This document shows, piece after piece, positions 1-64,000 of a stretch of DNA of 64,000 nt (the stretch's first letter is position 1; each line of letters begins with the position of its first letter). The translations under genes and the position numbers were made by a program. The stretch comes from Stropharia rugosoannulata (taxonomy: Eukaryota > Basidiomycota > Agaricomycetes > Agaricales > Strophariaceae): contig JANCIK010000006.1 of NCBI GenBank assembly GCA_028532985.1, forward strand, positions 2,480,001 through 2,544,000, written 5' to 3'. The notes beneath the pieces are model-generated. The model had not been told where the DNA came from. It did not search any database and saw only the letters and a program-made list of their open reading frames with translations.

Positions 1-2052
1 CTGACAATGGGTTGAACGTTGTGATGAAAGTGAGCCAACACCTTGTGGTGTTTGACTCTGAATCTTATGTTTCCGTTCAAGAGTGACCACCCTGTTCTTA
101 ACTCGCGCCATCTGCTTTATGAAGCTCAGCAGGCCCATTATTATGGACTCCCCGACAACCTCGCCCTAGCTTCAGTGACGTCGACACCAGCAACTGTACT
201 TGGCTACGATCATAGGATTGGATTTGTAAAGCCAGGTATGTTCCTCCAGAAACGTTATCAGGAAGAGCCTGTGACTCATATATTCCTTAGGGTACGACGC
301 AGGTAATATGATAGTGAATTTCCCATCTATCTTCACTAATGTTTAAATCCTAGATCTTGTCATCTGGGATAGTCATCCCCTGGCACTTGGTGCGACTCCC
401 AAGCAGGTTTTCATCGACGGAGTCGCCCAACTCAAGAAACCCCACGTCAGCAAGAAACCTGCCTCATTCCAACATGTACCGAAGACCCCTGACTTCACTA
501 AGGAAAGGGAGGATGCACTGAAGTACGAGGGACTACCACCACTGGAGCCTAAGAAGGCGAAATCAGATGTTGTCGCGTTCACCAATGTAAAAAGCATTCT
601 TCTCAGGCAGAGTGGCAGTGTACGCGAAGCCTTTTCTGCTGCCAAGGCAGGCGAGCGCGGTGTCGTTGTTTTCAGGCGGGGAGAGGTCGATTGTGTTGGC
701 ACATCCGCAGATTGCTCGGTGAGAGAATTGGACGAGGACGCTCAAGTGATCGATTTGGAGGGGGGATCTATTTCGTGAGTCCTTTGATCTACATAATTAC
801 ATCGTTGACTGGCATGACAGCTAACGTCTTTACTTTCAGCCCTTCCCTTATCAGCTTTGGCAGCCGCCTGGGGCTGAACAATATCGATGGTGAACCCAGC
901 ACGAATGATGGGAAGGTGTATAACCCGCTCAAAGCCGATGGTCCTTCTATTCTTGGAGATGCACCAGTCATCCGTGCTGTTGATGGACTGCAATTCTCAA
1001 CACGGGATGCCTTGTGGGTGTATTTCCTATTCCATTGCACACCTTTCTGACGACTTTGTGCATTGAAGACTTGCCTACCGTGGAGGAGTGACTGTCGGTA
1101 TAACTGCCCCTACGTCGTCTAGCTTCTTAGCGGGCGTGTCTACTGCATTTAATACAGGAAGCGCGCACAGACTCGTCGAGGGCGCCATCGTCCAGGAGGT
1201 TGCCGCCGTGCACATTTCGATCGACTCATCTACCCCTAGTGTGAGCACACAGATTGGTGTTCTGCGCAACCTACTCTCAGGCAGGGGCGATGGCGAGATG
1301 GGTGATTTGTTCACCAAGGTTGCAGAGGTACGTTTACTTCAGTGTCTCTCACTGGGGTTGTTCATTCAGTGGAGCTCATTACATGCATCATCAGGCAGCG
1401 TTGCCACTGGTTGTTGAGGTTCATAGCGCTGATATTATGGCAACTCTTATCGGCCTAAAGAATGACATCGAAGACGCTCGTGGAACGACAATACGCATGA
1501 CGTTCACGGGTGCGAGCGAGGCTCATATTCTCGCAAAGGAGATTGGAGAAGCTGGTGTGGGCGTCATCCTGAACCCACCCAGACCGTTCCCCGGAACATG
1601 GAAGTCAAAGAGAATGTCAGTCGTTCCCTTTTGTGATTTCATGCTAGCCATATTGATTTGCGCACTTATTGAAACTAAAGTCTTCCTGGCCCTCCTCTCA
1701 CGAAGCAGAATGCAGTCGCGGAGCTTGTAGCGCATAATGTAACTGTTGGATTGGGAATCCAAGAACAATGGAGCGCGAGGAGCACACGATTTGATGTCGC
1801 CTGGGTGCGTTTGGTTAATTTCTTTACCATTTCTATGCTAATTTTCATTTGTAATAGACTGCTCTCGAGGCTAACGGTGCGCTAACCGGTGCAGATGCCA
1901 TCGCATTGGCATCAGTCAATATTGAGCGCCTTCTAGGCGTAGACACGCCTGTACGCGACCTAGTTGCGGTGCGCCGTGGGTCGTTGTTTGACTTTGAGGG
2001 CAAGGTCGTTGGTGTCATCTCCCCCGAGAGGGGAGTAGTAGACTTGGTGTAG
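1..2052 (+). CDS. Tandem amidohydrolase-family protein, 3' part (5' end outside window)
   Basis: The reading frame runs in from the left edge and ends at the TAG at 2050-2052. Spliced by eye: exon to 29, intron 30-81, exon 82-235, intron 236-290, a 12-nt exon 291-302, intron 303-353, then further exons with introns near 775-839, 1014-1070, 1327-1395, 1617-1690 and 1805-1857. The product shows the metal-dependent hydrolase hallmarks SDHPVLNSR, ATVLG, and GYDADLVIWDSHPLALGATP, the last being typical of the composite C-terminal part of amidohydrolases. A second, weaker amidohydrolase-like half follows (DGLQFSTRDAL, GVTVGITAP, ALASVNIERLLGV). Fungal members are large two-domain proteins usually annotated as amidohydrolase or imidazolonepropionase-like; the substrate is not known. 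The family call is firm and the substrate is not predictable. Confidence 0.85.
291..302 (+). other. 12-nt microexon of the amidohydrolase gene
   Basis: Intron 236-290 (GTATGT...TTAG) and intron 303-353 (GTAATA...CTAG) leave 12 nt between them. Including these 12 nt restores the family motif GYDADLVIWD in frame; skipping them also keeps frame but deletes four residues from the motif. Confidence 0.8.
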
Positions 2053-2358
2053 AGTTACGCTCTTGGACTTGATACAAACATGGAACAATGGAATATACCA
2101 GATCAGGGATTCTGATAACCGTGGGTTGTCCCCGTCTACATGCCACTGCAGCGAATGAAAAATAATCTGGTGCAAGTCACAAATTCACAAACAAACAAAG
2201 CAAGATATGAGTTACATGAAGGATGAGTTTTTAGTATTTACATGGGAATTAGGACCTTTGAGCCGATATTTAACAGCCTTGAATGGCCTTTGCACTGAAT
2301 CGACGGTGCTCACCATCTCCTGGTAATTATCTTTAATTTATATGCACTCATCTTGAGT
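2053..2358. other. Convergent intergenic stretch
   Basis: This stretch lies between the amidohydrolase stop and the stop of the small minus-strand ORF. It presumably holds both 3' untranslated regions. I see no repeat or RNA gene. Confidence 0.5.
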
Positions 2359-2733
2359 TCAATCCGTCCTCATGCTTTGTCTTTGGTTCATTTCGCGGGG
2401 CGTCAGCCAGAGATCAGGGTACGTCGGCTTGGTCATGATTTCCTTTCCGCCGTAACGCAGCTGAGGCCCGCTGTGCTTGGGAAATTCGTACGGCTCGGTG
2501 TTGCTGGTCGGATCAGTGTCAACGCAGTGATACTCAGCCGAGTCGGTACCGATGATGCTAAAGTCACCCGAGATCTCTGTGGGCGGGCTAAAGTGCTCTT
2601 CCTCGACAAGTGCGCCCGGAGTAGAGTGCGGCCGCACGAGGACCACTGTGAGCGCGGGTTTGTAGAGCGACATGGCTCCTCGTGCAAATGACAATGGGAG
2701 AGAAGAAGGCATTTTGAATATTTTTGAGAGCAT
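2359..2733 (-). CDS. Small unrecognised protein (124 aa)
   Basis: A single open frame of 124 codons on the minus strand. The first 45 residues are basic and hydroxylated with few acids (SLPLSFARGAMSLYKPAL), which could be a mitochondrial presequence. The rest is soluble and rich in acidic and aromatic residues (EEEHFSPP, DSAEYHCVDTD, KPTYPDLWLTPREMNQRQ). A second in-frame Met is eight codons in. I do not recognise the family. The overlapping antisense frame at 2353-2691 is arginine-rich and looks like a shadow, whereas this frame has normal protein composition. Coding status is probable but unproven. Confidence 0.5.
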   Translation of the reverse strand: MLSKIFKMPSSLPLSFARGAMSLYKPALTVVLVRPHSTPGALVEEEHFSPPTEISGDFSIIGTDSAEYHCVDTDPTSNTEPYEFPKHSGPQLRYGGKEIMTKPTYPDLWLTPREMNQRQSMRTD

Positions 2734-3020
2734 GTTTGGGCGTTCGGAACTGGCAGTTTAGCATGAAATGGTGAAGTTATGATGTGAGCGAGTGGATGCG
2801 AGAGTGAGACCTCTTCCGTGGTTAGACAGACTGACGTCGTGCTTCACCGCTTTCGGATGGGGCTGTATTATTATACAGTAACCATGTGTTTCCTGGCTGA
2901 TACTGAAGGCTCTAGTCGACAATAATTCCTGACTACATGGGACCGTCCAGGCCATTTTATTTCGTTTATTATCAATTGCCCTACCTATGAACTACTACGG
3001 GATACCGTTACTTGTTTATA

Positions 3021-5008
3021 TCACAACAGTTGAACCAGTGATGTTTGAAAGTTCTGTTCCAATTTGCGCACTTCTTGGCACATCTTGACAAGGTCATGGA
3101 TGGATTTCCAATCATCGCTTCGGTAACCTTCTTGAGTCTTTATATCCTCAAGATTCGGATACAGAAAGCAGATGTACGGTGCAATTGTTAGTCTAACCTC
3201 GATAGGTATCTCGGTTGAGCGTTCGGACCCAACAGACAGGTATTTGAGTTGGTCTTGGGTTTCGGATACGCTGACAGTGGTACCTTTGGCGCGACTAAAG
3301 CCTTTGAACTCGACATAATATCGAAGTTCGACTAAGCGTGGATATTTCTGGGTGATTACGGCAAGCGTTGTGGGCGTAATGGTTGTATTTACAGCGTGGT
3401 TCATTGGAAAGTGCAACGACCGCATTGCTCGAGGAGTGACCGAGCTTGGGAGTTCCCGTATAACATTATCGAGTTTGAGAATAGTCCACCGGTCTATTTC
3501 AAACTTCTCGATATTGGACGTTAAAATCTTCAACAAGGTCTCTGGTGGAAACTCTGGCGGGGATTCACCTTGTCGAGCGTAGACCAAGCTTTCCGATAAG
3601 TCAAGCTGCATAGACTGCAGTGTTTCCAATTCTTGAAGGATTTGTTCCACCAATGAAACAAACAAAGCGGATTGAGAAACCCATATAAGCTTTTCCCTGC
3701 GGCGTCTATCTTCTCTCTCTTTGCTACAATCAGAGCACACATAGCTATCATCATCCTCGCAAGTAGAGCCTCTGCACCTATAGCTATTACCTCTTCTTGG
3801 CGCTGGACATTTTGAAGCATTTATTGCTGGGGGGTTGAATATATCAGAAGGCCAGCTACGAGTCTGAGTCGGATTGGAAAATGATGTTTCCCAATGACTC
3901 GGAATAATTATCCCATTCTTTCGAGTAAGTGTCAGCGAGATATTCACCAGTGCAGATGGGTGAAGATGAGTAACAAAATCATATAAAAGGAGTATGTCTC
4001 CTGTGACGATTAGTGTTGTCAGACGCGGAAACGAGCTGGATGGTTTTTCGGCAGTATGAAGCCCTCTACTTCTTTTGACATTAGAATCAGCGGGGTTATA
4101 GCAACTATAGAGAGCTGTCTTGGCATCCAGATAGAAAAATTGGAGCTCAGGTAAAGTTGAAACAGCTTTTAGGAACTTGAAGCTCAAGGACTCTGCTGCA
4201 TCCGTCAATTGAAGCCGGAGAAGGTGAGAAAAGGCAGTAGCGGAGTCGAGGATAGCGGGAATCAGTCTCCCAGGACCAAACGTAATATCTAGAAGCAGGG
4301 GTGCTCTGCCAACTAGCTCCTTCATAAAGGCAGCAATGGTGATTTGGCGCGACTCAGTGATGTTAGCAATTTCCAGTGTCTGAAGCGTTGGAACTAAGCA
4401 AAACCATAAGTAAGCCAGCTCCGAGGAGGCCGCGTCGATGCGGAGTCGCTTCAAAGAGGATAGAATGACCACAGACTTGCCATCTTGTGCGCCCATGAGT
4501 CGTGTAATGATATCAGGAGATACTGTTGGATCCGACTGAGCATGCTTGCCGTCGGTCAGCAAAACCTCATCGCATCGCTGTGAGTACGCCAGAACCTCTT
4601 TAAGATCTGTGGTTAGGAGAGGCGCGTTTACGTGCTACGATTGATGTCATCAGAACTAGGACAGATAACGGCGATCAGGCTGTACTTACATAGGTGCTGT
4701 TCTCAAGAACAAGGCCCGGGAGCATTTTGATGATGGGCATAAATGAAGGAAGCGAATGCATCACTTCTTTTAAGAGATGCAGAGATTGAGCTGAATATGC
4801 AAGATCTGATTAACAATAGTTACTCACCGGCGCCAGTACTCTTTCCATCCTTTCCGTCATATTCAGGAGGCTGCCTCGATCTGGCATATGCTGAGATCAT
4901 GTCTTTGACTTTGTTAAGAGGAAAGGTGACTAGGATGTGAATGGTTTTGGAATGTGTGCCCGTGCGATCTCGAATATTTGAATATAAGCGCCCATATCGT
5001 GGGAACAC
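3021..5008 (-). CDS. Leucine-rich-repeat (F-box/LRR-type) protein with a cysteine cluster
   Basis: Three exons by eye: 5008-4828, 4790-4690, and 4634-3021. The first intron would be only 37 nt; the second (4689-4635) is normal. The last exon holds regular leucine-rich segments such as SSLKRLRIDAASSELAYLWF, PTLQTLEIANI and FPRLTTLIVTGDIL. This is the pattern of the many agaricomycete F-box/LRR proteins that act as putative substrate receptors of SCF ubiquitin ligases. I could not find a convincing F-box in the N-terminal exon, so the SCF role is only an analogy. In the middle there is a cysteine cluster (KCPAP, YRCRGSTC, YVCSDCSKE) followed by a charged helix, which could bind zinc and is unusual for the class. 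The start codon is uncertain. Confidence 0.6.
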
Positions 5009-5429
5009 AGCGAACGAGATCCTGCGTCAATTTGGACCATCGACATGTGTAATTGTTGGGTAAATAGGATCTATTTCACATTTGACTTGACCTAACACTT
5101 AGAGAAGCAGAATAAGTAAACAGAAAATATGGACACTACATACTTGAAACCAACTTGTGAACAGTGCTGGCGTGAGAATTTTGATGATGGGGAGTCCCAC
5201 GCATTGATCAGATCCATCGTTTACTCTTTTGCTCTTCACTTTGTCCGTCATTCAAAGTCTGTTTGGGAACATAGTCAGGTGGAGAGAAGTCTACGTTGGT
5301 ATGAGAGGTGCGACTACTATGTAGGCGGATAAGTAAGGTATGTTATGGTGGTGGTACAACAAGAAGGGTTCATATGACTAAATAAGACGTACACTAGCAT
5401 TAGGCAAATATTCAAGGTAACTCACTCGC
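5009..5429. other. Intergenic, no supported gene
   Basis: A 67-codon plus-strand frame (5129-5332) is present but has no upstream promoter-like feature, no splice support and no recognisable composition. Nothing else is seen. Confidence 0.4.
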
Positions 5430-6346
5430 TCACTCCCCAGCGCGCAAAGCCGCGACCTGCGCATAGGACACTGCTCCTCGTCTCCCACCATCCTCCCGCT
5501 CAATGTGCTCCCATCCCTCCTCTACTTCCCCCGAGTTGGAGAACGACTCGTCGTCGAGCGCAATGACGCTCCGCACTGGCGGCACGAACTCGAACCCGTC
5601 CCGATCTCCGCGTACTTTGCGGCCCGCCCCGAACTTTGCGCTGTTGAGGAGCGAGGCCAGGTCGAGCTCGATTGGCCGGTTGGACTCGGACCACGTAGGG
5701 GTGGGGGAGAGAAGGGGCTTGGGCGAAAGAGTGGGAGAGCTGAAGGAGGCGTTGAGCCCTTCGATGAGCAACGTCGCGCGCACCGGCGAGCTGGCCCTGT
5801 CGATTGGGGACAGCCCGGCGTCAACTTCGACGGGGTCTACGCCGCGCCGTGTACGTGTGCGCCGCCCCGCCTGCGCGTCCGCCTGGTGATGGAGCGCTCC
5901 GGCCTTCTTCGCTCGGTGGTGCGCTGCGCGCTCCGCGGCACGCTTGGCCTGCTGCCGCTCGTGCTCATATGCTCGGGCGTCCTTTAGGCCGAGCGGGATC
6001 TGCGTGAGCAGGGTTGCCCCGGCTGGCAGAGGGGAGAGTGGCTCCCGGTCAACGTTCTCTGTGGCCTTGTCCACGTCGGATGCTTCCGTCTTGGTGCTCG
6101 CGGGAGGCCGTACGTTCTCCGTCTCCGCCGCATTGATAGGGATACGACGGGCGCGGTGTCGACTCGCAATGCTCCCCTCGCTGGTGTAGCCTTGGTGGTT
6201 GGGGTAGGTGCGCTTGGTCTGAGCGGTGCGGTCGACTTTCCCTTGGGGTTCTTGGCGGCGGCGGCTGTGGCTGCGACGATGGTGGTGAATGGCATTGTTG
6301 CTGGTGGTGGGTGGGTATGTTCCGGTACTGTGTTGTTGTTCTTCAA
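5430..6346 (-). CDS. Low-complexity charged protein, unrecognised
   Basis: The C-terminal part of this frame looks real: a basic helix (ERQQAKRAAERAAHHRAKK), a proline/serine segment, a motif GFEFVPPVRSVIALDDES, and an acidic tryptophan-containing tail ending SYAQVAALRAGE. The uninterrupted frame extends to 6686 but that N-terminal part is untranslated-looking. More likely the protein starts at the ATG at 6346 or 6295 (MPFTTIVAATAAAAKNPKGK) and is joined by a 56-nt intron (GTATCC...CCAAG, minus strand) to the downstream frame at TEASDVDKATENVDREPL. No enzyme domain is visible. Function is unknown. Confidence 0.5.
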
Positions 6347-7049
6347 GCGGTGGTGGTGGCGGTTGAAAGAAGAGGTTGGGTCGGGTTATCTTGAATGGTA
6401 GACGGCAGCTCAAGGGAGAGACTCGGAAGGAAGCAGCTGGCAGAGGAGAGGGGCCCGCACGGGTATGGGTATGGATAAGGATATGGATACGGTAATATGC
6501 GCGATAAGTATGTAACTTGTATGCACTGATCTGAGTCACCCCTTGTCTTGCTGTCCTTGTCCGGCGGGCGAGGCACGACGATAAGTAGTCAAGCAAGTTG
6601 TACTTTGCCTCTAGCCCACCTGCGTCAGTGGCACGCCAGTCGTGAACGTGCGTCCCTATCGTATATATCATGTCATTGATGGTCATAATTGGCCTGCTTG
6701 GGCGTTTTAGATAGCGCGTTAAGCGGCAGCTTTACGTGCGCGGAGTAATCTGGAGTAAGCTCGCTCGCTCGTTGTGCTCTCTCTGTACGTACTCTATTAA
6801 GTACTTACTTTCCGTATTGTAATTCGGCGGCTGTTTCAACTCTATATGACTTTAAAGTCACCGAGCGCTCACAACTGCATTCCGGTGCGGGAATTATGTT
6901 GAGAATGTTACGAGTAATTGTTCCAGATATTTTTTAGATTAGATTAGACGGCATAAGTCTCACTGAAGCCGTTGATGGGCCCATGTTTACATAATACAAA
7001 CGCTCATTGTTCAAGACATATCAAGATCATACATCATGGCATACAAGAT
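6347..7049. other. Intergenic, with a short hexamer microsatellite
   Basis: The stretch lies between the 3' end of the first giant helicase gene and the low-complexity gene. At about 6461-6492 there is an imperfect (TATGGR)n microsatellite. Nothing else is recognised. Confidence 0.5.
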
Positions 7050-10000
7050 TCATAATCCCAGGCTGCTGGTGGGGACCGTATGACTACCACCTCTACAGCG
7101 ATAATAACTTCCCATGTTGACCCACTGGAAGCCAGCCGGACAGACGCCCATTTGGCGCAGCCGCTGTTGAGCTCGCTGTTCTGTCTCCAACCGTCTACGT
7201 TCCGCCTCTTGCCGCGCCTTCCGTTCCTCCTCAGCCCGGCGCCTTGCCGCCTGTGCAGCCTGCTCTGCGCGCCTCGCTGCCTCCCTTTCGCGCTCCAATG
7301 CTGCGCGCCTCGCTGCATCCCGTTCAGCAGCTAGTGCACGCTCTTTCTCCAGGCGCAGTCGACGCTGCTCGTCCGCTATGCGACGCTGCTCTGCCGCCCG
7401 CCTCTCTGCAGCCAGTTGCTCCTGCCGTGCTCGCTCTGCAAGCGCAGCCTGCGCGCGCTTCGCCTCGTTTAGCTGCTTCCAAACCGCGTCCGAAACCCCG
7501 GGATCACGCATCACGGCCCCATCTCCTCCCATATACGACTGGTTAGGTGTTGTAGGCGTACGCGGAGACTCGGAGGGCTGGCGAACGTTGCTTTGCTGGT
7601 GTACAACACCGCGGCCGCGGTTTCTGCCTCGGTTTGCCCTCGGTACCGGTCCACGCCCATCCTGCTGTGGTCGACGGGAGTTAGCTTGCGGGGAGCTTGG
7701 ACTTGCCGGCGGAGGAGCGGAAGGAGATGTGCTTGTTGCTGTGTTAACCGGTGGCGGCGTTGGCGGTATTGGTGTTGCGCTCTGCACGGGCAGATGGGCG
7801 GGGGGAGGACGAGGCTTGGAAGATACTTTTGCGCGTCGCTTGCGGTCCTGGACCATGGTCTTGAAAACATTCAATGTGTCATTCGATGTAAGTGTTGGGA
7901 CTCCTCCAGGCTGGTTAACCGAAGACAACAACGCTTGGCTCATCAGGGCCTTCGAAAGTGTAATCATGTCTCGTGCGTTGCCCCAGTCCCTCAGCTCCGA
8001 CAAGTCGAGTACCAGTTCCTTCATCTCATTGTACAGGGGGGACGTCTTGTCTGTAAAATCATTCCCGATGACAATCTTATTTTTGACCAGCTCCTTCGTC
8101 AGTATGTCAATGCAGCAGTCCGGGTCCATGTTATGGAAGAATATCTGATCCGGGAATCGACTCGAGAGACCTGAATTGACTGACATAAGTTTGTTGATGT
8201 CGTCCTCGTACCCTGCAAGGATGACAATGAGCTTGGATTTGAACGAAGGGTGCGTGAGGAGGCCAACAAGCTCGTCAATCGCTTCCTGTGCAAAGTGGCC
8301 CTGGCTTAACCGATACGCTTCGTCAATGAAAAGGACCTTTCCAAGTGCCTTCTCGAACAGCTTCTTGGTTTTTGGGCCCGTATGCCCAACATACTCGCCT
8401 ACGAGGTCGGATGCAGAACATTCCTCGACGTCACCCGAGCCTAAGATCCCCATGTCATAGAAGACTTGCCCCATCTTACGTGCAACAGTTGTTTTTCCAG
8501 TTCCTAACCAGTACTGTTAGCATATGTCCATGTAACATAGATATACGACCATCCTCACCCGGTGGGCCTGTAAACACAAAGTTCATTGGAATCAACGTCA
8601 GTGGGTCTCTGTCTGTTTGCCGACACATAAGCGCAAGATCTTGGTATCCTTTCAACCTGTTCACGATACTCTCACATCCGACAATGTCCTCGAACAGTTT
8701 CGCAAGATTGGCCGTGGCGGTTGCGCCCCTATTGAAATCTGGGTCAAAGTCCTGTGGTTCAAAGACGACATCTAGTGGTCTCTCAGAGGTAGGCAGCTGG
8801 GACCGGCGCTGGACACAACGCTCTTTTGCCTGTGAGATGATGTTCTCAACGTCGCCTCCGTTGCCAAAGTTAGGTCTGTTGCGCATCCGGATCAGCATTT
8901 CCAGTGCCACCTTCTTTGCAGCGTCGGTTGCATCAAGGTCGCTTTGCTTCAATTTCAAGTTGAGTATTTTCAGGAGCTCGTCATTTGAAAAGTCCTCAAA
9001 CTTGAACGAATCTTCTATCTTGAAACGCCTTGATAATCCGGGATTCACATTCTGTACAAAGTTGAGCATTACATCCGACGGCAAGGGTAATAAGCATACC
9101 TCGAACATCTCCACCATTTGGTCTTTGTACCCCAACAACAGCACACAACGATCTTCACCAGGGACGCTTTGAACCTCGGCCACTATGGTGTCAATGACAG
9201 AAGTCTTAAATTGATTAGAAGAAGAATTTCCACCCTGCCCGTTCTTTGCCCCACCGCCATAGAGCATATATGCCTGAAATCATACATCATAAATCAAGAG
9301 ATAATGCTTATAATGGACAAACCATACTTCATCGATGATCAAGACCTTCCCGACAGTATTTGCAAGTATACCTTTGGTTTTGGTTTCTGATTCACCCAAA
9401 TGCGCCCCGATGAAGTCAGCCGGATTCTTTACAACAACTGAATTGAATGCGTATAAATATAATCTTGGAATACGGGGGACTGGAAAGCATACCTTCTCCG
9501 TTGGTCAGCAACCCTAGTTCTGCTAGAATTTGGCCGTACAGCTTTGCCACCGTAGTTTTTCCTGTCCCAGGCGAGCCGAGGAAGACGCGGTTGAGAGACA
9601 CTTCCATTGGCTCCTTTTCGATCAATTCGCGCTGATAGTTTTCTCCGATTAGACTCAAAAGACTTTGGACTGATTTTTTGACTGAGCCAAGCCCAATGAG
9701 TGACTGCAGCTGCTTCCAAGCGTCGCTGTTTTGAAGCGCGATTGCAGGGTCAGGCCCGATGATGTCCTCCTGGGTCATATAAAAGTCATCAGCCGACGTC
9801 CCTTCTCTTCGAGCCTTTGCAAGCCTGATTGCCTGTCGTCCGCGAATTTTGGCAAATACTTCTTCGAGATCGCGAGCATTGCCAAAACCTGGGGTGCTGC
9901 GCCGCCTGCCTAAACGACGTATGGCGATACGACAATACAATCCGTCGACGCCCTCCTCCACCTTCATGCTACCCGAGAAAGTTTTGTGAATTGTCGCTTG

Positions 10001-13000
10001 GAACATAGCCATCAACTCCTCATCTTTGTAATCGACAAACTGGAATTGGTATGGCACGCGGCTCTTCAACCCTGGATTGTGCTCAAAAAACTTCTCCATT
10101 TCCTTTCTGTAGCCCGCTAGGATGAAGATTAGTGTACCGACATTGTTTTCCATCTCAGCCAGGAGGAAGTCGAGGACGGCAGCACCCCCAGAGCTGTTTC
10201 CATTGGTGAGCTGGTATGCCTCATCAATAAAGATTGCACCCCCGTGCGAGGCAACTGCTTTTTCTACGAGTTTCTTTGCTGCGTCGACGCCTTCATTGGC
10301 TAGACTTGCTCCGGTCGTCTCTATGAACGTATTCCCTGGAATGGCCCCAACCTCGGCAAGAAACTTGCAGTAGTGTCGCGCTACCGTGGTTTTTCCTGTA
10401 GAGAGTTCCAATTACATCATGTCAAAGGAAAACACTCTAACATACCTGTCCCAGGATTCCCCAAGAGCACTGCATTGAATCGCTCTTTCTTCATGGATGC
10501 ATTCTGGCGTTGGGCTATGTCAATTTTGGCCTTGATTTTCAACACCTCTTCCTTGATAGTTTCGAGGCCAGTCATCGCCATAATATCATCAATTGTGGAG
10601 CTGACTGCACCGTCGATGTTCTTCATGCACTGCCACTCTTGCACCGACTTGGATGGTTTTAGTGGGACAAATGGTTTCCCGCCATTCTTTATATTCTTCA
10701 TCGGAACTGCTGGCTGCTGGAATGGGGCAGCAACACTATTCCAGATTTTTCCCAACAATGACGAAGCGGGCGAACTTGAATTTTCGTCTGATCTGGCTTG
10801 TGGTTGTGAACTACTAGGGCTGGTGGTGTTCGTCCGAAGAGGTTGAACAGTGATTGTAGTAGGGATCGAATTGGGCTGCGGAAGACCAGAAGGAGTGCCT
10901 ATATTTGCAGCGGGGTGGTTTGGCTTAGAGCCCACGACTGGAGTCGATGCTGGTCCGGGGGTCATTACTCCTCGAGCCCGTAAGGCAGCAAGGTCGGCTT
11001 CTTTCTGTTTGATGGCATTTTCGCGCTGAAGAGTAACAAGCGCTTCTTCTTGTGCTTTCCGCATCGCTTGCATTTCCATGTCAAGTTTGTCCAACCTAGC
11101 AAGATGAGCTTTCTGTTCTGCTTCCTGACGAGCTTTCTCAAGCAAATCTTCCTGCTTCTTTTTCCTCACCATGTCCTTCAACCTGGTGCACTTGCCGCAA
11201 TCTTTGGGAGGCCCGCGGCTGCAATGCCACACCTGCAGGTGATGACTTTGGCATGTCGACGACTGCATTTCCATACAATTGACCCGTGAGTGATCCTTAA
11301 ACATATGGCATTTTGAAGGACATTCATGGCCGCATATCAGTTTTGCACCGCTAGATATATAATAATTATCAAACTGGTAAATACGACGTGGACAAATATT
11401 TACCAGGGATGTGCGCAGCCGCCGTCGGGACAAATTTCCTCAAAATCTCCGACCGTTTTCAATATGGATTTCTGGTCTGGATGTTGTTGACAAACGACAG
11501 GAAGCCCATCGTAAATGTGTTTTCCATCACCAAGCAATGTAAACAAGCTTCGCCATAGTTCCCCTCCCTTCCGCGCATTCTTGAATGTGTTTGCATTACC
11601 AATCATAATTAATGCGTTCCGGGCACGGGAGAGAAGGACATTTAACCTCTCAGGGGAAAACATAAACCCAATGTCACACTTGGGGTTGCTTCGCGTGAGA
11701 GACACAATCACAATATCACTCTCTTCTCCTTGATAGTTATCTGGAAAATATGATCAGAATTGAGAATATGAACATATAATGACATACCGATTGTTGCGAG
11801 ATGGATGGGATTTTTTTTCACCTTGGCTTCGCCTGGGTTCATTAGTCCTGCGCGGATAAGCTCTGCGGAGTCCAGATCATTCAAAATGGGGTCTGCCTCG
11901 TCCTTAAGGATGGATCGTAGCTTCTGCAGTTGGCCGAGATATGGCGTAAGAATGACAAGCTTATCCGTTCCATACCCCTGCTGAGCAAGGTATTTGACAA
12001 TCTTTAAAATCATGAATATTTCGAATGAATTCTGTTTAGAAGTTTTGGAACCTCCGTCGATTGTGTCAGCCAGCAATTTATTCTCATCTTCTGGATTTTC
12101 ATGATTTATAAAGACAATGTTGTCCCGTACACCACGTAAGTCTGGCCGGTCTTGCGTCTTTGGAGCGTCCGTGAGTTCTGGATACGTGAGATGGCGAATT
12201 AGGGCAGATATTTCTGGTCGCATACGGTGTTGCTGAGACAAGGTTTGGTGAGGATACTCCTTCATAATCAAACGCTCAAATAGTGATCGATTGAGGTCGT
12301 AGCCTTCTCCTTTCTCCACCGTTAAAAGATAGTTATTTACCTTGGGCCTCAACTGCCTATATGACATATGAATAATGTACATTCGTCAGATATTGAAGTA
12401 CGCACTTATGATCACCTATTAGTATCATTTGCGATGTTTCGAGCCCTAGGGACATCAAGACGTGGCTCTCGAGGATTTCTCCCGCCTCTTCGACTAGAAG
12501 TACCTGTGGGTTGAACGCTTGTATTTCTTCACGATACATCGCTGCCGCAGTTGTTGTGCATCCCAAGACTCGTTTATTTCGAAGCACTGCGACTCTGCCA
12601 GAACCGAACGCCTGGGAAAGTCTCATTTGACAACGATTATATTCCTGAGCATTGTCGCACAGCTCATCGATGGCCTCTAGAAGGAGTTTATCCTTCCAAC
12701 GGTCTAAACATGCCTTTCTTTTACTGTTGTTGTATGTCCATACTTTCTCGCCGCCTTCATCGGTCACATGAAAAACGTTCTGCTTGAAGCTTCCTGCATC
12801 GATATTTCTCGACCAGCGATCAATCAAGTACTCCGGACCAATGGCTTTGCCATCTTGCCCAACAACTTGCATATCGTTGTCCAACTCTGGAACACAAAAT
12901 GCCTCAAAAAAGGTAGGATCCTCGATTTCAAGATAGTCGAGGATTTCGAGCAGAGGGATCTTGGAAGAATTGTAACGTTTGAAGGCCGCTGTAGTCACAT

Positions 13001-14817
13001 TTATCAATGGTGTTATCTGACTTTTGAGATCATCTACAATATTGTAGTCCGCCTGATTCAGTCCTGCTCGATTCTGGTTCCGTAAAGCCAGTGGTTCTGT
13101 GCGCTGCGTTGACTTGCCACCGAGTCTTACCATTGCTGACTCGGGAATACCAATATCAAGTAGGCTGGTTAAAACATCATCCAAAGCATGGTTTGTATAA
13201 CAGACCACTAGTATTCTTTGCGGCGTGTAGTCATGAATAGCTTTGGCTAGTAGCGCCCCAATAAACGATTTTCCGGTGCCTCCATAAGTAATATCAGCAC
13301 ATGCAATCATAAAGCGATGAAATAAATTACTCACCAGGCGGGCCCTGAATCAAAGAGACTTTCTTGGTGAGACCGCAGAGCAATGATGCTGATTGCGATG
13401 CATCCAAGACGATGTCTTTCGAAAGAGATAATATGCGTTTGAGATTTATGCACGGGTCAAGTTCGAGTGCGCGAACAACAGGCACTGCCTGCTCGGAAAC
13501 TTCATCCAAAACATCGCCCTTTTTCCAGAGCAGCAGTTCAAACGACATAGGGAGAGTCTTTGCCTGTTGAAGACCTTTCAAGATGGGTTCGTATCCGAAT
13601 AGTGCCGTATCGATCTGTACAAGTGAAAGATCTGTCCGTGATTTGAGCCCGTATAGTGCTTTCCGTGTACTCTCTGCCTCGCTGAATTGCAGCACAATTT
13701 CTGGCGGACTTTTTGAAAGACGTTCTTCATTCCGGTTGATGGTGGCGAAGCCAATAAACTGGTCTCCAGCGAGCAAACACGCAAGTGATTGATGTTTAAA
13801 GAAGTTGCGCTTTTGCTCAAGGAAGTCCCTGCGCTGTTGTTGACTCGTGAGCCCCTTCATCTGCGGGAAGTCGGCGGTGCAACGACAAACCAGCCCCCAA
13901 TCAGAGGGCCTTTTAGCTTCAAAATCAATGTTGATAACGGCCAATCCTGTAACCTTGGAACCTCTGTGAAACCCTTTCTTCTTGTTCATAGCAATCAGAA
14001 TTTCCTCCCGCAGCTCTGACAACATGTCTTCTCGAAGAAGGCGAAACTGGTTATCCAAATGAATCGCAACACGGCTGGGCTCTGTTGCAGGATCTTCGAG
14101 CACACTCGCTGGCCTCAGGAACGACTGCCGGATCGACTGTAATTCCTCTGCAGTTGGGAGAATAGAAATTTTATGGAAGTCCACGAAGTCATTGTCGTGC
14201 CGTCCACCTGGACCATTGATAGTTGCATGACTATCGATGACCGTGGAGTTAATAATCTGAACGGTGTTGAGGACCTCATCTAATTTCTGCGCTACTGTGA
14301 CTGTGTCGCGGGACGCCGACGAAAGAAGTTTGTTTAAAATAGTTGGCATGTCGTTGTCCAGACGGAATGATATCGCATCGTCATCTGAAGGAGACATGCA
14401 CAATCGTAAAAGTAACCATCCAAAGGAATGTGTCGCGGCTTCGTCAAGATCACCATTGAGAAATGCTTTACGTAGCTCTATCCAAAAAGTTGGAGGGTTT
14501 ACCAGCTTCAGTAAAAGGTCGCTCAGGAACAAGCCATTGTTGATGACTGCGAGTTGATCGTTTTGCAAATACCGAAGTATGGCAGAACCAAAGGAGTTGA
14601 GAAACTTCGGGCTCAGATCGTAGCGAATGGCGCTTTGTAGAGCACTGAGGCCGGCCTTGCTCCCTACAAGTTTGGTGACACAGTCGACAGGATTGGTCTG
14701 GGAGGAAAAGGCTTGAAGAAAGATAGGGCCCAGGTGCGGCGTGAGCGGCGTCTTCCCGGAAAGGATATCGAGGTATGTTCTGTGCTGCCGGGCAGCTCGA
14801 GTAGCATCGCGGTCCAT
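7050..14817 (-). CDS. ZNFX1/Hrr1-like SF1 helicase fused to three CbxX-type AAA modules (copy 1)
   Basis: A protein of roughly 2,400 residues in about ten exons. Order: a helical N-terminal region (to about 490); an SF1 RNA-helicase core with Walker A GPPGTGKS at about 495, LVVCYTNHALDDVL, motif II VEEAGE, GDHKQLRPKVNNY, QQHRMRPEI and SPERLNVLLSRARNALI; an NF-X1-type cysteine/histidine stretch (CPDGGCAHPC, CGHECPSKCH, CSRGPPKDCGKC); a coiled coil and Pro/Ser linker; then three AAA modules with Walker A GNPGTGKTT, GSPGTGKTT and GPPGTGKTT near 1385, 1660 and 1945, each with a DEAY Walker B and AGY sensor. An RG-rich linker, a long ERA-rich coiled coil and a C-terminal motif CPAGFQWVNMGSYYRCRGGS follow. 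The helicase half resembles animal ZNFX1 and fission yeast Hrr1, which work in small-RNA pathways. The AAA half is of the CbxX/CfxQ/SpoVK family. All catalytic motifs look intact. The biochemical role in this fungus is inference. Confidence 0.92.
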
Positions 14818-15484
14818 GATGATAACTCCAAAGTGTGGTGGAAGGAGTAAGGATGTACCAAGAACGGCGCTCTGTTATTAGAGATAACAGCTGTATACCC
14901 ACCAAACTCTAAATAGGCGCCCGTGCACGAGACCATGCGATGAGTTGGTCAGGCCTACAGGAGGGATCTGAAGGACCTGTCCGGCATAACTTCGTAGGAG
15001 AAGCCTGATCTAGTGACTGGTATAGCTAAATCAGCTAATGCTTGTCGAATTTGCGAGCTGCTTATATACGATTGTGGCAGGTGAGCCAAAGCTGAGCCGT
15101 ATGTCCGGTCAACAAGCGCAGTACAGTTTCCGCAAAGTTTTCATAGATGTAAAGACTATAATAGTGTGCAGAGTTTGCATAGAAGAGTGACTTCCGGGGC
15201 GATATCAGTGCAAGGATAGATTTGGGATGAGGGCAAATAGGTAGTAGCAGTTGACTGGCAGGGTTATGTTTTAAGTGTTTGCAGTTGGTTTGCAGCTTTA
15301 TTTCGTATAACCGATTATCGATGGGCGGAACAAAGGAGCACCGCCGCGACCGTGACTGAGCATCCCGCGCTGTACGGTGTCGCGCACCCCGCCTGGCGTA
15401 CCTACTATAGAGTCCTTACATTACATAAACATTGACAACAAACATTTGTACCTCAAGTACGTTCGTTCGTGACGGTACATGGGT
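14818..15484. other. 5' flank of helicase copy 1 and left edge of the island
   Basis: No coding frame is supported. The stretch holds the promoter of the minus-strand giant gene, a GC-rich 15-mer at 15382-15396 that recurs inverted at 29344-29358 (14 of 15), and the leftmost GTAC-N5-GTAC dyad at 15448-15460. Confidence 0.5.
15448..15460. promoter_or_regulatory. GTAC-N5-GTAC dyad, leftmost copy
   Basis: The sequence GTACCTCAAGTAC is flanked by T and G. It lies 25 bp beyond the stop of the 15485-15984 gene and is the left limit of the motif's distribution. Confidence 0.7.
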
Positions 15485-15984
15485 ATCAATAAACATATTT
15501 TTTGTAACTGTACGTCTGGCCATCCTAAAAATATTTTAAGAACATACAGGCTGGAATACTGAAGGTCGTACCTCCGTCTGAGTGTATATAAGCTGCACCA
15601 CCTCCTTGAAATCGTCATATCGGGCGCTTTCTGTCGTCGAATCTTGATGAGCGAAATATTCGAACTTGCCCCCCCAACCCTCGATACCGAAATGCAATGT
15701 GCCTGTCAGTCGATCTGAGATGCCGTACAGACGCGCTGTCATGTGCTTTGATCCTCCACACGAGTTGCTTGTGTGTGAACCTTGACTGTAGATCAATTCA
15801 GTATATTAGCACAGTAAAAAACAGATAGATGAATATAAAAGACTGACAATACCACAAATTTCTCATTATCAGCAAGTCCTTCCACATCCTGCAGGTGCTT
15901 CATGGCTTCTTCTATCCTCTTAAGGTATTCTTGGTTCTCTGCAGACCACTTAGGTAGGAAGGACTTGTAGAAAAGAAGCTCCAT
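15485..15984 (-). CDS. Small unrecognised protein
   Basis: Three short exons by eye. The first (from the ATG at 15984) gives a helical start with ENQEYLKRIEEAMKHLQDVE. A phase-compatible intron (donor GTCAGT) then leads to FQGSHTSNSCGGSKHMTARL and GTLHFGIEGWGGKFEYFAHQ, then ARYDDFKEVVQLIYTQTE. A second intron (GTACGA...TTTTAG) leads to DGQTYSYKKYVY and a TGA at 15487-15485. The product is about 135 residues, globular-looking, with no recognised domain. A longer reading without the last intron would end PSVFQPVCS. It is the first gene of the dyad-rich island. Confidence 0.45.
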
Positions 15985-16359
15985 GGCTTGTGGGGTGAAA
16001 GTAGCTCAGATTTCAGTCATTATATACATTCAAGTAGGCTATTAGTCGTTAGTATCCATGGTGAAGAGGATCTCCAGAATCTTAGAACAAGCTCAAGAAG
16101 CAATGCCTGCAGGCAACCTTAACAGATGGGCAGGGTCTAGGGCGCTTAGTCGTCATTCTGTTAAGCGCCCAATATGGAAAACCATGTTATTATTAACAAA
16201 ATAACCTATTCTAAGAGTTAATACATGCAATCAAGCCCCAGACTATGTATGCAACATGCTGGTCATGGTGGAAGGCTGCTGAGGGTACAAACAGACTTTC
16301 ATAGGGTATATGAGGCGCGAGAAATAGACGCTTATTTGGTATATACCACCCGGTTTATT

Positions 16360-16604
16360 GTACTCAAGGTACAGTGCAAGTTTTCGTCCTCTGGGTACAA
16401 AAAACCCGTGGGGACGCGTCACCTGACGCACTAATAAAACATTGTACCGCACGAACGGTGACCGGTGAAAGACCGTACGTATGGTACGAAGTTTTTGTCC
16501 CCTGGGACCTGGGTACAAAAATCCGTGGGGACGCGTCACCTGACGCACCAATAAAATATCGTACCGCACGAACGGTGACCGGTGAAAGACCGTACGTATG
16601 GTAC
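16360..16604. promoter_or_regulatory. Dyad cluster A (3 perfect copies)
   Basis: Perfect GTAC-N5-GTAC copies are at 16360-16372, 16475-16487 and 16592-16604. Decayed copies reading GTACCGCACGAAC are at 16444 and 16561. The last two perfect copies are part of the tandem duplication. Confidence 0.75.
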
Positions 16605-16605
16605 G
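16378..16605. repeat. Direct tandem repeat, two units (111 and 117 bp)
   Basis: Unit 1 is 16378-16488 and unit 2 is 16489-16605. They abut and differ by a few substitutions and one small insertion (GGACCT) in unit 2. Each ends in the same dyad, CGTACGTATGGTACG. Confidence 0.9.
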
Positions 16606-16970
16606 ACAAATAAAATGAGCGGCATGCTCCCATTACCCTCAATCCTACCGTCTCTTCCTTCCCCACCCATCATGCACAGTCAGCCCGTCCCTGAACTCCC
16701 CTACTTATGAAAACTTAGTGAATCCAAAGAGTTGCCAAAGAGGTCAATAACCTACCACTTTTGTCGGTACAGCAGCATCCTCAAAAGACATTATTAATCA
16801 GAGGCTTCTACTAAAGGGTACATAAGGTGCACCTACAGATTTAAACCTTTCATAATCGACGACGTTTAATGATCGACCGTTACATGCTTCTGGAAGCATG
16901 ATAAAAATAGCCCTATGTACGTACCTACCATATGGGAATGATATTTGGACCTATTTTAAGACTTGTTATT

Positions 16971-17082
16971 GTACGCCTGGTACGCAAATGACCTATGCCA
17001 TATATATTGTACGTCAGGTACGATATTTTAATTGTACATCAGGTACAGACCTCGTCAATACTAAGTAGCGTACACCACGTAC
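16971..17082. promoter_or_regulatory. Dyad cluster B (4 perfect copies) upstream of the 17218 gene
   Basis: Copies start at 16971, 17009, 17034 and 17070, so the spacings are 38, 25 and 36 bp. The last copy ends 135 bp before the start codon at 17218. Confidence 0.75.
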
Positions 17083-17217
17083 AATAATTTATAGTGGCCG
17101 AGGCTGTTCCACGTGGGAATGAATGCTTATCACCAGCGATTGAACTTTGCCAGATAGATATATCACGCACATAACTGGAACATACTACTGATAAGAAATC
17201 CGTGGCAAGCTATCACC

Positions 17218-17750
17218 ATGTCCAGCTCCCCAGAAGATCAACCAAGGCGCGGATTCCTGTACTTTCCTTGCGGCGTCAATGTTCCGCTGTACAGGGTATG
17301 GGGTCAGTTCACGGAACACGAGAGGCGTTCCATAATCTCGGAATTTGATTTCGAGATTGATTACTACATGGACATGAATGGTGAAGATCTGTTGGACACG
17401 GAGAAACCGTACGATGTAGCTAAGGGAGTTCACATGCACACGAGTATGGAGCATCTTGGGAAACGTATTGTGAGTAGACTTGCCTTTGACTCCCCTTGTT
17501 ACAACCTTGTTATTGACCCATCTGGTTTCAGTGGTCACTTGCTTTTGAACTCGAGGACTTAGCGCAGAGCAAAGAATTGTGGGCTCTTTGTCGTCGTGTA
17601 TATGACTTGCAAGAACGACTACGAAATAGGTTAAATAAAGAAGTCGAGGACGAGTCCTATCAAGAACGCAGCCGGCCCTTCCAGGGCATTGGAGAAATGG
17701 TTCAGGATTCTTTGGAGGTTGAGCGGATGTTGTTCCGGGACTCACCATAG
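17218..17750 (+). CDS. Small acidic/helical protein, unrecognised
   Basis: Two exons: 17218-17469 and 17532-17750, with a clean intron (GTGAGT...TTTCAG). The protein (about 156 residues) begins MSSSPEDQPRRGFLYFPCG, continues with HERRSIISEFDFEIDYYMD and, after the join, WSLAFELEDLAQSKELWALC, and ends in a charged helix with LQERLRNRLNKEVEDE and VERMLFRDSP. No known domain is seen. The splice keeps frame and gives balanced composition, which supports coding. Four dyads lie just upstream and seven more downstream, before the next gene. Confidence 0.55.
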
Positions 17751-17808
17751 ACATGTAACATTGCACGTAGTACCTAGAGTATAATAACCTCTCTGCGTTC
17801 TCTCAGTC

Positions 17809-18035
17809 GTACTCTTTGTACAACGAGAACAGCGTGCTACAAGTACAACATGTAGTGCAATGGACATAAGCGTACGAGGCGTACGATAATAAGCGCGTAC
17901 CAACAGTACGCTAAGATAGGATCACGAAATACTGTACCTTGCGTACAGACTTCTAAAGCGTACGAAAAGTACGAAAGTCAGAGCGTACCCAGAGTACGGC
18001 CATTCTAAATTAAGCATATTCTGTACTTGTAGTAC
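17809..18035. promoter_or_regulatory. Dyad cluster C (7 perfect copies) with TATA-like box
   Basis: Copies start at 17809, 17872, 17897, 17934, 17960, 17985 and 18023. The spacings are 63, 25, 37, 26, 25 and 38 bp. The last copy is followed at 18041 by GTATATATGC, a TATA-like element, 60 bp before the ATG at 18101. One-mismatch copies are at 17769 and 17843. Confidence 0.8.
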
Positions 18036-18283
18036 GACAGGTATATATGCTTTGTAGCGGTGTGATCCCCATAAATTTTCACCTTAACTACACCCTCCAC
18101 ATGCCCAACGTCATCAATCATCGTTCCTCACTGAAGACCATGCCCAACAATCAGTCAGGAGATATAGTCGCTCTTTTAGCAGCGGGAACTACTACTTAAG
18201 GTCAGCGCTTTTGTGCTTTTGAAATATCTTCGCTGACGTCGTGCAAAGAAATCAAGAGAGAGAGAGAGAAAGCACGTATTCGC

Positions 18284-19086
18284 ATGGCCAAAAAACGAGC
18301 AACGAGGTGTGTCTAGGAAACATATTCCCTGTCACATTCTAGTTATATGCTCCCAGTCAAGGAAAACCTTCTGAAGCCCAGCGCAAAGCACATGCAATGG
18401 CCAGTCATGCATACTACCTAAGGTACGTTGGGATATGCCTTTTGGCTACTGCTTACAAGTATAATTTGTAACCAGGAATAAAGAGGCTGAGAACGAAAAG
18501 GCGAGGCAACGCATGACAAAGCGGCGGGCGGCTTTGAGAGCTAAGTACGTTTCAAAGACTCGACTAGTTGATCCATACAGATACGGGCGCCTACTAATCG
18601 TCTCTGCTACCTAGGTCAAATGCAGAGTCTGCCACTCAGTCCGCAACTATTGAAGACTGCAGATCCCATCAATCTCAACCACCCATACAATCTCAACCTA
18701 CCCTCAGCGCTCCTACCGCACTTGACTCGGTGACTTGTGAAAGGTGAGTACCCATTTGTATCTGACCTGATATGATATGAGTCATCTTTCTAAATTCGTC
18801 CAGATCTGAGATAATGATACGAAATTATCGGCACATGATTGCTGTTCAAATCCAGCCTTACACGGCAGACATTTTTCCCCGTCGCTTACTAGGGTCGGGC
18901 CTTGGCCTTTTCGACGAGCGTCCCATAAATACCAAACAGGTAATCAACTGCAACTCATTCGTATCAGCAATGGACCGTATACATGACAAGATTTGGAGTA
19001 AGCAACGGTCTGCAGAAATGAAGCACTTATGTGCAAGATTTGGGATAGAGGCCGCCGCAGTGTATTCAAGCGACTCGGATGCTTAA
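18284..19086 (+). CDS. Basic nuclear-type protein with RRAALRAK-like segment
   Basis: Several short exons can be joined in frame from the ATG at 18284 (MAKKRATS), through GKPSEAQRKAHAMASHAYYL and RNKEAENEKARQRMTKRRAA, to a Ser/Gln/Pro linker and a last exon from about 18804 (SEIMIRNYRHMIAVQIQPYT...YSSDSDA) ending with TAA at 19084-19086. The arginine/lysine-rich segment is of the kind seen in many uncharacterised agaricomycete proteins and suggests nucleic-acid binding. That is a composition argument, not a domain match. An upstream ATG at 18101 sits at the right distance from the TATA-like box, but I could not connect its frame; the original start may include one more exon (a REREK-coding GA run at 18251). 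Confidence 0.6.
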
Positions 19087-19219
19087 TTACATACATGACG
19101 TAACATCATTTCGTTCTGTAATCCTTTCTGGAATTGGAATAAAATTTTATCACTTAAAACATCCGTATTGTCTTGGTAAGAACCTTGATAAGACATTCGA
19201 TACGCACATATGTAGAGCG

Positions 19220-19770
19220 ATGGCAAGCGCTGCTCAACCTCAACTCCTAGATATGAACTCACCAAACGACGTCCATGTACACTTGCTTATGCTGGCGCAT
19301 CAAGTAGACGAAATCAAACACATGTTTCAGTCGTTGCTCGACGCACCTGGCACAGTACTACCAGCGTTACCTCGTGATGGTGAAGCTATGAGTGGTATGA
19401 AATCGTTTGTATATGCCCGACCCAACCTTGCATTACTGACATGAAGTTCTCTCATACAGACGAATTTCTGGAGTTCTATTACGACAAATTGTGTGACAAG
19501 GACTCGCCGCAACACCCAAACATGGAGGCAGTACGAGAGGTGTACGCAAGCATCATCTCAGAGGCACCCGACATCATACAAGCAGAGGCCGCATACGAAC
19601 AAGCCCGACAGTGCTCCATGCGCTTCCTCGAAAAACTTCCAGATCGGGAATATATTCTCCGACAATCAGAAGAATTTTTCGAAACCCAGGAATGTGCGCA
19701 ACTGGTGATGCTTATTACTACTCATCTGGGAATGAGGGATTTCTATATGGGGGATTTGGCTAGTACGTAG
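19220..19770 (+). CDS. Small helical protein, unrecognised
   Basis: Two exons: 19220 to about 19398 and about 19459-19770, joined by an intron starting GTATGAAATCG and ending CATACAG. The product starts MASAAQPQLLDMNSPNDVHV, has a helical region (LLMLAHQVDEIKHMFQSLLD), then DEFLEFYYDKLCDKDSPQH, AAYEQARQCSMRFLEKLPDR and a C-terminus ending FYMGDLAST. About 160 residues, acidic, with no recognised domain or membrane segment. It lies 134 bp behind the previous gene on the same strand and has no dyad of its own upstream. Confidence 0.58.
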
Positions 19771-19930
19771 TAAGACCGGGGGTACACTTCCCGCTTTTGT
19801 ACATGTGTATCCATCAGTCCACCGTGTGATCGCTCTGTAGCCTGAGGTCGCCCAGCCTCGCCCAGCATATTTACACCCTATTGGAAATTCAAGGTTTGGC
19901 CAATATCACCTAGATAAGATGAATGCTATC

Positions 19931-19982
19931 GTACGCCCAGTACAAATTTATTTTCCCCTGCTTTCCCCCGTACACACAGGAC
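19931..19982. promoter_or_regulatory. Dyad D plus one decayed copy, upstream of the 20027 gene
   Basis: A perfect copy is at 19931-19943 (GTACGCCCAGTAC). A one-mismatch copy is at 19970-19982 (GTACACACAGGAC), 39 bp on. The start codon at 20027 is 84 bp past the perfect copy. Confidence 0.65.
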
Positions 19983-20026
19983 GGTACATACATCACAGTA
20001 TTGACAACTTCGTAACTCACTCAAAT

Positions 20027-22146
20027 ATGTCTCAAAACAATGATCAACGTAAGTAATGTATGTTGTGCATATAAATGTTTATTTATACAATGCCAGTGGT
20101 TGCGGCTCGTAAGGAGGTGAGGAGGTTGACAAAGAAGTGGGATCATGTTAAAAGACGAGCAAACACAGACCGTACGCACAGGGTAACTTTCAAACGAGTT
20201 ACCGCATATACTAACTTCTGCAAACACATCTAGCCGACAAAATTGCGACGAAAGCTGAGCTTAAAGCCGCAAATGCGTTGGTTGAGGCTTTACTTGAATT
20301 TGGGTGCGTCTGGCATATGTCTTATACATGACCATAACTAAGTATCAGGGGCATTCAGAACCAGCCCGTTAACCGAACCTATGTTGTCCGACGATGACCA
20401 CGACAATATCCCTGGAATCACATTATCTGATCTGGCGCCCACTTCCGCTGTAACCGAGGGTACAGAGCGTATGGTCATCGATCCCGTTTTATTGCAGATA
20501 TCTGAAGTATCTGCCGTCGCAGAAAAGGTACGCCAGTTACATTTATTTCCCACAAGCTACTAAAAACTAACTATGAGATTTCGTTGTTTAAGGTTTTTGA
20601 TCCCCCTGTTACGGTGTCCTTGTCTGCATCGCCCTCTCTCGGCGACATTGTTCCAAACCACTCAGGCCATAATTCTACTGAGGCAAAGGATGACCAGCAC
20701 CCCATAGGTCCCAATGACCGAGGTTTCAATGTCCAGCCGCCGCGCGCTGACCCTACGAAGCCGAGTAACTGTGCCGAGCCCCCCTGCGGTCCCAGTGACC
20801 GTGTTTCTACCCAGGAGAAGACTGAGGTCCAGCCCGCCGTCGAGCCGTTGGATATCCAGGCCGCCAGTCCCAGTGCTGACCGTGTTTCCACCAAGGGAAA
20901 GGGTCGGGATGTCCAGTACACTGTGGAACAACATCCGTTGCCAGGTCCACCTCATCATGAACTGCTCGCCATGTACGGTGACCAACTCTCCTTGAATTTG
21001 ATGAACTACGATGAACTCGATCGTGTCGAGAGCGAAGGCTCGTACAAAAGGCAGAAGACTTCAAATAAGTCCGAGGACGCCACTAGAGAAATTTCTTCAG
21101 GGCCCAGTGGTGAGGCTGCTAAAGCTCGGAAACAAGCCAGTGCGAAGAAGGCGTCGGGTGCGAAGAAGGAGACCACCGAGAAGGTGTCGGCTAGCTCCAA
21201 GTTACCGGAGACCAAAGTTGCGGCGAAACTGGTTTGGGGAGATCTCTCCGAGGAGGACCAGGAGACTTATAACGGTAAGTTAGCAATTCGAATTCTTAAT
21301 CTATGTTGTTACTTACTTGAGACCTCGTACTTTAGAAGCAGGTGCGGAGGCCATTACAGAATTTGTCACAGAGAACATAGAAATACCCAGTGTTCTCAAG
21401 GTAATGGTGTTTCAAAACCAGCCGTACCTTCCAATGGCCGCCACATTTTCTGCTGAAGTTGCCATCGCTTTCTTAACGTCGGGACAAGGAAATATTCGCT
21501 GCATCCATCACTATAACGACCGTAAGGAGGATAAAGGTCCGGACGGCCCTGACATCTTAACAGGGATAGCAACTTCTCGTAGATATTACGGTGAAAGGCG
21601 ACCATTGGCTGTTCACTGTGGCTGCTCACTCGACGACACCCTCTATCAATTCTACCTCTGGAAGACTCTAACGGTTCGGTCAGGCAACCCAGCACTGTAT
21701 CATTGTCCCTACAATATGGGCTCACATGGACGCAGGGCGCCCAACCCGCGTGGCAACTGCGCTACTCGGCGTTTCTGGATTGGTTCTCTTGTTCAGGCAA
21801 CCGGGCTATCGATATACTCTCTTTATGTGCCCGACATATCAGGCGACGAATACGCGTACCGAGTAGCCATCAAGTTACGACAGCTCAAGCGCTTCAGAGG
21901 GACCTTGCACAGCTACAGGTCCCCATCAGGATCACCTTCACAGACGAAGAAAAAGCGAAGTGGTACAGGGAAGTAACTCGCGCAGAACCGATGACGCAGG
22001 ATGACGGTCAAGCTCTCCCATTGTCATTCATGCCTGATGAACTTTCGTCGGCTGCTTGGATAATGCAGCAGCGCATACAAACTGACCAAGCAATCAGACA
22101 GTTATTCCCATTCAAACCGCCCGTCGCGGCCGTGAAGCCTAACTAA
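20027..22146 (+). CDS. Large charged nuclear-type protein, unrecognised
   Basis: Exon 1 is MSQNNDQ; the next exons give LVAARKEVRRLTKKWDHVKR, DKIATKAELKAANALVEALL and a DDD-rich acidic stretch. A long exon from about 20593 carries Pro/Ser-rich sequence and then a lysine-rich tract (AKARKQASAKKASGAKKETT) followed by KLVWGDLSEEDQETYN, faintly like the helix of an HMG-box. The C-terminal frame holds QRDLAQLQVPIRITFTDEEK and AAWIMQQRIQTDQAIRQLFP, and ends with TAA at 22144-22146. The joins between 21400 and 21800 are ambiguous: two frames are open. Possible DNA-binding or chromatin protein; function not assigned. Confidence 0.55.
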
Positions 22147-22870
22147 ACTACTTAATAGTGTAGATAGTCGTTGTCTGTATCTTGAAATAGAATAATATGC
22201 CTTTGACTTGTTAATGCGAGAAGAAACTACGAGAAGATGGTCTGATTACTATATGATGTGATAACACAAGCGGGCTATGAAGGAGACTAATTTGTATGTG
22301 CATTAGAAAGATACTAATACCTGAACTGGATCCTAACCGTTCGCCAATACTATTTCGCAACGGTATGTGATTAAACTGTGTTTCTAAGATGGTCTCTGGA
22401 ATACTATTACGTTGTAAACTAATTCTCGACGTTTTGTGTGCTGCTTGCTGAATGAAATTTATCAAACACGTCCATTGTAGCGTAGATACATATGTACTTT
22501 GTGTTTAGTGTCGACATATTTTCGCATTTAGGATAATCGTCCCCCCAAAGAAATTCCTTTGCCAATCAATACTATACTACTTTCTCTTCCTAATAATACT
22601 CTTTTTGATATAGGAGGTGACTATGGTTTACAATTGCGTTCACAAGAAGGGAGCATTCTGTGTTCGTGATGTTATTGATGCTGTTCGTGATGTTATTGAC
22701 GCTGTTCGTGATGTTATTGACACGTTCGCGATGTTATTGATGCGGTTCGGGATAGTGTGGTAATGAGTTTAAGTTGTCCTCGCAAGATAGAAATTAAAAA
22801 TTTGACATTGAACAACCAGAAGGTACATTAATATGAACTGATAATGTCGATGGTAATCTACATATTGTCT
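22147..22870. other. Convergent intergenic region with a 21-bp repeat
   Basis: Between two convergent genes. Apart from the 21-bp repeat and the 46-codon frame through it, I see only AT-rich sequence. Confidence 0.5.
22662..22752 (+). repeat. 21-bp tandem repeat inside a 46-codon ORF
   Basis: Repeat units start at 22662, 22683, 22704, 22724 and 22745 (steps 21, 21, 20, 21). The first three lie in an ATG-started frame (22623-22763) and read VRDVIDA as an in-frame heptad. The one-base shortfall in unit 4 shifts the tail into TFAMLLMRFGIVW. There is no other evidence that the ORF is translated. Confidence 0.6.
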
Positions 22871-24590
22871 TCAAGCTGTCCCGCCGGACTCAGATCCAGT
22901 GTCAGCCTCGGACTCGTCATCGTCTTCTGACTCGGACTCCCCGGCCTTATCACCTTCACCATCCATTGGGGCCTGCGTCGCTCCTGGCAAATTACCACTG
23001 ATTGCCCCAAAGCGTTGTACATAGTGTTCAAGCATAGCCTTCGTATGCGCGTTCTCGGATTCCAATGTCTTGATTTTCTTTGCCTGAAGCTTCTTTTCGT
23101 GCTGGAGCTCCACTGTATCCTTACGTTTGTTTTGGGCGGCATCATGGATAAGCTCGTGGAAATGGTTCGCAAACTCCGCACCAAATTTGCGAGAGTCGCG
23201 AACAAGGCGACTGGACATAAAATGTATTGGGGGCCCGGTTGCGTTCGGGTGTTGAGCCCCCAAAAATACCCATGAGCCAGTAAGAAGGGATAGTTGTTCG
23301 GCCTGGTAAAGTGGTAGGCGGTCAAAGTTGGAATCATTAACTGAACGCGGGGACAAATCCTACTTACACCTTCAACTAGAGTATGCAACCGACGAAGGAA
23401 AGTTTTTGATGCCTTCGCAGTACTCACTATGCTCTCTGGGGCCCTCTGCTGTCTAACAACGTCTAGTACCGCACCAAAAATAGACCGGTCAACTTTGCTC
23501 CTCGCCTAGACAGGTATGTATGCATGTAAAACGACTTACTAAAGGAGCTATTGCCTCGCTTAACACCCTGTACTGTCCCATGTATAGGGTTACTTCTATT
23601 AGGCCGAACGCGGTGCCTGCTCGGAGTTTCTCCCCTGGACGAGGGTGTATGACTGCTTAACTCCTTTGTTGGCAGTGACACTTCAGCGTCATCCATCTGA
23701 AGCAATAATGGGTCGATATCGGCATCGGATATGGGGTGACCAGCTACAATGGGGGAGGCAATCTCAGTCTCAGGTTGATGCGGCCCGCTTTGAGATCCAT
23801 GGGCTGGGTGCACAGGTGCGGTGACCTGAGAAAGGGGTTCACAGGTGGAGATGACTGCGGCAACGGGAAAGGGTGTGAGTCCACTGGTGCAGGTGCTGGT
23901 ATATTTGCCCGAGTTGGGGTCAAGGTATTTACGATAGGAGACGATTGCGGCGATGGTAGAGAGTGTGAAGGCAAGCGCCAACTGGTGGGTGTTTGTGCGG
24001 CATGTGTGTTCGGAAGGACGTTCTTGACAAGTCTCAGAACACTATAATATAAGGAATAGCATGACTACTTACCGGCGGCTGAACTTGTAATAGAGAATCA
24101 AGGAACGGGTTGACTGATACACTCTGTTATATGGGGGGGAAAAATCAATACCATAGTGACGGAGTGTTCTGGAGCAAGGATAAGTTTGGAACATACTGCA
24201 CTCGCTTGTAACTTTAGTAAATAATCTCTGCCGCTCTTAGTATGCATGCATTGAGATCTCAAAGGCCGGCCATGACAGCCTTGATGACAGTGGGACGGGC
24301 TTCTGGACTTGGTGGATTCCTTGACAGGGCTCTTATTTGCCGACTGACGTTGTGCTGTACGCTTTGGTGATGTCAGAATGAGAAGTACGCCGCAATACAT
24401 ATGTGTGAGGGCGCACCTTTGTTGGTGACAAAGCTGGCGTAGCAGAGTCTTCAGCTGGAGACTTGCGTGGTCTTCCCCTTTTCTTGACAGGAGAAGAGCC
24501 GCTGTCTGTTCTGGCGGAGGATTTTTTCGCGCTTCGTTTCTTTGGGCTGGCTGCAGCTTCTGCCGTTTTCGCGGTGCGTTGGCGAGCCAT
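22871..24590 (-). CDS. AT-hook and coiled-coil protein with acidic tail
   Basis: Starts at 24590 with a lysine/serine-rich region containing KKRGRPRKSPAED, a good match to the AT-hook core that binds the minor groove of AT-rich DNA. An intron joins it to RTAQRQSANKSPVKESTKSR and a histidine/cysteine run (SHCHQGCHGRP), then SVSVNPFLDSLLQVQPP. A proline-rich middle (23500-24000) and DRSIFGAVLDVVRQQRAPES follow. The last exon holds NDSNFDRLPLYQAEQLSLLT, a coiled coil (AAQNKRKDTVELQHEKKLQA) and a Ser/Glu/Asp tail ending at 22871. Some middle joins are unresolved. Its promoter is the dyad-rich region shared with the KDZ-like gene. The DNA-binding role is inferred from the AT-hook only. Confidence 0.55.
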
Positions 24591-24678
24591 TTGGAGCAGT
24601 GATGTAACAAGTTAAGATTGATTTTCGTCCTGCTGGCACTCCCAAACCATTAGTAATACAAGTAAAAACAGTGTAGAC

Positions 24679-24963
24679 GTACTAGAAGTACACGTACAAG
24701 GAGTGCGATGTTATGTTGTAGAGATAATTTACGTACAAGGCGTACAATGTTGGGTGAGTAGTGCAATATTGTACCGCACGTACATGTACCAGGTGTACGA
24801 TGCTGTGTCGGCTGTGCTGTATTGTACCAGGCGTACGGCTGTGTCGACTGTGCAGTATCGTACCAGGCGTACAACCTTGTGTCGGTTGTGTAATATTGTA
24901 CCACACGTACAATGTACCAAGTGTACAATAATATCATTTCTCCTTTAATCGTACTCAAGGTAC
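24679..24963. promoter_or_regulatory. Dyad cluster E (9 perfect copies) in a divergent promoter
   Basis: Copies start at 24679, 24733, 24771, 24786, 24824, 24860, 24898, 24914 and 24951. The spacings are 54, 38, 15, 38, 36, 38, 16 and 37 bp. The first copy lies 89 bp upstream of the minus-strand start at 24590. Confidence 0.85.
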
Positions 24964-25449
24964 AATCAGTACACAATGACATCATCATACCAGATCTGCG
25001 TTATCCAAGTTAATTTACAGCCTTGCTAACATTTGTGAACACCCAGCTGTTTGCAGCAGACGCACATTGTGTGCCTTCCACTCAACATCTAATTTATTCT
25101 TGGTGAGTAGTGCAATAGTTTTGTACCGCACGTACATGTACCAGGTGTACGATGTTGTGTCGGCTGTGCTGTATCGTACCAGGCGTACGGTTGTCGACTG
25201 TGCAGTATCGTACCAGGCGTACAACCTTGTGTCGGTTGTGTAATATTGTACCACACGTACAATGTACCAAGTGTACAATAATATCATTTCTCCTTTAATC
25301 GTACTCAAGGTACAATCAGTACACAATGACATCATCATACCAGACCTGCGTTATCCAAGTTAATTTACAGCGTACCCTTGGTACAATATTTGTGAACACC
25401 CAGCTATTTGCAGCAGACGTTGTTTGCCTTCCACATCTGATTTATTCTC
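24753..25449. repeat. Tandem promoter duplication (349-bp unit, two copies)
   Basis: Copy A is 24753-25101 and copy B is 25102-25449. They abut exactly, at GGTGAGTAGTGCAATA. Copy B runs straight into the ATG of the KDZ-like gene at 25453, whereas copy A ends at the equivalent point without an ATG. Each carries seven dyads; copy B has an eighth (25372-25384) whose equivalent in A has decayed. Confidence 0.92.
25123..25384. promoter_or_regulatory. Dyad cluster F (8 perfect copies) upstream of the KDZ-like gene
   Basis: Copies start at 25123, 25138, 25176, 25210, 25248, 25264, 25301 and 25372. The last ends 69 bp before the start codon at 25453. Confidence 0.85.
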
Positions 25450-25452
25450 ATC

Positions 25453-28400
25453 ATGCAGCGATACGACCCTCTGGAACCGACACATGCGCTCGCCCCTGTT
25501 GTTTATGATTCACCCCCTTCATCGCCCCTAACATCCAGAATATGCTATGAAAGCGAGCCTGAAGACCCGGTCATTGTTTCGCCGCAGAAGAAGGCGCGAG
25601 TCACTACAAAGCCTTTCAAGCGTCGCCGGAAGGTTCCTACTAAGAGTCATCTACCTACCCCGGAATCGATACCCAATTCTGATGAGCCAATGGTACTAAA
25701 CGACTGGACCAATGAACATGCGGCTGGATTAGAAGGGAATGCCTGGACATCGGAAGGTCCGCCTTTATATGAAGATCCTGAGAGTAATGCAGCCGTAATA
25801 GACGACACCGAAGCTCACGGTTACGATGCGTTCTTGGAGAGCCTGGATTGGGATGATTCAATGTTCACCCAAGTGAGCGATGATCTCTTTGTAGTACGCG
25901 GATGGAATCTACGGCAAGACTGTGCAACGGTAAGTTAACACTATGAATACACCCATGGTCTATAAACCAATGATTTGGATATTAGGATCATTTCTATCAT
26001 CTATGCAGAACACGCGAAGGGCTTGGGATATCTGTATTCTGCCTCTGTCCACACTATCACGCAACAAAGGACTGTTTCCACAAAAAGTATCTACACGACA
26101 GAGGATATGAACAGTTCCCCTTGGACAGCGGACTCAGTAGTAAGCAGAGGCAATATACTACCGTGAATGAGAGCTTTTTTCTAATAAGTTCTCTCATAGC
26201 ACATAATAACTTCTGTTTTCTATTCGCTAGATATGAGCATGTGAAAGATGACCATTATGTATCGAAGTTCTCCGTACCTCTGCCATCACTACACAGAACA
26301 ATAAAGGCACGCACATTCGTTGAGCATTGCGGTCCGAACTCAGGCGAAGGCGAATGGAAATGCGCAACCGATCCGGGAGCCCTCGATTGTGACCACATAC
26401 ATTGGGCGCGAAGAGTCCTTCGGCAGCACATTGAGGATAATGTGGGGTCGGAAAACGAGAACACCAGTGCCAATGACACTGACGTGCGGTACCCAGGTCA
26501 GTCAATCTTATCCCGCTTTACCTAACTATTCTGATATGCACCGTAATCACAGAGCGCACACCATACTTTAGAAACCTTTCCACGAGACCACTTGCTGTGT
26601 CGTACTTACCATTACCACCTCCACTATGGGCGCGTATCAAGAGCGACGGCGAATTTGATCCAATACCTACAATTCATACCGCTCCGGATCTCATTAGACT
26701 TTCTGAAACTTCGTCTTGTCGCTGTTCCAGCCCAAGAACAATGTACTCCCCGTTGTCCCCAATAACAGTGATTCCATGCAGTATTTATACGCTCACCGGC
26801 GTTCTCAAGTCCAAGATCGAGGTGCAAAAATGTCCCGTATGTACTAAGCGATTTATCGGACCTGACTGTCGTGAATATGGCCTTTTCAACTGGAACAATC
26901 GCTCGCTCTTTACTCTCGATCTCCTTGATGATTACACAAGCGCCTATACATCATCAGAAACTCCATTTGTGTCGTGGGTCACGGTGGTCAACCGCCGATA
27001 TTTCAATCGTAATGCCGGGGAATTCATCAAGGACGACACTTTCAGGGCCGTTTGGTTCTCTTATATTATGCTTGTACAGCTTGAAAAGGACATGAATTGT
27101 CCCGACTGTGGACCAACACCGGATGTTGCAATATTTGATGGTGTAACGTTGGCCTTCAACAGGAAAAATATCTTAACTACAATGAGGCCTCCTACAACGA
27201 TTTCACCAGGTGCCCCAATCAAGGATCTCGTACGCCCCGCGCCGAATCTCCAATGCCTTAAGGACAAAAATTGCGACAAAATATTAGAAGGATTCTGTCG
27301 GGGCCGAAACTAGTTCTGCCGGATGTAACGGACTTGGCGTTGAATGATAACCCTACGGATGAGACCTCCGACACAGCAACTAGAAAGCGCCAAGCTGCAC
27401 AGAAAAAGGCCGAAGAAATCCGGGAGATATTGGAGCTCATTCCATTGGTCGTTGATGCTCTCATAGACATACGTCCGGCGCTAGGGAATATATTTGAGTT
27501 ACACTGCGGGCCGGCCTCACTGATGACAAGAACGGAATCCATGTATCGCAAGTTATTTTTACAGGTACGAGTCACAAACGGTCTCTAAACAAGTATGTAA
27601 CTCATTGATCATACTCATACAGTTAGCTGCTGAAGAATCAGTACTACAGTTGGTCAATGTGGGACACCTCCCCAAGTTGTTGGCATTCATACACAATCCC
27701 ACGCGCTTATTACTATCATCACTCAAGGGCATCCCAGCCATATATTTCGTTTGTAAACATGAAATCGATTCGCTAGGCGAGGTAAAACTTGAAACACTTG
27801 AAATATGTCAGTTTCTGTATGAGACTGCCTATGTCGCCTTCGGTTCATTATCGAAGTACCACTGCATTCCCGAAATGCAACAAATAGATGAAAGCCCAGT
27901 AGCGTGGAAAGATGTAAGTTATTTGTTATGCACCTTTTTGTATTCTTATTTCACTAAAATACTCAAAGACAGGTGCATGTTACCCAATGCCACCAATACG
28001 GCAACGGCCGCACTACCCAGCCTTTCCAAATGACTCTGGGCAAGACAAGGCAAATCAAGAAAAAAGAGGAGAGGGCTGCAACAAGTTCTATTCCAGATAT
28101 GGGGAGAGTCGCCTAACCGGAGGACTTATGTGCGTGTGGTGCACCCACAGCATCTGCTACGGGTTCCATTGCATTCCGATAGCCGAAGGACGTAATGACG
28201 TATTCTCGGCCTTGTTGACGCGATGGGAAAAGGCACCAAAAATAGTTGTATACGACTTCGCGTGCGCCTTGCATCCTTATTGCATGGCTCGTGAGCCGGA
28301 GTTCTTCGCCAAAACAACATTCGCCATCGACGCATTCCACAGTAAGGGACACACCAAATGCGGACATGCCGCATTCCTAAACAATTACGGTGAAGCCGAA

Positions 28401-28589
28401 CCCAAGCTCCTATCCATAAACTCCAGCGCGGCGGAATGCGGGAATGGCGGTATCACAAGAATAAGGAAATCAGTGAGCTACATGACGCAAGACAGAGCTA
28501 TTATCTACACCAAGGTATTTATATCTATATGGAATCGCCTTAGAATACAAAAATTAGAGTCTGGACTGTATAAGATAAGTAGAAACTAA
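25453..28589 (+). CDS. CxC/KDZ transposase-like protein
   Basis: Exon 1 (25453-25929) encodes an acidic N-terminus with a basic patch (KKARVTTKPFKRRRKVPTKS). Later exons give a cysteine-cluster region (CRTREGLGISVFCLCPHYH; VQKCPVCTKRFIGPDCREYG; MNCPDCGP), of the sort described next to Kyakuja-Dileera-Zisupton (KDZ) transposases, and a helical bridge. The last exon holds a transposase-like core: GGLMCVWCTHSICYGFHCIP, IAEGRNDVFSALLTRWEKAP, VVYDFACALHPYCMAREPEF, TFAIDAFHSKGHTKCGHAAF and INSSAAECGNGGITRIRKSV. The acidic residues in YDFAC, IDAFH and SSAAE could be the catalytic triad. Terminal stop is at 28587-28589. No frameshift is needed, so it may be an active or domesticated copy. Its promoter is duplicated and dense in dyads. 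The family is firm; activity is unknown. Confidence 0.85.
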
Positions 28590-29653
28590 TGTCAACTATT
28601 AAGCATTGACTGTAGTCACATAGTTAGTAGTTAATTAAGAACATGCCCCATTACGCTAAGTACGAACATCGGAACCGTCCCAGACCGTACACTGAGTACG
28701 CAGTGCGAAAGAGTGCCGGTCGTACGCTGAGTACGATTGTCGGAACGGGCCCCGACCGTACGCTGAGTACGATTGTTGGAACGGCCCCCAACCGTACGCT
28801 AAGTACGATTGTCGGAACGGCCCGCGACCGTACGCTAAGTACAATTTGTCGGAACGGCCCGCGACCGTACGCTGAGTACGATTGTTGGAACGGCTCCCGA
28901 CCGTACGCTAAGTACAATTGTCGGAACGGCCCGCGACCGTACGCTAAGTACAATTTGTCGAAACGGCCCCCGACCGTACGCTAAGTACGAAGATCAAAAG
29001 AGATGCCGGCCGTACACTGAGTACGATTATCTTAATGGTATCGGCCGTACATTGAGTACAAAGATTGGAAAATTCCCTGGACGTACCATGTGTACAAATT
29101 ATGGACTTGCCTTAATGGTAACTCATACACATATTCGCAGATTACAATCTTGTTATACATTTAGACGCGTCCCGTCCGCTCAGTAATATAACATGTACAT
29201 TCTATGCAGCTCATAACAATTATTTCCGCTATTTTATATTCACTAAGCTCTCTCATTACTGCACAGTAGGTACAGGTCCGCTACAATGTCATCCCAATGC
29301 TCATTATGTAACACGTCGTTACCTCGCGGGCTGCCTGTGTCCTCCGGGCGGGGTGCGCACATCACATCACGGCTGGGTGCGCTTTGTGCGTCCTGTCACG
29401 TTACGGTTGTCCCCTTTATTTGATTTTCAACCGCGAACTTTTGTTTTGCACGTGTTTGGTAAGTGACACGGTTTTTATTTTTATTTCTTTCAGTGTTTCT
29501 TGTTACCGCAGAAGCAACTTGCTTCACTAGTCATGGCCATACTGCAGATACCAGACGTAGCGAGGGATTGAAAACATCATTGGACAAAGATAATGGTGAT
29601 AGTAGTAGTAATTACAGCTGTCAATGACTGCCGACCACTGTATCTATTTGGGA
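28590..29653. other. Region between the KDZ-like gene and RPC4
   Basis: The first half is the 12-dyad periodic array; a one-mismatch copy (TTACGCTAAGTAC) starts at 28651. The second half (29100-29653) has no repeat apart from the inverted 15-mer at 29344-29358 and no supported gene. The ORF at 28643-28984 is a translation of the array. Confidence 0.6.
28687..29095. repeat. Dyad array G: 12 copies at 35-37 bp period
   Basis: Perfect GTAC-N5-GTAC copies start at 28687, 28722, 28758, 28794, 28830, 28867, 28903, 28939, 28976, 29012, 29047 and 29083. Most spacers read GCTGA or GCTAA. Between dyads lies a GC-rich segment of the type GGAACGGCCCGCGACC. The outer units have diverged (ACTGA, ATTGA, CATGT) yet keep dyad and spacing, which suggests selection on the dyad rather than a recent repeat expansion alone. 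Confidence 0.92.
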
Positions 29654-31194
29654 TCAATCCATCTTAATCATATTCTCTTCGCCTTCAATGACTGGCAATT
29701 CGGGACGAGTGTCGAGAGCATTGAGAAGCGCATCAACATTCGGTGAGGCAACAAACTGCTTGTTAACCTCTCCGAGCACATGCAACTGTTTTTTGTCTCG
29801 GTCAAGGACCACAGCTTGCTGAAGAAATGAAGGCTGGGTTGCAGGACTGACCTATGATCAGGCTCATCAGCTCCAAAATTGCGCATATAATGGGCGACAT
29901 CAGGCTTACATCAAGAACGATACCATTCCCTAACCGTATTTTTACTGCGCCACTTCTGTACACTTCTAGCTGACCAATTATACCATCTAGAGGTTGTTGC
30001 TGCTTATCCTCGGACGGTACAGTCGATGGCGTCCGAGAGGTGGACGTCAAGTCAGGCTTTACATCTGCAGCGAACGACACTTTCTTCGAAGTTGACGCAT
30101 CTGGCACTGCTGCAGGAGCCACTGCGTCAACATCCATGGGCGCAAGATCCTTATAAGTAAATGTTGGAAAGGGAGTAGGAAATTGAAAGAAATAAAGTCT
30201 ATCCTCTTGAATGCCTTCTCCCTTATTTTACAGTCAGTCCATAATATCTGAAACGCAAGCGAAGGCGCATACCGAGTCAAGGTTGGCCTGTGTTGCAAAA
30301 TCCTCAATTATATCTTCCAACTCTTCATCCTCACTTTCCTCCACATCGACGGAGTTCTTTGGATCAGCTATCGTAACACCTTTTAAGGGGGTGTCAGTTA
30401 CGCTAATTTTATTGCAGCCCATTGTTACTTACCGACGTCGCTCTCACCAGCCTCTTCCTTCTTTATTTTTTTAAGTTTGGTTTCCTTTTTGTCCTTCCGC
30501 AAACTCTCCGGTGCCATCCAATCCATTTGCCGGACATTTTCCATATCAATAATTTCGACACCTTCATCAGGATCAGAATACTGCTCCTCTAGTTTCACAG
30601 ATGCATTGTTTGTAGCCATGTCTTTTCGCAGCGCAGGTGGCGCAGAATGCGACAGATTGCCAAAGTTGGCGCCCATGCCAGAACTGACGGGAACAGTAGG
30701 GGTGAAGTTCGATCGAGGAGCGCTGCGGCGAGAGCTACTGCCGGCCATTGCTGGACCCATAGCAAACGGGCCACTCGCAGTCATTTCTACAACTGGGGGT
30801 CCGCCACGTCCTCGTCCTCGACCTCTGCCTTCGCCGCGCCCCCGTCCGCGTCCGCGACCGCGTTCAGCGGCCAGGGGAATAGAAACGGGCGTTGGCTCCT
30901 AAACCCGGATCAACACAAGGCGCGCATTCATAGACGGAAATACACACAGGTTTTACTTCTCTAAAAGAAACAAAGTCAGGACCACACGAGGCGTATAATA
31001 TATCTGCTCACTCCTTCTTCCGCCGCTGAGGAAGAGTGGGGACGAATTTGAGTTTTTGGGTGCCCTGCCTAGTCACATTGCTAGGCTTTTTGACGGTACT
31101 GCCTATGGCTTTTGGTATTGAGGAGGACGAAGGATCTGTCTGAGAGCGTGAATGAACTGCAGTAAGGCGAAGTGGGGCAACGCTGACCGGCCAT
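29654..31194 (-). CDS. RPC53: RNA polymerase III subunit RPC4 (Rpc53)
   Basis: Ends at the TGA at 29654-29656. The C-terminal domain is diagnostic: LDGIIGQLEVYRSGAVKIRL and GNGIVLDVSPATQPSFLQQA, then VLDRDKKQLHVLGEVNKQFV. The N-terminal part has IGSTVKKPSNVTRQGTQKLK FVPTLPQRRKK, an Arg/Gly-rich tract and KKIKKEEAGESDVG, as in other RPC4 proteins. The subunit works in the Pol III initiation/termination subcomplex in the nucleus. The start is odd: the frame leading to TDPSSSSIPKAIG has no ATG, and only a 31-nt intron (GTCAGC...CTGCAG) after ATGGCCG at 31194 restores one. It shares a 101-bp divergent promoter with the phosphoribosyltransferase gene. Confidence 0.85.
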
Positions 31195-31295
31195 GGTGAG
31201 GAGGGAAGTCAAGGGGGATAGGTCACATGAGCAGTTCTTGATTTTTTGTGGCTGATCGACAATTGCTCTTTGATCGCTCTTCCTCCTTCTCCACC

Positions 31296-32383
31296 ATGGC
31301 CGACCAGGTAAAGCATTGGCGCGTCACCTACAACGACATCCACAACCTCATCCGCAATGTGACCCCCAAAATTGTCCAGGAATTCAACCCGGATCTCTTG
31401 ATTGCCATTGGTGCGTTGCTCAATTTTTATCGTCACCACATTTTACCTATTTATACTGTGCTCTAGGTGGAGGGTTGGTTCTCCCTGTTTATGTTCTGGC
31501 AGCTTCACTAAATATACTCTTATAGTGGATTTTTCCCAGCGCGCGTCATGGTATGCGCATGTATACGCTGCTCTCGAAGAGTTCTAATTGACGATCACAG
31601 CGCACGTTCCTCCGCGAGCAAACTTCGAACAAGGCACTCCAAATCCAGGCCATTGGGCTTTCTCTCTACGAGCCCGTTGAGGGCTGCACTGCCGAACAGA
31701 TTGGAAATGAAGTCATTCGTACCCAATGGCTGTAGGCTCAGTCCTTCTCATTCTCGGTTTATATTAATTGCCTTCCAGATCGAACCCAGGAAAATTACTT
31801 TTGGGAAAACGCAATCTCATTGTTGTAAGTATTTCTCGCCTTATTGGTTCTACAGGCCATCTAATGTGCTGTGTAGGACGAAGTTGATGACACAAGAAAA
31901 ACTTTAAGGTGCAGTGTTTGACAAGTTCGATGTAGTTGCCATCTGAAACGCAACAAATTCAGCTATGCACTCTCCGAACTTAAGAAAGATGTTGAAGCAG
32001 AACTTTTATCTTACCCCGAGCCGGAACGTGACGCTCTTCGATCCGCTACTTCCTTCGCCATATTTGTCGTCCACAACAAGCTTAAAGACAAACTTGCAGA
32101 ACTACCTGCAGGAACGAGGTACGTTGTTCCTTCCATTCACTTCATGTGCCCTCCACTATAATCATTTTTGCAGCTATTTCTCTGGAGAGGACGTCGGAGA
32201 TGTGTGGTGCGTTCTTCTATTATCTCTCAGCAATCCGATAAGTATTGAGTTATCGTCAGGCTTGACTACCCCTGGGAAGCAATGTATGATATCAAATCCT
32301 GTTCTGGTCACATTTACTTATTTCATAACAGGGACATCGAACAACATGATCGCGATGCTGCTGCCGATAAGGCGGCTCTATGA
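31296..32383 (+). CDS. Xanthine/hypoxanthine-guanine phosphoribosyltransferase
   Basis: Starts MADQVKHWRVTYNDIHNLIR and runs through several short introns. Recognisable parts are LLIAIGGGGFFPARVMRTFL (N-terminal PRT fold), IGLSLYEPVEG, the PRPP-binding loop NLIVVDEVDDTRKTL (split by an intron), and the C-terminal SYFSGEDVGDVWLDYPWEAM, typical of the fungal XPRT/HPRT group. The chain ends DIEQHDRDAAADKAAL with TGA at 32381-32383. The enzyme transfers the phosphoribosyl group of PRPP to xanthine, hypoxanthine or guanine in purine salvage, in the cytosol. Which base it prefers cannot be told from sequence alone. Confidence 0.87.
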
Positions 32384-32802
32384 CCACAGGCTAACACCTG
32401 CAAGGCTCAAGGTAAATTTCCTTTCTGATTACCTTACTATTAAGCTAACCGCACTTTATCAGCTTGTACTTATAGATTAAAGATCAACCCATGGGTCTCG
32501 ACGCTTCAAACTATCGTCCCAACTAGAGCTATGTAGTTGTAGCTGTCATTTATTTATACAAACAATTCTATCATACATCTATCGTTTTTGCTTATACCCG
32601 TGTTGCAACTTTCGCTGAGTTTTTTCTTCTTCTATTCACCAGCTTTTTTTATTATCTATTTTTGTAAGGTTCGTCTAATTGCTTACTATGATGATTCCTA
32701 TTGACCAGCGTGATATTGATAGTGACCCCGTGCGTGGGCGCCTATTTTGCGCTTCCATGTACACGAGGACTTTTCAAGTTGTCTTCACCTTCCACTGCCA
32801 TC
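32384..32802. other. Intergenic, upstream of helicase copy 2
   Basis: AT- and pyrimidine-rich (T-runs at 32620-32665), as expected for a fungal promoter. No dyads are present here, in contrast to the island. Confidence 0.5.
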
Positions 32803-35800
32803 ATGGAGCTGAAATTTTCTGAACCAAGACTCCGCACTTTATTTTTTGATGTCCTATTTGGCAAGAAGGAAATCACGTCTCGCACAGCCGGACACTTTCT
32901 CAAAGCCATTTGCGAGCAGCAGGACCCCATCACCTGCATCGACAAAATCGTCGCTAGCCAAGTGGGCCTCCGAGCCTTGCAGAATGCTGTTCGGGTTGAC
33001 CTATCCGCCGGGTTTTTCAATACAGCCGTCAAGGAACTCCTCCAGTTTTTACAGTACCAGGATCTGAAGAACATCAACGGAGGTGCCTACCTCAATGATA
33101 TTGTCCACCAGCTTGTGGCTCCACCCATTTTTTGGGACAAGTTTCGGGCTTCCTTTCTCAACAACGAACTCTCGAAAGAAGCGCAGCAATCTGCAGGTTG
33201 GCTTCTGTATCAAATGTGTTGTCTTCCACCCCCGTTTTCCGCGAACTACTGCTCCCATGAAGATACGCCCAAGATACTCTCCTCCCTTCTAGGCTCACAT
33301 GAACTCACAACGAGGACCATTGGGCATAAACTTAAGCATGTGCTCGACGCGCATGCGTCAGTCGAAGCAGTTGACGTCAAGCTCGGACAAGGACCCGGAG
33401 GCAGACACGATAACGATCACGTAGATTTTCGCCTTATATCTATTCTGCCAACTGCAGACGAGATCGCATGCACTGTGCCTGCCTTTGTACGACCCGCAGA
33501 CGTTCTCGAGGACCCAGAAACTGCTGACTCGCGCGTCGCAATTCATCTTGATAACCAGTTCCGCCTCCTTCGCGAGGATTTATTGTATGAAATGCGCGAA
33601 GAGCTTCACGTTGTTTTAGGGAAAAAGGTTGGGGGTTTTCATCGCTCAATCCGAATCGCAGATCTGTCTGTAAAAGCAATTGAATATGGTGCAGAAAAGA
33701 AGCGCACCAAATGGGGGTTAGTCTTGGAGTGTCCCACCGACCTTCCTGCTTTACGAAAGGCAGGTAATTCGGTGAAGAAACGCAAAGAATATCTTGATAA
33801 CTATCGAAACTTCCTAAAGCATCAATCCCTTGCATGTCTTGTTTCGGGGACGGAAATCATAGCATTCCCGACTATTAATCGAGATGAAGACCGCTTGGCA
33901 GAGATACCACCAAAGATTGTGCTACAGCTTGATGGGCAGACTGCAGACAAGGTGTTACTCCACTTGCGACTACAACGCACTAAGGTTGTCCTTGTGCAAA
34001 TAGACACGCCTCTGTTTGCCTACGAACCGATTCTGGTGCAACTCCAGAAGATGCATTCGCTTCCACTCGCGCAAGATATATTACTGTGGAAACAAGGAGA
34101 GCCTGTCGGGCTGCTTCCTAAGTCCCAGCAAGCATCTCCTGTCATAGACGCCCTTCGTGAAAATCCAGGAGCTGATCTCAGGGCGTTGATGGACGCTAAT
34201 ACTCCAATCCAGCTTGATCCTTCTCAGGCAAAATCTCTTCTATCGGGTTTGACCCAGAAAGTCTCTCTGATCCAGGGACCTCCAGGTAAATGCCTCGGTC
34301 GTCCATCATTTGAGTGACTCTGATCGTGGATCGTTTAGGCACAGGCAAATCGTTCATCGGTGCACTGTTGGCGAAAGCCATATATCGGCACAACAAAGAC
34401 CGAACAGTTCTCGTTGTTTGCTTCACTAACCATGCACTAGACGACATACTGGAGGGTCTGCTTAAAATCGGTGTGCCTATGGACGATATTTTGCGCCTAG
34501 GAGGAAAGTCAACTAGTGTTACTGAGCCTCTTAAACTTCAAAACCAAAAATTCAACAGGGCTTTACGAACACGCGACCAGTGGAACGTTATCAACCATAT
34601 GGAAAGCCAGGCTGAGCAGCTTATCAGTGTCATGGATAAACAGTCCAAGAGGTACACAGATACATTTATTCATTATAATCGGATTATGGACCATCTCGAC
34701 TATGAAGAACCGGTGTACTTCGAGGCATTTACCTTACCACAGAGTACTGACAATATGACAACAGTGGGATCGGGAGGTCAGGAAATCAAGAAGACATATC
34801 TACTTAACCGTTGGCGCTTCGGGATGGATGCCGGAATATTCAAAGAGTGGTCCAGGCAGAAGGAAGATATCAAGCGCGTGTGGGAGTCATCTAAAGTCCA
34901 GCGGAATGTCATGTATCAAAAATGGGAGAGGCAGATAGCTGAGGACGGAGTGGAGACATTCTGTTCCACCGCCAGAGAGTATAACTCTCTGCAGGATCGA
35001 TTATTGCTTGCCCGAAGTGAAAATATCCTCCCGCTACTCAAGAGAAAGCGAATTGTCGGATGTACGACCACAGCAGCAGCCAAGTATTGTGGGGACATAC
35101 AAGCATTCAATCCCGACGTTCTCTTGGTTGAGGAAGCCGGCGAAATACTGGAGAGTCATATTTTGACTGCTCTGGCCCCTGAGGCCTCGCAAATGATACT
35201 GATTGGAGATCACGAGTACGTGGATCTATGTTGGATGATAGAGTTGCTTTCAGTGCTAATGTATAACGAATCCTGGTTTTTTAGGCAACTTCGACCGAAA
35301 GTGAATAACTATACTCTGACAATAGAGAAAGGCGAAGGTTACGATCTCAATCGTTCTTTGTTTGAGAGGCTGATCCTCAAACAATATCCACATGAAACTC
35401 TCCAACAACAACATCGCATGCGTCCGGAGATTTCTTCCCTTATAAGAGAGTTGACATATCCCAACCTTTCCGACGCTCCTAGTACCCTTAATAGACCTGA
35501 CATCATGGGTTTGCAGGACAACATTATATTCATTGATCACGAACAAGCAGAAGACGACTTCCTAGACATTGCGGAGAAGCGTGACATGGCTTCTGTATCG
35601 TCAAAACAGAATACATTTGAGACTGCAATGATTTTGAAGATTGTCAAGTATCTTGCCCAGCAAGGTTATGGCACGGATGAAATGGTGATTCTCACTCCGT
35701 ATCTAGGACAGCTATATAACTTGCGCGAAGCCTTGAAAGTTGACAACGACCCTGTGCTTGGCGACCTGGATTCTTACGAACTTGTTCGAGCGGGCTTGCT

Positions 35801-38800
35801 AACTTCTGCGGATGCCAAACTGTCAAAGAAAGCCATACGCCTTGCCACCATAGGTCAGAAATTGGTTCTACATCCTTTTTTCGAAGCTAACAATGTTTTA
35901 ATGGTCAGACAATTATCAAGGAGAAGAGTGCGACATTGTCATTGTATCACTGACGAGAAGCAACCCGCGCCGCGATATCGGGTTCCTTTCTTCACCAGAA
36001 CGCCTCAACGTTTTGCTATCACGGAGTCGGAATGGGCTTATCATTATAGGAAACATGGAAAACTTCGTCAACGCACGCAATCCTAAAGGGAAAGAGCTCT
36101 GGACGCGCCTTTTCAAATTGCTCAGTAGAGAAAAGCACATATATGATGGATTTCCAGTAAAGTGCGAAAAGCACCCTGATACGAAATTCTTTATATCACA
36201 ACCTGAGCAGTTTGAAGAGGTATGCCCAGATGGTGGATGCTTGGCACCATGGTAAGTCATTTTAGGATTCAGCCTAACATTTCTAATCAAAATGCATGAT
36301 ATAGCGGCGTCCTACTTTCATGTGGTATCCATCCTTGTCCGTCTAAGTGCCACCGGCTTATTGATCACTCAAAAATGCGTTGCGAGGTTAAGGTCTCTTC
36401 AACTTGTCCCAATAACCATCCACTATCTTCCTCGTGCTCAGATGGCCAGCCGAAGAATTGTCGTAAATGTGATCGAGAGGCAAAGCTGGCTCAACAGAAA
36501 CAGGAATGTGAAGACGCAGCACAACGACGCCGAGACGCGGCACAGCAAGCGCATTTAGCTGAGATGGATGCATTGAACGTGAAATGGGCCGAAGTTCAAC
36601 AAAAGCGTGAGGAAGAGCGTCTAGCTCTGGAAAGAGCCTATGCAATCGAGCAAAAGGAACAAGATTTGGCTGCCTTCATAGGCGCCCAATCTCGTGGTTC
36701 TTCATCCGCCTCGTCGACCGTATCTGAGCTCCCCGACCTATCTCATGTTTCCATTAATGTGGCTCAAGTTCCGCATTCAGTGCCTACCCCTGCTCAGGAG
36801 CCGAGCAGTATGATAATTTCCAGCGTCATGGCAAGTCTAGATGGACGCGACCTTCAGGATAGCGAACAAACCCCAGCGGTCTCAATTACCTCGACTGCCA
36901 CCTCTAAACCGTTTCCGGCACTTGCAATTTCGCCTTCGAGTGAAGAATGGACCAAACAGAAGACGGTCAATGGTGTCAGCAATACAGATGTGGATGCCAT
37001 CATGGCCCTCATCGGCTTAGAGGAAGTCAAACAGAGGGTCCTGGAGACAATCATCAAGATAGATGCTACGAAACGTCAAAACGCCTCTTTGGCCAAAGAA
37101 CGGTTCAATGTTGTATTCCTAGGAAATCCGGGGACTGGCAAGACCACCGTTGCACGACACTATGCTGGGTTTATTGCATCAATGGGTGTAACCCCCGGAT
37201 CGCACTTCGTTGAGACCACTGGCTCCAGCCTTGCAAACGAGGGTGTCGACGGTGCAAAAAAGCTTGTTGGCGATGCCATTAAAGCAGGCGGTGGCACCAT
37301 TTTTATCGACGAGACATACCAACTCACCAGTGGTAATAATCATGGGGGTGCAGCCGTACTGGATTATCTTCTGGCCGAGATGGAGAACCGCGTCGGCACG
37401 CTGGTATTTATTCTCGCTGGCTACAACAAGGAAATGGAGACATTCTTTGAGCACAACACTGGATTAAAGAGCCGCGTGCCTCATCAGATCAAGTTTGAGG
37501 ATTATAAGGACGAAGAACTCATGGCGATTCTAGAGGGTGTTATTAACCGCACTTTCCAGCAGGGCAAGATGCGTGTCGAGGGTGGTTTTGATGGTTTGTA
37601 TATGCGGATTGCACTGCGACGTCTTTCACGCCGCCGAGGGAAACCAGGTTTTGGCAATGCACGGGATGTTCAGAACATGTTCGACCGCATCCGTGGACGT
37701 CAGGCAGCTCGACTCAACAAGCAACGACGAGCGGGTGGTCGCCCTGATGACTTCCTAATCTCAGCCGAAGACCTTATTGGCACCGACCCATCTCGAGCTG
37801 TAAAGGAAAGTAAAGCATGGAACCAGCTGGAAGGTCTCATTGGCCTGCAAGCAGTGAAAGACGCTGTGATTTCACTGTTTGAAACGGTGAAGGTAAACTA
37901 CCGCAGAGAGCTACAGGAGATGAAGCCGGTTGACCTTGAACTAAATCGGCTGTTCCTCGGATCGCCTGGAACTGGCAAGACAACAGTGGCCAAATTATAT
38001 GGACAAATCCTTGTCGATCTTGGGTTGTTGAGCAACGGAGAAGGTACGCAAATCCTACATTTTCCCTGCACGCTGTCTGAATCTTCCAAAAACGACTAGT
38101 TGTTGTTAAGAACCCATCTGATTTTGTTGGCTCGGCATTGGGAGCTTCAGAGGCCAACACTAAAGCGATTTTGAACAATACAATGGGAAAGGTGCTGGTA
38201 ATTGATGAGGTCAGCTATGTTTGGAAATATAACTTCATAAATACACCTGTACTCAACCTTTTCAATTAGGCGTACATGCTGTATGAGAAGCCGGGCGAAT
38301 CTGGGGGGAGCTCGAATAATTCGTTCAAAACCGCGGTTATTGACACTATGGTTGCCGAAATTCAAAGCGTCCCAGGTGAAGACCGTTGCGTGCTGATGCT
38401 AGGATACACAGAGCAGATGCTCGAAATGCTCCAGGTACGTTTGCTGGGGATGGGGCCAAACGCATGGTTTAAAATTGACTTATGTACCACATCCAGCACG
38501 TAAACCCGGGTCTTACTAGGCGCTTCAAGCCAGACGACGCATTTCAATTTGAAGACTTTGATGATGCCGAACTGGAAGCAATCCTCAATATGAAGCTGAA
38601 AGGGCAGGATCTTGATGCGACGCCAGAGGCAAAGAAGGTCGCACTAGGCCTGCTTACCCGTGGACGCAGTCTGCCAAATTTTGGAAATGCCGGTGAAGTG
38701 GAAAATGTCATAACAAAGGCCAAGACACGTTGTATGACGCGACATGCTGCGCTACCGGCGTCAGAGCGCCCCCTTAATATTATTTTTGAAGCTGTTGATT

Positions 38801-40428
38801 TCGACGAAAACCACAACCGGGCTGCGAATGCAGCCGTCAACCTCGCTAAACTTTTCGAGGATATCGTGGGGCATAGAGAACTGATTGACGAGCTGCATAA
38901 CTATCAGAAAATTGTCCAAGCATGCAGAGCGAAAGGTTTGGACCCAAGGGAGCAGATCGCGTCCACTTTTGTCTTTAGCGGCCCTCCTGGTAAGTTCAAA
39001 ATATCAACGTCCTGGAATATACATTGAAACTTGTCTTCAGGCACTGGGAAGACTACAATCGCACGAAAAATTGGGCAAGTGTTTTACGATATGGCCTTGC
39101 TGGGATCAGCAGAGGTCATCGAGTGTTCAGCCACAGATCTCGTGGGCCAGTATGTTGGTCAAACAGGACCAAAGGTCAAAAACCTCTTCGAAAAGGCACT
39201 AGGCAAGGTGCTCTTTGTCGATGAAGCATATCGATTAAGTGAGGGCATCTTTGCACAGGAAGCAATCGACGAGATAGTCGGTCTCATCACCCACCCACGA
39301 TTCAAAGGCAAACTTGTGATCATCCTGGCAGGATACGAGGAAGATATGAACAGGCTCATGGCTGTAAACAGTGGATTGTATAGCCGATTCCCTAAGCAGA
39401 TTACATTCAGGAATATGGACGCCGAGGAGTGCATCGTACTCGTCAAGAATGAGCTTGCGAAGAAGGGAATCACAGTCGATGACATTGACAACCCCAGCTC
39501 TGAATTATACTTGGAGATGAAGGAGATCATTAGAGACTTGGCCGAGCTCGATAGTTGGGGGAACGCACGCGATATGATCACTGCTTCAAAAGAAATGGTC
39601 AATATTGCTTTAATGAACACCGAGCTTACTTGCACCGATGTCTTGAACGTTCTCAAGACGATGTTTGTGAACCGAAACAGGACGGGCAAGGTCATTAAAA
39701 AGCGCCCCGTTCAATCGCAACCGGTCAGAACTGCAACCGCAGATCCGCCTGCTCCACCCCAGATAGCTACGAATGCCGTCGCCGAGGTTGCCACGCCGCC
39801 GTCCCCGCCAAGGACAGCCAGTCCTGTGCGATCGCGTAGCGCTACGCCGAATCATGCCGAGCGCGGTCGTGGACGGGGTGCTTCGCGTGCAGGACGTGGA
39901 AGGGGCGCTGGTGTATCCCGTGGCGTTGTCGCGTCCAGTAATCGGAATGGTGGTGACCAGGAACCGCAACGAGATGCAGGCGTATCGGACGCCGTGTGGC
40001 GCCAGATGCAAGACGCGAAACGGGCTGCACTCGAGCTCGAAAAGAAGGAGAAGAGGGACATCGAGAGCCTGAACCAGACCGCGAAAAACAAAGAGCAGGA
40101 GGAAGAGAAGGAGAACCAGCGCGTGGCCTCCCTGATGAACTCTGCCGCCGACGAGAATCACGCGGACCGCCGGACAACGATGTTGAGAGAGGCCGAGGCC
40201 GCGCGCTTAAGGGCATACAACGCACGTGTGGCGAAGGAGCAGGCAGCTATTGAGCTGGCGGCGAAGAGGGAGGCAGAAAGAAAACGCCAACAGGAAGAAA
40301 AGAAGGCTCAGCAGAAGTTGCGTGCGATGGGGGTCTGCCCAGTAGGCTTCCGCTGGATCAGGATGGGCGACGTGTACCGCTGTGCTGGGGGCAGCCACGT
40401 CGTTTCCGTCGAAAGCCTGGGTCTCTGA
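32803..40428 (+). CDS. ZNFX1/Hrr1-like SF1 helicase fused to three CbxX-type AAA modules (copy 2)
   Basis: Starts MELKFSEPRLRTLFFDVLFG and ends HVVSVESLGL with TGA at 40426-40428; about 2,370 residues. The layout and intron positions match copy 1: helical N-terminus, helicase core (GPPGTGKS split by an intron near 34286, LVVCFTNHALDDIL, VEEAGE, QQHRMRPEI, SPERLNVLLSRSRNGLI), NF-X1-type cysteines (CPDGGC, CGIHPCPSKCH, CRKC), coiled coil, and three AAA modules with GNPGTGKTT, GSPGTGKTT and GPPGTGKTT. The first module has IFIDETYQL where copy 1 has IFIDEAYQL. An RG-rich linker, coiled coil and the C-terminal motif CPVGFRWIRMGDVYRCAGGS follow. All motifs are intact, so both copies may be functional. 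They have diverged clearly (about two thirds identity in the best helicase stretches by eye), so the duplication is old. Confidence 0.93.
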
Positions 40429-40648
40429 TTATCACTGTTTTCATTTGCTATTGTACCGAGTGTATACCAGAATTTGCTACATTGTGCCACTTTAAAATTG
40501 TCTGTAAAACTGTACTACTTTGTAAAATTTGATTTTTCCGTTTAATTAAAAGCTAAGGTACTTTACAAGGATTAGAGTTGGGCGAAACTGCGGCGAGAGC
40601 AAACCTCGGACGCAATGGCGGGAGCATGAGCAAGTAGCCGACAGCGGT

Positions 40649-42163
40649 ATGACGCCATCAGCCATGCTTTCCCTCGTCCGCCCACCATCTCACGCCCTGC
40701 GCCGCCTCTTCTCGACGTCCACCCCGCGCGCCGGCCGCGCGGTGGTCTACGCAGCCAACGGCGACCCAGCACAGGTTCTGCGCGTCGTCTCCGTGCCAGA
40801 CCTCGGCGCGCCAGCCGCGGGCGCGCTCAACCTGCGCTTCCTCCTCGCGCCCATCAACCCGGCCGACCTCAACGTCGTCGAAGGCGTGTACCCGAGCAAA
40901 CCACGGCCGTCCGACGTGCTGCGCTTCCCCACGGTTGCGGGGTCACAGGAAGGGGCGGTTTGGGTCGGCGGAAATGAGGGCGTGGCGCGTGTGAGCGCGG
41001 TCGGGGCTGGCGTGGAGGGTGTAGCGGTGGGTGATTGGGTCGTGGTGACCCGCCCGCAGGCAGGAACGTGGGCTGCCGAGCGCGCGGTCGAGGCTAGCGA
41101 CGTGGCGCGGGTGCCCGATGCGGGGGCGCTGACGGAGGCGCAGGCGGCTACGCTCACGGTATGTACTTTCGCTTGCGTATGGGTGCAGCTGATGCCCACT
41201 ATGTGCAGGTTAATCCGCCTACGGCGTATAATATGCTTACTGAATTTGTCGAGCTGCAGCCGGGCGACTGGGTGATCCAGAACGGTGCCAACAGCGCGGT
41301 ACGTCTCCGCCTCTTCTGCAGGGTGATGTGTGCTCAACATAATATTATTAGGTCGGACAGGCGGTCATCCAGATCGCGAAAGAGCGCGGACTGAACAGCA
41401 TCAACCTCATCCGCGACAGGTGCGTGCTTCGCGTCTTATATTTCTTAATAGAACTAACTCTTCCTCACAGGCCCGACGTCGAGAGGCTCAAGCAGCGCCT
41501 GTACGACCTGGGTGCGACACACGTCTTGACGTACGACGAGCTTGCGGACAAGTCCATGAGAGACAAGATCAAAGCGTGGACGGGCGGAAAGGTGTGGTCG
41601 CCGTGTTGCACCGTTTGGGCAGAGCTGACACTCACGTTTAGGCGATTCGGCTGGGACTGAACTGCGTCGGTGCGTAGCCGTGTCTCACTTATCCAGCCGG
41701 GAGCTCGTAGCCCGATGACCGTGTTGCGTGCTCATATTTTTATCCGTGCGTAGGTGGGAAGGACACGACGACCATGGCGCGGCTCCTGGGCAACGAGTCG
41801 CACCTGGTCTCATACGGGGCCATGGCCAAACAGCCCCTGTCTCTCCCGACGTCGCTGTTTATCTTTAAGAACTTGACGTGCCATGGTTTCTGGCAGACGC
41901 GGTGGTACAGTAAGACAAGCGCGGAAGCGCGTGCAAAGTTGATGCAGACTCTTGTAAATCTGATAAAGGAGAAAAAGGTGAGTGGTGTGTTTTTTGTAAC
42001 GTCGCAGCGTCTGACGAGGCTGTAGCTTGATACCCCTGCTCACGAAATTCTGACGATATCCGCTCAACAAACCGATGAAGAGGCGACAACGAAGGTGCAG
42101 GAGGCCATGGTGGCCATGTCGGAGGGGCGCTTAGGGAAGAAGCTATTGTTGAAGATAGAATGA
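40649..42163 (+). CDS. ETR1: Mitochondrial trans-2-enoyl-ACP/CoA reductase (ETR1/MECR family)
   Basis: A medium-chain dehydrogenase/reductase. The N-terminus (SHALRRLFSTSTPRAGRAVV) is a good mitochondrial presequence. Then come LAPINPADLNVVEGVYPSKP, VGGNEGVARVSAVGAGVEGV, NPPTAYNMLTEFVELQPGDW, the nucleotide-binding NGANSAVGQAVIQIAKERGL, LGLNCVGGKDTTTMARLLG and FKNLTCHGFWQTRWY. Five or six short introns are present; the stop is at 42161-42163. The enzyme catalyses the last, NADPH-dependent step of mitochondrial type II fatty acid synthesis, needed for lipoate and respiration. The start is taken as the ATG at 40649; 40664 is an alternative. It converges with the p24 gene, with 53 bp between stops. 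Confidence 0.92.
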
Positions 42164-42216
42164 GTAGATTAAAGTGGTCGTAAGACATGGTCATTAAGCA
42201 GTAATACATCGCTGGC

Positions 42217-43005
42217 CTAACGGCTCTTTCTATCCTCAAAGAAACGCTGGAGAGAGAATATAAGTATATGGGCGCATATATGCGGTGAATGGACGCACTT
42301 TTAAATGCCTCAATTGCCATGTGCACGTGGCTATCAGAATAATGATCTGAGCTATGCTGTACCACACAGCGCGGGAGTTGGTTGCCTCGCTGAGATCGCG
42401 GTAGTCCTCTTCTCTCTCTCGCTGGTACTGCTGTTCACGGCGGATATCCTCGAGCTTGTTGTTCAAGTCGCGGACCTTTCCAGCAAGCTCGGAGACATGG
42501 GATCTGTCGTGCTCAACGTCTGGTTTTGTTGATCCGACGACGATGTCGAGGTAGAGGCGGATGTGGGTGTGACTAAACCAGGAGGTGTAGTTTGTGGAGA
42601 GACATATGGAGTGGTCGCCTGCTTCGTGGGAGGTAAAGGTGAACTTTCCGTCTAGGGGCCCGACGGACCTGACCACAACGTGGCCGGAGGGTTCTTCCTG
42701 GAATGGTGTAAAGATGTATGTATTGCCGGAAAGCTATGGGACGTACCTGGACCTCGACTATGATGCCCAGCTCTGGGTTCTCTCCGTATGTCTGCTCGTG
42801 TTCATTCCATTCCAAGGCGCGGTAGTGTCCTAGGAGAGGTTAATTAGAGATTGGTATGGATATAGTATTGGGTGGGCGGACCTTCGACGACGGTGTCTGT
42901 GGGGAGCTCCTCGATAAAGCAGCGCTGCTGGTTTGCGTCGAGGTAGAAATGGAGGGCGTGGATGGAGGAGACAAAAGAGAGGAGGAGCGGAAGGAGAAAC
43001 CGCAT
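42217..43005 (-). CDS. p24/emp24-GOLD family cargo receptor (Erp1-like)
   Basis: Signal peptide MRFLLPLLLSFVSSIHALHF, then the GOLD domain (QQRCFIEELPTDTVVEG, HYRALEWNEHEQTYGENPEL, GKFTFTSHEAGDHSICLSTN), a coiled-coil stem (KVRDLNNKLEDIRREQQYQR) and a single membrane helix (WYSIAQIIILIATCTWQL). A last intron removes a frame that would otherwise end PAFL; spliced, the tail is RHLKRFFEDRKSR, a short cytosolic tail with FF (COPII) and a basic RKSR end resembling the COPI dilysine signal. These proteins cycle between ER and Golgi and help load secretory cargo. The alpha-type assignment (Erp1/5/6) rests on general similarity. Confidence 0.9.
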
Positions 43006-43189
43006 TTTGGAGGTGAGCGTAGAGAGACTCGGCGGTCGGTGACAAGTGGTGTCGTGTTATTTGTCCCGGAGGGCACAGCCAAACAACACCGCCCCAGACT
43101 GTCTTGCTTCGGCCTTCAGGCTGTGTGCTCACAAATCCCTCGACATATAAACAGAGGAATGAGAAACAGTCGGCCACTCATCCTCCATC

Positions 43190-44343
43190 ATGAATCCAGT
43201 CTACACTCTTACTACCCACGACATACACAACATTAGTGCGAGCCACCCCGACCTGCCGCTGTGGCGCACATCGCTGCTCCACGCGAACAAAGAGGATGAC
43301 GAGGTGTGTAGCGCGCTCTTTTGAAAAGATTGCCGTGCTCAACTGCTCGTAGACACCGCCAGTGCGTGTGCGTGTAATGCGCATCCACGGGCCACAGGGA
43401 ATTGCGGTAAGCGCCGTGGTTGTCCAAGTATAGACTTTGTGATACCAACCCCGGCCCGCCACAGCCCCTTGTCAAAAAGCTGCAGCGGTTGCCGACCAAA
43501 AGGCATGGAAACCTGGTCCACATACAGGGCCTCTACGCCGTCCCAGACGAACCAATTGCTCTGTTTTCATACAACTATCCTACGGTCACCATCATGCAAT
43601 TCATCGCGACGCACAGCTCCCTCGACCGCCGCGCCTCTGTAAGTCCCTTTGCTGCTCGGCCCCATCGCCAAGCTTACGAGTAGCATTGCCTCAGTGCGCA
43701 GACATCGCCCGTGGCCTTGACTATCTCCATCGCCGCGAGATCGTCCATGGCGCTGTCCGCCCGGTCAGTCTATATTTAATTGCGCGCCCTGATTATTATG
43801 TACTCATATCCCGGCCAGTCAAATGTGCTTGTGCGGCCGGACGGCACCTGCGTCCTCGGCGAGTTTTCCGACGAGGACGCCCCGAGCGCAGACACCTTTG
43901 CCCGCTTCGGCGCATATCTCGCTCCCGAGCTCTACGATGTTTCAGCTTATTACGCTTTCGCAATCGACAACTACCGCTCCGACGAGTACGCGGGTGAGTA
44001 CCGCGTCGAGAGCGACATTTACGCCCTCGGCTGCACCGCCATTGAAATATACACCGGCGCGCCCCCTGCCCTCGTCCGCATCCCCTACGCCCGCGTCCGC
44101 ACCCGCAAGGACCTCTTCCACCTCGTCCGCACGCCATCCCAGAGGGAGTGCGCCCTGATCCCCCACCCCGTCCGCGCTGCCCTTGTGGATATTATGCACA
44201 CTATGCCCGAACACCGACCCCACTCAGGGAACGCCCTCATGTGGCTCGACCGACCCGACCTCCTGCGTGTCAAAGCCTGTGCCCCTGTCCTCGCTCGCAA
44301 TCAGATGCGCAGGGCTGCCCGCTCCTTTTGGAACTCATCGTAA
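43190..44343 (+). CDS. Protein-kinase-like protein, probable pseudokinase
   Basis: Starts MNPVYTLTTHDIHNISASHP with introns near 43302, 43405, 43640 and 43765. The kinase fold is recognisable: PLVKKLQRLPTKRHGNLVHI (helix C region), QCADIARGLDYLHRREIVHG (helix E), and SDIYALGCTAIEIYTGAPP (helix F). The catalytic loop reads HGAVRPSNVLV where active kinases have HRDLKPEN, so the catalytic Asp is absent. The metal-binding DFG is replaced by GEFSDED. The C-terminus is PEHRPHSGNALMWL, like the RPT.. helix of tyrosine-kinase-like kinases. It is most likely a catalytically dead scaffold. It shares a 184-bp divergent promoter with the p24 gene. Confidence 0.75.
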
Positions 44344-44590
44344 CACTGTATTTTCATTTTCTTGAGCATACTTAAAGGGCATTTAGTGTAGTGTACTCGA
44401 ATTAGCAAGTAATCAGAAGAATATCCATTTGTATTTGTAATTTTTATCATATCCAACCATGTTATAATTAATATCTCAAAGTGAAAGTAACTATCGTAAT
44501 TCTGCTGAGGCATCCCCGGATCCCAAGCAGAAAGAAATATATACATGCGCTTATATAGCAATAAAAATGCAATCCGAAAGCTCTGTGCGA

Positions 44591-46590
44591 CTACACCGTG
44601 TCCCTGCCAGCCAGCCCCGGCTGCGGCTGGTCCTCGTCACCACCGACAGGGATGGTAGATGCTGATTCGTACGCCTCTGACTTTGGCTGCATCTGGTGAC
44701 ACAGTCAATACTGGTCACTGCTGAAAGAGACACAACCCACCTCTGATGGGGTCGTGGTTGCAAAGTGGATTGGCTGTGTGTGGTTAGACGAGAGCGCGCC
44801 GAGGTCTCGCATCGCGCGGCGGCTGTTCAACCTGCGCGGCGGTTAGACAGGTAAATACGCTCAGAGTGGGCTGGGGGACTGACGTTGCGATGACAGTGTT
44901 CGAGTATACTGATAGGCAGCGCGCGGGTTACTACATCCATCAGCGCGTTTGAGGGTGCTTACCTTTGCTGACAACGACATGGATAGCCGTCCACGCCAGG
45001 TTCGTCGACTTTATTTCATACTGCATTTGGCAGGCGTCAGTAGTTAATTTGGCGCAGCGCGGCTCGAAGTACGCACAGCTATCAAATAGCAGAGCTGCAA
45101 GAAGCTGTGTGAGAATTGTAAGCGAATGTACCGGCCCTGTGGATGTGGAAGGAGCACTTGCGTTGTCAGTACGCCCCGCTCCATCGCAAACATCATCAGC
45201 CGGTTGATCATATGGTTCGTCCTGCAAGGAAAAAGTGTTAGAGGAGCTCGGTTTGCTCAGCAGCTATGGCCTTACTTTGGTAACGAAGACCGTTTCTGGT
45301 GCAGGTGGTAGCAGAGCCCGCCTGTGATCAGCGCGTCGACGATCGTTTCGAACACTTTGTTCGCTGGGACAATGTTCTAATGTGTACGTGTTAAATACCT
45401 GACATGGTGTAGCGTTCCGCAGGCTTGCCTTGAGTCTGTGCAGCTGTGGAGAGTTCCAAGTCTTCACTTCGAAGCTGAAAACGAAAGTTTGGTGGAAATA
45501 TACAGAGAGTGGGGAAGCTCGTACACAAATACTACCGTGGCTATCGAGCGCGGGTCAGCGAAATGTTGATGGAAAGTTGCCTTGTACATACCCAGAGAGG
45601 TGCCTTTTTTAAAAAAAATACAAATAAAAATCATCACATCTGTAAGTCTGGACATAAACTTTGCGACGTACCATATGCCGCCAGAATGAGTAAGATCTGT
45701 GGGTAAGAATTAGTTTCACAGGGTACACAGCTAAGCATACGACGCACCAGGAAGCCAACAAATATCCATTTTCGACCGCTCACTGTAAATGACTGACGTT
45801 AATACCCGGCTGGCATGCGTATTCTAGAAAGGACGTACATTCCCAGATTCGCATTGCAAAGTACCTTAGTTTTTAATTAGCAAACATTTTAGAGTTGTTC
45901 ACCGTTAAAGAACGTTTCTTACGCCTGCGTAAGGAACATGATCGTGTACTGCGATATTGTCAGGCGCTTGTAGTAAAGAGGCGCGCGCCCGTGCTTACCA
46001 CTATAACAGCCTCAGCCTAGTTCTTGGTCAGCGCGCGAAATGAGGTCAAAGTGTTTTAATACTCACTTGGACGCTCCTGAAAAATAGAGAACAGATTCAA
46101 TTGTCTGTATTGTGTAAGAAAAATCGTGCCGACCATATTTGTGTCTGGAGTTTGTCTAGGTTCCCGAAACTGACGATAAGATATTCATATATTGCATGAG
46201 TTTCGAAAACCGTTGCGATCGTCTCGAGGAGGCTTGACACCAATATTAACGGTATAGAATTATAGCTCACTGTTTACATACAGTAGCAAGGACACCTACA
46301 TCGAACTGATTAGAACCTCTGCGTAAAACTTTATAATAAGCTACTCACAAAAAACTTCAAGCCTCTCGAGTCCCTAGGGTATGTATTGAAGTAGAACATC
46401 GTCTGCGATACCAGGATCCCGTAAAATCTGCATTGACCCCACAGTCAACTTCTGATAGACTGGTGATAGATGCTGGTTACGCGTACATTGCCGCTGCGAT
46501 AACTCCAATCAAGAAAGCACCATACGTAGTGCCAAGGTTCACCGACGCTGGACGCGCAAAGGGGCCGGCGGTGCTGTTAGCACTGGACAT
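44591..46590 (-). CDS. DUF6534 multi-pass membrane protein
   Basis: Assembled from many short exons. Start MSSANSTAGPFARPASVNLG, first helix TTYGAFLIGVIAAAMYA, then AFYGILVSQTMFYFNTYPRD, ETIATVFETHAIYEYLIVSF, NLDKLQTQIWS, YFAMRIWE, VSGRKWIFVGFL, and the family signature ETIVDALITGGLCYHLHQKR followed by KTNRMINRLMMFAMERGVLT and VYSNTVIATLNSRRAMRDL. The hydrophilic tail ends LAGRDTV at 44591. This seven-helix family is specific to and expanded in basidiomycetes; its biochemical function is not known. Some inner joins (45800-46100) are uncertain. Confidence 0.78.
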
Positions 46591-47163
46591 AGTGTACGTT
46601 TCGAGGGCAACTCGAGCAACGCCGTCTAACCGCGGCGGGCGTTACTTATTAAGGCGCCTAGTTGAACACATTCGCCAATCGAAACGTGCGCCCCCAACAG
46701 ATTCCAGGGCTGCCGCTCATGGGATCGCCATCTACGCATATCAGAATTTTAGAGTTATTTGTATTTGCATCGTCTTGACTCTTAACGTGTGAAATGCGCC
46801 GCCTCAGCACTCAAACTTCGAAGCCTCCCATGGAAACTAGATAAGTTTGGGTTTCAGCACCCTAGGAATCAATGCCTCACCGTCGGGCGGAGTTGCATTC
46901 AGAGTTCCAGAAGGGTCCGATTGCACTGACATGGCGTTGACATTTCCTCTTGGACATGTCCCAGGAACATACTATAGCATACTATCTATATTTATCTGAA
47001 CTCAAATTTCTACATGGTATGGTTTAAACATAAAAATACGGGCTCAGTTTAAAACTTATATTTACAAAGGTTAAGTATATCATTTAAAACAGAAACAGCC
47101 AGTATGGTGGTACAAAATGCAAAGTACAGGCTACAAATTGGCTACAAATAAATAATTTTTAAG
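46591..47163. other. Intergenic, upstream of DUF6534 gene
   Basis: Promoter of the DUF6534 gene on one side and the 3' flank of the ligase gene on the other. I see no gene, repeat or RNA structure. Confidence 0.45.
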
Positions 47164-50100
47164 TTAATCATACCTCGCCAGCACTTGTGGTGAACGGCAG
47201 CCATAGACAAGTACTGGCAGTCTTCTAGTTGGCGGGGGGGTAGCAGCCTCCTTCGTCAGGAGCTCGTTGATATCCATCCAGTGAAATGCTGCGCTCGTAT
47301 CGCATTCGTCGATAATGATGACAGCCTTGTACACGTCTTCGCGCACCCCATCCCATTGTTCTAGCCACCCACTTCCGTACAGCATAGATCTCATCCCATG
47401 CACGGGACGCTCAACCAGCTTCTTGGACGCCCTAAACGACGCACAGCCCGACCCGCGCGGTAGGGCAAAGTGCACAAAGGTACTGTCTAGCTCTATGTCG
47501 GGAGGCGAAGCTGTCGCTACTGCGCTGGGCAATATACTTGCAGGGTCTGGTGAACTAGGCTCGGTCTTTGCTCTTTTCGCCGGACGATCAGCTGCTTGCG
47601 ATCCTGGATCTTCGGAGCGGCGCTTCAACTGCTTGGTTGGAGGTACAAGTGGGCTCGAAGGAGGAGGCGTGAGTGGCATGCTAGGATTCGATTGCATTGC
47701 GTAGTTCAATTTATCCAAATTTTGCGTCAACAACGCTCGCTTCAGAGATTGAGGAGCACTGGTAGCTTCAGAAGCAATAGATGGGGGACGAGGGATGGAT
47801 AATGTGATTTCTGGATCAGCAGAACTAGCAAAGCTCGGATTGAGAGTCTGGTCCGCATCTCCCACTACTATATTGGTTTTCGATAACAAAGGGCATGCAA
47901 GCGATTGGCTGGGTGCAGGGTCCGCTGTCGGTTGTAGGCTTGAATCAACGGGAAATTCCGAAATGATTTGCAGTGAGCTTGAATCACAAAGAGCTTTCCC
48001 TTCAGATGTTGCCAGTTCGTTATACGCACAAAGCAGTCTTTGTTTAAACTGAGTTTCTGACTTGACGCTTGGCAACAAAGGTTGCCCAAACATAGCTCTT
48101 CCCTCATTATCCATTTCTATTGCCCGAGAATCACGCCCAACAGACGCTCTTGCAATGTCATCCAGTTCATCACACGAAAGGCCTTCACGCCAACTACGCT
48201 CTATAGGCCTGTAGATCTTGCTTATGCGAGGAAAGCGCAACTCATAGTACTTATTCCACATAAGTTTTGATAGCATAAGACGGTTAAGTTGACCCACCCG
48301 ACTATAAGCAGTCTTGGTGAAGCCAGCACCAAAGAGCTCCACAAGAAGTGGTTCACACAGAACTACTGTTGGTTCCATTGCTTTGGGAAGGTTATCAATC
48401 CATAAGTTATTTGTCCTCGCGTCGATCTATAAATTCTAAAGCTTGTAGCAGAAACACGGCTACAATAGGACGAGATAACATACCTGTTTTTGGTATTCTG
48501 CGAAAGAAATGCTTGAGCTCTTAATCCTGAAGTTGAGGCCCTCGAGTTGCCTACGATCTAAGCCATAGCCCACCGTAAAGTATGATCCAAAAGATGGCTT
48601 ATTCGTGCCCTATCTTGTTATGAGCATACACTAAAATATGTATCCGTACGACGTACCTGGTTTATCTCGTTCTTGTTTTCCAAAGCAGCGACCAGAAATG
48701 TTGTATATGTACTCGGAGGGACTGAATGGTATTGATAAGATTCATGACACAGATAAACTACAGGACTTACCTCTTAGACTCCGGCCCCGAATTTTCTCCC
48801 AGCTCGCGCCAACAACAGCCATATCCACAGTATCCCCATGTCCTGGTATGTAGTCCTTTTTAAGCTTTACCCAAGGAAGATTGTAGTCATTGTAAAATGA
48901 CTCCGATGCTTTGAGAACCATGCCTTCTTCATGGGAAGCAATGTGTCGAGAAAATATCCATCTCAGAGCATATTCTGCTGCAGTGTTATCGGATAGAGGA
49001 ATAAGCCAGCGCGACGCCAAGATAGCACTACCCGGAGACACATGGATGAGAGATTCCAGGAGCTCGCGACGCTCACTATAAGGGCGGCCCATATGGGATT
49101 CCGAGTCGAGGTAAAGTACATCGAAAAATACGACTCCCAGGGCGACGGATTCGTTAAATCCCTCGTTCGCAGACTCATCGCTGACCAGAACTAGGATCAG
49201 GCGATGTCCCGGGGATGTTTGTTTGATTGCCAACACTCACCCATCTTCGTCATGATCTTGAGTTGAGACATCGCCTTTAGTACGTATACACGAAGAGTGC
49301 CGCGCTCGTTCTCCCTCGGCTGTAGCCCCAATGAGTCGAGAAATGTGGTAGAATTCTACACAACATTATTTGGGTGATCAAAACTTCAAGATTGCGGATC
49401 ACACCTGCTACTTTGTCACCACTGAATGCAACCATTTCAGCATCGAGAATAACGTTTTCCTTAAAGGCCGGTTTACGTCCCACTTTCCCAAACGATTTGC
49501 TGGACAGGCCGAGAGCCTGGAGAATAATTCTATGAATGCCTGCTCGATCTCTCGTAGAATCGCGCCTGCTTTTGCTAAAGATAGTGATTTCGGGCGTCCC
49601 ATCCGCTCCAATACGGACGTGAATTTGGGCACGCTCGCCGTCATACTTGGTTTCCGCCCAGATCCAATCCGCTGAGGAGAGCATATTAAGCGCGTGGCTA
49701 ACGTTTTGGCCTTTCTCTGACTTTGGAACCTTCAAAGAAAGAAGATGAGTTGGAAAATCGTGCAATTCAGGCGCATTCGTACAGCTATAGGATGTCCGTA
49801 TGCCGGCTTTACATCGCGTTGTGTATTTTCGGGATTGTCGGCAAATGCTGCGGCTTCGTCCAGAGAAGTGCATACACGGTAATATCGAGTGAGACGTCTA
49901 CTAGGATCCCAAGCGTTCATTGCGTGCTCCTTGATTAGCATTTTTACTGAAGCTGTATTAAAGTTGATAAGAGCGGTCGTGTAATGAAATTCTGTAAGTG
50001 GATAGAGTAATGGGCGCAGATCCTTTAGAATGATCTGTGCCATCACAGCAGCGTCCAACGGCGCAAGAGGGCGAAACAACTTCCGTATGATGTCCTTCGC

Positions 50101-50668
50101 AGCAGTGTTTTTGAGGTCCCCTCTTTTGTTCTTGATGAACGAGTTGGAGTACTTTGAGAGTGCTGCTAATTGGTCAAGAAGCTCAGAGACTTGTCCAATA
50201 GATATTGAGCTTTCGTAACCGCCTTCGTACTAAGGTCACGTCACCATGTAATTCAACAAGAGACTGTAGTAGTAAGTGTCTTACAGGACATGTACGTTGC
50301 AAAGCGTGCTTTAACTCATCGCCCAGACAGCCCGAACTTTCTTCGTGCCTCCAACCATCAAGCCGGTCAATGCCCCAGCCGTAGCAGTCAGCCAGAAGTT
50401 TTGTTAACCGCGCTTCTTGTATGTTGTACTTGCGCATCCAGTCTTCCTCAGGAAAGAGCAACCGGAAACATATTGCGGTCGTCCCAGGAGGCACGGGCGT
50501 AAACCTCCGTCGAAGTTCGTTCACCCACATGTTAAAAACCGTCAGAGCTGGATATTCCGGACCAGTTGTCCCCCCTTTCTTTGCATAGCGCGCCCAAGCA
50601 CCCGCTTTAATAGAGACAGGCTTAAGTGTGCCAATCTCGCGTACAAGGGAAACAAAGCTGATCATCAT
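47164..50668 (-). CDS. ATP-dependent DNA ligase, LIG4-like
   Basis: Start MMISFVSLVREIGTLKPVSI. The N-terminal DNA-binding domain includes TAICFRLLFPEEDWMRKYNI and QEARLTKLLADCYGWGIDRL. The nucleotidyltransferase domain has motif I TKYDGERAQIHV with the lysine that takes AMP, then TIFSKSRRDSTRDRAGIH, VILDAEMVAFSGD, VVFFDVLYLDSES, EEGMVLKASESFYN and WVKLKKDYIPG (motifs IIIa-V). A segment RFPRISKIYRPIERSWREGL ends the OB fold. Beyond that the chain carries a long Pro/Ser/Lys linker and a C-terminal part (TFVHFALPRGSG...VYKAVIIIDECD) in which I cannot identify the tandem BRCT domains of true LIG4. It seals nicks with ATP in the nucleus; whether it is the end-joining ligase is uncertain. Confidence 0.83.
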
Positions 50669-51247
50669 TCATCAGTATTTGAGCGCGAGCGATGCTGGGG
50701 ACGTACAAGGAGAATGGTACTCCCACCGCTCCAGGCGGATCCGAAGGTGAGTCGAGCATGCAGTCAGTGGGAAAGAGGATGCCGCACGTTCAGCTTCGCG
50801 TCGCGCTCGGTCACAATAAATAAATCAGCACACGACATCCCGTGACTTAAGGGTGACTTCCCGTTTCTTGGTGCATCGTCCCCACCGTGTTCCCCGTCAC
50901 GTCATTTGTACGTCAACGTTTCAACCATCGAGACTGAACATCATTATCGGCACCGTTCGAGATTTTTCCACACCCCGGACGCCGCTTTGGTATATACTTT
51001 AAGTAATGGGCGCGACCTGACGGGAGATATATACAGATAAGGTGGATAGCATTGGAAAGGAGACATTTATGTCAGATAGGGAATATTAGTCGTAAATAAA
51101 CTTCGGAGGAACGAGTGACTGGGAAATTGTAATAATCCACATGAAACCCAAGGGCAAATAAAACACGGTGAAGAAGAAAGTAAATTCTGAATAGAAAGTC
51201 ATAATAATGAACGGCGAAGGAGTGATCCACAGTGACTTAAATATTGC
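50669..51247. other. Intergenic
   Basis: Lies between the start of the ligase gene and the 3' end of the kinase gene. No gene, repeat or RNA feature is visible. Confidence 0.45.
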
Positions 51248-53068
<1,821 letters not shown>

Positions 53069-53179
53069 GGCTGGTCGTTAGGGTATATAAGGAGAGAAAG
53101 TGTGGGGGAAGGAGAGAAGCGCTGTCACGCTCCTGTCACGCACCTACTAATTGCCTGCTAACGCAGAGTGTGACCACAC

Positions 53180-53891
53180 ATGTCTCCCCGTCCCGACTTC
53201 CTGCGCCCGCTCGTCCTCTCCGGGCCCTCGGGCGTCGGCAAGAGCACCCTGCTCCAGCGCCTCTTCGCAGAGTTCCCCGACAAGTTCGGCTTCAGTGTCT
53301 CCCGTACGTCCTCTTTGTCGCGCTAGGCTACCCGCTGATCCCGTCCAGACACGACCCGCAACCCGCGCGCCGGCGAGGTCGACGGCAAGCACTACCACTT
53401 CGTCTCCACCCAGCGCTTTAAGGATCTCATCCAGGACGGCGCATTTATCGAGCACGCCGAGTTCTCTGGAAACCACTACGGCACCAGCTTCGAAACTGTC
53501 CGGCAGGTCCATGAACAGGGACGCAGGTGTATACTCGACATTGAGGCGCAGGTACGCGCGCCGTTGCATGTGTGATTTATCCAGATGCTTATCCGTACTA
53601 CAGGGCGTTCGCCAAATAAAAAACACGAATTTGAACCCTGTTTATCTGTTCATATCCCCGCCGTCGCTGACAGTTCTGCGCAGCCGTCTGCAAGGACGGG
53701 GCACCGAGACGGAGGCGTCGGTCCAGAAGCGCCTCGCAACAGCACTTGCTGAGATTGCATATGCCAAGGAGCCCAACGCGCACGATCTCGTCATCGTGAA
53801 CGACGATCTCGACCGGGCTTATGCAGTGTTTAAAAAAGTAGCCCAAGGGGAAGCGATTGAGTCGGAGCCTTTACCGGCCTTTGATGATTAG
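53180..53891 (+). CDS. GUK1: Guanylate kinase
   Basis: Three exons. The start [20 protein letters not shown] holds the P-loop [10 protein letters not shown]; then [20 protein letters not shown] with the GMP-binding Arg and Tyr, [60 protein letters not shown] with the lid, and [12 protein letters not shown] near the end. Full length for the family (about 197 residues). It makes GDP from GMP and ATP in the cytosol, an essential step in guanine nucleotide supply. Confidence 0.95.
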
Positions 53892-53960
53892 TGTACATAC
53901 TTCCAAAAATAAATAAAAGTTGAAATTGAAATTGAAAATCAATTCTTATCCCGAACTACC

Positions 53961-56900
53961 ATGAAGTGTCGCAGCGTCGAGGGATGGCGCGTCGTGTCTA
54001 CACAGAGGGACTTTGACATCACGCCCTGCTTCGAGGATGGCATTCTCCTCCCCGCCATACTTGCCGCCGCCGTCGTCTCGTCTGTCTCAAAAGCACTGAG
54101 TCTTTCCCTACGTCCGTCTCTCTCCCTGTCAGCTAGAAGTGCTCTCTGCCTTCGTTCAAAAATCGTACGTATCTCCCGTTTCTTTGTATTCCACGTCATA
54201 ATGCTCTCTACAGGCTTTACTTACCATATCAACCGTCGCCAGCTCCACCAACCTCGTTCTCGTTCTGCTATCTCGTCAGAACGTGCCTGTGCTCTTATCT
54301 TACATACTCGAACCTATTGCTCTCATATCGGTCACCTTCTTCACTTACTTCAATCACACTCGCACTCGATCTGCTTCAACTATTCTTCTCATCTTCTGGC
54401 CCCTGTATCTCGTCGCGTCCGCAGTTTGGACGCGCACAATCGTGTCCATTGGCGCTCACCTTTTTTTATCTGTCCTTGCTCTACGATGGCTTGCTGTCGG
54501 CATCGGCGCTGTCAGCTATGCGACAGAGAGCCTAGGGTCGCAGATGGGCATTTACCTCTCTGACAAACCCGGGCAGGAAAATCCGGTGCTCACGGCCAAT
54601 GTTTACAGCATCTGGGTAAGATAACCGTTTCCCATAATAGCATATATGCGCTTACACTGTCCAAATCAAGACATTTTCGTGGATGACGCCGCTCATGAAG
54701 AAGGGCGCATCTGCGTTCATTACAGAAGACGATCTTTTTCCCCTCGTCCCTTCGGATGAGTCTGTGAATCTGGGGAATGACCTCAAGCAGGCGATGGAGA
54801 AACAGTAAGTCACGTCATTTCCTTTGCATACCGTAAACTCACCACACACTCAGCACTCTATGGAAGGCTCTATTTATTGCCTACGGAGGGCCATATGCCG
54901 TCGCAGCCGGTTTGAAGGTCTTACAGGACCTTCTTGCCTTCTTACAGCCCCAACTGTTACGCTTGCTCCTTGCGTATATTTCCTACTACCAAGAAACACG
55001 CTTCGATGAGGATAATCGTCCCAGTAATCTGGAGGGATTCGCTATAGCTGTTGCCATGTTCGTGGCGTCTGTTGTGCAGACAATTGCCCTCAACCAGGTA
55101 TGCTGATTCTCGGCTTGATTGCGCATTAGTACTAAATGTTCGTTTCAGTATTTTCAGAGAACATTTGAAACTGGGTGCGGGTGCTCTCTTTGCCTTCTTG
55201 TTTTATCACTAACTAGGCACTGTAGCATGCGCGTCCGTGCCGGCTTGGTAACTGCTATTTACACCAAAGCGCTCGTCTTATCAAACGACGAACGCTCACG
55301 CGCATCAGGGGACATTGTTAATCTTATGTCTGTTGATGCTACTCGGCTGCAAGACCTTTGTACATATGGGTTGATCGCCATTTCTGGTCCACTGCAGGTA
55401 CGATTTCAGACCCAGTGCTTTTCTTCCAACGCTCATCTTCGGCTCTAGATAACTCTGGCGTTTGTCTCTCTGTACAGTCTTCTAGGTTGGGCAGCATTTG
55501 TTGGCGTCGCCATCATGATTATATCAATCCCGCTAAATACTTGTGAGAGTTTAATACTCAAAACTCGGATCATTCATTGAATATCTTTCTCTTCAAGTTA
55601 TTGCCCGCATTCTCAAGCGTATGCAAGAGCAACAAATGAAAAACCGAGATAAACGCACCAGGCTCATGAGCGAACTTTTGGCCAATATTAAAAGGTACTT
55701 GAATTACAGCTCGATGACTACAATTCTAACACTGCGCGACAGTATCAAATTATATGCATGGGAAAATAGTTTCATCCAGAAGATTCTAGACGTTCGTAAC
55801 AATCAAGAACTGAAGATGTTGAAGAAGATAGGCATCGTTACAGTTAGTCTTCGTATCCCTGTAGTAGTGCATCGTTGACGCAATACGTCTAGTCTTGGAA
55901 CATGGCTCTTTGGAGTGGAATTCCATTGCTCGTCGCATTCAGTTCGTTCGCCACTGCAGCAGTCACTTCCTCAAAGCCCTTGACTTCAGACATCATATTC
56001 CCTGCCATTTCATTGTTTATGTTGTTGCAGTTCCCATTAGCTATGGTAAGTCCTATCAGTTTCTTGATTGTTTTGCTATGAACTGACGTTATCACAGTTC
56101 AGCCAAGTAACTTCGAACATCATTGAAGCTATTGTCTCTGTTCAGCGTCTCTCGTCATTCCTTACTGCCGACGAACTTCAACCAGATGCTCGACAACTGA
56201 TTGATAAAACTGATCTACAACTTGGAGACGAGGTAATTCGTCTGTTGTTACGTTCATACCAAAGCTGACCTTGGATTAGGTATTGCATATCAAAGATGCT
56301 GATTTTGCCTGGTCGAAATCTGCTGCAGAGCCGACTCTGGAGGGAATACATTTGACCGTCAAGAAGGGCGAACTGGTCGGAATTCTTGGACGTGTTGGCG
56401 CGGGCAAGGTATGTGTAGATCTCAACCCCAGACTACTTACTCATGAAATTATCTAGACTAGTTTACTATCAGCTATCATTGGTGAAATGACCCGCAGGGA
56501 TGGTGAAGTCGTTGTAAGTGGGACTATTGCTTACGCTCCGCAAAATCCATGGTAAGAGTGCGCCTTTTTAGGCGAGTTCTTGTTTGATTGACCTTTTCTG
56601 TGTAGGATTCTGTCGGCGACACTTCGTGAAAACATTCTCTTTTCACATGAGTATGATGAGAGCTTTTACAACCTTGTAGTTGAAGGTATATTTCCGATCG
56701 CGCGTGGTGCTTACATGTAGTAATATCAAATAGGTTGCGCTCTCTCTCAGGACCTAGCACTCCTTCCGAACGGAGACTTGACAGAGGTTGGAGAGAAGGG
56801 AATTACGGTATTTATTTTTCATCACAGCTAATTGCAAATGACTAAGCCACTTGCTCCAGCTGAGTGGAGGACAACGAGCTCGCGTTGCTCTGGCTAGAGC

Positions 56901-59900
56901 CGTATATGCACGGGCAGACTTGTACGTAGAGCCTTTTATCTTTGTTAACTTGTTTTTCTTACATCGACTTCAAGGACATTGCTGGATGACTGTCTAGCCG
57001 CTGTTGATAGCCATGTTGCTCGCCACGTCTTCGGTAAGTGAACTTATCTGTTGAGTGATTTGCTTTGTTAACTCCATCCCGCAGATAATATCATTGGACC
57101 AAATGGGCTATTGGCAACCAAGGCCCGTATCCTTGTCACAAACAGTATAGCCTTCATCTCCCAATTTGATGCATTGGTTTTTATCCGTCGCGGTATTATA
57201 CTTGAACAAGGTAGCTATCTTTCACTTCTTGCAAATCCAAACAGCGAGATCGCAAAGCTTGTGTACGTGTATCACTCAATTATTTAAGCAACATTACTAA
57301 CTTGACGTGTAATTAGTAAAGGTCACGGTACGAGCAGCAGCAGCTCTGGTACTTCAACGCCGTTTGCAGTGACGAGTGGTTCAATCACACCGAAGAGTGA
57401 GGGGGAGTTGAGAGACGCCGTCAAGGAAGAGGTTTATGCTGCTACACTAACGGAGAAACTGCGTCGTACATCGAGCTTTCAGAAGGCGCGTAAAGTCACA
57501 GAGGTCGCGACACACAAACCATCTGGCGGGCTGTCCAAAGAACATCGGGAACAGGGCCAGGTGAAGATTGAAGTGTATAAGCAATATGTCCAGGCTGCGT
57601 CCAAGGCCGGCTTTGCATTCTTTCTCTTTGCAACGGTCTCTCAGCAAGCAGCATCTGTACTTGCCACTCTCACTCTTCGCTACTTGGGCGAACACAATCG
57701 TGAAACGGGCAACAATTCTGGCATGTTCAACTACCTCTTGGTATACGGCTGCTTCTCTCTCTCTTCCAGTCTCCTGGGGGCAATATCAGCAGTCACTATG
57801 TGGGTATACTGTGCACTACGAAGTTCTAGATACCTGCATGATTCGGTGCGTTCTTTAACTCGTCGTTCCAGTATCACTCCGTTTAACGTTGTGCCAGATG
57901 TTGTATGCTTTAATGAAAGCACCTCTAAGCTTTTTTGAGCTTACTCCTACCGGTCGGTATGTATTAAGCCATTCCTAGGTTATCTTTTCAAGCAAGCTAA
58001 TGTAATCCAGTATCCTGAATCTGTTTTCGCGTGACATATACGTGGTCGATCAAATTCTTGCCCGGGTCATTCAAGGTCTCTGCCGCACACTTGCTATTTG
58101 TCTGTTCATTGTTGTGGTTATTGGTACAAGTTTCCCTCCATTCCTTCTTGCCCTTATTCCCCTTGGGTGGTTTTACCTGCGAGTAATGAAGTATGTCATT
58201 TTTTGTTGAACCGCTATCATGCATCTAACATTTTATAGATACTATCTTGCTACTTCCCGTGAACTGAAGCGTCTGGATGCTGTAACACGCTCTCCTATAT
58301 TTGCATGGTTTTCAGAATCTCTCGCAGGTCTGTCTACTATACGTGCTTTCAGGCAACAATCCACCTTTGTCGCTGCAAATCAAAAGCGGATCGATCATAA
58401 TCAGGTTTGCTATCTTCCTAGCATATCAGTCAATCGATGGTTATCTGTCCGTTTGGAATTTGTGGGTGCTATGATAATCCTTACCGTGGCATTTTTGGCA
58501 ATGTCTGCCTTGATTACAACCGGTGTCGACGCTGGCCTTGTGGGTTTAGTACTATCATATGCTTTGAATACAACCTCATCTCTGGTAAGTGATATGTTAC
58601 TTGATCCTTTATCTAGCTTATGAAATACCTGTTTATAGAACTGGGTTGTTCGTTCTGCAAGTGAAGTTGAGCAAAACATTGTCAGTGTTGAGCGGATACT
58701 TCACCAAACTGCAGTGGAGCCTGAGGCACCTCAAGCTATGCCACAGAACAAACTAGCTGGGACTTGGCCTGTGAAAGGGGCTATTGAATTCCGGTATGCT
58801 CACAATTAGATTTGTATTTTTGCTTTTTAACATAACTTACAGGGACTACTGTACTCGATATCGGCCTGGTCTTGATCTGGTGTTAAAGGATATATCACTT
58901 CTTATAGTAAGTATTAAGTTACATTTATCTGAAAAGATTTAAATACTCTATTTCTAAAGGAACCCGGAAAAAAAATAGGCATATGTGGTAGAACCGGAGC
59001 AGGAAAATCATCAGTATGTTATTACTATTTCATCTTTTTAATATATCTAATATGAGTGCTAGTTGCTACTTGCCCTTTTCCGTATTATAGAACCAGTATC
59101 TGGAACCATTTTAATTGATTCAATAGATATAACCGAAGTGGGTTTGCATGATTGTAAGTTTGCAAGTTTGCTTTACAATAGACTTACTTTATACTGATAT
59201 GAAAACTAGTAAGATCTGGTTTATCCATTGTTCCCCAGTCACCAGATCTTTTTGAAGGAACATTAAGAGAAAATATTGATCCAATTGGGCAATATTCAGA
59301 CATAGATATCTGGAGTGCATTGAAACAAGTAAGTTACAAAAATTACTTGAACTTTAAATAATCACTAATAAATTTATAGGCACATTTAAAAGAATATATT
59401 GAAGGATTACCACAAAAACTTGATACACCTGTTCGTGAAGGAGGTTCATCTTTATCTAGTGGTCAAAAGCAATTGCTTTGCTTTGCTAGAGCACTTCTAC
59501 GCCAGGTACTTATTTCTTTTATCTTTATTGACACGTATTTAATTATTCCCAGTCCAAAATTCTTGTTCTTGATGAAGGTATGTTTTAAAAATTTATCCTA
59601 TTCAAAATATTTATGAATTATTGTTTAGCTACATCTGCTGTTGATCTTGATACAGATCAAGCTATTCAAGAAATAATCCGTGGTTCAGCTTTTGAAAATG
59701 TCACAATTTTGACTATTGCGTAAGAGTTTATATTACTTAAATTTTAATATTTTCTAATTACTTTACAGACACCGCTTAAATACTATTCTTGAATCTGATC
59801 AAGTTATAGTAATGGATGCTGGGACAGTAAGTCATTTACTTATATATATAATTTATTGATATATATTATATTTGTAGGTTGTAGAGTTCAATACACCAAA

Positions 59901-59964
59901 AATTCTTTTAGCCACTACTACATCAGTTTTTTATTCACTAGCTAAAGAAGCAGGATTAGTTTAG
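53961..59964 (+). CDS. ABC transporter, MRP/ABCC subfamily
   Basis: A long-form MRP with more than twenty introns. The N-terminal TMD0-like part begins near [19 protein letters not shown] and includes [21 protein letters not shown]1 has [27 protein letters not shown] and [20 protein letters not shown]1 has [45 protein letters not shown] and [21 protein letters not shown]2 follows from about 57600. NBD2 has [67 protein letters not shown] and [12 protein letters not shown]. It exports organic anions or glutathione conjugates from cytosol to vacuole or outside. The last 1.1 kb is much more AT-rich than the rest but remains fully coding. Confidence 0.92.
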
Positions 59965-60590
59965 TTATTGAATTTGTTTGTTTTGTTTGTGTAGTTTATT
60001 ACACTTGTTTGCAGTATACATATTATCCAAGACATGTGGATGTCAATCTACTTGTGCTGAACATAGGCAGCTTTGCCATACCCAGGGAAGTCAATGGAGG
60101 CACCTGGCCCGACCCATCTTGGTCAGCCAACTGAGTACGACTGAGGCAACCTTTTCGACCTTTCTTTCTGACTGATTTACACCGAAGGTGAATGCATCTC
60201 GTGAGCACTTTCTTAAAGCAGACAATTACTTCACACCCTCCCAAGCAGGCCAAGGAATGATGGTGGCATAGCTTTTAGGAACAGTCAACTGCCCCCACAA
60301 AACACCACAAACCAAAAACACCACAAACCGACCAAAGGCAACAACAAGTAAGGGGGGACATCCCATTGCACTTCCCCCTCCCCACATGTTCCGTTCCATG
60401 CCACGTCCCCAGGAGTCCCAGGAGTCCCCAGACGGTCCCAGACTTGTCGTAGATGTCTGTTGCCCATGTCTGTCAGTTCTGTGCCCCTCATTTCTTGACT
60501 GTGAAACAGTTGCTACTATAAGTTCGGTACATCTACCGTCGCTTTTTTGCCATCGACATCATCATCAACATCCTTCCAGCCGTTGCTATT
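59965..60590. other. Intergenic boundary to accessory DNA
   Basis: Short C/A-rich low-complexity tracts (ACCACAAACCAAAAACACCA near 60302) and CAGGAGTCCC direct repeats near 60411-60427. No gene is supported. Confidence 0.5.
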
Positions 60591-61640
60591 ATGGGTGTCC
60601 CACCACTATGGGATATACTTGAGCCCACCAGGAAGCAGAAGTCTCTGCTACTTTACACAAAGGAGTTCCGGAAGCAAGCAAACAACAGGGATGCAACCCT
60701 GAGGCTTGGGGTTGACATGGGGCGCATACACTGGACATATATTTAGTTGCTTGTTTGCTAACCATCTCTGATCATCTCCACAGAACTTTGATGGGAGAGT
60801 GCTGCGCTGGCGCCTTCCTTGGCTCAATCCACAGTCAAAAAGCTGGAGGACCACTGTATAACTTCTTCATGCATCTATTAGGATTTCTGAAGATGCCCAT
60901 TCACTTCATCTTTGTCTTTGACGGCCCAGAACAACCTTCCAGGAAACATGGCCATGCAGTCATTGCCTCTGACCTGTTGTGGTACCAGCAGGGGGCTATT
61001 CAGCTCATTCAAGCCTTTGGATTCGAAGTTCATATGGTGTTTCTGTTTTCCTTCACTTCTTTTCCGTTACTGACATCGTTTTAGGCACCAGGCAAAGCTG
61101 AAGCGGACTTAGCTCAGATGGACATGCATGGCCTCATTGATGGTGTTATTACTACTGACAGCAATGCTTGCCTCTTCGGAGCAAACATTGTTTTCAAAAG
61201 GTAACATTATATTATCTGACTTCGAGCCTGAGTTGCACTTAACTGTCAAAAATAGCCCATTCAAGTGCAATTATCCTGATGAATATCAAGTCTTTGACAG
61301 GGCCGAAACAGGAGAAGAAACTGGGCATCCTTTGTCTATCGGTACCATGGTCCTCGTAGCATTACTTTGCAGTGGTGACTACGGTGACAGTATAAGCGGA
61401 TTTGGGCCTGCATCAGTGTTTGCTCTTGGATGTTGTGGGCTTGGAGACGACTTGGTGGATGCTTTCCGAGCTTTGGGACGACAGGAATTTGAGACCACCT
61501 TCCTTCCTCAGTGGCGCCATTACATTGTATGTGAGCTGAAGAGCAATTCACAAGGCTATTTAGCATTCACTCGGCCCAACACGGCTCGGAAAGTCAAGAA
61601 AGGGTCACATAGGACAGTGCCTGGGTACTGTAATCTATAG
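60591..61640 (+). CDS. XPG/FEN-type nuclease homologue, degraded active site and short C-terminus
   Basis: Starts MGVPPLWDILEPTRKQKSLL, the XPG-N pattern; LGVDM follows before an intron whose donor I could not place. Then GPLYNFFMHLLGFLKMPIHF, IFVFDGPEQPSRKHG, APGKAEADLAQMDMHGLIDG, VITTDSNACLFGANIVFK and the helix-hairpin SGDYGDSISGFGPASVFALG. In active members the first box reads GEAEA and the second D-x-D; here they are GKAEA and DSN, so two of the acidic metal ligands are changed. The protein stops at 61640, well before the usual C-terminal extension. Such PIN/XPG-like genes are multicopy in agaricomycetes. It is probably not an active nuclease. Confidence 0.72.
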
Positions 61641-61916
61641 TGCTACAGTGAACTATTATTATACTGTGGATCACGGAGTTATTTTGAGCCATTGCAGAAC
61701 TAGTATACTACCATGTCACACAGGACTAATAGCTTTCTAGTATATTACTGTGTTTTACAGGGCCATTGTCGACAAATGGTGATGGTCATCAGGGCAAGAT
61801 CAACCGGTGGTTCTCTATGTCGAGCAGCAGTGTCAAATGGCAGATGGGCTGTGCTAGACCGGCGATTTTGATTGTTGACTGGTGCTATTCAAATTCAATA
61901 TACTACTATTTTTCAG

Positions 61917-62212
61917 GGGACTGTTGTGAGGCTAGTATATTACCGTGGTTCATGGCTGATTTTGAACTAATGATTGTATGAAATCCGGCAGTGCATGCTG
62001 AGAATCACCGGTCTGGAATAATAAATGGTCTGGGACCATAAATTAATATACTACTATACATCACGGGACCAGTGTGAGGCTAGTATATTACTGTGGTTCA
62101 TGGCTGATTTTGAACTAATGATTGTATGAAAACCGGCGGTGCACGCTGAGAATTGCCGGTCTGGAATAATAAATGGTCTGAGACAATGAATTAATATCTT
62201 ATTATACATCAC
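61917..62212. repeat. 148-bp direct tandem repeat, two units
   Basis: Unit 1 is 61917-62064 and unit 2 is 62065-62212, equal in length and differing at scattered sites. A truncated third begins GGGACTATTGTAA. A weaker related segment is upstream near 61660-61750. Each unit carries AATAATAAATGGTCTG and GGCTAGTATATTA. The array separates the XPG-like gene from the TET/JBP gene. Confidence 0.9.
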
Positions 62213-62244
62213 GGGACTATTGTAAATTATTCTAAATTTGTCTA

Positions 62245-63583
62245 TTGAGACTGCTGGTATGCACAAGGCAAGACTTGGAAGACATGAATTTTCCTGTGGC
62301 CCGTTCGTTGACACCTTTCTTCTCAACCACCATGCAACCCACTTCTGACAATAGTCCTATTGATCTGACAGCCTCTGTATCCTCATTCATACAGACATCT
62401 GTCTGTTGCTGCATTAATCAGACTCAAATTAATTCCCCCCCATCATCATGGGCTGCACAATTAATATGGGAATGTAATGATATTGTTGATACACTAGTTA
62501 TGGCATATCAAAACCAATGTGAGCCTGGACTTACCTGTGTTTTAAAGGACATTACTGATATATGCTAGATTCAACTATATGGAATGTACATGACTACATT
62601 CAGAGCTTGACAAATAAACAGACTGGCAAGAATGAGGCTGTTGAGAAAAAAATGTTGAAGAAGTTTCCGCCTATATTTATGGAGGAGAGATACATTAAGA
62701 CACTGTGCATTGTAACAGATAAGGATGGGAATATTTTGGTATGGTATCTACCTAATGCCATGATGTCGTATATGCAGGTAGGTGATGACAATTGTTGTGC
62801 ACAATGAGGTCTGACCGTCTGACCACCGGCCAGTACAGCCTATGGGAGAATTTAGATCAACTGACCCCATTAATGAAGACCACAAGAAATAATTCAGACT
62901 GGAGAGGTGGCCTGGCTAATTATCATTAGAAGGTAGCCTGGAGGAAGCCAGGAAATGTGAGTCTTGCCTTAGCATGGTTTGAAATGGGCTATGGGGTAGG
63001 TCTATCTATAATTGAAAATACAAGAGTTGATGAATGTGTCCAGATGTCGTTACCGCCAGTTGTCAGCAAAAATATCCGTAAGGCTGCCGGTGTTACATGG
63101 CTTCGACAACAACATATGTTCTTTGCCCTTGTGGGTGGTCTACTAAGTGTGGTTAATCCTAGCCAATACGCCGCCGGTCTCAGGATGCTGACATGGCTAG
63201 GTGAACACCCGGACCAGGTTCGGCATGGACAAGAGCTGAAGAGTCTATTGGAACACTGGAATGTGCCTTTTGGCGTGCTCACAGTGATCAACAACAGAGA
63301 CTCACCACCGCATTGTGACACCGGCAGCAGTCACTCGATGTTCAACATTGTCATCAGTTTGGGGACTTATAAGAAGGGGACAATGTCACTGCCTGGATTG
63401 GGCTTGGATCTTCACTATCGGCCCGGAACAATAGTTGCCCTATCGAGCAGGGTAGTTGTTCACAGTGCATACTGTAAAGGGGATCGGACTTGTCTTGTCT
63501 TTCACTCAAAGTCTACAATGGCAGACTATACAAATACTCATAGCACTTGGCCTAATGTGAATATGTTTAAAAGCACAAAATGA
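62245..63583 (+). CDS. TET/JBP-family 2-oxoglutarate/Fe(II) dioxygenase
   Basis: Three exons: 62245-62518, 62569-62776 and about 62930-63583; introns GTGAGC...GCTAG (50 nt) and GTAGGT...CATTAG. The catalytic domain has the expected features: FPPIFMEERYIKTLCIVTDK and GNILVWYLPNAMMSYMQ, AWFEMGYGVG, FFALVGGLLSVVNPSQYAAG, and INNRDSPPHCDTGSS with the HxD iron motif, then MSLPGLGLDLHYRPGTIVAL and VVVHSAYCKGDRTCLVFH with the distal His and the 2-oxoglutarate Arg. Fungal members oxidise 5-methylcytosine in DNA, and the family is known to spread with KDZ-type transposons. The catalytic residues are intact. The start is uncertain: ATG 62245 or a later in-frame Met. Confidence 0.82.
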
Positions 63584-64000
63584 TTAAATTGTATTTGTAC
63601 ATAACAAAAATTGGGCAAACAGGGAAATACAAAAAACTGATTAACAAGAAGACAAGATGATGATACAACATGAAGAAGGGGACCGGCAGTGCAATGGATC
63701 GAAAATATGATGCTAGCCTGCCTAGACATCTGAGTCTGGTTCCCCATCTGCATCTGCATCCTAATCATCATCAGAAGAAGTAGAGGAGTCTGAGTTGGGG
63801 CTCCAGGTAGAAGGAAGTGATGTGCATACCGAGCTATTGTCCGAGTCACATCAGCAAATCTGATCATTTTCTCATAGCGTGTCATAATAATAGCACTTGA
63901 TGTCATAGTGTCACATAATACTTAGGCTAAGCTCATAATAGCTCATAGTATCATAACACTATATAGTAAAGTATACTAGTTATATAGTATGTTATATTAC
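63584..64000 (-). other. AT-rich end; possible partial minus-strand gene
   Basis: On the minus strand a frame begins MTSSAIIMTRYEKMIRFADV (from 63906) and a nearby frame ends SPNSDSSTSSDDD. This could be the end of a gene with an acidic tail, but the join (about 32 nt) is unconvincing. The last 100 bases are AT-rich short repeats. Confidence 0.25.

Follow-up and report, generated by a model that had tools for sequence, protein, structure and literature searches.

The dyad and its confinement to one island

The locus raises the question of why a short mirror-image motif, consisting of two GTAC half-sites separated by five bases (GTAC-N5-GTAC), is crowded into a single island of the window, i.e., of the whole 64-kb stretch of DNA that was analysed (C6:2480001-2544000), and what may read it there. 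Exact copies of this dyad number 47, all within 15448-29095 and none outside; the first-pass annotation was right about this confinement, but its count of 45 was too low. The spacer length is fixed, as had been claimed: exact dyads with a spacer of four or six bases are absent from the island and from the whole window, and each of the remaining spacers from 0 to 10 bases gives at most three GTAC dyads in the window. At longer spacers the GTAC pairs are more numerous (N12, 8; N21, 10; N23, 11; N25, 10), with 11 as the highest count, and mostly represent the distance from one dyad to its neighbour. Dinucleotide shuffles of the window gave a mean of 0.52 exact N5 dyads (maximum 3 in 50 shuffles), and shuffles of the element described below gave a mean of 0.185 (maximum 2 in 200 shuffles).

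The bases of the spacer vary, also in agreement with the earlier description, and 29 distinct spacer sequences occur among the 47 dyads. The flanks are mirror-symmetric, with a pyrimidine before and a purine after the dyad in 45 of 47 cases, which extends the consensus to ANYGTAC-N5-GTACRNT. Where at least eight dyads with one mismatch had been reported, we found 20 inside the element, i.e., 1.4 per kb as compared to 0.18 per kb outside, although comparable near-misses at other spacers (17 for N6 and nine each for N3 and N4) mean that near-misses alone cannot single out N5. Tandem duplication in units of 36, 38 and 117 bp and one duplication of 350 bp produced many of the dyads, and therefore the number 47 overstates the number of independent events.

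The first-pass annotation had named an equally common motif genome-wide as evidence against its reading, and the single dyad is indeed common and near background (1070 occurrences of N5 vs. 941 of N6). Dense clusters are not: pairs of N5 dyads 5-35 bp apart occur 120 times in the genome vs. three times for the reversed control, and the N4 equivalent occurs eight times vs. none for its control. Dense clustering, rather than the single dyad, is the special feature. Among the first 50 or so places given by the pattern searches, which cover the forward strand, all 50 of the 120 N5 pair clusters that were listed lie in the window copy and in the C1 copy of one and the same element.

The island is a KDZ-type transposon

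The island is a whole KDZ-type DNA transposon of 14,110 bp (15304..29413, plus strand), delimited by the comparison of four copies and by target duplications. The target site duplication CTTTATTT is present on its left (15296..15303) and right (29414..29421) side, and each of the four copies, that of the window and three further ones, is flanked by its own perfect 8-bp duplication, with four different 8-mers. The C1 copy differs from the window copy by no substitution over 14.1 kb and likewise holds 47 N5 dyads (among copies that also include those on C7 and C8, these dyad counts refer to the window and C1 copies). The element has apparently been mobile recently, and the island is not a unique locus, given the 47 dyads of the C1 copy and the 23 of a relative on C12. 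An inverted repeat at 15382/29339 was considered as the element ends and rejected, since the copy comparison shifted the ends outward. The outermost termini, CG..CC, match each other loosely, and an inverted 15-mer is located 55-78 bp inside, as GCGCACCCCGCCTGG 78 bp from the left end (15382..15396, plus strand) and as GCGCACCCCGCCCGG 55 bp from the right end (29344..29358, minus strand). CpG depletion as a sign of methylation was not observed (0.98 in the element vs. 0.93 outside).

The predicted transposase gene of the element (25453..28589, plus strand) encodes the KDZ-associated cysteine cluster CxC4 (PF18717; 163.3 bits vs. a cut-off of 26.9), and its match to the KDZ domain itself (PF18758; 20.3 bits, E 4.8e-4) is below the curated cut-off of 26.6. 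Of five homologues scanned for this domain, three scored 18.8-25.4 bits, all below the cut-off, and two gave no match. The reading frame is broken near 27.27 kb, next to a run of A, probably by an assembly error. CACTA elements end in CACTA, and the CG..CC ends together with the 8-bp duplication speak against CACTA/En-Spm membership. The 8-bp duplication seen in all four copies is that of KDZ/Zisupton elements: it has been described for Zisupton and for Cryptococcus KDZ1, and in fungal KDZ elements the transposase has a cluster of CxC cysteines, that of Cryptococcus being CxC1 (PMC12730594, PMC12810828). Cryptococcus KDZ1-3 have terminal repeats of 139-241 bp, and KDZ2 and KDZ3 have duplications of 4-8 bp (PMC12730594, PMC12810828). 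The element described here resembles known KDZ elements in its KDZ-type transposase, CxC cluster and 8-bp duplication, but differs from those of Cryptococcus in its loosely matching ends. Its 8-bp duplication and CG..CC ends do not fit the Kyakuja subgroup, whose Laccaria families are reported to have a 7-bp duplication and CA..TG ends (PMC12730594). The term "subterminal" does not appear in PMC12730594 or PMC12810828.

Predicted genes and the layout of the dyads

Besides the transposase gene, five genes were predicted by eye, with approximate exon borders. Predicted genes B (17218..17751, plus strand), without a Pfam match, and D (19220..19771, plus strand), without a Pfam match over the cut-off, have no match at the relatives with the GTTC-type dyad described below. 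Gene C (18141..19086, plus strand) shows, by eye, a Lys/Arg-rich stretch, and its last exon has no Pfam match. Gene E (20027..22146, plus strand) lacks a Pfam match over the cut-off but contains a conserved Cys/His set, with Cys-Gly-Cys in all 11 aligned sequences and Cys-x2-His in ten of them, the eleventh being a fragment missing that part. The product of gene F (22871..24590, minus strand) has an AT-hook-like start, at 15.4 bits below the cut-off of 17.4, and an end that looks by eye like a coiled coil. The comparisons of E and of F each used ten homologues out of longer lists, and five of the ten F homologues were dropped from the alignment for stop codons (L085, L087, L088, L090, and L091). 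No Pfam domain over the cut-off was found in the scanned exons of E and F, and protein-database searches with E gave no match. Among solved structures compared by sequence there was no relative of the transposase, and there were two chance-level matches to E; Foldseek and VIA-align searches with the transposase model, a weak homologue model (mean pLDDT 63.6), returned no trustworthy match. Pholiota (60%) and other mushrooms provide the nearest protein relatives, and the C9:268k locus is 49% identical to a Psilocybe cubensis protein. Homologues of F accompany the KDZ gene at its loci, and at 24 of 27 CxC4 loci (30 rows before pieces of one locus were merged) both E and F are found no more than 25 kb away.

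All 47 dyads lie entirely outside the predicted gene spans, though these spans cover 64% of the element and are touched by 39 of the 66 unpaired GTACs. Dyads less than 200 bp apart merge into seven clusters. From the left, these are a single dyad near the left end (15448..15460), which is the only one within 1 kb of that end; three copies including the 117-bp tandem repeat (16360..16604); four copies upstream of gene B (16971..17082); seven copies with differing spacers in steps of 25-63 bp between genes B and C (17809..18035); and a single dyad between genes D and E (19931..19943). The largest is the central array (24679..25384), whose 19 copies separate the start of gene F from that of the KDZ gene on the opposite strand; its distance is 4.0 kb to the right end and 9.4 kb to the left end. 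The right subterminal array of 12 copies with a 36-bp unit (28687..29095) follows the KDZ stop codon, 318-726 bp inside the right end.

Some related elements carry the same or a symmetrically changed dyad

The search for clusters beside other KDZ-like genes, suggested in the first-pass annotation, had a mixed outcome. The relative on C12, 80% identical in one transposase exon, contains 18 + 5 = 23 GTAC-N5-GTAC dyads in 3.1 kb, in arrays built from repeat units other than those of the window element. Thirty other KDZ loci (L020-L049; 3.4-3.8 kb with 1.5 kb of flank each) contain no N5 dyads, and a search for any dyad in one representative of each of 18 groups revealed nothing array-like except low-complexity sequence at L047. 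A 65% relative on C6 has no GTAC-N5-GTAC in its two slices but contains GTTC-N5-GAAC 22 times downstream and six times upstream of its transposase gene (0.36 and 0.11 expected, respectively). The spacing is unchanged, and one base is altered symmetrically in both halves. The twin of this relative on C5 repeats the left, central and right arrangement of the window element, with its GTTC dyads placed around E, F, and the CxC4 exon; the third relative of 65-67% identity (C10:1720064) was left out of the dyad reading. Genome-wide there are 71 pair clusters of GTTC-N5-GAAC, with none in the control, and of the 50 that were listed 49 belong to the relatives on C5 and C6, one being elsewhere. Across the GTAC/GTTC step the identity is 36-37% for E, 40-44% for F, and 65-67% for the CxC4 exon; that E and F diverge faster is no more than a correlation.

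In the slices read of eight sampled relatives, two had N5 dyads of the GTWC type, two had other strong dyads, one had a weak dyad, and three had none. The two with other strong dyads, near 50% identity, use arrangements different from GTWC halves with a 5-bp spacer; the weak dyad is that of C13:399k, and no clear array was seen in the slices of C8:274k, C4:1508k, and C9:268k, the latter two read upstream only. The downstream slices of C9:98k, C10:400k, C8:274k, and C13:399k contain no array. Not all relatives, then, use GTWC halves with an N5 spacer. A step of 36-38 bp from one dyad to the next is found repeatedly in arrays of different spelling.

What may read the dyads

The best reading of these results, made by analogy with VANC and TnpA, is that of a lineage-specific self-recognition code in a fungal KDZ transposon. 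The 47 dyads are likely homodimer sites, and on balance we favour a predicted dimer, encoded by the element, which would recognise and switch on the element's own copies only. The dyad of the related transposon differs by a single letter in each half, so that both families likely label their own DNA for a paired protein which they are themselves predicted to make. The earlier proposal of a dimeric protein reading both half-sites fits the rigid spacer, the symmetric flanks and, most of all, the mirror-wise GTTC/GAAC change, but had not recognised the island as a transposon. The homodimer would bind through both half-sites, and its most probable source would be E or F, the fast-diverging companions that travel with the transposase, followed by the transposase itself; the conserved Cys/His set of E makes it the first candidate. 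By binding in the interval that separates F from the KDZ gene, alongside the other genes and close to the right end, the dimer would control or un-silence the genes of the element, and might also help to join its ends; such functions have been reported for VANC on VANDAL elements and for TnpA on Spm. If site and reader diverge jointly, sister families would be kept from activating each other.

The dyads may instead be read by the transposase itself, whose N-terminal Cys/His clusters would bind as a dimer and assemble the ends, the dyads being transposition enhancers with no role in silencing or as promoters. A search next to CxC4-KDZ genes did find dyads, one dense array lies near the right end, and the consensus of the transposase homologues shows a CxC...CxH pattern, similar to a SWIM finger. 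Nevertheless, we consider this reader unlikely, as the largest array is far from both ends and between divergent predicted genes, just one dyad lies close to the left end, and of E, F, and the CxC4 exon the last is the best conserved between the GTAC and GTTC families. The structure model of the homologue, weak and without a convincing match, is neutral in this respect. It is improbable that the dyads act as hairpins of RNA or extruded DNA, with GTAC/GTAC or GTTC/GAAC stems and a five-base loop. Every dyad can form such a stem, and six of nine folded pieces reached z <= -2 (lowest -3.35), but the predicted folds often pair separate dyads and one strand gave z +0.34. Moreover, 45 of the 55 four-base N5 inverted repeats in the array regions of the window are GTAC, which indicates that the letters matter, and compensated double changes are outnumbered by one-sided mismatches (1 vs. 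12), a modest argument since one-sided changes also arise more easily.

Promoters of transposable elements commonly carry host sites, and the element could be driven by a host transcription factor that recognises GTAC-type dyads and whose response element it has borrowed. This is quite improbable in view of the near-background frequency of the single dyad, the restriction of the listed pair clusters to the C1 and window copies, and the use of differing dyads by lineages within one genome. Least probable of all are passive minisatellites, in which tandem duplication would have spread a chance motif without selection. Tandem units do supply much of the dyad count, but the dyad is common to seven clusters with so many different spacers and avoids predicted genes, the 80% relative has it in different repeat units, and the 65% relatives carry the mirror-symmetric variant at the same places.

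Comparison with known systems

Comparable arrays have been described in plant CACTA and VANDAL elements, which gives the principle a precedent. In the Arabidopsis VANDAL elements, a short motif is arrayed in the non-coding parts of one family and sporadic elsewhere, the arrays were spread by tandem repeats and differ between related families, and there are three genes, VANA, VANB, and VANC, and degenerate terminal inverted repeats (PMC5735166, PMC10398659). The element described here is similar in its family-specific, non-coding arrays, considering the absence of dyads from predicted genes and the GTTC variant in relatives. VANDAL elements, however, are of the plant Mutator type, with VANA as the transposase, whereas the present transposase is of KDZ type. 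No Pfam match to DUF1985/DUF287 or to a Mutator transposase was found in the frames scanned, which speaks against membership in VANC-encoding VANDALs, and no Pfam relative of VANC in the scanned exons of E and F. The VANC21 motif, YAGTATTAY, forms arrays of a single orientation, unlike the mirror dyads, and the VANC21 paper contains no word starting with "palindrom" or "spacing" (PMC5735166 / PMC10398659). In CACTA elements (En/Spm, Tgm), subterminal repeats, partly palindrome-forming, differ between subfamilies in one genome, an element-encoded DNA-binding protein of Spm/En reads them and also regulates the element, and a soybean element has a 3-bp duplication (PMC2613891). The KDZ-type transposase, the 8-bp duplication and the central array distinguish the present element from these.

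Most of what is known about transposon self-recognition, and about its change when families split, stems from a few systems in plants. The present genome combines near-identical GTAC copies, a relative with the same code, relatives that differ by one symmetric base, and two or three candidate readers nearby, and thus the co-evolution of site and reader is directly testable. It is possible, though we put it forward tentatively, that a whole fungal KDZ clan with a transposase-E-F trio uses a private mirror-image address code of fixed geometry and changeable letters, in which sister families would be separated by a one-letter change of the address and of its element-encoded dimer reader; this would be a third independent invention after VANC in Arabidopsis and TnpA in maize, with recognition units that look interchangeable. 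If the proposed self-recognition is true, fungi would possess a sequence-specific transposon-encoded regulator, alongside the TET/JBP enzymes of other fungal transposons.

Results

The dyad island is a DNA transposon. The sequence GCGCACCCCGCCNGG has exactly eight occurrences in the genome, which form four inverted pairs, 13.2-14.0 kb apart, and comparison of the copies places the ends of the element outward of this pair, at window positions 15304 and 29413. Each of the four insertions lies between perfect 8-bp duplications, whose sequence is different in every case (CTTTATTT, ATTTTGTT, AAACAATG, CATAAATT). The copy on contig C1 (L050, L051), with 47 dyads like the window's copy, has no substitutions against the latter over 14.1 kb, and their 23 indel columns fall at 19 places, 15 of them inside runs of at least three equal bases; very recent transposition, combined with probable assembly errors, would account for this pattern. 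Since the copies differ by indels mostly in such runs, without substitutions, the interrupted frames of the window transposase and gene E are probably assembly errors. The C8 copy ends (1.1 kb read) are identical to the window's, and those of the C7 copy are 98.5% identical. CpG depletion of the element was not seen, and thus nothing here indicates its methylation.

The transposon is flanked by two divergent gene sets (7050-14874, minus strand; 32695-40428, plus strand) that mirror each other; both encode proteins of AAA/helicase type, whose corresponding pieces share 37-68% identity and have a conserved order. At 61891-62217 there is a tandem repeat with a 148-bp unit (2.2 copies, 88% matches).

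The first-pass annotation counted 45 exact GTAC-N5-GTAC dyads, slightly too few: exact pattern counting over the whole window gives 47, all between 15448 and 29095 as it had stated, compared with a mean of 0.52 in the shuffled window. The spacer length is indeed fixed, with no exact N4 or N6 dyad in the window, and the spacer bases do vary, with 29 different spacers across seven clusters of 1, 3, 4, 7, 1, 19 and 12 dyads. Tandem duplication is the source of much of this number. One-mismatch copies, also reported in the first pass, are present in the element but nearly equal in number at N5 and N6 (20 vs. 17), so that the case rests on exact dyads. In 45 of 47 dyads C or T directly precedes and A or G directly follows the site, 34 have A at position -3, and 25 have T at position +15; the site with its flanks is mirror-symmetric, ANYGTAC-N5-GTACRNT.

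Genome-wide (48 Mb, 20 contigs), the commonness of the motif depends on how it is counted. A single dyad is no rarity, as 1070 N5 and 941 N6 dyads occur, while N5 pairs 5-35 bp apart number 120, against 3 for the reversed control and 8 for the N4 version. Among the first 50 of 120 pairs listed in contig order, which reach into the window's copy, 30 belong to the C1 copy, 20 to the window's copy and none to C2-C5; many of the remaining 70 should come from the C12 slices and the C7 and C8 copies. Among listed GTAC-N6-GTAC matches, GTACACGGTTGTAC is frequent (e.g., G000:C1:125684), apparently as part of an unrelated dispersed repeat. The GTAC-N4-GTAC pair clusters at G000:C3:4290496-4290691 and C10:276589-277201 seem to lie in repeats with an 8-bp period (GTACCTTC-like) and to have no relation to the transposon.

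The predicted genes, modelled by eye, are from left to right B, C, D, E (+), F (-) and the CxC4-KDZ transposase (+). The CxC4 domain of the latter is a clear match (163.3 bits); its KDZ domain scores 20.3 bits, under the cut-off of 26.6, and in five homologues from other mushrooms this domain is below cut-off in three and without a match in two. The KDZ name reportedly stems from a 2014 paper. None of the 47 dyads overlaps the predicted genes, although these make up 64% of the element; of the 66 unpaired GTACs, 39 overlap them. The start of F and that of the transposase gene flank the largest array, and the second-largest lies directly inside the right end.

The 30 CxC4 exon matches represent 27 loci (pieces of one locus counted once), of which 24 have E and F homologues within 25 kb; the other three are C6:687876 (with E and F about 180 kb off), C6:446873 (frames with stops) and a locus at a contig start. 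Where the CxC4 exon keeps 65-67% identity, that of E and F falls to 36-44%. Genes B and D are restricted to the four copies and the C12 relative (38% and 67% identity, respectively), so neither is likely to be a common dyad reader. One GTTC-type element is apparently present in two parts of the same orientation (G000:C6:685600-690900 and C6:870044-878218), so that its F and transposase genes are about 180 kb apart; the gap appears to be a huge insertion or rearrangement.

Slices near the transposase gene were sampled for dyads at eight relatives, named here by contig and CxC4 exon identity. The clusters sought beside other KDZ-like genes recur as GTAC-N5-GTAC at C12 (80%; 18 and 5 in slices), but the other seven have other or no clear dyads. 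The C6 relative (65%) has GTTC-N5-GAAC (6 and 22) and no GTAC-N5-GTAC in the slices read; C9:98k (51%) has 13 GTAGA-N5-TCTAC, mostly at 71 bp or multiples; C10:400k (52%) has 12 GTA-N6-TAC vs. 1.2 expected; C13:399k (47%) has a weak CTGT-N8-ACAG signal (5 vs. 0.15 expected). No clear dyad was found in the slices at C8:274k, C4:1508k and C9:268k. Genome-wide, matches to the GTTC pair pattern number 71 (control 0), and 25 of the 50 listed belong to a C5 relative, 24 to the C6 relative including its split-off part and one lies elsewhere. The listed C5 pairs are arranged like the dyads of the window, in a left, a central and a right array placed around E, F and the CxC4 exon. Dyad-to-dyad steps of 36-38 bp are shared by arrays that differ in spelling (window, C12, C6, C10). 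Upstream of another CxC4-KDZ gene (G000:C9:101650-103000, L068) lies a tandem array of 71-bp units with a near-perfect palindrome, GTAGAATAATTCTAC.

Discussion

A dimeric protein that reads the dyads with two identical heads would explain why the spacer is fixed, why the flanks are symmetric and why the change in a relative is symmetric as well. That the dyads act instead as hairpins is less likely: the folding of 6 of 9 pieces is moderately better than that of shuffled sequence (z -2 or lower), but 45 of the 55 N5 inverted repeats are spelled GTAC, and a single compensated change compares with 12 one-sided changes. For the dimer, the restriction of listed clusters to elements, the confinement of dyads to gaps throughout the element and the differences between families favour a reader encoded by the element. 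Judged by their divergence and sequence features, E or F would be the favoured candidates; a Cys-x2-His ... Cys-Gly-Cys set is conserved in E, and F has a sub-threshold AT hook and, by eye, a coiled-coil-like tail. The recurring 36-38-bp steps may reflect cooperative binding. The favoured role of the reader would be control of the element's own genes, with an additional part at the element ends possible.

In fungi, KDZ elements that make 8-bp duplications have been described (PMC12730594, PMC12810828); neither text contains the word "subterminal". No description of such arrays was found for KDZ/Zisupton transposons in titles, abstracts and passages (including PMC7641404), a set covering few subscription papers. 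According to PMC5735166 and PMC10398659, VANC21 binds YAGTATTAY, a motif dense in VANDAL21 alone, where it lies chiefly outside coding sequence; in relatives it has changed by way of tandem repeats. TnpA, as PMC2613891 describes, reads subterminal repeats that differ between CACTA subfamilies. The principle of family-specific motif arrays read by an element protein is thus already known from VANC and TnpA, and its putative KDZ case appears to be new.
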